This document shows, in pieces, positions 1 to 37,844 of a stretch of 37,844 nt of DNA. This stretch comes from Phycisphaerae bacterium (GTDB lineage Bacteria; Planctomycetota; Phycisphaerae; UBA1845): contig JAJDDZ010000083.1 of the NCBI GenBank assembly GCA_029260025.1, forward strand, positions 1-37,844, in the 5' to 3' direction. Below the pieces are notes generated by a model that was given only the letters and a program-made list of their open reading frames with translations, did no database searches and was not told the origin of the DNA. Every line of letters starts with the position of its first letter. The first letter of the stretch is position 1. Both the position numbers and the translations under genes were made by a program.

Positions 1-916
1 GCAGTTGATCGAGGAATACCGAGCTGGGTCGCGTAGCTGATATCGCCGGCTGAGCGAACAAGATCACGGGGCGATGGTTGTATCTCTGCCGGGTTCGCGT
101 TGTAGAAAGCATTGCCAAATATCAGCCACTGGTGCGATTGCAGCAAGGTTCGCCGATAATGGGGGTTGCCTGGTGGCCTTCAATTCGCGGATTCGTTTGG
201 GTGCGCGCCGGAACTTCGTATAGAGAATTTCAAAATGTGATGACAGATAGCACGGACTCACTTCTCGCAAGCAAACGCACGACCCAGCGTTGGCCCTCCG
301 CTCGATGGCAAGTAACCCGCAAATCTGACCATCCTGTGTGGAATACGAAGTTATCGTCGAGCAAACCGGTTGGCACATAGATTGCACAGCTTCATTCAAA
401 TATGGTTCACTTGCTTTTTGCGAGATGCTAGGCAAATTCTCAACAATGGAGCGCCTTATGTTTGAGAAAATCGCGTTCCTGGATCGCGTTTGTCTTCTCG
501 GAAACGGGGCGCATTCTTGCGACTTGCTATTGTTGAAGTTGGGAACAAACATCATGTAAGGCGCTGATCAGAGAGGGGTCTGTAGAGTTGCTGAGGGGGG
601 TAAAGATGGACAAGCCATCGTCTTATTTTCAATGGGCGCATTTTTTCTTTCTCTGCCCTTCAATGCGTTTGCTTCTGGGCCGGCGAAAGGTATCGGACGC
701 CTATCAAGATCGACGCGTATCGAGAAAGATCTCGTTATCGTACTCCGTCTCACCGACCACAGTTTCTATCGGATCAAGATGGCGCCTCAAGCCTGGCTTC
801 TTAGCAGTTTCACGAGATTTTTGTTCCGTCCTGTGGCGCGAGATGTGAGTTTTCTTGCGCCGGTTCGGTGTGATTAGTAGTTATCGAGTATGGGCTGGAG
901 GATGGAGGCTTATGGT
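1..916. other. Stretch without a recognisable gene
   Basis: Short open frames occur on both strands (the longest is a minus-strand frame over 64-555), but none has a convincing ribosome-binding site, a recognisable motif or planctomycete-like protein composition. They may be decayed genes. The last part, about 868-911, is the leader of the following octaheme gene and resembles the leader of its paralog at about 17978-18020. Confidence 0.5.
868..911 (+). promoter_or_regulatory. Leader of octaheme gene 1, conserved with that of its paralog
   Basis: The bases before this gene align with those before the paralog at 18025. Both have a GATTA-containing stretch, then GGGC, a purine-rich GGAG element, and the shared string ATGGAGGCTT. 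The GGAGG inside that string lies 8 bases before the chosen start in both genes, so it acts as ribosome-binding site and fixes the starts. No sigma-70 promoter is clear. The shared leader suggests duplication of the whole transcription unit. Confidence 0.5.
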
Positions 917-3235
917 ATGTGTTGTTTATCCTGGCTCACCGCGCGACATCGCAAAAGTTCGCAGCGCGACGAGAGTGTTCGATGCGTCAGCTCACCCTGC
1001 TTGCGGAGCATCTTTCTAGGCTTTTTTTCTCTAGCCGCAGCGGGCAGCGCAGCAGTGGCGCTTCCGGACCACGACTTCGATGATGATGGGTACGTCGGAG
1101 CTATTGACTCTGCCTATCTTTCGGCTTGTTTGTCTGTCTCCGGGCCAGGTCGAGGGCCACTGTTTGCCGAATGTGGTCTGGTTTTCGATGTCGACGACGA
1201 CAACGATGTCGATCTGGTCGATTTCGCTAGCCTGCAGCGGGCGAGAGGGCACCTTCCCATCCCACTACGAAACCTTCGAGGAGAACTGCTAACCGTAGAC
1301 TCTGTCCAACCTTTTAGTTCGCGTCAAACGTGCGGTCCATGCCATGATATCGATCACATCGCAAACGGGTTGGTTTTTCAAGAGGGCCGTACGGATGTCG
1401 ATGGCAATATTACGATGGTGGACGATTTCTACGAAGATGGTCGCTGGTGGGTCCGGGGGTCCGGAATGTATGGGCGTTGGTCTGGTGGTGGGGGAGGACT
1501 GAACAGGCAAACTGCGGGAAAAATGAACGCCCATGAGTCGGTCATGGACATGACCCCATTTTACTGGGCCGCGAACTGCGGAGGTTGTCACGCTGGCGGC
1601 GGCGGGATGGAGTTCGACCGAGATGGTGAGCTTCTCTGGGATGATGAGTTAGGGCTATTCGGGTATGAGGTATTAGGGAAAAATGCCAGTGACGTCTTGC
1701 TCGACGGCGACTACGCCTTTCTCAACGATTCGGATGCAACGGTCAGTCCGGCACGATGGGACCTAACAGGAGTCGCAGAGCCAGAGTGCCTTCACTGCCA
1801 TCGCCGAAATCGAGCGATGGATGGGCAGACTGATCTTCACCGTGAAAGACGGGCGAACGTTCTGGCAGCGATGACAGACCTGGTCGATGTAAGCGGCGAC
1901 CCTGTGCCGGCTTTCGCAAGCGCTGGAACCGGCGGGCAAGGTTGGTATTCCGTGATGGATCTCGCCGCTGACCCTCCAGTCATGCAAATCGACTACTCGG
2001 TCGGCGTGGCTGATGGTTCATTACAACTTGGGACCAGCGGGGAACTTGCCCTCTCTCCTGGTTTCCTAGTCGCACCGCCACGAGATCAGGCGTGTTGGGG
2101 CTGCCACCTGCCCGGGGGATTTCAAGGCAAGCGCGGGACCGTCTGGTTTGACGATCGGGATGTTCACTTCAAGAATTTTACGAACCGAAGTGATGATCAC
2201 CCCGGTAATGACATCGCCGACGAGCACGCAGCGACTTGCAGCGTATGTCATCCAAATGACCTGGATCATAACTTCGCCAAAGGCAACTCTCCTTATGCAC
2301 AGTTTCGAAACGATTTGGACTGGGCTGATTTCCGGTCTTGCCGAGAATGTCACCTGTACGACAGTTCCGTTCGACATCCCGATGCGCCGGAAGTGCTCGG
2401 CCCTGACGACTCGGTGGTCGTCCACCTCGCCGGCGACGGCACCAAGGGGCCTACCTCGATCTTGTCGTGCCAAGCGTGCCACGTTCCGTACCCATTGGAA
2501 CGGGCCAACCTCGTCACCGATCGCTCGCTCACCGGGACAGCCGTGACTTACATGACCGACGAATTCCTTTCAGCCAACTCACTCGACCCTATGGATGAGG
2601 ACAAGACGAAGTGGTACCCGGCGTTTCGGAAGAAAATGGATAGTGATGGCGTCGAGCGCTTCTTCCCGCAGAAAATGGAAGTCGCCATCTACTGGGCCAA
2701 TTGGGATCAGGCTGGAACTCAAGAGAATCTGACAGACGATACGATCCAGCCAGTTATCCTCTGGCGTCTTCGTCAAATCACGGGAAACAACCCGCTCCCT
2801 GAAGTTACTGATGACAACGGTGACGGTAAGCTCGAAGTGAATCGTCCCGCTGAAATCCTGGCCTATATGCAGGCGCTCAAAGGGAACGACAGCTACGGTC
2901 GTCAGGTTGCTAACAACCCTGTACTCGTGAAGGGGCGGAGAATCTGGTACGAGGACGCGACCTCACCTGATGGTGTTTCCAGTTTTAAGCATGAGGGTAC
3001 TGGCCTGCAGGTCGAGTCGTTTGAGATTTTTGGTCTCGATCACAATGTGCTTTCCGGAGGGGAAGCGTGGGGTTACAACGAGGCGCACCCTGAATTGGGT
3101 TGCTCCGACTGCCACCGGCCCGCCACCCATGATGCGCCGGTCATTGATCGATTGGTTTTGGTCGATCCGTGGGGTCCAGACGGACAGCCCGTCTACGAAA
3201 CCGTGCGAGAGATGACCGGACTAAACCCTCCATAA
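917..3235 (+). CDS. Exported octaheme c-type cytochrome with N-terminal dockerin-like EF-hand domain (paralog 1)
   Basis: This 772-residue protein probably carries out or relays a multi-electron redox reaction outside the cytoplasm; the substrate is unknown. It has a long charged N-terminus and a hydrophobic export segment (about residues 33-50). Two calcium-loop repeats follow (about 55-115; DFDDDGY and DVDDDNDVD), as in dockerin type I. Eight CxxCH heme motifs start at C139, C221, C291, C393, C441, C475, C518 and C729. None is CxxCK, so there is no tetrathionate-reductase-type lysine-ligated heme. The start at 917 was chosen over an in-frame ATG at 890 because GGAGG lies 8 bases upstream, as in the paralog at 18025. 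The paralog matches along its whole length, including the ending REMTGLNPP. A terminator follows, so the gene is probably monocistronic. Family membership (HAO-like, OTR-like or other) cannot be settled by eye. Confidence 0.85.
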   Translation: MCCLSWLTARHRKSSQRDESVRCVSSPCLRSIFLGFFSLAAAGSAAVALPDHDFDDDGYVGAIDSAYLSACLSVSGPGRGPLFAECGLVFDVDDDNDVDLVDFASLQRARGHLPIPLRNLRGELLTVDSVQPFSSRQTCGPCHDIDHIANGLVFQEGRTDVDGNITMVDDFYEDGRWWVRGSGMYGRWSGGGGGLNRQTAGKMNAHESVMDMTPFYWAANCGGCHAGGGGMEFDRDGELLWDDELGLFGYEVLGKNASDVLLDGDYAFLNDSDATVSPARWDLTGVAEPECLHCHRRNRAMDGQTDLHRERRANVLAAMTDLVDVSGDPVPAFASAGTGGQGWYSVMDLAADPPVMQIDYSVGVADGSLQLGTSGELALSPGFLVAPPRDQACWGCHLPGGFQGKRGTVWFDDRDVHFKNFTNRSDDHPGNDIADEHAATCSVCHPNDLDHNFAKGNSPYAQFRNDLDWADFRSCRECHLYDSSVRHPDAPEVLGPDDSVVVHLAGDGTKGPTSILSCQACHVPYPLERANLVTDRSLTGTAVTYMTDEFLSANSLDPMDEDKTKWYPAFRKKMDSDGVERFFPQKMEVAIYWANWDQAGTQENLTDDTIQPVILWRLRQITGNNPLPEVTDDNGDGKLEVNRPAEILAYMQALKGNDSYGRQVANNPVLVKGRRIWYEDATSPDGVSSFKHEGTGLQVESFEIFGLDHNVLSGGEAWGYNEAHPELGCSDCHRPATHDAPVIDRLVLVDPWGPDGQPVYETVREMTGLNPP

Positions 3236-3282
3236 ACTTTGATCGAATATTCGTCCGAGTTTCAGTCGATGCATGAAGATCC

Positions 3283-3315
3283 ACGCGCCGCCCGTTTCTG
3301 GGCGGCGTGTTCTTT
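3283..3315 (+). terminator. Intrinsic terminator after octaheme gene 1
   Basis: An 11-bp GC-rich stem (3283-3293 with 3300-3310, one G-T pair) closes a 6-base loop and is followed by a short T-rich run (TTCTTT). It begins 47 bases after the stop codon. The weak T tract lowers certainty about efficiency. Confidence 0.7.
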
Positions 3316-4068
3316 CGCCGTGCTAATCACCATGACATTCTGGACTTTTCTGTACGTAACATCGGCGCGTCTGGTCTAGCTGACGTCTCGAATCGGGGGC
3401 ATCGGCTAGACTTTCGTCCTAAGGGGGAGACGTATCTCCGATACACGCCATTACGCCGTTGTGCCGGACGGGGAGTTGATTTTCCTGGCGGGCTGTTCGC
3501 GATAGATCATTCCGTCGATTCGCGCTCTATGTGTAAACGGCATGCAAGTTGGGCAGGTCCTTGCCCGTTTTGCTTCCTTCCGGAATTGACGTGCCCGTAG
3601 GGTTCAAAAAAACGAATGCGCGTAACTGGCCATGCTCCAACGACTTAGGGCCTATCGTTTTCGTTGTAGTCTAAGCGAATGAGCGCACCTCAAGCATTTC
3701 AATTGCTCCTCGTATGCTTGGCTGGTTGACCCAGCCCGCTATGCAAACTCAGAGCAGCCGCGATGCTCGAATCCCATTGGTGCGATTATTCTAAGAGAAG
3801 ACGATTGTCCGTAAGTCGTTGTGGTCTAGAGAGTAACGCGCATTCGCATTTTGGATACTATGGGGTGTCGCCCGGATTTTTTGATTGCATCCTAGCTTGC
3901 AATCTGCTAGCATCGGCTGGCGAGCTTGGGAATTTAGGGAGACACAGGGATGCGTCGCTCGTTTCCATAGCTTCGCCTGCGATAACCAGGCGTGGATGAT
4001 TCATCGGAGGAGGTGAGCTGCGGGCGTGCTCGGAAGACGAGGGCGACGCGCAGCCGGGAGAGATTGAT
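3316..4068. other. Intergenic stretch holding a decayed insertion-sequence copy
   Basis: No intact gene is visible. A transposase N-terminal remnant lies at 3679-3800. Two short segments, 3339-3365 and 3522-3550, match segments at 6226-6251 and 6416-6445 in similar order and spacing before the second transposase remnant. The last 50 bases are the leader of the gene at 4069. Confidence 0.5.
3679..3800 (+). pseudogene. Decayed transposase N-terminus (copy 1)
   Basis: Reading from the ATG at 3679 gives MSAPQAFQLLLVCLAG and then a TGA at 3727, where the second remnant (6614) has the Trp codon of its AGWMNRHQ motif. After the stop only scattered similarity can be followed. It resembles the start of integrase-core (DDE) transposases common in planctomycetes, known to me as the QLLL..LAGW(M/L)N..Q pattern. 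It is far too short and broken to function. Confidence 0.5.
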
Positions 4069-4758
4069 ATGTGCAAGAGGCGCTTCCTGTCCTTGGGTTT
4101 TCTTTCTGCGATTCTGGCGTGTGCTCCGGCAGCCGCCGAAATCGTTGAATTCACCTTCGAAGGTTCGATTCAATTTGTGGTCGGGAACTTCAGCGCCCCG
4201 CTCAACGGACTCGCAGCGGGCCATACCTACGAGTTCAAGGTCGCCTTCGACTCGAATACCGTCGATCAAGATGCGAGCCCGACACTGGGTCAGTACTTCG
4301 ACCCCGTCCAAACCTACGAGATCACGACGAACACGGCTGCGCTAGCGGGTGTGCCGTCCCTATCATTTATGGCGGTTGATGACGAAACCGTACCGGGTCA
4401 AGAGTCCTTCGAGGTGGGCATTGGGGTGATCGCGTTCATCCTTGGCGGACAAGTCGGGCTCCCAGCCGGGACGCTCTCATCAGACGCACTCCCGACAACG
4501 CTAGAGCTTTCGGACCTGTCCGGGTTTCAATTCACCGTGTTTGATACGCTCACTGAAGCCTCCGCGATTGGAAACCTCACGGCGTTTTCCGATGGCAGCG
4601 AGGAAGTGCCTCCGGGTGGGACGAGCGGAGAAGGTCCACAGCCTGCACCCGCGGTATCGAGTTGGGCAATGATCATCCTGACGGTACTGCTCTCGGCGGG
4701 TATTGCGATCCGGTTCGGCAAGCATCAGCGCAACGCGGCTAGCCACACGTCACCGTAA
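4069..4758 (+). CDS. Exported protein with IPTL-CTERM-like C-terminal anchor
   Basis: This 229-residue protein has a clear signal peptide (residues 1-23, ending AAA) and a soluble, Thr/Asp/Glu-rich beta-type body of unknown fold. Its tail reads PAPAVSSWAMIILTVLLSAG, then basic residues (RFGKHQR). A short proline-containing motif with S-W, a hydrophobic helix and a basic end is the layout of IPTL-CTERM/PEP-CTERM sorting signals, which are cut by exosortase-like enzymes in Gram-negative bacteria. The start ATG has GGGAG 8 bases upstream. It converges with the gene at 4800, with 41 bases between them and no clear terminator. No enzyme motif is seen; a surface or matrix role is inferred from the tail. 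Confidence 0.75.
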   Translation: MCKRRFLSLGFLSAILACAPAAAEIVEFTFEGSIQFVVGNFSAPLNGLAAGHTYEFKVAFDSNTVDQDASPTLGQYFDPVQTYEITTNTAALAGVPSLSFMAVDDETVPGQESFEVGIGVIAFILGGQVGLPAGTLSSDALPTTLELSDLSGFQFTVFDTLTEASAIGNLTAFSDGSEEVPPGGTSGEGPQPAPAVSSWAMIILTVLLSAGIAIRFGKHQRNAASHTSP

Positions 4759-4799
4759 TCCGTCCTGCGTCAAGCTGCGATCGGCTTTTGGCGTCGGAC

Positions 4800-5921
4800 C
4801 TACTCAACAAGCATCAGCGGAAGCGATGCGCACACTTTCCATAGGAGGTTCGACAGTTCGCCCGCGTCCACGGTCTTATGGAACGTCCCGCCGCCCCTGA
4901 TCAGGCTCTCTAGGAAGACAGCGTCTTCATCCGGTGTCGCAGATGTTCCTGCATAGTAGATGGAGAAAACCGAAATGCCAGCGGCGTCGGCGGCATTTGC
5001 TGACGCAACTGCTTGGGCGCGAAGGCCAGCGTCGTCCGGGACGGGGGCCCAGGCAGTCGATTGCGGCTTACCGTCGCTAACGATCACAATGGCCTTTCCA
5101 ATCTCCGGATCGCTGGTGGAGTTTTGCAGGGCGTTGATCGCAACGTCCAATCCCGCCGCGATGTCAGTTCCCGTTTTGCAAGGGAGTTTGCTTCCGCAGA
5201 ACCACCAGCAGCATGGTCCCAAGTTGTCGATTGCTGTCATCAACTGGTTGAAGCCAAATTCGAGCGACTGCAGCGGGACGGTCAGCTGCGCGGACCCCGT
5301 ATAGGTCACAAAACCCAGTTGCGACGCGTTGTCCGTGTGGTCCTTAAGGCACTGTACGAGACTTCGGTCGGCTTCCTTTGCGAGGTCCAGCGTGTCGGTA
5401 AACGACCCGCTCTTATCTTGGACGATCACAACATCCCACGCCTCTGCGGTTCCGAACTGGGCGGTTGCCGATGCGGAAACATCGGCATTCGTTTTGCCGA
5501 AGATCCCGGCAAAGAACAGCGGAACAGCGTTCCCTGTGCCCTCGCTTAGTCTGGCCGTGACCCTGCATGCGTCAGCAAAGGCCTCATCGTCGCCAGTTAG
5601 CTTGGTGAATACTCGCGTGTTCGGGTCCCATGAGCCCAATTCAACGTCGTTGCTTTTTATGTCAGTGGCTCCGGCCGCCGTATCGTTGAGATTCCCGAAA
5701 GATTTCGCTCGTGTCACGACCTCGCCGGGGCTCACCACGATTGCGCTCGCGCCGGCGAGCGCCGCGGAATCGACGGTTCGTTGCAAGTCACCCCTGACGT
5801 TATAGAGGTATCCAACGTCGACCGTCAGTGCCGCGAAGCCGACGACGGCGACGATGGTGATCGCAACGAGAACAGCAACGGTCGCGCGTCGTCTGTTATA
5901 AAGAGTTGTTTTCGGTGACAT
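4800..5921 (-). CDS. TadG-like membrane-anchored von Willebrand factor A protein
   Basis: This 373-residue protein starts with basic residues, then one transmembrane segment (about 11-32), and then the DVGYLYNVRGDLQRTVDSAALAGA pattern (quoted in part) of TadE/TadG-type Flp-pilus assembly proteins. A von Willebrand factor A domain follows (about 160-373). Its metal-ion site is visible as DKSGS (about 166-170), a downstream T in GTD, and SDG. The start at 5921 was chosen over an upstream in-frame start at 5963 because a GGGGGAG element precedes it. A loop with CCWWFCGSKLPC (about 237-248) sits just before the threonine of the metal site and is unusual. No other tad genes are nearby. The likely role is an outer-surface adhesion or pilus-associated protein. 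Confidence 0.8.
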   Translation of the reverse strand: MSPKTTLYNRRRATVAVLVAITIVAVVGFAALTVDVGYLYNVRGDLQRTVDSAALAGASAIVVSPGEVVTRAKSFGNLNDTAAGATDIKSNDVELGSWDPNTRVFTKLTGDDEAFADACRVTARLSEGTGNAVPLFFAGIFGKTNADVSASATAQFGTAEAWDVVIVQDKSGSFTDTLDLAKEADRSLVQCLKDHTDNASQLGFVTYTGSAQLTVPLQSLEFGFNQLMTAIDNLGPCCWWFCGSKLPCKTGTDIAAGLDVAINALQNSTSDPEIGKAIVIVSDGKPQSTAWAPVPDDAGLRAQAVASANAADAAGISVFSIYYAGTSATPDEDAVFLESLIRGGGTFHKTVDAGELSNLLWKVCASLPLMLVE

Positions 5922-6613
5922 GTTCTTTCTCCCCCCCACCCCGGAATGACTAGGACGCGTCATAATCCCATAGTGCCAGATACAGAGTAAGTTTCATGTT
6001 AAACCGCGGCAACCGAGACTTGCGACGCGAGCCTGCTGGAGATGATCCAGGCCAGTATATGCTCCATCCACGAAGGCCCGAGAAACAATACAATGTGTCG
6101 TTGTGCGGACACAGGCGGCGATGTGACGCTTTCGCCGCAATTACCGGGCGGCAATGTTTGCGGCCGGATAACACGAATTGTATCTTGAACATGAGAAAAC
6201 CTCGCAATGCTATTTGCCAAGAAGTTTTGGACTCTTCTGTACGAACCATCGTCACCTAAGAATGTTGCGGTCTCATAATTCTTGAAGTTGGACTCGACAC
6301 AGATATGTCAACGAGCAAAGTTGGTCATCGTTTAGTAAGAGGCCAATGTGCCGCGAGTCTCTATGCAGTATTGGCGTTTCTGAGAAGCAACACTTACCAG
6401 ATTTGATCTACGATGCGGCGTCTATGTAAGCGGCATGTAAGATTGACACGTCGTTGATCGGTTCACTTCCATCCGAGCCTCGCGAGCGGCTAGCTTTGCG
6501 GACTAGAGTTTCACTGGGATTCGAACCCCCGTAGTGTCCAAAAACTCGCCCGAACGTCGGTGATTACTTTGCAAGGTATTACAACCGACGAATTAGCGTG
6601 CTAGAATTTGGCC
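5922..6613. other. Intergenic stretch with insertion-sequence remnant upstream region
   Basis: No gene is recognised. It contains segments 6226-6251 and 6416-6445, which match 3339-3365 and 3522-3550 and probably belong to the same decayed insertion sequence. A degenerate tRNA T-arm-like string near 6513-6534 (minus orientation) does not pair properly. Confidence 0.5.
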
Positions 6614-6773
6614 ATGAACCCAATTCAATCATGGCAGCTTCTTCTCTTGGCCGTTGCTGGCTGGATGAACCGGCATCAACGAGACGTCATCGACTAATTC
6701 CGGGAGGAGAACTCGGTTCTTAAGCCCAAGTCCCAATGCAAGCGGATTCGATTCATGGACGATGAGCGCCGTG
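6614..6773 (+). pseudogene. Decayed integrase-core transposase N-terminus (copy 2)
   Basis: Translation from 6614 gives MNPIQSWQLLLLAVAGWM, NRHQRDVID, a TAA stop at 6695, and then in the same frame FREENSVLK and KRIRFMDDERR. This matches the N-terminal coiled region (DVI-Y-REEN-VLK, then KR-RF-DDERR) that I know from planctomycete integrase-core transposases. The TAA sits where a tyrosine codon is expected. The frame loses similarity after about 6773 and no catalytic domain follows. It is a truncated remnant, related to copy 1 at 3679. Confidence 0.65.
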
Positions 6774-6972
6774 CTATTCGTGCAGACATTTTGGATTTTT
6801 GTGCGCGAGTCCTCGTCGCTCTGCCGTTCGTTTGAAGTAGTCCGTTGGCGAATCCAGTGTCATCGAGTCTTTAAGGCCAGCGTAGCGCCACCGAAGCACA
6901 TTCCAAAACCGCCCATCTTCGCGCTTGAAACGCCGTTCTTGACGCCATAGTGCCGGATTGAGATGATGACCT
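6774..6972. other. Short spacer between transposase remnant and tRNA fragment
   Basis: No gene or 5' tRNA half is visible. The bases where the 5' acceptor strand and D-arm of tRNA-Val should lie (about 6947-6972) do not pair with the 3' half. Confidence 0.4.
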
Positions 6973-7019
6973 CCTGCCTTACACGCAGGGGGTCACAGGT
7001 TCGAGTCCTGTGTTGCCCA
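6973..7019 (+). pseudogene. 3' half of tRNA-Val (anticodon TAC), possible attachment site
   Basis: The anticodon arm is perfect: stem 6973-6977 with 6985-6989, loop CTTACAC, anticodon TAC. It is followed by a 5-base variable loop and a perfect T-arm (stem 6995-6999 with 7007-7011, loop TTCGAGT). The 3' acceptor strand GTTGCCC and discriminator A are at 7012-7019. The 5' acceptor strand (GGGCAAC expected) and D-arm are absent. Site-specific integrases that target tRNA genes commonly leave a 3'-half duplicate at the far end of an island, so this looks like such an att remnant. It is unlikely to yield a working tRNA. Confidence 0.65.
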
Positions 7020-7319
7020 GTTTCGTAAGCCCCATACACGCCAGAGACTTTCAACCCCCTTGGCCGCTCCATTCGATCGCGCTACACTCCCCCCCAAAAA
7101 CCGTTTTGACACGCAATTGACACCCAGACAACGCCCGTTGGTTTCAATCCAGCACACGCATCAGGAACGTCATAGGCGGGGAGCGGAATTCCAGATCGAT
7201 TTCCGTGTATTGTCGTTCCGCCTCCTTTGAACTCCGAGGACAGCATAGCAGCTTTGAGGGCAACGCTTTGCGAATAAGCGAGCGTAGCGCAAGAATCGCT
7301 GAGCCACTACGACGATTTA
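7020..7319. other. Stretch without a gene downstream of the tRNA fragment
   Basis: No open frame with a recognisable product and no clear terminator were seen. A C-run and a repeated GACAC string (about 7090-7130) are the only notable composition. Confidence 0.4.
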
Positions 7320-8993
7320 TTACTTGAATGAACTCGTGAATAGGTTCTGGAACGAAGCAAAATCGCGTAGGTCTGCATGCCCATTGGCATCGAAGTCGAA
7401 TGGGCTACATGCTCCTTCCAAAGGTGCCGCTGGTCCAATCGCACACACGGCGAACTCGACGAGCTCCACAAGGTCAATATCGCCGTCCGAATCCCAATCA
7501 CCTGTCCACACATGCAAGGTCACGTCATCAATTTCGTTCGTTGTAGGGATCGTTGCGAGCAGCATCTCGTTCATCGATCGATCCAGATAATTTCGGAACA
7601 CACTGTCCGGATTGCCGGGGTCTTGCTTGGTGCTCCAGGTGCTCGGCTCGTAACCGTTGGCGATGATTTGTGGGATCAAAATGTTGTGCGCAGCCCACAT
7701 GTCCAGTGCGACGGGGTCGGTTGAGGCGGCGAGTTGATTTGTGAAGCTTGCGTTATCATACCAAGCGGCTGGCCCGAAACCGGGGCGAGCGAGAATCCAT
7801 ATTGCGTCGAGAATCGTCAGGTCGGGCATTCGTACGTCAGCGAGGATCGTTCCCATTCCTCCGCGACCGACGCCGTTGTGCGAATCGGTGCTGAGCTGTC
7901 GGGTGACGACCCCCATGAAGTTCTTGACACTTGCAGTTATGCCGTAAATTGCATGCGTCTTGAGAACCGGCATGTTGATCACGGCGAGTTTCTTAATGTC
8001 ATAGAGCGCAAGATCCGGATCCCATACGCCGTACTTGTAGCTGATGAACGTTCCGTGAACGGTTTGAAACTTCGGATAAGACGTGCGGATGCTCGTTTGG
8101 GGATCGAGTGATGTCCCGACTACATATCCGTCCCGGTGGTCGCCCAAATCGTACTCCACCACGGGGATCTCATTGATTCCGTCCCAAAGGCGTGCCGAGA
8201 CGCGCCAACCTTCATCGGCGAAGTCGGCGACAACATCGGTAATGGATTGAGTTACATCTTCGGCGTTGCTGTCCGCTCTATCGAGATAGCCATACCCCTG
8301 CCCGTTGTCGGCGACTACGATTTCGCCGACGAATCCGTCTGGATGCTCGACGATATTTCGTATGACGCCGCGTACGACATCTGTGTTTGTTCCGCCTCGT
8401 TCGGGCCATTGCGCGTTGATCTTTAAGAGCACGACCCCATCCGTTTCGATGAGCCCTTCTGGTCCTGAGGTTAGGTTTGTCCCTGTCGACCTGTGCAACT
8501 TGAACCCCTTGACTCCCATCAGTGTTACAAGATCGTCCACGCCGCCGAACGTATGGGGATTTGCGCCTCGCGCTTGGCGAACGAAATAGAGGTCTGGGTG
8601 ATGACCTTGAGGGGGAGACATTCGCTGCACTACTGGTTCGAGGTCGAAGGATGCCGAGGCCCAGAGAGCAAGAATCAACGAGCCACACAGTCCGCCGATA
8701 AGTTTTCCCCAACGAGATCGCAATCGCTTCACCGCGCCAGCGCGAGAAGCGATTATCAGCACTACAAATGGTCCAGCAAAGGTTGTCAGCGCCAAGGCGA
8801 GTGCCGACTGCTGGCAGGGGTAACTTACACGACTTGGTTTCGTTCCTGTACGAAAAAGCACCCAGAGGAGGGCGGCGAATCCGAGGAGGATTCCCCAGAT
8901 GCCTCGGCGGTGACTGCGAGGGCGCGGACTCGCCCCACGGCACTGGCCCGGGGGCTTCTTTCGGCAAGACTTCTTGTGTGTATCGTGGTCCAT
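7320..8993 (-). CDS. Membrane-anchored DUF362 protein with C-terminal dockerin-like domain
   Basis: This 557-residue protein has a basic N-terminus and three hydrophobic segments (about 31-50, 65-88 and 97-115). A DUF362-type domain follows (about 130-470), with the pattern GVVLLKIN, VINMPVLKTHAIYGIT, SVKNFMGVV and DPVALDMWAA. Its end has paired calcium loops (DWDSDGDID, DFDANGHAD; about 500-553), as in dockerin type I. DUF362 domains are linked to ferredoxin-like and radical-SAM contexts, but the reaction is not established. Start and stop overlap the ridA-like gene upstream (ATGA, 4 bases), so the two are translationally coupled. A membrane-tethered domain acting outside the cytoplasm is inferred from the anchor and dockerin. 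Confidence 0.75.
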   Translation of the reverse strand: MDHDTHKKSCRKKPPGQCRGASPRPRSHRRGIWGILLGFAALLWVLFRTGTKPSRVSYPCQQSALALALTTFAGPFVVLIIASRAGAVKRLRSRWGKLIGGLCGSLILALWASASFDLEPVVQRMSPPQGHHPDLYFVRQARGANPHTFGGVDDLVTLMGVKGFKLHRSTGTNLTSGPEGLIETDGVVLLKINAQWPERGGTNTDVVRGVIRNIVEHPDGFVGEIVVADNGQGYGYLDRADSNAEDVTQSITDVVADFADEGWRVSARLWDGINEIPVVEYDLGDHRDGYVVGTSLDPQTSIRTSYPKFQTVHGTFISYKYGVWDPDLALYDIKKLAVINMPVLKTHAIYGITASVKNFMGVVTRQLSTDSHNGVGRGGMGTILADVRMPDLTILDAIWILARPGFGPAAWYDNASFTNQLAASTDPVALDMWAAHNILIPQIIANGYEPSTWSTKQDPGNPDSVFRNYLDRSMNEMLLATIPTTNEIDDVTLHVWTGDWDSDGDIDLVELVEFAVCAIGPAAPLEGACSPFDFDANGHADLRDFASFQNLFTSSFK

Positions 8994-9457
8994 CAGGCGC
9001 GACTCTTTGGGATCATGGCGATCGCCTCGATTTCAACGAGCAGCTCTGGGCGGCAGAGTGTTGCCTGAATGCAAGTGCTTGCAGGAAGGGGGTCTAGATG
9101 GTTCTCCTCGTAAAACGCATTGCGCACATCGTTGAATGTGTCGTAGTTCTCGAAATCGACGAGGTAGCACGTCGTGCGGATGATATCATGCCAATCTGCG
9201 CCTTCGCTCTCCAGCAGAGACGCGATGTTGGTGAACGCGCGTCGCGTCTGTGCCCGAACGTCTCCTGGGTGAATTGATTGGCCGTTCTGGTCGACGCTTG
9301 CCGTACCCGAGATGAATATCATCACGCAGTTGTCTAGCTCGACTCGCATTCCTCGCGAAAACGCAACCTTCCGCGGGTAATCGTATGCTTCGTTCAATGT
9401 GGATGGACTTTGAATAGAGGACTTATCAATGCGAACTTTGTGGCCTGATTGAATCAT
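8993..9457 (-). CDS. ridA: RidA/YjgF-family protein
   Basis: This 154-residue protein belongs to the RidA (YjgF/YER057c/UK114) superfamily. Typical members hydrolyse reactive enamine/imine intermediates. Visible marks are ISGTASVDQNG near the middle, the DIIRTTCYLVD strand-helix region, and the ending that contains CIQATLCRPELLVEIEAIA, where the conserved arginine binds the substrate carboxylate. The family core is about 125-130 residues; the rest is an N-terminal extension. GGAG lies 6 bases before the ATG at 9457; ATG 9460 and TTG 9467-9469 are alternatives. It overlaps the DUF362 gene by 4 bases. Which substrate it handles is unknown. Confidence 0.8.
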   Translation of the reverse strand: MIQSGHKVRIDKSSIQSPSTLNEAYDYPRKVAFSRGMRVELDNCVMIFISGTASVDQNGQSIHPGDVRAQTRRAFTNIASLLESEGADWHDIIRTTCYLVDFENYDTFNDVRNAFYEENHLDPLPASTCIQATLCRPELLVEIEAIAMIPKSRA

Positions 9458-9679
9458 CATGTTCTCCAAGAGCTACCGTTTGTTGTACCCTTCCGAGTAG
9501 GCGCGGATACCCCTGACACCCACTGAACAATTTTCGAGCAATCCCTGTGCCAAGGCGCACAGTCCGGACTTCTGCGCTGAGTTATTGCTGTAAATGCCCA
9601 TAACCTGTCGATCTGAGACCCGGGTTGGGTTCGGTGTGGGTTTGGTCCGGATCTTGCTCGGAGAGAGAGCGGTATTGGA

Positions 9680-11005
9680 ATGCAGCATCAACGAAAGGCC
9701 ACAATTCGAGTCGAAGACTATCGGTCGTCGCTCATGTTCGGGCGTGGGCTTGTGGTCGCGGTATGTGTTGGCTTGGCTGTGGTGGTCGTTGTTGGTGCTT
9801 GCCGCCAGCAAACTCCGTCGTCTCTCGCAGACGTTTCGCCAAAGGGCAGACCAGCTGGGACGGGAGAAGGGCTTGTAATCGCAACGCAAGTTCCCGTTAG
9901 CGGAGCGGATAGCAGATGTCGCATTGTCACCGTCGGTGAACAAGACCGGGCAATCATCTCTGTATTGACTGAGGGGTTTGCTGTGGCAGCGAGTCCTGAC
10001 CTCTCGTTCGATGGCGAGCGATTTCTTTTTGTCGGCAGCCGAGGTGAGGAAGATCCGCAGTCGATTTGGGAGATGCGTATCGACGGTTCGGGTCTTCGAT
10101 TGGTTACAACATGTCCGGGCGGGTGCGCCGAGGCGATCTATCTGTCCACTATCTACACGATCGACATGCTGGCACCGGTCGATCAAATCGCGTTCGTCAC
10201 GCTGTCTTCGGTGGAAATACCTTCGGAGATTTTTACATGTCGTCTCGATGGGTCTAGGGCTCGGCGAATTACATTCACGGCGAACGGCGCGAGTGATCCT
10301 TTCCTTTTGGATGACGGGAGGCTTCTTTTTACGATGCAGGTGTCGCCCTCAAACGACGAAACCGGAAACACGGACTGTCTGGAGGCAGCACTCTTTACGG
10401 TGAACACAGACGGGACCGACGTTTTTCCGTTTTTAGGATTGCATCGCCGTTCTGGTGCGCGACCTCACACAATACAAGTCGACGACCCCGATTGGCGGAC
10501 TCTGAACGCGAAACGAATCGCGTCACGAGATAGACCGCCGGGTCGTGCGAGTGTTGTAGATCGAGACGATGCGCCGGCACAACTTTATTGCCTGAACGCT
10601 TACATGACCGGTCTTCGAGGTCGGAGCGAAAATGACAAAACGATCAATAAGGTCCGGTTTTATTCGCGAGGGGGATCAAGCGAAGTTCAATCGAGAACCA
10701 TGCCAAGGTTACTCGGGGAAGCGCCGGTCGAGTCTGACGGATCCTTTTTTGTCGAGCTACCGTCCGGGATTCCGATTCAACTCGAAACCATCGGGAGCAA
10801 CGGTCAATCAATCAATCGCATGCGTAGTTACTTCTGGGTCATGCCTGGAGAACGACGTGGCTGCATTGGCTGTCATGAAGATCGTGCCCTGACACCGCCT
10901 AACCGCCACGTCTTCGCCCTGCGGCGCCCCCCAACTCGCATCACCAGCGATTGTCTTGATCCTGAGAAGCGCAAGTCGCCTCAAACCCCTGGAGGCAGGC
11001 CGTGA
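9680..11005 (+). CDS. Lipoprotein with propeller and hydrazine-synthase-alpha-type heme domain
   Basis: This 441-residue protein has an export segment ending in a lipobox (VGAC, Cys41). A TolB/WD-like propeller spans about residues 75-260. The following domain matches the hydrazine synthase alpha middle domain: LGEAPVESDGSFFVELPSG, then RMRSYFWVMPGERRGCIGCH. One CxxCH heme motif is present (CIGCH). In Kuenenia hydrazine synthase alpha, as I recall its structure, the equivalent heme is ligated by a tyrosine four residues after the His and a second heme follows. Here that position is Ala and the protein ends about 60 residues later, so the second heme domain is missing. Its stop overlaps the GTG start of the next gene, indicating a two-protein unit. 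Homologs with this domain occur in many non-anammox planctomycetes; hydrazine synthesis must not be assumed. Start uncertain (ATG 9680 or 9734). Confidence 0.75.
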   Translation: MQHQRKATIRVEDYRSSLMFGRGLVVAVCVGLAVVVVVGACRQQTPSSLADVSPKGRPAGTGEGLVIATQVPVSGADSRCRIVTVGEQDRAIISVLTEGFAVAASPDLSFDGERFLFVGSRGEEDPQSIWEMRIDGSGLRLVTTCPGGCAEAIYLSTIYTIDMLAPVDQIAFVTLSSVEIPSEIFTCRLDGSRARRITFTANGASDPFLLDDGRLLFTMQVSPSNDETGNTDCLEAALFTVNTDGTDVFPFLGLHRRSGARPHTIQVDDPDWRTLNAKRIASRDRPPGRASVVDRDDAPAQLYCLNAYMTGLRGRSENDKTINKVRFYSRGGSSEVQSRTMPRLLGEAPVESDGSFFVELPSGIPIQLETIGSNGQSINRMRSYFWVMPGERRGCIGCHEDRALTPPNRHVFALRRPPTRITSDCLDPEKRKSPQTPGGRP

Positions 11006-13407
11006 ATGTTGCGATAGGGTTGTTTTTAGCTGCACTCATCGCACAAGGGGCGTCGGAGCAAGATGTCCATCCGCGATATGTAGGCCAAGAAGTTTGCCTC
11101 ACCTGTCATAGCGCGGGCCGGAACTCCGAATGGCAAGATTCTTCGCATCAATCCTCCCCCTGCACCACAAAGGATCTCTTGGCACACAATCGCAGCTACG
11201 CCGCCCTGCAAAAAAGCGAGGCGCGACACATCGCCGCACTTAGCGGGTTGCGTGCCGATGTGGAAAACAGTCTCATCTGCCTTGCGTGCCACGCGACCGG
11301 CGCCGATGACGGGCGACGCTGGGCAGTTCCTTCATTCGACATAACAGATGGTGTTCAGTGCGAAGCGTGTCACGGGGCGGGGAGTTTTCACGTCGAAGCA
11401 TTTCGCACTAGCCGCAGCGCTCAGCCGATCAAGCCATCGCTACACATTCGTTCGGGAAGTCGCGAGGATTGCAAGCGATGTCACATCGAACGACCCTCTC
11501 ACGATCGTGTCTTGAAGGACGGGTTCCGACTTTCACCCATCGACCATGACTACAAGACGCCCGTCAATCTAGCTATCTCGCCTGATGGATCGAAATTGTT
11601 CGTCGTCTGTGAGCGTAGCGAAAGTGTCATCGTCATTGATCTCGCCACCCATGAGAAAGTCGCCGAGGTGAATGTAGGCGCGAGGCCTCACGATATCGCT
11701 TTTTCCGGCGATGGTGGTTTCGCGTACGTCACGAATAGAACGGACGCAAGCGTCAGCGTCATAAAGACTAACGGGATGAAGGTGATCCGAACGATTAGCG
11801 TTGGACATGAACCGCACGGGATCGTCTATGATCCACAGGCTGATCGACTTATTGTGCTTAATACGTCTGACAACACGGTCTCACTTTACAGCGTAATGGA
11901 AGAAAGAATGGAGGCGGTTCTCTCCGGAGGAGAAGGTCCATGGTCCGCGGCGCTTGATTCCAAGAACGGGCGCACCGTCCTGACAAGCGTTCGCCCAAGC
12001 CTAGGAAACTTTCGTGACCCGCCCGTTAGTGAACTAACTGTGATCGACAATGCGACGGGGCACGTGGTTGTTCGGGCGAATGTTCCTGGCGCCAATATGC
12101 TTCAGGGGATTGCTTCGATTCCCGGTGCGGACGCGGTGCTATTTACGCTGGTGAGATCGAAGAACCTGATTCCAACGAGTCGTCTTGCTCAGGGATGGGT
12201 GATTACCAACGGACTGGGTGTTTACCATTTTGACGGTCGCGTCGATCAGGTTTTGCTCGATCAACCGGCAAGCTATTTCTCCGACCCAACCGACGTGGCG
12301 GTTAGTCCGGACGGTCGGCGAGCCGTCGTCGTTAGCGGCGGTGGGGACGAAGTTGCGATTGTTGATGTAGAAGCATTGCTCGAACTCCTCCGCAGCTCGG
12401 CCGAGTATGAGCGCGAGCACATTCTTCCGAATCATCTCGGCATGAGCAGCCATTTTGTTCTTCGCCGTGTTCCGGTCGGAAGGAACCCCCGCGCCGTCGC
12501 GTTCTCAGCTGACGGCAATGTCGCCTACGTAGCGAACGCGCTCGACGACACCGTGACAACTCTCCGTGCGCCGGACTTTGTGATGGAATCAACCATAGAG
12601 CTAGGCGGTCCAGATTTAGTCACACACCTACGCCGAGGCGAACGACTGTTTCATGATGCTTCGGTTACATATGGCAAACAGTTTTCCTGCCGAAGCTGCC
12701 ATCCGGATGGACATATCAACGGTTTGACTTTTGACATCGAGGCGGATGGAATCGGCCTCCATCCGGTGGACAACCGGACGCTTCAAAGCATTTTCGACAC
12801 GCCGCCATTCAAATGGGAGGGGACCAATCCGACGCTGCATCGGCAGTGCGGACCGAGGCTCGCGGTGTTTTTCACTCGTCTTGATCCCTATGCGTCGAAC
12901 GAGCTGGATGCGTTGGTCGATTACATGTGTACGATCGAGAGGCCACCGAATCGGTATCGCCGCCGTGACGGATTGACCGATGCCCAGCGACGCGGTAAGG
13001 CGGTCTTTGAACGCGCTACGGACAATCGGGGGTTGCCGATCGCTCCCAAGAACCGATGCGTCACATGTCACTCGGGGGCCTACTTTACGACGCGAGTTCA
13101 GAGCACGGTCTCGACGAATATGTGGTTCGACGCTTACATCAACGTCGAATTGAAAGACCTATCGCAAAATGACGAATTTGGGGTCCTGGGAAATTACTAC
13201 TTTGTGGATGTTGGGTTGGCGGACAAGCTCATGGACGTTCCGCACCTTCGTAACATCGCCGACGGTAGACCGTATCTGCACAACGGGGCCGCCAATACCC
13301 TTGAGGAAATCTGGACTCGTTTCAACATGACCGATCGCCATGGGGCGACGGCTGACCTAACCCGGCAGCAGCTCAATGACCTCATCGACTATCTCAAATC
13401 GTTATGA
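11002..13407 (+). CDS. Cytochrome c554-like / YVTN propeller / MauG-like diheme fusion (hydrazine synthase beta-gamma-like)
   Basis: This 801-residue exported protein has a short signal peptide (1-18) and three parts. Residues 26-170 form a tetraheme cytochrome-c554-type domain with CxxCH at C32, C93, C120 and C157 and the typical CxxCHATG and CEACHGAG strings. Residues about 180-540 form a YVTN-type propeller (repeats such as ISPDGSKLFVV, FSADGNVAYVANALDDTV). Residues about 548-801 form a MauG/cytochrome c peroxidase-like diheme domain with CRSCH (C563), CVTCH (C686) and VPHLRN. Hydrazine synthase beta is a propeller and gamma a MauG-like diheme protein, fused in some anammox bacteria; the c554 domain is an addition here. 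GTG start with GGAGG 6 bases upstream, overlapping the previous stop. The role is inferred to be electron transfer or catalysis with the preceding lipoprotein. Confidence 0.8.
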   Translation: MNVAIGLFLAALIAQGASEQDVHPRYVGQEVCLTCHSAGRNSEWQDSSHQSSPCTTKDLLAHNRSYAALQKSEARHIAALSGLRADVENSLICLACHATGADDGRRWAVPSFDITDGVQCEACHGAGSFHVEAFRTSRSAQPIKPSLHIRSGSREDCKRCHIERPSHDRVLKDGFRLSPIDHDYKTPVNLAISPDGSKLFVVCERSESVIVIDLATHEKVAEVNVGARPHDIAFSGDGGFAYVTNRTDASVSVIKTNGMKVIRTISVGHEPHGIVYDPQADRLIVLNTSDNTVSLYSVMEERMEAVLSGGEGPWSAALDSKNGRTVLTSVRPSLGNFRDPPVSELTVIDNATGHVVVRANVPGANMLQGIASIPGADAVLFTLVRSKNLIPTSRLAQGWVITNGLGVYHFDGRVDQVLLDQPASYFSDPTDVAVSPDGRRAVVVSGGGDEVAIVDVEALLELLRSSAEYEREHILPNHLGMSSHFVLRRVPVGRNPRAVAFSADGNVAYVANALDDTVTTLRAPDFVMESTIELGGPDLVTHLRRGERLFHDASVTYGKQFSCRSCHPDGHINGLTFDIEADGIGLHPVDNRTLQSIFDTPPFKWEGTNPTLHRQCGPRLAVFFTRLDPYASNELDALVDYMCTIERPPNRYRRRDGLTDAQRRGKAVFERATDNRGLPIAPKNRCVTCHSGAYFTTRVQSTVSTNMWFDAYINVELKDLSQNDEFGVLGNYYFVDVGLADKLMDVPHLRNIADGRPYLHNGAANTLEEIWTRFNMTDRHGATADLTRQQLNDLIDYLKSL

Positions 13408-15085
13408 ATCAACTCGCAAGTCTCGCGTGATCGCTCGCGTCATTTGGGTCGTAGTTACGCATCTCTGTGCAAGCGGGGTTGTGCGGGCAGAGCCTCGCGT
13501 GCCCGTGCCCGCGCAAACTATCGAAGCTTGGCAAGCGTTTCTTCGAGCGACAGAGAAACCGCTCTTCACCGTCACAGCGATCTCGCGAGACCCTCGCACT
13601 GGAGATTTTTGGCTTGCGACATGGGGCTCGGGGCTCGTACGATACTCGGGCGGACGGTTCGACGTTTTCAATCAATTCAATAGCGGTCTTGCAGGCGATC
13701 TTGTCTTCGATGTTTGCGTCCATGACGGACTGGTCTGGGCAGCCACGATTGGTGGCGTGAGCGCATACGCACATTCAACCGACGATTGGAAGCTCCATTT
13801 CCCGCGTCAGAGGTCTTTCGGCGGACCGGTTTATACGAGAGTCAAGCGGGTCGATGGCGAACTGAGGGTCGCTACCACTGATGGCTTGGCGGCTGTCTTC
13901 GATGCCGAAGATGATCGCTGGAACGAAGGGTTTCTGCCGGCCCTCAAGTTTGCAGCTGTAGGTCTCACGGGATTTCCTGCCTCGCGCGGCGCACCCAGCA
14001 GGCAGGCGGCGATCGCCGTCTACGGGCCACGAAACAGGATGATACACCTACCGGGCCCTGAGGTACTCGAAGACCGACTCGACCTTTCAACCGTCGAATG
14101 CGCGGTGGAGATGGCCAACGACGCAGCCCCGGACCATGAAGGCAAGATCGATCTTCTCAAGGCGTCATCTGGCTACGATCGCTATGGTTGGACGCTGCCG
14201 GAAGACGATGTCGTTCTCTTTTCACTGAACCCTAGCATTGGCGGCATTGTGGGGCATCTTGCACCGACAACTGATCCAGTGCTCTATGAAGTTGTCGCGC
14301 GAACCGGAATCCCATTTGTATCGACCGCTCGTCTGGATCGGGAAAATCGAGAAAGACTTCTTGCGACACCAAACGCGTTCCAGTGTCTGGGCAACCTAAA
14401 GCGTGCCCACCGGATGTTAGCGAACGACCTGGTCGATTCGAATTCCGGGAAACGAATCGCCATCGTCATGAGTGGATCCGAGCCTGGTGACGTTCGTCTA
14501 CGGTGGTGGCGCGATCTCGCTGCGAAGCGAGGAGTGACGATTATTGGCTGGTCTCCGGAGTCGAAACTAGCCTTGCCCGTAGACTTGGTCGTAACGTGGA
14601 CAGATGCGGAGTCGTCGGTCCGCATCGTAGAACAGGTTCGAGGGGCAGGAATCCATTGTCCTATCGTCGTTAGTGATGACTGCCTTCGCGATGATCTGGC
14701 TTCACTTGCGAGTGTTCCACTTGGTGAACTGGTGACATTGAACGAAGAGGCGTTAGGGGCTGCGCCGTTTGATGAAGATTTTGCAGTAAAATTTGAACGC
14801 ACTCATGCTCGCCATCGAATTTTGCCCGGTCGCACTTCGTATGATGGACAACAAACGTTCGATGGGGTTGACCATCTTCTGAGTGCTGTCCGTAAGGCGA
14901 ATTCGAAACACCATCGCGTCGAGGAGGTCTTAGCGGAAATGCGAGATAGCGCGTACGGAGAAGCACATTTTGATGACAAGCACACTACGACCACCGTTCC
15001 CATAGCGAGGTTCATCAACGAGAGTTGGTTGCCTCGAGAAATCAGAAATGCGGAGAGGCGAGAGCGAGTCATTTCGCACGAATGA
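13376..15085 (+). CDS. Exported fusion of regulator-type propeller and periplasmic ligand-binding domain
   Basis: This protein of up to 569 residues has a hydrophobic export segment (about 18-38, ending VVRA). The N-terminal half (about 55-190) has repeats like those of two-component-regulator propellers (AISRDPRTGDFWLATWGSGL, GLVWAATIGGVSAY). The C-terminal half (about 215-520) resembles type I periplasmic ligand-binding proteins of branched-chain amino acid/amide transporters. Examples are the GIVGHLAPTTDPV, KRIAIVMSGSEPG and CPIVVSDDC segments. No membrane, kinase or transporter gene is adjacent, so it may sense or bind a ligand for the cytochrome proteins encoded just upstream. It overlaps the upstream gene by 32 bases if ATG 13376 is used. 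GTG 13427 would remove the overlap; neither has a good ribosome-binding site. Confidence 0.65.
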   Translation: MTSSTISNRYESTRKSRVIARVIWVVVTHLCASGVVRAEPRVPVPAQTIEAWQAFLRATEKPLFTVTAISRDPRTGDFWLATWGSGLVRYSGGRFDVFNQFNSGLAGDLVFDVCVHDGLVWAATIGGVSAYAHSTDDWKLHFPRQRSFGGPVYTRVKRVDGELRVATTDGLAAVFDAEDDRWNEGFLPALKFAAVGLTGFPASRGAPSRQAAIAVYGPRNRMIHLPGPEVLEDRLDLSTVECAVEMANDAAPDHEGKIDLLKASSGYDRYGWTLPEDDVVLFSLNPSIGGIVGHLAPTTDPVLYEVVARTGIPFVSTARLDRENRERLLATPNAFQCLGNLKRAHRMLANDLVDSNSGKRIAIVMSGSEPGDVRLRWWRDLAAKRGVTIIGWSPESKLALPVDLVVTWTDAESSVRIVEQVRGAGIHCPIVVSDDCLRDDLASLASVPLGELVTLNEEALGAAPFDEDFAVKFERTHARHRILPGRTSYDGQQTFDGVDHLLSAVRKANSKHHRVEEVLAEMRDSAYGEAHFDDKHTTTTVPIARFINESWLPREIRNAERRERVISHE

Positions 15086-15418
15086 GAAATATGAAACCAA
15101 TCGTTACGGGTCACGGATGCTACGGACGAATTGACAAGCGTTCTCGACTGCGAGAAAAGCTTAGACTCGATCGGATCCGGCATAGAGCTTGCTGAGAAAC
15201 CAGCGTAGGGTTGTGCGCTATGCCGCGGGCAGTGGAACAATTCATACTTTTATCGGGGATTATTCCCGAAATCGAGAATGCCTGTGGGTGCGATCAATAA
15301 TTTAACGAGACTGGGCGTCGCGGGGACATCCGTCCTTGTCCTTGGCTAACCGGCGCCCAATGATGAAGTAAGAGCCTGACTAGGTTTGATGCAGCAGGAC
15401 TCCGTGGGGGGGTAGAGA
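15086..15418. other. Intergenic stretch without a gene
   Basis: A hairpin at 15253-15269 (7-bp stem, 3-base loop) has no T tract and is not called a terminator. The last bases carry the leader of the next gene. Nothing else recognisable. Confidence 0.4.
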
Positions 15419-17941
15419 ATGACGCTTCGATTGAGCAAGCGCAACCGCGCCGTGCGATCACTTGTAGCAACACTCGCTGTAGCAGTCTTCGGCCGTAGTG
15501 CTCTTGCCGCGCCACGAGCCGTGCCCAAGGCGCCACAAGAAGCTGGCGTACGCTTCGCGCTCGAGGATGCGTCAATCTCCTTTGAGTTCTCCGCTGCGGT
15601 ATTGGATGAACTTGATTTTTGGTTGACGCCTCGTGGCGAGACAAGTTCTGATATCACACGACATACGCCGCCAGGGCAGCGTGCGTACCCGCTATCGATG
15701 GTCTTCGAGGTGGATGCTACGAGTAGCTTCACGGTTACCCGAGGGCGAGGCGGGTCTGTCCAGCTCGAAGGGTCGCTCCATAGTTGCGGCGCGATCATGT
15801 CGTTCGTGAATAGTGAACGGGTCGTCGTCGTGAACCCTTCGCTCGAAAAAAGTCCTACTGGCGAACTTCGGATTGTCGAATACGACGGTGGCGAAGACTC
15901 TCAGGAATTCTTTTCCATCGATTCGGTTTCCTATCGTCTCTTGCATGGTCAGAAGAGTTTTGAACTCGTCGGTACGATTCATGCGTCACAGTCTCTCGCC
16001 ACTCGCCTCGGTGTGACCAGACCGCAAGAAATCGATCTTGGCGAGTTGCGCGTTGAGGGCAAATTGGTTCCGGTGTATGACTCCCAAGCTTTTTCGGATA
16101 CCTGTGCCGGAACGGGAAATCTCAAAGGCGGCGTTTCTGGTTGGACACCCACGCCCGGACCGGATGTTATAGTCGCCGACTTACCAACTGTTCTGCGTTA
16201 TGGGCGCATTGGCGACATCACAGCATTTGCCATTGCAACCGTATCCTGCAACATCGGCGATGAGCGATTAAGCTGGGTTTCCTATACCAACAAGCATCCG
16301 GCGATTTTTCAGAGTGCTTATCGTCTCAACGAGTACGGGTTCCAGGAGATCGGAAGAGCTTGGCTAAAACACGGGTTCTATGCGGTTTCCCAAAGCCTTT
16401 GCTCGCCCTGCAACGATCCGACGAACGGGACAGAGCTCGGCGTTGGTTGTTCCGATCCGTATAGTGCCCCGCTCAACGGCGATCAATCCAACATGACCGA
16501 AAATGACGTCGTCAATGCCCACACCGGATACTTTCCTTATCCCACGAGCAGTCCTGCCTATGAATCCATGATCGATCGTCGATTGCAGATTCACGATGTT
16601 GATCTAGATCCTGCCCGAAACGTAGGTGCTCGTTATTTCATCCAGGGACATTACATCACCGCTGACGACGCCGCCGCCGGTAACCAGGACAACAACGCGT
16701 CCTACCGTGAGGTTCGCGTCAACAGCACGAGCCCCGACGTTTACTCGATCATCATCGATCCTTCGTTCTCGATGCGCCGCGGAAGCGCTCCTATTCGTGC
16801 ATGGAAGGAGATTGATCCCGATGTGGTCGAATCTGAGATGCGCGTTCCGGGCGAAGGACTGTTCATACTTGCTGTGAAAACAACCGACTTAGGAGATGGC
16901 CGGTGGCGTTACGTCTACGCTCTTCAAAACCTCAACTCAGACCGGTCGGCCCGTACATTTTCCGTCGAGTTTCCAAGTGGATCTATGATCGATAACGTCG
17001 GATTCAACGACGTCGACTATCACAGCGGGGAAACCTACGACGGGACTGATTGGCAACATGTGTTCGATGGTCGATTCTTAACTTGGTCGACCCAAACTGT
17101 CGAACAAAATATTAACGCCAACGCGCTACGCTTCGACACGGTGTACACCTTCTGGTTTGAGTGCAACGTTCCGCCTGGATCGGCCAAAATCTTGGTTGAT
17201 CTGTTTAAGCCTGGCATGCCTGAGTCGATCAGCGGTTTTACCATTGGTCCTATGTTAGAAATGATCGACTGCAACGACAACCAGATTGCTGATTCCTGCG
17301 ACCTTCATTGTGACATCCTAGGATGCGTAACCGGATGTGGAGGAAGCATCGATTGCAACGAAAACCAAGTTCCCGACGAGTGCGAACCGGATTGTAACGA
17401 AAACGGTATTGCGGATCCATGCGACATCTTGTCCTGTTTGCTAGGTGATCCCCTGTGCGACGATTGCAACTCGAATGGCGTACCCGATGGATGCGAAACA
17501 GATTGCGACAACGATGGCCTGATCGACGATTGTGATCCGCCCGAAGACACCGACGGTGATGGCGTGACTGAATGTCTTGATCTTTGCCCACTGACGACCC
17601 CGGCGGGAGCTTGCTTGTGTCCAGCGATCGATTGGTGCTGCTTCGCAAGTGGCATGTGCGTTTCAAGTTTTCCACGCGTTACTTGTCTCGAACTCGACGG
17701 GACACCCGACTGTGTTGAGGCGCCCTGTCGCGATGGATGTCTACTTGGCGATCGTGACGACGATGGCGATATTGATCTGCGTGACGTCTACGAGCTTCAA
17801 CGATGTTATTCTGCGGCCAATGATCTAGCCGGGTACGCGACGCCAACTTCGGAATGCTTGATTCCTTTCGACTTCGATCACGACGGGGATATAGACAGGC
17901 TAGACTATCAAGCGTTTAGCGAATTATGCGCCGGGCCCTAG
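15419..17941 (+). CDS. Large exported calcium-repeat surface protein with C-terminal dockerin-like domain
   Basis: This 840-residue protein has a signal peptide (1-31, ending ALA). A large body (about 32-610) resembles a recurrent exported planctomycete family of unknown function, with marks such as SCNIGDERLSWV, WLKHGFYAVSQSLC, LGVGCSDPYSAPLNG and RYFIQGHY. Residues about 617-730 are Asp/Asn/Cys-rich calcium repeats of thrombospondin type 3 (DCNDNQIADSCD, DCNENQVPDECE, DTDGDGVTECLD). Residues about 773-838 are two dockerin-like calcium loops (DRDDDGDIDLRDVYELQ, DFDHDGDIDRLDYQ). No heme motif is present. It lies between the hydrazine-synthase-like genes and octaheme gene 2. It may be a cell-surface scaffold or coat; catalysis cannot be inferred. 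Confidence 0.75.
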   Translation: MTLRLSKRNRAVRSLVATLAVAVFGRSALAAPRAVPKAPQEAGVRFALEDASISFEFSAAVLDELDFWLTPRGETSSDITRHTPPGQRAYPLSMVFEVDATSSFTVTRGRGGSVQLEGSLHSCGAIMSFVNSERVVVVNPSLEKSPTGELRIVEYDGGEDSQEFFSIDSVSYRLLHGQKSFELVGTIHASQSLATRLGVTRPQEIDLGELRVEGKLVPVYDSQAFSDTCAGTGNLKGGVSGWTPTPGPDVIVADLPTVLRYGRIGDITAFAIATVSCNIGDERLSWVSYTNKHPAIFQSAYRLNEYGFQEIGRAWLKHGFYAVSQSLCSPCNDPTNGTELGVGCSDPYSAPLNGDQSNMTENDVVNAHTGYFPYPTSSPAYESMIDRRLQIHDVDLDPARNVGARYFIQGHYITADDAAAGNQDNNASYREVRVNSTSPDVYSIIIDPSFSMRRGSAPIRAWKEIDPDVVESEMRVPGEGLFILAVKTTDLGDGRWRYVYALQNLNSDRSARTFSVEFPSGSMIDNVGFNDVDYHSGETYDGTDWQHVFDGRFLTWSTQTVEQNINANALRFDTVYTFWFECNVPPGSAKILVDLFKPGMPESISGFTIGPMLEMIDCNDNQIADSCDLHCDILGCVTGCGGSIDCNENQVPDECEPDCNENGIADPCDILSCLLGDPLCDDCNSNGVPDGCETDCDNDGLIDDCDPPEDTDGDGVTECLDLCPLTTPAGACLCPAIDWCCFASGMCVSSFPRVTCLELDGTPDCVEAPCRDGCLLGDRDDDGDIDLRDVYELQRCYSAANDLAGYATPTSECLIPFDFDHDGDIDRLDYQAFSELCAGP

Positions 17942-17977
17942 CGTATCGGGAGATCCCCGTTTGTGTTCGATCTGGCA

Positions 17978-18020
17978 CGGTGATTATAGACGGAAGGTTG
18001 GGCCGGAGAATGGAGGCTTG
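17978..18020 (+). promoter_or_regulatory. Leader of octaheme gene 2, conserved with that of paralog 1
   Basis: This region shares with 868-911 a GATTA-containing stretch (here GATTATAGA, a possible -10 element), GGGC, GGAG and the string ATGGAGGCTT. GGAGG is 8 bases before the ATG at 18025. No matching -35 is convincing. Confidence 0.45.
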
Positions 18021-18024
18021 AACC

Positions 18025-20352
18025 ATGCGCTGCTCACCGAAGATTCACGGTTTGAAACAGTTCCCAAACTCCTGTCCTCAAGACGATAAGATCCTTGCGC
18101 GGATGACTGGGCGCGCGCATCTGATATCCGCTTGCGCTCTGCTCTTCATACTCGCTACGTCGCCACAGGCGGCGGTCGCGCAGACAGAATACGACTTTGA
18201 CAATGACGGATACGTCGGCGTCGTCGACTTCTCCTATCTCACCGCCTGCCTGTCATTCTCGGGTCCCGATCGAACACCACTATTCGGCGAGTGCGTGCCC
18301 ATATTTGACAGCGACGCCGACCACGACATTGATCTTGTAGACATCGCAGCGATGCAGCGAGTTCGGGGACACTTGCCGATCCCATTGCGGAATAAGCTGG
18401 GAGACGTGCTGACGATGGTCGAGACAGCGCCGTATAGCGGGCGACAAACTTGCGCGGGTAACTGCCACGCTCACGCCATCGACCATATCACCAATGGGCT
18501 CCACTTCCAGCAGGGTCGCACAGACATTGACGGTCATCTCGACATGCGCGACGACATATTCGAAGATGGTCGGCCATGGCATTTCAGCCGCGGGCGGTAC
18601 GGCCGGTGGTTCAATGGGTTGGAGATGACCAGCAAGGACAACACCAACGAGTCGGAATTCGGAATCACTACGTTCATGTGGGTACGGGACTGCATGGGGT
18701 GTCATCCCGGGAGCGGTCCGGGCGAATTCGACCGCGACGGAGAGTGGCTTTACAAGTATTACGAGGATACTGAGCAGTTTCAGTTCGGGTTTGAGCGTTT
18801 GAATAAGACGGCCAACGAGGTCTTGTTTGACGGTGATTACACTCGCCTGGACATGGTCACCGGCGAGGTCACACCGGCTCCGTGGGATGTATCCGGCTTG
18901 GCGGGGCCAGACTGTTTGATGTGCCATCGTGCGGACAGGGTCGTCACTAACGGCGAAACGATGAACCATACTTGGCGTGCAGCTACGATGGCGGCCGGGG
19001 AGAATCTCGTCGATGATCAAGGTGCATCGGTCCCCGCGTTTGCTGCCGCCGGTACCGCAGGACAAGGCTGGTTTTCCAGTCTCGTTTACGAGAACCAAGT
19101 AGCCAGCACGCTTCAAATTGACTACGCCACAGGCGTTTCCAACGGGAGTCTGATTGCAGATGAGGGTCACGGAGGCGCTCTAAGCCTTTCACCTAGCTCT
19201 TTGACAGAGAAAGCGGCGGATCAAGTCTGCGCACGCTGTCACTTTCAGACGATACAGTTTGCGGGGGTTTGGTTTGATACGCGCGACGTCCACTATTCAA
19301 AATTCAACAACCTCAGCGACGACGATCCCCAAAACGACATCCCGCCTGAAAAATCTACCACGTGCAATTTCTGTCATCCAGGTGACGTGAGCCACAACTT
19401 CGCAAAGGGAAACAGTCCGACTAGATTCTGGCGAGATGAACTTGATTGGGCACCACCGTTCAGATCGTGTAGAGAGTGTCACCTCGCCGATAGCGTCACG
19501 CGACATCCGGATGCGCCTGAAGTTCCAGGTCAGGATTACATTCCCGCCCACGACGGTGTGATGATTGAACGACTCTCATGCCAGACCTGCCATATTCCAT
19601 ATGGGGTCATGCCTTATACCGCCGTTTTCGATTCAACTGTCACGGGGAGTTTTGGATTCACTCCGGCCAGGCTCTTTTATTCGGCGGACCCTCTCGACCC
19701 TACAAACGATGACAAGAGTCGTTGGTATCCACCATTTGTTTTTAAGACTGACAGTGACGGCGTCGAGCGACTGTTTCCGGGCGGGACCGTTCCCACCGTC
19801 TACTGGGGAGATTGGAACCAGAACGGGACACCGGAGAATCTGCAAGATGACACAATCTCTCCTGTCATAACCTGGCGGATGCGGCAGCTCACCGGGGGGG
19901 CGCCCCTTGCGGGCGTGACGGACGACAATGGAGATGGGGTCCTGGAGGTAAACCGGCCTTCCGAAATCCTCTCGTATATCCAGCTACTCAAAGGCAACGA
20001 TAGTCATGGACGGCAAGTGGCTGCCAATCCTGTGCTGGTCAAAGGAAAGCGCGTTTGGTACGAGGATGCTACGTCTCCGAACCTTATCAGTTCCTTCGAG
20101 CACGTCGGCAAGGGGATTGCCATGGAGGATTGGTCACCCTATGTGTATGGGATTGACCATAACGTCCTTGTGAAGGAAGAGGCGTGGGGGTTTGGCGATA
20201 TTCACCCGGAGTCGGGATGCCAGGATTGCCACAGCCCTGATACTCACACATCCCCAGTTTTTGACCGTCTCGTGCTCGTGGATCCTTGCGACGAGAATGG
20301 CCAGCCGGTGTACCAGACGGTGCGTGAGATGACTGGTCTGAATCCGCCGTAG
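18025..20352 (+). CDS. Exported octaheme c-type cytochrome with N-terminal dockerin-like EF-hand domain (paralog 2)
   Basis: This 775-residue protein has the same plan as the protein at 917-3235. It has a charged N-terminus, an export segment (about 33-53, ending AVAQ), two calcium loops (DFDNDGYVG, DSDADHDID; about 55-110) and eight heme motifs. The first motif is non-standard: C143-AGN-C-H, that is CX3CH, where paralog 1 has CGPCH. The other seven are CxxCH at C223, C297, C402, C447, C482, C519 and C732. Blocks such as NFAKGNSP, RHPDAPEV, YEDATSP and REMTGLNPP are shared with paralog 1. The enzyme class is unknown. It is the last gene of the rightward cytochrome locus and faces the leftward aromatic-acid operon; no clear terminator was found. 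Confidence 0.85.
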   Translation: MRCSPKIHGLKQFPNSCPQDDKILARMTGRAHLISACALLFILATSPQAAVAQTEYDFDNDGYVGVVDFSYLTACLSFSGPDRTPLFGECVPIFDSDADHDIDLVDIAAMQRVRGHLPIPLRNKLGDVLTMVETAPYSGRQTCAGNCHAHAIDHITNGLHFQQGRTDIDGHLDMRDDIFEDGRPWHFSRGRYGRWFNGLEMTSKDNTNESEFGITTFMWVRDCMGCHPGSGPGEFDRDGEWLYKYYEDTEQFQFGFERLNKTANEVLFDGDYTRLDMVTGEVTPAPWDVSGLAGPDCLMCHRADRVVTNGETMNHTWRAATMAAGENLVDDQGASVPAFAAAGTAGQGWFSSLVYENQVASTLQIDYATGVSNGSLIADEGHGGALSLSPSSLTEKAADQVCARCHFQTIQFAGVWFDTRDVHYSKFNNLSDDDPQNDIPPEKSTTCNFCHPGDVSHNFAKGNSPTRFWRDELDWAPPFRSCRECHLADSVTRHPDAPEVPGQDYIPAHDGVMIERLSCQTCHIPYGVMPYTAVFDSTVTGSFGFTPARLFYSADPLDPTNDDKSRWYPPFVFKTDSDGVERLFPGGTVPTVYWGDWNQNGTPENLQDDTISPVITWRMRQLTGGAPLAGVTDDNGDGVLEVNRPSEILSYIQLLKGNDSHGRQVAANPVLVKGKRVWYEDATSPNLISSFEHVGKGIAMEDWSPYVYGIDHNVLVKEEAWGFGDIHPESGCQDCHSPDTHTSPVFDRLVLVDPCDENGQPVYQTVREMTGLNPP

Positions 20353-20483
20353 TCTGTCGCGGTTACTCCGTCGGCTGACCGGCGCTACCCATGGTATCCG
20401 ATGATCACAAAGGGCATCGCGTTCTGTCGGGGAGCGGATCGGAGACTGCGCCGTCTCGGTGGTTCGACGGGAGGATAGCTTGG

Positions 20484-21095
20484 CTACTCGAAGTCAGCGC
20501 CGGATGAGACGGCACGATCTAACTGTCGCAACCATTGCTTTACTTCTTGACGATCTACCATCTTCAGAAGTTCTTCGTCCAGTGCGCTCGCAAAGGCTGC
20601 ATCGAACGTGACTGGATCGACGCCTTTTCGCGGCTGACCGTCTGGATCGAAGTTCGCTATTAGGAAGCTAATCCAGTTGCCCAAATAACATCCAAACGAT
20701 GAGCCGACCAGCTCAGCCCCAGGTGCCCAGGGATCGCAACGAACGACTGCGCCGCGGGCCGGACCGTTTTCGAAGATGAGCCAGTCTCGCTCACCGCCTA
20801 GTTCGCCGCGGACCGGAACGAGATTTCCGCCGGATGGGGATGCTTTTCCGCTGCGAATGGCTGCGAGGATCTCCTCTACATGCCAAAGGTGAAATCCTGG
20901 TGACGATCCCGCCACATCCACGCGCAATCCGTCACACGTCGAGAGAAAGATCGTCAAATCCCTTGGTAGGGGCCCTACGGTCTTTTCTAATTCCGCGAGG
21001 GATGCGGCTGTCGCTGGTGGTCGGATTCTGACGCGAGCTCCAAAATGGGCTGAGAGGCGATTGAGACCGTGGTCGATGGTGCATTCATGGATCAT
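20484..21095 (-). CDS. SMI1/KNR4 (SUKH)-family protein
   Basis: This 203-residue cytoplasmic protein has a SUKH/SMI1-KNR4 pattern: LAELEKTVGPLPRDLTIFLS near the N-terminus, then a Gly- and Trp-containing core (DWLIFENG) and a GNWISFLIANF helix. Family members serve as immunity proteins or regulatory adaptors; no toxin gene is seen beside it. AAGGAG lies 7 bases before the ATG at 21095. It begins 23 bases after the korB-like gene, so it is probably the last gene of the long leftward operon. Its job there is unknown. Confidence 0.65.
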   Translation of the reverse strand: MIHECTIDHGLNRLSAHFGARVRIRPPATAASLAELEKTVGPLPRDLTIFLSTCDGLRVDVAGSSPGFHLWHVEEILAAIRSGKASPSGGNLVPVRGELGGERDWLIFENGPARGAVVRCDPWAPGAELVGSSFGCYLGNWISFLIANFDPDGQPRKGVDPVTFDAAFASALDEELLKMVDRQEVKQWLRQLDRAVSSGADFE

Positions 21096-21117
21096 AGTCT
21101 AACTCCTTGTTTTTCCA

Positions 21118-22434
21118 TTACGACCCCGTATTGGCGAGATCGATCCCAAATCTGATCGCCTCAAGGTTTTGGTCTCGATACTTGCCTCTTGCACCTGACG
21201 CGGCGATGTTGCGGAACGTTTCCGGGTCCATCCACTTGCCTTTTACGATTGCGAATGCGAGGAGAGCAAGGGCGCCAGATGCCTTCCCGGCGCTCTTTTC
21301 CACAGCCTTTCGATCTACGCGCTCTATGCGAGCTGAGGTCGGCGGTAGTTCGAGATCAGCGTCCGCAAAAACGATCGCTTCGGGAGAAAACTGATCCCAG
21401 TCTTGAATTCGGCGGACGCCATCTTCAGTTAGCACGAGCAGCAATTCAGCGTTGTCAACGCCGGTGTAGTTGATGGGTGAGTCTGACAGGATCAGGTTTG
21501 AAACGGAATGTCCTCTCCGAACGGTAATTGGGAAGTCGTCCTGTTGCGCCGCGAATAGGCCGGCGGCAACGGCAATATCTCCGACTACGCCAACCGCGGA
21601 ACGGATGCGCTGTCCCGCTGAACCGGCGACGCAAAACTCTGTACGTCGTGGCCATAAGAGTTCGGGGGGCGAGATTCGTCCGTTTTTATCATCCTCGGGA
21701 GTAGGGTGGTTTTTCCGAGGCGTCGGCGATGCCGCCATGTTTCTACTTTTGGGGTTGTTGCGGATTTCTCCTAGGGGCATGTCCATTGAGTCCGCGAGCT
21801 CTGTCAGCGTCTTGCGGTTAAGGTGATTTCGCTCGGTATAATACGCGACACACAGTTCCCAAACGTCAATCAACGCGAACCCGCGTGTGCGGATGGCTTT
21901 TTCGAGATGGGCGGGCATGTCCGCGTCAAACGCCGTGAAGCGACCAACATAAGATGCGCCACTTACAGCGGCAGTCTGACAAATATCGAACGGATAATCC
22001 GTCGAGCCATCTGGCGTCGTTGTCGTAAGTGCACACTGGGGGGTCGTTGCAGAATGTTGGCCACCGGTCATGCCAAAATTGAAGTTGTTGCAGACGACTA
22101 CGTTGATATCTGCGCCACGCCGGGCGGCGTGAACGAGATGGGCTGTACCGATTCCACATCCTCCGTCGCCAATAAGTACGACGACGGTTGTATCTGGCTT
22201 TGCTCGTTTGATACCCTCTGCGTAGGTGATCGACCTTCCGTGTAGTCCATGAAACGTATGACAATCGAGGTAGCGGTCCGAAATCCCAACACAGCCAATA
22301 TCCGAGACGATGCAAACGTCTGTGGGGGCGAGTCCCATACGATCGAACGCAGAGGACAAGTGCTCGAGCACCATCCCATGCGAACAACCAGGGCAAAACG
22401 CCATGTCATTTCGCTTTACGGCAAGTGTCGTCAT
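21118..22434 (-). CDS. korB: 2-oxoacid:ferredoxin oxidoreductase, fused beta (TPP) and gamma subunits
   Basis: The N-terminal part (about 1-220) is the thiamine-diphosphate subunit: CPGCSHG near residue 14, and the TPP motif GDGGCGIG followed by NNFNFGMTGG. After a polar, Pro-rich linker (about 220-265), the C-terminal part (about 270-430) is a gamma domain (AGSAGQRIRSA, then VRRGHSVSNLILSD). It should act with the alpha subunit encoded just upstream, which it overlaps by 4 bases (ATGA). The reaction is a CoA-dependent 2-oxoacid decarboxylation that reduces ferredoxin. The substrate cannot be read from the sequence; 2-oxoglutarate (KorAB) is plausible because such enzymes feed ferredoxin to benzoyl-CoA reductase in Thauera. 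No ferredoxin domain is fused here. Confidence 0.75.
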   Translation of the reverse strand: MTTLAVKRNDMAFCPGCSHGMVLEHLSSAFDRMGLAPTDVCIVSDIGCVGISDRYLDCHTFHGLHGRSITYAEGIKRAKPDTTVVVLIGDGGCGIGTAHLVHAARRGADINVVVCNNFNFGMTGGQHSATTPQCALTTTTPDGSTDYPFDICQTAAVSGASYVGRFTAFDADMPAHLEKAIRTRGFALIDVWELCVAYYTERNHLNRKTLTELADSMDMPLGEIRNNPKSRNMAASPTPRKNHPTPEDDKNGRISPPELLWPRRTEFCVAGSAGQRIRSAVGVVGDIAVAAGLFAAQQDDFPITVRRGHSVSNLILSDSPINYTGVDNAELLLVLTEDGVRRIQDWDQFSPEAIVFADADLELPPTSARIERVDRKAVEKSAGKASGALALLAFAIVKGKWMDPETFRNIAASGARGKYRDQNLEAIRFGIDLANTGS

Positions 22435-23588
22435 CGAAGCTGTTCCTCTCCTCTTGCCGCGTTGATCTCTATTTGCTCAATCGCGTCAACAATACGTTGC
22501 GGATAGATGAGTCCTCCGTCGATGCGTTGAATCGATTCGATGAGGACGCCCGGAACTTGTTTGCGTATTTCTTCTACATACAAACCAAGATTCAATTCGG
22601 GGACGATAACGCGGCGAATGGATGGCGTGATCGCCGCTCGCAGGGCGATTTCGGGTACTGGCCATAGGCTAAAGATTGTCAGGTGACTCACCAAGTTCCC
22701 GTGTTCGCGCGATTGTTTGACGGCTTCACGTGCTGCACCGTCGGCAAGTCCGTACGAGATGACAAGTGTTTCGGCGGAGTCGTCGAGATCCGCTTCGACG
22801 AGTTCGAGGGACGCTGCGTTTCCTACGATTTTCGCATTCAGGTGTTTGAGCTTGGCGTCGATCTTCTTGCGATCGATGGTTAGCACGCCGTCTTCGCCGT
22901 GAATCGACCCGGTAAACCGGACTCGTTGGGAACCGCCGATCGGCGCGAAATCCGGGACATCTGATGGATGATCCACATGGTAGGGTTGAAACGTCCCATT
23001 GCTGGTCGCACGTTGGCGGGTAATCGCGGCCGGAAGCTCGACGCTCTCGAGATCGACTGTTTGCCGGGTCATCGCGATTGCTTTGGATGACAAGAGGATT
23101 ACCGGTGTTCGGAGTCGTTCTGCAATATTAAACGCTTCATAGGTAAGACGATAGGCGCTCATCGCGTCGGTCGCCGCGAGTACTGGGATCGGGTAGCTCC
23201 CCGATGTAACGTGTCTTGCGAACATGACATCGCCGTCGCCGGTCGCCGTCGCTCCGCCGGTGGCTGGTCCCATTCGCTGGCAGTCGACGATCACTATGGG
23301 CGTTTCGCCCATTTGTGCGAGGCCGATGTTTTCGCTGTAGAGGCTGATGCCTGGACCGGAGGTTGCGGTCAAGACTTTCGCGCCAGTCATCGCCGCGCCG
23401 ATGCACTGTCCGATGGCGGCGATTTCATCTTCGGTTTGTACGACGGTCCCGCTGCCATCGGCGAACGCGCGAACAATCTCGTTCAGAATGGAACTCGCGG
23501 GCGTGATGGGATATCCCGCCACGAAGTTGCATCCTGCGCGAACTGCCCCGCGAACGATCGCCTGGTTTCCTGTAATGAATTCACGCAC
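22431..23588 (-). CDS. korA: 2-oxoacid:ferredoxin oxidoreductase, alpha subunit
   Basis: This 385-residue protein has the alpha-subunit plan: ITGNQAIVRGAVRAG at the N-terminus, GYPITPASSI, the EDEIAAIGQCIGAAMTGAK and TSGPGISLYSE segments that form the TPP/CoA-facing pocket, and a C-terminal transketolase-like domain. It pairs with the downstream beta-gamma fusion by a 4-base overlap. GTG start at 23588; the nearest purine-rich element (GGGGAG) is about 13 bases upstream, longer than usual. A 33-base gap separates it from the previous 2-oxoacid oxidoreductase set, so both sets are probably cotranscribed. Confidence 0.8.
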   Translation of the reverse strand: MREFITGNQAIVRGAVRAGCNFVAGYPITPASSILNEIVRAFADGSGTVVQTEDEIAAIGQCIGAAMTGAKVLTATSGPGISLYSENIGLAQMGETPIVIVDCQRMGPATGGATATGDGDVMFARHVTSGSYPIPVLAATDAMSAYRLTYEAFNIAERLRTPVILLSSKAIAMTRQTVDLESVELPAAITRQRATSNGTFQPYHVDHPSDVPDFAPIGGSQRVRFTGSIHGEDGVLTIDRKKIDAKLKHLNAKIVGNAASLELVEADLDDSAETLVISYGLADGAAREAVKQSREHGNLVSHLTIFSLWPVPEIALRAAITPSIRRVIVPELNLGLYVEEIRKQVPGVLIESIQRIDGGLIYPQRIVDAIEQIEINAARGEEQLR

Positions 23589-23621
23589 GACTCTGTTGCT
23601 CCCCTCACTCTCTGAACTGGG

Positions 23622-24560
23622 TTACTCTGCCTTCACGTCGGTCGCCAAGAAAGCGCCGTCGTCTTTGGTGGCAGGAAAGGCCTTGGCCATCCCGATTAGG
23701 TATCGCCACTGTTGGTCGATATAGTCCTTCAGACCTTTAGGGTCTGCCGCAACACTCCGATAGCGTTTCTGTTTCTTGACGTAATCTTCAACCGGCGTTT
23801 CGTCGGGTTTCATGTTGATGCGATACCGCTTCCCGTCGAACACTTCATAGACAGGGAACAGTCCCGAGCGAACAGCGGTACTGATTAGATCTGTACTTTC
23901 GTCTGGCTCTGATTTCCAACCGGTGGGGCAGGGCGAGAGGATCAACAGAAAACGAAATCCCTTGGTCGCTCGCGCGAGCTTGATTTTTCTCAGAAAATCG
24001 TCACGGTGCGCGACTGAAAGCGTGGCTGCGTAGGGAATGCGATGCCCGGCCATGATGGCCATAATGTCTTTCTTTCTTTCGCCTTTACCAGACTTGGTCG
24101 TACTGGTCACAGCCCCCTCAGGCGTCGCGCTGCTTCGTTGTCCGCCGGTGTTGCCGTAGATTTCGTTGTCGTAGCAGATGTAAATGATGTCTTCGTTGCG
24201 TTCGGCTGCTGCGGAGAGCGTCGCGATGCCGATATCATATGTGCCTCCGTCGCCAGCCCAGCAGATGATCGGGTTTTTTTCTTTATTGATCGCCGCAATC
24301 GCGGAAATTCCGGACGCCAGCGCGGGCGAACTCGCGAACGTCGCTGCGGCTGTGGGTACGCCGTATCCACTCGTTGGAAAAGCGCCTGCCGTCACGATTC
24401 CACAGCAAGCTGGGATAACCAGCGTCGGTTTTTCTCCAGCGAGTGCCTGGTCTAACCATTGCAGGCCGATCGACATTCCGCATCCGGCGCAATTCGTGTT
24501 CCCCGGTCGAAGCAGGTAGTCGCAGTATTCTTTCGGCTTTGATTCGGCGATGATTGTCAC
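23622..24560 (-). CDS. 2-oxoacid oxidoreductase beta (TPP) subunit, phenylglyoxylate/pyruvate type
   Basis: This 312-residue TPP subunit has GNTNCAGCGMSIG near the N-terminus (cluster cysteines), CCGIVTAGAFP, the TPP motif GDGGTYDIG followed by NEIYGNTGGQRSS, and CPTGW. This is the PorB pattern. The GTG start at 24560 overlaps the alpha stop (GTGA) and has an AGAGGTGG element just upstream; ATG 24578 was rejected as it overlaps more. With the alpha gene and the gamma-flavoprotein-ferredoxin fusion it forms a complete enzyme. The context favours an aromatic 2-oxoacid such as phenylglyoxylate; pyruvate is the main alternative. Confidence 0.8.
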   Translation of the reverse strand: MTIIAESKPKEYCDYLLRPGNTNCAGCGMSIGLQWLDQALAGEKPTLVIPACCGIVTAGAFPTSGYGVPTAAATFASSPALASGISAIAAINKEKNPIICWAGDGGTYDIGIATLSAAAERNEDIIYICYDNEIYGNTGGQRSSATPEGAVTSTTKSGKGERKKDIMAIMAGHRIPYAATLSVAHRDDFLRKIKLARATKGFRFLLILSPCPTGWKSEPDESTDLISTAVRSGLFPVYEVFDGKRYRINMKPDETPVEDYVKKQKRYRSVAADPKGLKDYIDQQWRYLIGMAKAFPATKDDGAFLATDVKAE

Positions 24561-25729
24561 GCTGCCACCTCTTTCCACACTGGCTCGCTTGATTCTTTGC
24601 GTTTAACAAGATCGTCGATGATCTCGTTGATCACCGTTGGCGTCACGTCGCCTCCGCCCAAGCCAACGAGGTAGTCTTGGAGCAGGACGTCGGATCTGCC
24701 TCGAAGAGTCGTCGCGATCTCCTGCCAAAAAATCCCACCCGACCCGGGCGAGTGATTGCGATCGAGTACGCCGACCCGCTTGGCACTACCAATCGCAGCG
24801 GCAAAATCTGAACGAGGGAACGGGCGAAACATCTTCGCGCGGATCATTCCGATTCGCTCTCCCTTGGCTCGCCGCTCTGCGATTACGTTCTTCAGCGTTC
24901 TGGCCATCGTATTGCACGCGACGATAACCGTATCAGCATCCTCGGTTTGCTCCGCCACCAGAGTTCCGGCTGGTTTTCGACCGAAAACCTCCTGGAACTC
25001 GGCAATCGCCTCCGTGAGCACCTCGGGAACTCGGTCCATGGCCTGCTGAATCTCGATCCGATGATGTTCTGTTTCGCGTGGCCACGTAAGACCGCCCACG
25101 GTTGTCGGGTGATCGTGGCGAAGGCGATGGGGGACATTGCACTTGGGCAGAAACGCATCGACTTTTTCTTGCTCCGGAAGGTTGACGACCATCTGGGTGT
25201 GCGATGTTACGAACCCGTCCATCGCGACGAGGGCTGGCAACATGACACGCGGATCTTCGGCAACGCGAAACGACAGGAGAATCGTATCTACGAGGTCTTG
25301 ATGGGAGTCGCAGTAAAATTGAAGCCAAGGCGCGTCGCGAAGCATGAGGCTATCGCCCTGGTCGACCCAAATGTTCCAAGGCGGACCGAGTGTGCGATTG
25401 ACCGCGATCATGACGATGGGAAGGCGATAGTAACCCGCGGCGTACACATTTTCGACCATGTAGGCGAGCCCGTTTGATGAGCTTGCGGTAAAGCTGCGTC
25501 CCCCGGCGAGCGACGCTCCGATGCAAACTCCCATCGCGCTGTGTTCTGACTCGACGGCGATTACACTCCCTTTCGAGAATTCGAAGGCCCGCAGGTATTC
25601 GATGATCTCTGTTTGCGGCGTGATGGGGTAGGCTCCTGCGCAACATCCTCGGGCATTTCGGTTCGCTTCTCCGGCAAGGGCGAGGGCGTTCCCCGCTGCA
25701 TGGTTGCCGGTTACTAGTTCTCTTGCCAT
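24557..25729 (-). CDS. 2-oxoacid oxidoreductase alpha subunit, phenylglyoxylate/pyruvate type
   Basis: This 390-residue PorA/PadG-type subunit shows ELVTGNHAAGNALALA, AGAYPITPQTEI, EFSKGSVIAVESEHSAMG and TASSSNGLAYMVE. A C-terminal domain ends near GGDVTPTVINEI. The start at 25729 was chosen over 25804 because AAGGA precedes it and the overlap with the upstream gene disappears (17-base gap). It lies between the fusion subunit and the beta subunit, matching the alpha-beta order expected for one enzyme. Substrate specificity cannot be read directly. Confidence 0.8.
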   Translation of the reverse strand: MARELVTGNHAAGNALALAGEANRNARGCCAGAYPITPQTEIIEYLRAFEFSKGSVIAVESEHSAMGVCIGASLAGGRSFTASSSNGLAYMVENVYAAGYYRLPIVMIAVNRTLGPPWNIWVDQGDSLMLRDAPWLQFYCDSHQDLVDTILLSFRVAEDPRVMLPALVAMDGFVTSHTQMVVNLPEQEKVDAFLPKCNVPHRLRHDHPTTVGGLTWPRETEHHRIEIQQAMDRVPEVLTEAIAEFQEVFGRKPAGTLVAEQTEDADTVIVACNTMARTLKNVIAERRAKGERIGMIRAKMFRPFPRSDFAAAIGSAKRVGVLDRNHSPGSGGIFWQEIATTLRGRSDVLLQDYLVGLGGGDVTPTVINEIIDDLVKRKESSEPVWKEVAA

Positions 25730-25746
25730 TTCGAGATCCTTTCGCG

Positions 25747-27963
25747 CTAGAGTTGTGACATGAAGATGACCCCGCGGGGACACTCCGTGGCACAAACACC
25801 GCAACCTTTGCAGTAACCATAATCAAAGCTGTACCCGTCCGCGTCACGAAGAAGGACTCCCTCTGGGCAATACTCCAAACATCGATCGCAAGAGTTGCAG
25901 ACGCCGCAACTGAAGCATCGTTGGGCTTCGTCGACGGCTGGGTGTTCGGCGGGGTTGTCGCGATATCCGACGCGCACTTCCGTAAACGATCGTCGGCGAT
26001 CGTGTGCGTCGATCATTCCGCCGTCTCGGCGATCTTCATGCGAAAAAATATGCATGGTGATCTTATCCGGTGCTGCCACCGGTTCGCTCGGCTGAGGGAA
26101 AAGATCTTCCCCCGATAGCGTCCGGTGGATATGCAACGCTGCTTTTCGACCACTTCCAATGGCGGCGGTCACGGTTCCCTCGTTTGTCGCAAAGTCGCCG
26201 CCAGCAAACAGCGGCGCTCCACTAAGACCTAGAAGCGCCTGCCCGTCGGAAATCTCGGAGCCTTCCGGGAGAATTGAGACGTCCTGCGTCTGTCCAAGCG
26301 CTAAGATCACACAGTCGCAACCCATATTGAACTGGGCATCCTCGCTAGTGTCTGCGATGGGTCGGGGGCGCCCTGACTCATCTTCTTCGCCGAGTTTCAT
26401 TCGCTGGCAGATGAGCGTCGGTCGAGCGCCGTTATCGTCGAGTCGAATCGGCGATACAAGCTCGTGGATCTTGATACCCTCATCGATCGCCTCTTTGATT
26501 TCCTCACGAATGGCGGGCATCTGGTCGAGCGTGCGGCGGTAGACGATCTCCACGTGATGAGCGCCTACGCGAAGGGCTGACCGCGCAGCGTCGATCGCCG
26601 TGTTTCCCCCACCGATTACGATGACAGATTTTCCGTCAAGACGAACGCCACTTATTCGAACGCGATCGAGAAAATCGATACCCTGGAAAACAGACTTCGA
26701 GTCGCCACCTCCGAGATTGATCGTGCGAGAGTCGCGAAGTCCCGTTGCAGCAAACACAGCTGCGTACTTGTGCGTCAGTGCGAGCAGGTCGCCGCGCGAG
26801 AGAAAACAACCGGAATGGGCCTTTACCCCATGTTGCAAAATGAAGCTGATCTCGCGACCGAGAACGTCACGCGGTAAGCGGTATTCGGGTATGCCCGTCC
26901 GCAAAACGCCGCCGAGTTCTTTTTCGCCTTCAAATAGGTTCACGTGATAACCGAGTTTTGCGAGGTGATAAGAAGCGCTGAGTCCGGCCGGTCCCGATCC
27001 GATGACCGCGACGTTTTCCTCGCGCCACGGGGCAGTGGGCGTCGGAAGCGTTCCGTGGTCGGCCGCGTATCGTTCGATTTCGCGGATGTTAACGGATTCA
27101 TCGTATTCGCTACGGTTACAGGCATCCATGCAGGGCGCTGGGCAGACTCTCCCACAGATACCCGGGAGCGGAGAAGTTTCGAGCAGGATCCCAAGTGCCT
27201 GGTCGTAGTCTTCCTTTCCGACCGCTTCGACAAACCCGCGAACGTCATTGCCCGCAGGACAGCCATGGTTGCAGGGCGGCGTAAGACGTTGGCGCTCGGG
27301 CTTACGCGTTGCCCACGAACCTGTTCTGATCTTGGGCATTCCCCCGAGGTCTGGGTCGAGCAAGCCCGGGACCTCTCCATTGGTCGGCACGCGTTCGATG
27401 TGCTCGACTTTGCCCGAAAGGGTCGCGGTCTGTACACTGTCGAACGCCTCGCGTGCGCTTGTAGCGTTGGCGCCGCCGAATTGAAGATGCTCCATTCCGG
27501 CGAGCAGGTCGTCGATCGGAAGGTCGAACACCTTCGCGATCGCGCCAGACATCGTCGTATTCACAATCGGAACAGCCCGGGTGCCGAGCCCGCTTTTCAC
27601 CGCGATCGACGTAGCGTCAACGGTCGCAACACGCATGCCGGCGAAGTGCTCTTGATGCGACTCCGGAGGATCCGGGGAGTTGATAATGACCCACCCGTTC
27701 GTTTTCATCGCAGATGCAATACCCGGCACGATCAGGGTGCGATCGAGCACCACGATGTGATCTGGCTCTCGAACTTGATTGTGGTTTGTGATTTCATCAT
27801 CGTCCACGCGGACAAACGCTTGAAGCGGCGCGCCAGATCGTTCTGCGGCGTAGACGCCAAACGCCTGAACATACTTTCCGCGAAGGAAGTAGGTCGTGGC
27901 GATCAGTTTCGCGAGGGTTACACCGCCCTGGCCGCCGCGCCCGCAAATCGTGATTTCAATCAT
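25747..27963 (-). CDS. Fused gamma subunit / NAD(P)H flavoprotein (GltD-like) / 2[4Fe-4S] ferredoxin of 2-oxoacid oxidoreductase
   Basis: This 738-residue protein joins three units usually separate. Residues 1-185 are a gamma subunit (CGRGGQGGVTLAKLIA, FGVYAAERSGAPLQAFVR). Residues about 220-650 are a GltD-like flavoprotein with an N-terminal cysteine cluster (CNHGCPAGNDV, CGRVCPAPCMDAC). It has an FAD site VAVIGSGPAG (about 318) and a pyridine-nucleotide site VIVIGGGNTA (about 447). Residues about 665-738 carry two [4Fe-4S] motifs (CFSCGVCNSCDRC region about 682; CKGCGVCATECP about 717). Together with the next two genes this gives gamma, flavoprotein, delta, alpha and beta, the five parts of phenylglyoxylate:NAD oxidoreductase (PadEFGHI) of Azoarcus evansii. 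Its likely product is benzoyl-CoA plus NAD(P)H. Start 27963 was chosen (GGTGA upstream); 27978 is possible. A GltD-linked pyruvate oxidoreductase remains an alternative. Confidence 0.8.
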   Translation of the reverse strand: MIEITICGRGGQGGVTLAKLIATTYFLRGKYVQAFGVYAAERSGAPLQAFVRVDDDEITNHNQVREPDHIVVLDRTLIVPGIASAMKTNGWVIINSPDPPESHQEHFAGMRVATVDATSIAVKSGLGTRAVPIVNTTMSGAIAKVFDLPIDDLLAGMEHLQFGGANATSAREAFDSVQTATLSGKVEHIERVPTNGEVPGLLDPDLGGMPKIRTGSWATRKPERQRLTPPCNHGCPAGNDVRGFVEAVGKEDYDQALGILLETSPLPGICGRVCPAPCMDACNRSEYDESVNIREIERYAADHGTLPTPTAPWREENVAVIGSGPAGLSASYHLAKLGYHVNLFEGEKELGGVLRTGIPEYRLPRDVLGREISFILQHGVKAHSGCFLSRGDLLALTHKYAAVFAATGLRDSRTINLGGGDSKSVFQGIDFLDRVRISGVRLDGKSVIVIGGGNTAIDAARSALRVGAHHVEIVYRRTLDQMPAIREEIKEAIDEGIKIHELVSPIRLDDNGARPTLICQRMKLGEEDESGRPRPIADTSEDAQFNMGCDCVILALGQTQDVSILPEGSEISDGQALLGLSGAPLFAGGDFATNEGTVTAAIGSGRKAALHIHRTLSGEDLFPQPSEPVAAPDKITMHIFSHEDRRDGGMIDAHDRRRSFTEVRVGYRDNPAEHPAVDEAQRCFSCGVCNSCDRCLEYCPEGVLLRDADGYSFDYGYCKGCGVCATECPRGVIFMSQL

Positions 27964-28133
27964 CGCTTCACCGCCCATATACTTGGTCCGGAAAGCTGGT
28001 TTGCCCTGCGGACCGGGACATACTGATTCCTAGGAAGGTCGGTCGATACCTTGCAAGATGCGTTCCACACCCCATTTTCCCAAGGGTTTGTATTTCCATC
28101 CGCGTTCAGTTGGTTTCGTGCGTGGTCCGTCCA

Positions 28134-28757
28134 TCATGGACATAACTCTGCATAGTCGGACGGCGTATCAACGTCACGAAGAATCATCGGATCGCCGCAA
28201 TCGACCTGAACAACACGATTAGTGAACCGAGAAGCAAGTTCATTGAGTCCTTCCGCTAGCTCACAAAGTGATTCACGCATGTTCAACGGGAACACGATTG
28301 GATGTCCCCGTTTTCCTCCGCAAGTCGCGATGATAATCCGGGCAGGGTCGTCGCGAAAAACATCGACGCACTTCAAGCAAGCAGCCTCAGAAACCGTTGG
28401 CATATCGCCCGGAATAACTAGCACACCCGCGTCAGCGCGATCGGAGATCGCAAGAGAAGATTCGTCATCCAAATAATCAATCCCCGTCCGAATCGAGTCA
28501 AGCATCTGCGTGTTCACTTTGTCGTTGATCGCGATGAAAAGCCGGTCATCTTCGGGAAGGTCAAGCGCGTCAACCAGTTTGCTACGCGTCACGACAACGA
28601 CACCGGTAAGCATCGCGTCGAGCATCGTCCGTGCGACGCGCCCGGTCATTGTACATTCTCCGACCAAGAGCGTCTGCTTGGTGGTTCCCATTCGTCGGCT
28701 CATTCCCGCCGCTGGAACGATGCCGAAAATGGGCGGGTTTGTGTTTTTTTGCATCAT
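28134..28757 (-). CDS. MobA/MocA-like nucleotidyltransferase for molybdenum cofactor
   Basis: This 207-residue protein has the MobA-type nucleotide-binding start GIVPAAGMSRRMGTTKQ, the metal-binding region IPGDMPTV and the late GKRGHPIVFP block. MocA-type members add CMP to molybdopterin to make the dinucleotide cofactor of xanthine-oxidase-family enzymes. Its two start ATGs overlap the xdhC stop, so it is translationally coupled to xdhC. With the hydroxylase genes upstream, the likely job is making the cytosine dinucleotide form, although MobA-type GMP transfer cannot be excluded by eye. Confidence 0.75.
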   Translation of the reverse strand: MMQKNTNPPIFGIVPAAGMSRRMGTTKQTLLVGECTMTGRVARTMLDAMLTGVVVVTRSKLVDALDLPEDDRLFIAINDKVNTQMLDSIRTGIDYLDDESSLAISDRADAGVLVIPGDMPTVSEAACLKCVDVFRDDPARIIIATCGGKRGHPIVFPLNMRESLCELAEGLNELASRFTNRVVQVDCGDPMILRDVDTPSDYAELCP

Positions 28758-29701
28758 GGGGTTTGGATCTCTATCGGAAACGGGCCTTCGACGACGCGGT
28801 TATGCGATCGGCGGCGCACCTGCACGAGCTGCGCTACGATGCTTACCGCGATTTCATCCGTTGTCACCGCACCGATGTCGATTCCGATTGGAGCCTGTAC
28901 GCGAGCGATTGCGTCTTCGTTTGCCCCCTCGTGGCGTAGGTCGTCGTAGATGACGTTGATCTTGCGCCTGCTTCCTATCATTCCGATGTACCTGGCCGGT
29001 GAGCCTAGAACCGTACGCAGCGCTGCTTCGTCGTTGTTGTGCCCGCGCGTGACGATCACGACAAACGTATTTGAATCGATAGTCATGCCTGAGAGGGTGC
29101 GCGCGATTTCGCCAACGTGCGTGCGGATCGGCTGTGGAAATCTCTTGACATTGGCGTATTGGTCTCGATCGTCTATGACGTGAACCTCAAAGCCGACGAT
29201 TACGGCCATGTTTGCCAGAATGCGTCCAATGTGTCCCGCTCCGGCGATGAGGAGTCTTGGCGTTGGAGTTATGCGAACGCGGTACTCAACCGGCGATCCA
29301 TCCTGTTCTACACATAGTGGAATAATCGATTCAGACGTGTCGAGATTCTGTAGGGCGCGACGGAATATGTCGTCTCCGTCCTTCGCCGGGAGAGGACAAA
29401 GCGCGACTTCCATCGTGCCTCCACAGATCATACCGTCGTCGTGGCCGAAGTCGGAATCAAGCTGAAACTCACAAACGCGCCCGGTCCCGTTCCCAATTGC
29501 TTGATGGGCAAGCCGTCGAATCTCTGCTTCGACGCAACCGCCGCCGAGTGTTCCGATGAGGTTTGCGGCTTCATCAACGCAGACCATCGCGCCCGCGGGT
29601 TGGGGCGTTGAACCTCGAGTGGCGACGACGACGCACAATGTCACGGAGCGACCTTCGTCGTGCTCTGTGACAATGGTTTCGAGTATTCGTCGAGCGCTCA
29701 T
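28754..29701 (-). CDS. xdhC: XdhC/CoxI-family maturation factor
   Basis: This 315-residue protein has the N-terminal XdhC/CoxI domain (RGSTPQPAGAMV, IGTLGGGCVEAEIRRLA) and a C-terminal Rossmann-like domain (GAGHIGRILA, VHVIDDRDQYAN, GMIGSRRK). Family members bind the molybdenum cofactor, help sulfurate it and insert it into the hydroxylase. It sits 86 bases after the Fe-S/Mo fusion gene and is coupled to the mocA-like gene. The set is a standard maturation pair. Confidence 0.85.
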   Translation of the reverse strand: MSARRILETIVTEHDEGRSVTLCVVVATRGSTPQPAGAMVCVDEAANLIGTLGGGCVEAEIRRLAHQAIGNGTGRVCEFQLDSDFGHDDGMICGGTMEVALCPLPAKDGDDIFRRALQNLDTSESIIPLCVEQDGSPVEYRVRITPTPRLLIAGAGHIGRILANMAVIVGFEVHVIDDRDQYANVKRFPQPIRTHVGEIARTLSGMTIDSNTFVVIVTRGHNNDEAALRTVLGSPARYIGMIGSRRKINVIYDDLRHEGANEDAIARVQAPIGIDIGAVTTDEIAVSIVAQLVQVRRRSHNRVVEGPFPIEIQTP

Positions 29702-29787
29702 CGTTTCGTTTCTTAGACCTCCGGCAAGTCGTTTCGCCTTAGTCGACGATTACATGTGACGCGGGCTCGCGCGAAAACCGTTCCGGA

Positions 29788-32700
29788 CTACGCTTTCGCG
29801 TCTGCGAGCGTCGCCTCAGCTGACATTCGTTTCTCGCTCAACGCCCGTAGTATTTTTTCCGGAGTGATGGGCAAGTCTTTGATCCATACACCAGTCGCAT
29901 TCGCGATGGCGTGTGCGACCGCACCGAGCACCGGAAGCGTACTGCCTTCGCCAATTTCCTTTGCACCGAAAGGCCCGCGCGGTTCGTAGGAGTCAACCAG
30001 TCCGCTGAAAATCTCAGGTGCATCCTTGATTGTCATGATGAGATAGCCATGCATGTTCGGGTTGAGAATGCGACCTCGATCGTCGAACTGAACATCTTCA
30101 AGAATCGTTTCGCTTGCCCCCATCACAACCGCCCCCTCGACTTGACCGTGGACAGCCATCGGGTTGATGGGGGTACCGCAGTCGTGGTAGTCGGTGAACT
30201 TGTCGATCTTGACCTTGCCTGTTTCTAGGTCGACGGACACCTCGCATACTGCGCTACCGAAAGAATAAGCTGGGCTGGTTCCGACTGTAGATCCTTTGTG
30301 ATCCCCGCCGAGTCCGTCGGGCGGCTTATATGCGCCCGTTCCTACCAACGGTCCGTTGTCATTGAAATACTTTCGGGCGACTTCTTCCCACTCGATTGAT
30401 CGACTCTCGTCACGGCGAACAAACATGCGACCATCGTGCGCCTCGATGACACTGGATTCGCAGTCTAGAATCCGCGCCGCGTAGGGGAGGAGCTTCTCAA
30501 CGACGGCTACGCCGGCGCGAGAGACGGCATGTCCGGCCATCAGCGTGACACGAGAGGAATAGGCCCCGAGATCCAATGGAGAGATTTCGCTGTCTTCGCT
30601 ACGAATTCGCATGCGTGATGCAGGAATTCCCAGAGATTCGGCGCACATTTGCGTTAGCACCGTGTCGCTACCTTGACCAATCTCAGCCGCCGCGATCATC
30701 AATAACGCCGCGGTCCCATCTTCGCTGATTTTTACGACCGCGTTGGCATGAGGGAAGGTTGATTTCTTCTGAAACGGTTCGCGCCCTTTTTCATGAGAGA
30801 GCTGAACCTGCCCACGATAGATGCAGTAACCCGCTCCCGAAACAAATCCGCCGCATCCGATTCCGATCCCGCTTCCTTTGGCGAGTTTTCCGTACTTGCT
30901 AGTCCAATCCACCTTTTCGCTGACTGCTTCCAGCGTTCGCAGAAACTCGCAGCTACCCACATCCATCTCGTTGACCGTCAGCGTGTTGGGCATCATGGCG
31001 TTACGACGACGAATCTCGATAGGATCGATGCCCAAGTCATCTGCGACCATCGTCAGCAGACATTCGAAGGCAAAGCGTGGTTGGGGCACGCCGTGTCCGC
31101 GCATTGCGCCGGCAGCTGGCTTGTTGGTCATCATGCGATACCCGTCGTACGCGTAGTTTGGAATTCGGTAGAGGGTCGGAAGAACGCTCCCCGCGTAGTA
31201 GGCGGTCGCAACGCCGAAAGAAGAGTAAGCGCCGCCATCTAGATAAATCTCGCTCGCGAACGACTTGATGACGCCATGGCGGTCGACACCGATCTTGAAC
31301 TTCATGTGCTGCTTGTGTCTGCCGCGACCGTGGTGAAACATGTCTTCGCGGGAGTAGACCATCTTCACCGGGCGTCCCAGCTTTTTGCTGAATATCGCGG
31401 CACAAAGATCAAGTGGTGTAGTCTCCGCCTTGCCGCCAAACCCGCCGCCCACGGTTGGGCGAATCACACGAATCTTCCCGAGCGGAATGTGAAGCACATG
31501 GGCCATCATGTACTGAACGTAATGAGGCACCTGCGTGGACGTGTAAAGCACAAGTGTCCCATCATGATCCCAGGTCGCAATTGCCGCATGCGGTTCTAGT
31601 GGAGCTTGATAGATATGGTTTCCGGTGAAAGTTTCCTCGCGGACCAAGTGCGACTCGGCAAACCCGCCTTCGACATCTCCGAAGTTTTGCTCAACATGGG
31701 TGTTGATGTTTCGATCATATCGCTCATGGAGAATGGGGGCTCCTTCGCTCGCGGCTTCGTACGGATCAAAGACTGTGGGAAGTTCTTCATACTCTACGTC
31801 GATCAACTCGAGCGCCGCCTCAGCCGTTCGCTCGTCAATGGCTGCGACCGCTGCGACTTCGTCTCCGACGTGCCTCACTTTGTCACGCGCGAGAACATAC
31901 TCGTCGTAACGTGCGGGCGAAACTCCGTACAGCGTATCGGGTACATCTTTCCCTGTGATGACCGCCAACACGCCGGGCATCGCCTCCGCCTTTGAAGTAT
32001 CTATACTCTTTACAATTCCGTGTGCGATTGGCGACCCGAGGATCTTTCCGAAGACCATGTTTGGTAGCGCGATGTCGTTTGTGTAGATCGCCCGTCCTGT
32101 TGCTTTGTCAGCCGCGTCCACACGTGGGAGAGAGACGCCGACGCTGGTGCAGTCTCCGGCTGAGCTTGGCCGGTAGTCTGACTCGCTGCGGTCGCGATTT
32201 GGCAGCGGATGCGATGGTTTGGTGCATGTGCCGTCGTCCTGATAGTTCTTGCAGCGCGAGACAGATCGCATAATCCCAGAGTATCCAGTGCATCTACAAA
32301 GATTCCCTGCTAGCGCGTCCTTGACTTCGTCGTCCGTTGGGTTTTGGTTGCGCTCAAGCAATGCCGTTGTCGATAGGATCATCCCCGGTGTACAGAAACC
32401 ACATTGGATCCCGCCTTCGCTTACGAAGGCCTTTTGAATCGTGCTCAGCTCGCCGCCTTGCGCGATGCCCTCGATCGTTGTGATCGTCGCTTCGGCGGCA
32501 TCAACGGCAAGAACGAGGCAACTGTTGATGGGTTGACCATTCATCATGACCGTACAAACGCCGCAATCGCCAACGTTGCACCCCTTCTTCGTGCCCGTAA
32601 GGCGTAGCTTGTCGCGAAGCACCTCGACCAGTGTTTCGTAGGGTTCGACAACGGCGGTGTGGCGTTCGTTGTTGACGTAAAGCGTTACGATGGTGCTCAT
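29788..32700 (-). CDS. Xanthine-oxidase-family molybdenum hydroxylase, fused [2Fe-2S] and molybdopterin subunits
   Basis: This 970-residue protein joins the small and large subunits. Residues 1-150 bind two [2Fe-2S] clusters: plant-type C41, C46, C49, C61, and C100, C103, C135, C137. A short linker leads to the molybdopterin domain (about 200-960) with GGGFGGKAE, MRGHGVPQPRFAFE, EIGQGSDTV and PFGAKEIGEG, which holds the likely catalytic glutamate. It overlaps the FAD-subunit gene by 4 bases (ATGA). The enzyme could add or remove a hydroxyl on an aromatic or heteroaromatic compound. 4-hydroxybenzoyl-CoA reductase fits the neighbourhood, but that name is not proven: the FAD partner lacks the extra [4Fe-4S] cluster loop of the Thauera enzyme. 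Confidence 0.85.
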   Translation of the reverse strand: MSTIVTLYVNNERHTAVVEPYETLVEVLRDKLRLTGTKKGCNVGDCGVCTVMMNGQPINSCLVLAVDAAEATITTIEGIAQGGELSTIQKAFVSEGGIQCGFCTPGMILSTTALLERNQNPTDDEVKDALAGNLCRCTGYSGIMRSVSRCKNYQDDGTCTKPSHPLPNRDRSESDYRPSSAGDCTSVGVSLPRVDAADKATGRAIYTNDIALPNMVFGKILGSPIAHGIVKSIDTSKAEAMPGVLAVITGKDVPDTLYGVSPARYDEYVLARDKVRHVGDEVAAVAAIDERTAEAALELIDVEYEELPTVFDPYEAASEGAPILHERYDRNINTHVEQNFGDVEGGFAESHLVREETFTGNHIYQAPLEPHAAIATWDHDGTLVLYTSTQVPHYVQYMMAHVLHIPLGKIRVIRPTVGGGFGGKAETTPLDLCAAIFSKKLGRPVKMVYSREDMFHHGRGRHKQHMKFKIGVDRHGVIKSFASEIYLDGGAYSSFGVATAYYAGSVLPTLYRIPNYAYDGYRMMTNKPAAGAMRGHGVPQPRFAFECLLTMVADDLGIDPIEIRRRNAMMPNTLTVNEMDVGSCEFLRTLEAVSEKVDWTSKYGKLAKGSGIGIGCGGFVSGAGYCIYRGQVQLSHEKGREPFQKKSTFPHANAVVKISEDGTAALLMIAAAEIGQGSDTVLTQMCAESLGIPASRMRIRSEDSEISPLDLGAYSSRVTLMAGHAVSRAGVAVVEKLLPYAARILDCESSVIEAHDGRMFVRRDESRSIEWEEVARKYFNDNGPLVGTGAYKPPDGLGGDHKGSTVGTSPAYSFGSAVCEVSVDLETGKVKIDKFTDYHDCGTPINPMAVHGQVEGAVVMGASETILEDVQFDDRGRILNPNMHGYLIMTIKDAPEIFSGLVDSYEPRGPFGAKEIGEGSTLPVLGAVAHAIANATGVWIKDLPITPEKILRALSEKRMSAEATLADAKA

Positions 32701-33578
32701 AAAACCTCCCCGACAGCTCGTCGCACAGCCGTATCGAGTGCCCGACGAACAAGAACCGCGACGAGATCTTTTCGAAATGACGCGGTCCCTCGAATGTCGG
32801 AAATTGGTTGAGACTCGCTTTGAGCGGTGTTACCCGCCTCGGTGAACAGGGCCTCCGATGGTGGCTGACCCTTCAGTAGTGACGACGCCTTGCTCGCGAT
32901 TTTCGGAGTCGGCGATACCGCACCGAGAACGATGGTCCCGCTTTGAATCCTTCCGTCGTTTGCTATTTGAAGTCCGACGGCTGCGGATGCGACGGCGATC
33001 GCGTTCCCCTCGCGCAAACCAAATCGCTCGTACGCCGCCCCAAAACCTGGCGGTGGTGCGGGTATGGTGACCGCGGTAAGGATTTCATTTTGATCTAGCG
33101 CCGTCTTGCGCACGCTGAGGAGGAACTCGTCGACAGGAAGCTCGCGGTTTCCCTTTCGTGACGAGAGACACACGCGTGCATTCATCGCAATGAAAACTGG
33201 TGGAAGGTCCGCACACGGAACCGCGCTGGCGAGGTTTCCTCCTACCGTAGCAATATTTCGAATTTGACGGACCGCCATGCGTTTTGTCGCATCGTGGATC
33301 GGTTCAAACACGCCGTCTAGGTGCGCCGATTCGTCAAGCTCGGTGATCGTCGATAGAGCGCCGATACGGAGGATGTCATCCGAACGAGAAATGCCTTTTA
33401 GCTCACAAATGCGGGAGATTGAAACGATGTGGTCCGTCGTGAGGCGCTTCGCCTTGAGATCGACCAGCAAATCCGTTCCGCCGGCGAGTACCTGCACCGA
33501 GGCTCCGCAACGACTCAGAAGATCGAACGCTTCAGGGAGCGTTCTCGCCTGATGAAATTCGACCGCGGGCATATACAT
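32697..33578 (-). CDS. FAD-binding medium subunit of molybdenum hydroxylase
   Basis: This 293-residue CoxM/HcrB-type subunit passes electrons between the [2Fe-2S] clusters and the acceptor. It has VLAGGTDLLVDLKAK (FAD site), RQIRNIATVGGNLASAVPCAD (flavin-ring site) and a C-terminal CO-dehydrogenase-flavoprotein domain. There is no cysteine cluster, so no extra [4Fe-4S] centre as in Thauera HcrB. The start at 33578 has GGAG 8 bases upstream; an in-frame start at 33605 was rejected. It begins 66 bases after tetR, so it is probably cotranscribed with it. A short palindrome (33594-33603) lies just before the ribosome-binding site. Confidence 0.8.
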   Translation of the reverse strand: MYMPAVEFHQARTLPEAFDLLSRCGASVQVLAGGTDLLVDLKAKRLTTDHIVSISRICELKGISRSDDILRIGALSTITELDESAHLDGVFEPIHDATKRMAVRQIRNIATVGGNLASAVPCADLPPVFIAMNARVCLSSRKGNRELPVDEFLLSVRKTALDQNEILTAVTIPAPPPGFGAAYERFGLREGNAIAVASAAVGLQIANDGRIQSGTIVLGAVSPTPKIASKASSLLKGQPPSEALFTEAGNTAQSESQPISDIRGTASFRKDLVAVLVRRALDTAVRRAVGEVL

Positions 33579-33644
33579 GTCTGATTCTCCAAAGCTTCGA
33601 AGCACCCGGATCCTCGCGACGATCTGCCCATAGGCAGCCGCGAA

Positions 33645-34316
33645 CTAGGTAGCTCCGTTTTGTTTCTCCGCTGAACCAACCAGCCCGACGAGGTATTGGT
33701 CGGCGATCTGCCTCGCCACCGTGCTAACGGCAGGACCCCGCTTCGGGTCGTACCAGCGATACAGCCAGTTCAAAGTTCCAAAAATCGCCATGGTTGCAAC
33801 GTGGCGGTCCATCGTCTCGTTCGCCCCGTGCTGGATCAAGACACGATCGACGATGCCTCGACAAAGCTCGTAATACTCATGGCGAATCTTGCGAGTATCC
33901 TCGTACGCAGGCCCCGAAAGCGAATCCAACTCGTGCGAACAAACCTTCAATGCACTCATGTTGGCTGCGAAGTAGCCCAAGTGGGCGCGGACCATGACGC
34001 GGATCTGTTCCTCCGCCCCTTCTACGCCACTCAGCTTCTCGCGAAGGTTGTTCAACAACGAACCGAAAGCGCGAAACTGAATCAGAAAGAGGATCTTCTC
34101 TTTCCCATCAAAATAGTGGTACACGCCCGCCAAACTGACGCCCGCAGCCTTGGCGACCTCCCGCATGGAGGCCTTTTCGTACCCAAGACGCGCAAACGTG
34201 TCGGTGGCTGCCACTAGAATGCGGTCCAGCCGCTCGTCGTAAGTTCCTCTTCCTTCGAGGGTTACGTCATCGGTGGCGCCAGAACCGATCAATCGTTCGA
34301 GTTTTACCTTTTCCAT
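33645..34316 (-). CDS. TetR-family transcriptional regulator
   Basis: This 223-residue protein has an N-terminal helix-turn-helix (about 28-72: TFARLGYEKASMREVAKAAG, then SLAGVYHYF) and a helical ligand domain with features seen in acyl-CoA-responsive TetR proteins. It is divergent from oah and first in the leftward series, so it likely controls both. Ligand unknown; an aromatic acyl-CoA is a reasonable guess. A divergent promoter and operator-like repeats lie in the 239-base gap before oah. Confidence 0.85.
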   Translation of the reverse strand: MEKVKLERLIGSGATDDVTLEGRGTYDERLDRILVAATDTFARLGYEKASMREVAKAAGVSLAGVYHYFDGKEKILFLIQFRAFGSLLNNLREKLSGVEGAEEQIRVMVRAHLGYFAANMSALKVCSHELDSLSGPAYEDTRKIRHEYYELCRGIVDRVLIQHGANETMDRHVATMAIFGTLNWLYRWYDPKRGPAVSTVARQIADQYLVGLVGSAEKQNGAT

Positions 34317-34350
34317 ATCAGAATTTATCTCCCTCTCCGTAACAGTCGAA

Positions 34351-34364
34351 CGATATTAGTATCG
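34351..34364. promoter_or_regulatory. Inverted repeat overlapping the tetR -10 element
   Basis: The arms CGATA and TATCG (34351-34355, 34360-34364) flank 4 bases and overlap the predicted -10 of the tetR promoter. TCGAACG, a half-site also present in the 18-bp palindrome, lies at 34346-34352. It could be a second TetR binding site used for autoregulation. Confidence 0.4.
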
Positions 34365-34386
34365 CCATGCGGGCCATACCTGTCAA
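34358..34386 (-). promoter_or_regulatory. Predicted sigma-70-type promoter of tetR (leftward)
   Basis: On the minus strand there is a consensus -35 TTGACA (34386-34381), a 17-bp spacer, then GATACT (34363-34358; four of six match TATAAT). It lies 42 bases before the tetR start codon. Confidence 0.55.
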
Positions 34387-34407
34387 GCAAGAACTACGAA
34401 AGAATGG

Positions 34408-34435
34408 TTGACAGATGCCCACGAAAGTCAATAAT
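34408..34435 (+). promoter_or_regulatory. Predicted sigma-70-type promoter of the oah operon (rightward)
   Basis: A consensus -35 TTGACA (34408-34413), a 16-bp spacer and AATAAT (34430-34435, five of six). Transcription would begin near 34442 and give a leader of about 115 bases that contains the palindrome at 34502-34519. Confidence 0.55.
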
Positions 34436-34501
34436 GGCGAAGGCGTGAGGCGGACTCAAGCTTTTTGTTGGCCTGGCCGGCATTTTCTGTCGACACATAG
34501 T

Positions 34502-34519
34502 CGATCGAACGTTCGATCG
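34502..34519. promoter_or_regulatory. Perfect 18-bp palindrome, candidate TetR operator
   Basis: CGATCGAACGTTCGATCG reads identically on both strands. It ends 22 bases before the ribosome-binding site of oah and is downstream of the predicted rightward promoter. Its length and symmetry fit operators of TetR-family proteins. Binding by the adjacent TetR is inferred from position. Confidence 0.6.
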
Positions 34520-34555
34520 GCAAATGAAAGAAATCTGAGCGAAGGAGGCCTAGGG

Positions 34556-35692
34556 ATGGCCATTTTCGAGTCAAGGGAGGCCGGTTCGCTGGCCCTAAAG
34601 GATGTTCGGTACGAAAAAAAGGGGTGGGTCGCCTTTATCTCGATCGACCGCCCCCACAACTACAACGCCTACAGCACTGTCGCCCTGACAGAACTCGCTG
34701 CCGCCTTCCAAGATGCATCTTGGGATGACAGAATCGCGGTCGTTGTCTTCAGCGGCGTCGGGGAGAAGGCTTTTTGTACGGGCGGCGACGTCAAGGAATA
34801 CCAGGAATCCTATACCCAAAAGCCACGCGACTACTGGAAGTACATGTCGTGCTTCAAGGACTATATTGAGTCGATCACCAACTGCTCCAAGCCTGTAATC
34901 GCTCGAATCAACGGAATGGCGGTCGGCGGCGGCAATGAAAGTCAACTCGCGTGCGACCTCTCCGTCATGGGTGAACACGCCTTCATCGCTCAGGTGGGCA
35001 CGAGCGTCGGAAGCGTCGCATGCGGCGGATCGACGCAGTGGTTACCGATTCACGTCGGCGACCGCAAAGCACGCGGAATTCTGTTTCTCAACAACCGATA
35101 CGCAGCCTTTACTTCGCTGTCGATGGGGCTGACCAACGTCGTTGCGCCAACTGTTGTCGGTCCCGACGGAAACTTTGTCACTCAGTTCACAGACGACCGG
35201 ACGTATCTAGCCGACTGGAACACGGATCCGTGGGATCAGCCTTTCGTCTCGCGAGCGGCGGCGGAGCAAATCAAGAAAGCGCAAAAGGGACAAGATGGCT
35301 ACGCGCTGGATTTCTCGCGATTAGATGAGGTCGTAGCGGGGATGAGCGATCAGATTGTTCACAAATTTGCGGAATGCACGCGCTACACAAAAGCCCAAGT
35401 TAATTACTGGAAAGACGCCGCCTGGCACGCGACAACCGGGCACGCCCGCGACTGGCTGGCGATTCACTATACGAGTCTCGAACCCTACGAAGGGATGACC
35501 GCATTCGTGGAAAAACGGAAAGCGGATTATGTCGGTCAGCGCGAGAAAGCAGCCGACCCAAACGGATCCAGCGAGTTTCTCTGGGGACCCTACGCTAACG
35601 CCTGTCCGGATTGCGGGGCAAAGGGCATTCCCCGCGACTTCGAGTTTTGCGGGAAGTGTGGTGCATCCATCAAGGCAAGCGTTGCAACCTAG
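34556..35692 (+). CDS. oah: 6-oxocyclohex-1-ene-1-carbonyl-CoA hydrolase (ring-opening hydrolase)
   Basis: This 378-residue crotonase-fold enzyme (Oah/BamA) opens the ring of 6-oxocyclohexene-carbonyl-CoA with two waters to give 3-hydroxypimeloyl-CoA. It follows the ring-hydrolase pattern more closely than ordinary enoyl-CoA hydratases: TGGDVKEYQ (about 75), RDYWKYMSCFKDYIESITNC, GGGNESQLACD (about 124) and the long C-terminal part (FAECTRYTKAQVNYWKD). Thauera Oah has nearly the same length. The C-terminus has a zinc-ribbon-like cysteine quartet (C350, C353, C365, C368). AAGGAGG lies 7 bases before ATG 34556; an in-frame start at 34415 was rejected. It heads the operon with SDR, dch and had. 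Confidence 0.85.
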   Translation: MAIFESREAGSLALKDVRYEKKGWVAFISIDRPHNYNAYSTVALTELAAAFQDASWDDRIAVVVFSGVGEKAFCTGGDVKEYQESYTQKPRDYWKYMSCFKDYIESITNCSKPVIARINGMAVGGGNESQLACDLSVMGEHAFIAQVGTSVGSVACGGSTQWLPIHVGDRKARGILFLNNRYAAFTSLSMGLTNVVAPTVVGPDGNFVTQFTDDRTYLADWNTDPWDQPFVSRAAAEQIKKAQKGQDGYALDFSRLDEVVAGMSDQIVHKFAECTRYTKAQVNYWKDAAWHATTGHARDWLAIHYTSLEPYEGMTAFVEKRKADYVGQREKAADPNGSSEFLWGPYANACPDCGAKGIPRDFEFCGKCGASIKASVAT

Positions 35693-35712
35693 CTCTTAAG
35701 AAAGGAAAAACC

Positions 35713-36453
35713 TTGTCGAGCGAGCGACGAGCTTTGGTAACTGGTGGCGGTCGGGGCATTGGCCGTAGCGTTGCAGCGACGCTTGCCCGGGATGGCTTCG
35801 ACATCTGCATCTTCGATCGGACGCTTCCTGGTGATAAAGAGCTACTCGTCGAAGAGATCGAATCGAACGGTCGAGAATGCCTGCTGATCGCTGGCGACGT
35901 GTGCGACTCGGAGTCGGTTCAAAATGCGATCGAAACGGTGGCAGGTCGATGGGGCGGACTGGACGTCCTGGTCAACAACGCAGGCGTCGTTCGTGATCGC
36001 GTGTGCTGGAAGATGAGCGATGATGAATGGAGCGATGTGCTCGGCGTGAACCTCACCGGAACGTTTCAAATGTGCCGCGCCGCCATTCCGCTGATTCGTC
36101 AAGGCGGAGGTGGAAGCGTCGTCAACATATCGAGCATCAATGGCCTGCGGGGCAAACTCGGGCAGGTTAACTACGCTGCCTCCAAGGCGGGTGTGATCGG
36201 TTTGACCAAGTCGCTGGCGAAGGAAGTGGCTGGTTTCAACATTACGGTCAACTCGGTCGCCCCAGGTTATATCGAGACGGATATCCTCGCTTCGATGCCA
36301 GAAGATATGAAGAAGCAAGCTCTCAGTGAGACTTTGCTTGGTCGCGCTGGGGACGTGAAGGATGTCGCTGAGGCGGTCGCGTTTCTTTGTAGCAGTCGTG
36401 CACGGTTTATTACGGGCGAAGTCTTGAAGGTGGACGGTGGACAGTACGTTTAG
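35713..36453 (+). CDS. SDR-family 3-hydroxyacyl-CoA-type dehydrogenase (FabG-like)
   Basis: This 246-residue short-chain dehydrogenase has GGGRGIG (11-17), NNAG, the catalytic serine S141 and the YAASK motif with Y154 and K158. A TTG start at 35713, 20 bases after oah and with AAAGGA just upstream, gives the normal family length; the ATG at 35611 inside oah was rejected. The operon context suggests oxidation of a 3-hydroxyacyl-CoA, for example 3-hydroxypimeloyl-CoA, made by ring opening. A general 3-oxoacyl reductase is the alternative. Confidence 0.75.
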   Translation: MSSERRALVTGGGRGIGRSVAATLARDGFDICIFDRTLPGDKELLVEEIESNGRECLLIAGDVCDSESVQNAIETVAGRWGGLDVLVNNAGVVRDRVCWKMSDDEWSDVLGVNLTGTFQMCRAAIPLIRQGGGGSVVNISSINGLRGKLGQVNYAASKAGVIGLTKSLAKEVAGFNITVNSVAPGYIETDILASMPEDMKKQALSETLLGRAGDVKDVAEAVAFLCSSRARFITGEVLKVDGGQYV

Positions 36454-36465
36454 GGCTGATAAGAC

Positions 36466-37236
36466 ATGAGTGATCAACAGTTCATCAAAGTTTCCATCGA
36501 GCGGCGTGTGGCCACCGTCGCCATGATACGCGGACCGCTCAACATTCTTCACAACCCAATGATGGAAGAACTCAACGCCGCTCTCGAGAAACTCGTCGCC
36601 GATCAAAGCCTGATTGCGATCGTTCTGCGAGCTTCTGGAAAAGCGTTTAGCGCGGGCGTCGATGTCGGCGATCACTCGCCTCAATCAGCCGCCGAGATGA
36701 TTCGCCTTTTCCATGGGATCTTCCGCAAGCTCGCCTCAACCGACGCGATCATCATCGCCGCAGTGCAAGGCGCCGCGCTAGGGGGGGGGTGCGAGCTCGC
36801 TTGCTTCTGCGACATAGTTCTCGCCTCATCACGCGCGAAATTCGGTCAGCCTGAAGTAAAAGTGGGCGTTTTTCCGCCGATTGCAGCGATCATTCTCTCA
36901 GCGCAAGTGGGGATCAAGAAAGCGGTCGAGCTAAACGTGCTCGGTGGAACCATTGATGCTCAAGAGGCGTACCGGATCGGTCTGATCAACGCCGTCTTCG
37001 ATCAAGAGTCATTCGACGCCGACGTAGACACTTACATTGAAGAAGTTCGCACGCTTTCCGGTCCCGTCGCTCGTCTGGCGAAGCGCGCAACACTCCTAGG
37101 CGAGCGCGAACGGTTTCTTGAACGCCTCGACGAAGTGGAAGAGCTTTATCTCGGGGAACTCATGGAGCTTTCAGATGCACACGAAGGCGTCTCGGCGTTT
37201 CTAGAACGCCGCGAACCGGTGTGGAGTCACGCATAA
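36466..37236 (+). CDS. dch: Cyclohexa-1,5-diene-1-carbonyl-CoA hydratase
   Basis: This 256-residue crotonase-family protein should hydrate cyclohexadiene-carbonyl-CoA, the product of benzoyl-CoA reductase, to the 6-hydroxy compound. It has the Dch-like segments FSAGVDVGDHSPQSAAEMIR and KFGQPEVKVGVFPP, which parallel those of Thauera Dch as I know it, and the oxyanion-hole region GGGCELACFCD (about 106). The glycine of the first segment and the VGDH following it replace the usual enoyl-CoA hydratase GADL. It starts 12 bases after the SDR gene. The order oah-SDR-dch-had supports the call. Confidence 0.8.
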   Translation: MSDQQFIKVSIERRVATVAMIRGPLNILHNPMMEELNAALEKLVADQSLIAIVLRASGKAFSAGVDVGDHSPQSAAEMIRLFHGIFRKLASTDAIIIAAVQGAALGGGCELACFCDIVLASSRAKFGQPEVKVGVFPPIAAIILSAQVGIKKAVELNVLGGTIDAQEAYRIGLINAVFDQESFDADVDTYIEEVRTLSGPVARLAKRATLLGERERFLERLDEVEELYLGELMELSDAHEGVSAFLERREPVWSHA

Positions 37237-37284
37237 CGGGAGCGATACAAAGCAAGAAGGCAGAAGACACAGGATGGCAGCATC

Positions 37285-37844
37285 ATGAAGGCAGCAGTTT
37301 TTCACGGTAAAGACATCGGACTCAAGTTTGAAGACGTGGCGATTCCCAAGATCAGTGCGGGCGAGATCTTGGTAAAGGTCGCCGCCTGCGGCGTTTGCCA
37401 TACCGACCTGCACTACATCGAACACGGCGTCGCGACGTTCAAGAAACCTCCCGTGATTCTAGGACACGAAGCGTCCGGGGTGGTCGAAGCAATCGGGGAG
37501 GGTGTGACGCGATTCGCATCCGGGCAGCGCGTCTTGATCCCCGCAGTCCTTACATGCGGCGAATGCACCTACTGTCGAATGGGTCGCGAAAACATTTGCA
37601 GCGCCATGACCATGCTGGGCAATCACATCAACGGTGCCTATGCGGAGTATGTCGTGGTACCAGCGAAGGATGTCCTTCACCTTCCGGAGTCGATTTCGTT
37701 ACAAAAAGCCGCGATCATTGCCGACGCGATCTCCACGCCTTATCACGCCGTCAAGAACCGTGCGCAGGTTCGCCCAGGCGATACGGTTGTGATCTTCGGG
37801 TGCGGCGGCGTAGGAATCAACGCCGTGCAACTTGCGGCCGCGAG
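37285..37844 (+). CDS. had: 6-hydroxycyclohex-1-ene-1-carbonyl-CoA dehydrogenase, partial (cut by window end)
   Basis: The first 186 residues of a zinc-dependent medium-chain dehydrogenase. The catalytic-zinc site is CGVCHTD (C38) with GHE (60-62). The structural-zinc cysteines are C91, C94, C97 and C105, and the NAD fold starts at GCGGVG near the end. Segments such as GVATFKKPPVILGHE, IPAVLTCGECTYC and ADAISTPYHA parallel Thauera Had, which oxidises the 6-hydroxy compound to the 6-oxo substrate of Oah. Generic alcohol dehydrogenases are the alternative, but the neighbouring dch and oah make Had likely. Confidence 0.8.
   Translation, partial: MKAAVFHGKDIGLKFEDVAIPKISAGEILVKVAACGVCHTDLHYIEHGVATFKKPPVILGHEASGVVEAIGEGVTRFASGQRVLIPAVLTCGECTYCRMGRENICSAMTMLGNHINGAYAEYVVVPAKDVLHLPESISLQKAAIIADAISTPYHAVKNRAQVRPGDTVVIFGCGGVGINAVQLAAA

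Follow-up and report, generated by a model that had tools for sequence, protein, structure and literature searches.

Homologs of hydrazine synthase bear on two questions, namely whether anammox occurs outside the Brocadiia and what the ancestral chemistry of the enzyme was. Hydrazine synthase is the signature enzyme of anammox and was for long believed to be without relatives. The window analyzed here, a contig of 37,844 nucleotides from a Phycisphaerae bacterium of the family UBA1845 (JAJDDZ010000083.1), carries genes for which an earlier note, made from the letters alone, had claimed such a relationship. Genes of this kind were already published before our analysis, and the published claims conflict: Suarez 2023 (PMC10732223) found hzs-like genes in UBA1845 and proposed new anammox bacteria, the Phycisphaerae study of 2024 (PMC11266412) could not confirm hzs genes, and Hagglund 2025 (PMC12758564) described clades I-IV of hydrazine synthase homologs and argued against hydrazine synthesis. 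Does the UBA1845 unit make hydrazine, or does it perform another reaction? The residues read in UBA1845 itself speak against anammox in this family.

A compact unit of three overlapping genes

The two open reading frames, alpha (441 aa) and beta-gamma (801 aa), are present as read by the earlier note and overlap by 4 bp (GTGA), the GTG start of beta-gamma overlapping the alpha stop. Pfam, PDB chain, profile and fold matches agree that homologs of all three hydrazine synthase subunits are encoded together at this locus, and the architecture is indeed non-standard, with alpha preceding a fused beta-gamma. A third gene, overlapping beta-gamma by 32 bp, is part of the same unit. All features are listed in Table 1. 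The earlier reading is thus partly supported, its observation being confirmed. The tetraheme c554 domain, the third gene and the Rid-family partner had been overlooked.

Table 1. Features of the UBA1845 locus, with positions in the window, strand and supporting evidence.
Feature	Position	Strand	Evidence
Paralogous octaheme cytochrome, 57% identical to 18025-20352	890..3235	+	Family and neighbourhood comparisons
Rid-family (RidA-like) gene, divergent from alpha	8993..9469	-	PF01042 2.2e-25; alignments; co-occurrence
HzsA-like gene (alpha)	9680..11005	+	PF18582, 5c2v_A, family profile, fold match
Heme alpha-I-like motif CIGCH (aa 395-399)	10862..10876	+	Alignment with three anammox HzsA
c554-HzsB-HzsC-like fusion (beta-gamma), hexaheme	11002..13407	+	Family and PDB chain matches
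Tetraheme cytochrome c554-like domain, N-terminal	11062..11541	+	PF13435 2.1e-10; c554 chain 1bvb 5.6e-4
HzsB-like propeller with HzsB tunnel loop	11545..12573	+	5c2v_B 1e-35; NF052340 141 bits
HzsC/MauG-like diheme domain	12628..13404	+	5c2v_C 1.1e-20; residue tables
Propeller and type I periplasmic-binding domain fusion (third gene)	13376..15085	+	Peripla_BP_6 9.5e-7; 13-relative alignment; neighbourhoods
Octaheme cytochrome with dockerin-like stretch	18025..20352	+	Family, profile and neighbourhood comparisons

Alpha consists of a propeller followed by an HZS_alpha middle domain with one c-type heme. It matches the Pfam model HZS_alpha (PF18582) at 7.9e-21 (74.9 bits, cut-off 26.6) and the HzsA crystal chain 5c2v_A at 6.7e-15, the latter over both propeller and heme domain. 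The identity of a generic, TolB-type beta-propeller was considered and discarded: a profile of 30 alpha family sequences finds HzsA at 1.9e-91 and TolB, the next match, at 7e-6, a lead of 85 orders of magnitude, and the predicted fold superimposes on 5c2v_A with Z 19.7 (359 residues, rmsd 3.5) versus Z 13.7 for TolB (about 195 residues). Both profile and fold therefore speak against a grouping of alpha with unrelated propellers, and the similarities of alpha and beta-gamma to hydrazine synthase subunits are far beyond chance. Alpha contains a single CxxCH, and the C-terminal domain with the bis-His heme alpha-II was not found in it, in agreement with the earlier note. Given its lipobox (VGAC, Cys41), the window protein is probably a lipoprotein; most relatives, for which start codons had been assigned mechanically, showed no lipobox.

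In beta-gamma, a signal-like stretch at the N-terminus accompanies a c554-like domain with CxxCH motifs at aa 32, 93, 120, and 157, which, added to the diheme domain, makes the protein a hexaheme cytochrome. The YVTN propeller and the MauG-like diheme domain anticipated by the earlier note are both recovered as HzsB- and HzsC-like, the 5c2v_B match spanning the entire propeller (aa 182-523). The gamma domain carries a gamma-I-like CRSCH (aa 563), a gamma-II-like CVTCH (aa 686), and His760.

The window copy of alpha is short by about 80 propeller residues compared to the same-genus protein in locus L102, so that it may be altered or misassembled. As the propeller of the third gene is short as well, the whole unit could be a decaying copy that is no longer functional. 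We consider decay very unlikely: none of the three overlapping frames is interrupted, no heme motif or conserved residue has been lost, and beta-gamma retains 67% identity to its counterpart from the same genus.

In most UBA1845 relatives, alpha lies immediately 5' of beta-gamma; in the ten-heme relatives, it is found one gene farther 5'. Most ten-heme loci carry an FG-GAP/CRTAC1 gene between the two, which was not found there in the window or in the other UBA1845 six-heme loci. Two recurrent neighbour families (f5 and f7) turned out to be artefacts, produced by reading the propeller/binding-protein and FG-GAP genes in antisense. The UBA1845 type of hydrazine-synthase-like unit is a distinct compact variant, and new here.

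Residues, clade, and octaheme cytochromes

Aligned with three anammox HzsA, alpha continues after CIGCH with EDR and then shows a two-residue gap at HzsA Ser590-Tyr591; the same gap follows CHEDR in the relatives shown in the alignment. Tyr591, next to Ser590, is the ligand of heme alpha-I in HzsA. In the gamma domain, Trp605, Cys616 and Leu620 are the equivalents of His144, Cys165 and Asp168, respectively, Asp168 being the proposed proton donor in hydrazine synthase. The tunnel loop of the HzsB-like propeller has Trp399 where anammox sequences have Glu/Gln. By alignment, Cys616 would provide the third cysteine at heme gamma-I and is kept in 16/16 members of the UBA1845-type group. Nearly all of 88 non-anammox homologs retain the Cys165 equivalent, the two gamma heme motifs and the second gamma-II His, which argues for selection on the gamma-I site.

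In the tree, the UBA1845 group forms one clade that lies far from anammox, and its separation from the anammox clade is fully supported. Replacement of the key residues and this separate position together indicate that the UBA1845 complex is probably not a hydrazine synthase, as the earlier note had suspected, and the planctomycete carrying the unit is probably not an anammox bacterium. The proposal of Suarez 2023 (PMC10732223), by which UBA1845 would hold a new anammox lineage with a genuine hydrazine synthase, is in line with homology to all three subunits, with the conserved gamma Cys165, and with an octaheme protein of the hydroxylamine oxidoreductase (HAO) family encoded in the same genome. 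We nevertheless judge it highly improbable. No anammox residue is retained at the positions of alpha Ser590/Tyr591, gamma His144, gamma Asp168, or the beta-loop Glu/Gln, the NCBIfam hydrazine synthase cut-offs are far from reached (62.1 of 800 bits for alpha, 177.5 of 1250 bits for beta-gamma), and the sole HAO-family protein found has 4qo5 rather than hydrazine dehydrogenase (HDH) as its nearest match. The clade position, the 2024 Phycisphaerae study (PMC11266412) and Hagglund 2025 (PMC12758564) weigh against it as well.

The two flanking octaheme cytochromes, which the earlier note had placed in a class with hydrazine dehydrogenase, do not lend themselves to this assignment. Neither matches the hydroxylamine oxidoreductase family (PF13447) in Pfam or NCBIfam, profile search gave no match to solved HAO/HDH chains, and hhalign against HAO-like proteins from the same family of genomes aligned 112 columns only, at 61% probability. 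Similarity to octaheme tetrathionate-reductase-type cytochromes is weak (17-21 bits, cut-off 375), and structure prediction yielded a poor model (pLDDT 45.6). At the level of sequence, the octahemes are thus not detectably related to hydrazine dehydrogenase; they adjoin the alpha/beta-gamma pair in only a few relatives.

Partner genes and a proposed reaction

The propeller of the third gene is of the regulator type and, in an alignment with 13 relatives, short. In the ten-heme relatives, propeller and binding protein are encoded as separate genes. The binding proteins linked to the unit are of the leucine/amide type, and no permease was found among its recurrent neighbours. A link to PQQ dehydrogenases, considered for the pairing of YVTN and binding proteins, was dropped because the NCBIfam PQQ-associated propeller model scores far under its cut-off (87 of 287 bits) and no PQQ-associated binding-protein model matched.

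The Rid-family gene tracks beta-gamma across genomes, including cases where the two are unlinked. At the order level, 22 occurrences are shared of 24 and 25 in 100 genomes (p 8e-17); at the phylum level, leaving out the own genome, the corresponding figures are 9 of 12 and 13 in 391 genomes (p 3e-13). This co-occurrence is new here. No signal peptide is evident in the encoded protein, and alignment against 1qu9 (YjgF) shows PASTC for PARSC, i.e., the RidA catalytic Arg is absent; a role as imine deaminase is therefore unproven.

Since key catalytic residues are missing while the set of partner genes is constant, a different extracytoplasmic redox reaction is probable. We favour, with some confidence, a multiheme oxidoreductase complex that works outside the cytoplasm and, although it belongs to the hydrazine synthase superfamily, is probably no hydrazine synthase itself. 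The HzsA-like probable lipoprotein would pair with the c554-HzsB-HzsC fusion protein. Electrons would reach or leave the gamma-I-like heme by way of the bis-His gamma-II-like site and the fused tetraheme c554 domain, which would act as a wire. The gamma-I-like heme would be open and carry three cysteines, and a small substrate may be reduced or oxidized at it. The product would then follow the HzsB-like propeller to the HzsA-like heme, the site of a second step, and the third gene may contribute a module of propeller and binding protein for docking or presenting a ligand.

The diheme domain also invites a maturase reading after MauG or MbnH, by which it would oxidize residues of a partner (alpha, the FG-GAP or the binding protein) for a cofactor, with no turnover of small molecules. 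An MbnH-family model matches the gamma domain at 1.4e-11, the MauG/CCP tryptophan position (gamma His144) is Trp in 86/88 homologs, and the protein partners are constant; however, family and PDB chain searches place the gamma domain nearer to HzsC than to MauG or MbnH, and the retained Cys165 equivalent, HzsB loop and alpha heme would be superfluous for a maturase, which we hold to be unlikely. Alternatively, the c554 and diheme parts could reduce H2O2 or carry electrons across the envelope, with alpha as an anchor only. Most relatives carry eight c554-type hemes, and beta-gamma shows a weak CCP_MauG match and peroxidase chains among its PDB matches, but such a conduit or peroxidase does not account for the joint conservation of alpha heme domain, HzsB loop, binding proteins and Rid-family gene, and appears quite unlikely to us.

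For the preferred oxidoreductase, leucine/amide-type binding proteins without a permease and a Rid-family gene tracking beta-gamma hint at nitrogen. The leading candidate, put forward tentatively, is a small nitrogen compound of the amine, imine or hydroxylamine type. These partner genes are the first tangible leads to the substrate. The distant relatives of all three subunits also hint at the evolutionary origin of hydrazine synthase. Speculatively, UBA1845 and the ten-heme relatives in several phyla might share an undescribed extracytoplasmic system that transforms a small nitrogen compound, with a core of two heme sites of the hydrazine synthase type, binding proteins and a dedicated Rid-family partner, from which hydrazine synthase could have arisen by residue swaps around both hemes and the tunnel. 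Ten-heme relatives occur in genomes named for cultured genera (Aquisphaera, Thermogutta), where gene removal is conceivable.

Comparison with known systems

MauG, MbnH and bacterial cytochrome c peroxidase share with the gamma domain two c-type hemes and Trp at the His144 position. Their similarity is weaker than that of HzsC, they have neither the propeller nor such an alpha partner, and a heme link by a third cysteine is not known among them.

The UBA1845 genes of Suarez 2023 (PMC10732223) belong to the same family and likewise have alpha directly 5' of a fused beta-gamma; the MAGs OFTM174, 5, 250, 285, 321, and 371 of that study carry our relatives L104, L108, L112, L110, L111, and L113, respectively. 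In its text we found no mention of catalytic residues, the Rid family or binding proteins. The clades of Hagglund 2025 (PMC12758564), whose text neither names UBA1845 nor mentions the Rid family, agree with our unit in the missing Ser590/Tyr591, in Trp for gamma His144 and in alpha upstream of beta-gamma. The UBA1845 unit shows clade I-type features, i.e., the upstream alpha, a c554-containing beta-gamma, Trp for His144, and the retained Cys165, while O. terrae shares the four N-terminal hemes and the absence of an alpha-II heme. UBA1845 differs from these clades by the absence of FG-GAP/CRTAC1 between alpha and beta-gamma, by six hemes instead of ten, and by the fusion of propeller and binding protein.

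With anammox HzsABC (5c2v), the unit has in common three recognisable subunits, the gamma diheme domain with Cys165, the HzsB loop and the HzsA heme alpha-I motif; a fused beta-gamma is also known from Scalindua (HzsBC). In contrast to the anammox enzyme, heme alpha-II is absent, the residues discussed above are replaced and the clade is a separate one, gene order is reversed, a tetraheme c554 domain is present in addition, and the unit extends to a third gene and a Rid-family partner.

The gene unit and its relation to hydrazine synthase

The genes of the HzsA-like protein (alpha) and of the c554-HzsB-HzsC-like fusion (beta-gamma) overlap by 4 bp (GTGA), and a further overlap of 32 bp joins beta-gamma to the third gene. 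The alpha product exceeds the Pfam cut-off of HZS_alpha and aligns with crystal HzsA in both regions, propeller and heme domain. A profile from 30 relatives matches HzsA best (1.9e-91), followed by TolB (7e-6), and HzsA also ranks first for the predicted alpha fold (Z 19.7, 359 residues, rmsd 3.5), which speaks against a grouping with unrelated propellers. In beta-gamma, the HzsB match spans the whole propeller. Thus, relatives of all three hydrazine synthase (HZS) subunits are present, as the earlier note had claimed; its domain assignment of beta-gamma holds for the propeller and diheme parts but was incomplete, as an N-terminal c554-like domain with four additional hemes had been overlooked.

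Features of the window
Feature	Position	Strand	Remarks
Octaheme paralog	890-3235		dockerin-like stretch
Tad-type pilus assembly protein	4800-5963	-	von Willebrand A domain
DUF362 protein	7320-8993	-	C-terminal repeat
Rid-family gene	8993-9469	-	directly upstream of alpha
Gene 1, alpha	9680-11005	+	HZS_alpha, crystal HzsA
Gene 2, beta-gamma	11002-13407	+	HzsB 1e-35, HzsC 1.1e-20
Third gene	13376-15085	+	regulator-type propeller fused to type I periplasmic-binding domain
Octaheme paralog	18025-20352		dockerin-like stretch
2-oxoacid:ferredoxin oxidoreductase cluster	21-28 kb (within 21118-33605)	-	
Molybdenum hydroxylase cluster	28.7-33.6 kb (within 21118-33605)	-	xanthine/CO dehydrogenase type, with XdhC

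In the genome, which spans 4.13 Mb on 393 contigs at 88.7% completeness, a single HZS_alpha gene was found. Its product is short of about 80 propeller residues (around aa 262-268) present in the same-genus locus L102 and others; since the frame is open, this gap represents either a real deletion or an assembly fault or join.

Residues were compared with three anammox sequences, whose numbering is consistent with published residues, and their roles were taken from PMC12607021 and PMC12758564. The two heme motifs of gamma are kept, as are gamma Cys165 (Cys616, 16/16 in the six-heme group) and His760, the second His of heme gamma-II. Alpha Ser590/Tyr591 fall into a two-residue gap, gamma His144 is replaced by Trp605, gamma Asp168 by Leu620 (Leu in 15/16 of the group), and the beta-loop Glu/Gln by Trp399. 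The heme alpha-II domain is entirely lost, in line with the missing second alpha heme noticed before. Equivalog scores are far under the cut-off, and the single member of the HAO family detected in the genome is nearest to 4qo5, ranked above HAO and hydrazine dehydrogenase chains. Consequently, the unit is a member of the HZS superfamily, but probably not a hydrazine synthase, which fits the different reaction suspected earlier. This is in agreement with Hagglund 2025 (PMC12758564), extends that test to UBA1845, the lineage underlying the anammox claim, and weakens this claim. The OFTM genomes, with which relatives in the family of the window's genome are linked, were assigned to Phycisphaerae UBA1845 by Suarez et al. 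2023 (PMC10732223); by inference, the window's genome is counted as UBA1845 as well.

The octaheme family (relatives L183-L199) was found in 11 of 100 relatives searched, some without an HZS-like unit as far as draft genomes allow absence claims. The length of its first heme motif varies (CX2CH, CX3CH, CX4CH), and tandem copies are fused into very long proteins in genomes G013 and G018.

A Rid-family partner and a putative mechanism

The Rid-family gene is a new partner of beta-gamma, mentioned in the main text of neither Suarez 2023 (PMC10732223) nor Hagglund 2025 (PMC12758564). In 23 of 75 loci, spread over several phyla, it is no more than about 9 kb away from beta-gamma; this number includes some longer two-domain Rid/chorismatase-like proteins. 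Among 100 genomes of the order (E to 1e-60 for beta-gamma, to 1e-20 for Rid-family), 25 carry beta-gamma, 24 the Rid-family gene and 22 both (p 8e-17, relatedness ignored); for 391 genomes of the phylum, the own one excluded, the numbers are 13, 12 and 9 (p 3e-13, relatedness likewise ignored). Genera g1, g3, g4, and g24 each comprise genomes with both genes and a genome with neither, as far as absence can be read from draft assemblies. In several genomes, e.g., G047, G033, G025, and G039, the two genes are distant or on separate contigs; in some of those, e.g., G004, G012, G013, G024, and G031, the Rid gene instead adjoins a two-heme beta-gamma paralog. The Rid-family protein of the window lacks the catalytic Arg of RidA.

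In L118, L149, L162, and L174, the partner's place is taken by a longer protein that resembles chorismatase and carries Rid-type domains. DAHP synthase catalyzes the first step of the aromatic pathway; a protein resembling it, read by eye, is encoded near the unit in L137, L146, L158, L166, and L173; in L146, L158, and L166, its gene sits right between alpha and the Rid-family gene.

By analogy with HZS, the unit would be a two-site enzyme, in which the c554 hemes and heme gamma-II would conduct electrons to or from an open heme gamma-I, and the product would move along the propeller and reach the alpha heme. The Trp shared in position with MauG/CCP, the lost proton donor and the tunnel-loop Trp speak for a substrate or direction different from HZS. 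Amino-acid-type binding proteins and the Rid-family partner point weakly to a small nitrogen compound as the possible substrate.

Relatives and locus architecture

In a tree of 91 beta-gamma sequences, built by a quick method with long branches flagged and deep branch order unsure, the window and 15 other six-heme proteins form one clade (SH-aLRT 100). It is adjoined by a large ten-heme clade (Planctomycetota, Acidobacteriota, Verrucomicrobiota, and others), while the anammox proteins are set apart (support 100). A second, two-heme beta-gamma paralog (34-37% identity) occurs in G004, G012, G013, G017, G024, G031, and G041, in most cases with a Rid-family gene nearby.

No permease family recurs among the neighboring genes. 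The DUF362 gene adjoins the unit in six UBA1845 loci (window, L102, L103, L104, L112, L113). In L076 (G018, about 1-7500), a run of three cytochromes very rich in hemes (CxxCH counts of 13 or more, 19, and 11), possibly an extracellular electron conduit, is located just upstream of a six-heme unit.

Among 80 fetched loci, those of the ten-heme type are ordered alpha, FG-GAP/CRTAC1, beta-gamma, propeller and two binding proteins, the latter of the leucine/amide class; the UBA1845 order is alpha (one heme), beta-gamma (six hemes), and fused propeller and binding protein. Compared to the ten-heme type, UBA1845 alpha is shorter, beta-gamma has four fewer c554 hemes, CRTAC1 is missing between them, and the otherwise separate propeller and binding protein are fused. 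The UBA1845 type is thus a compact variant.
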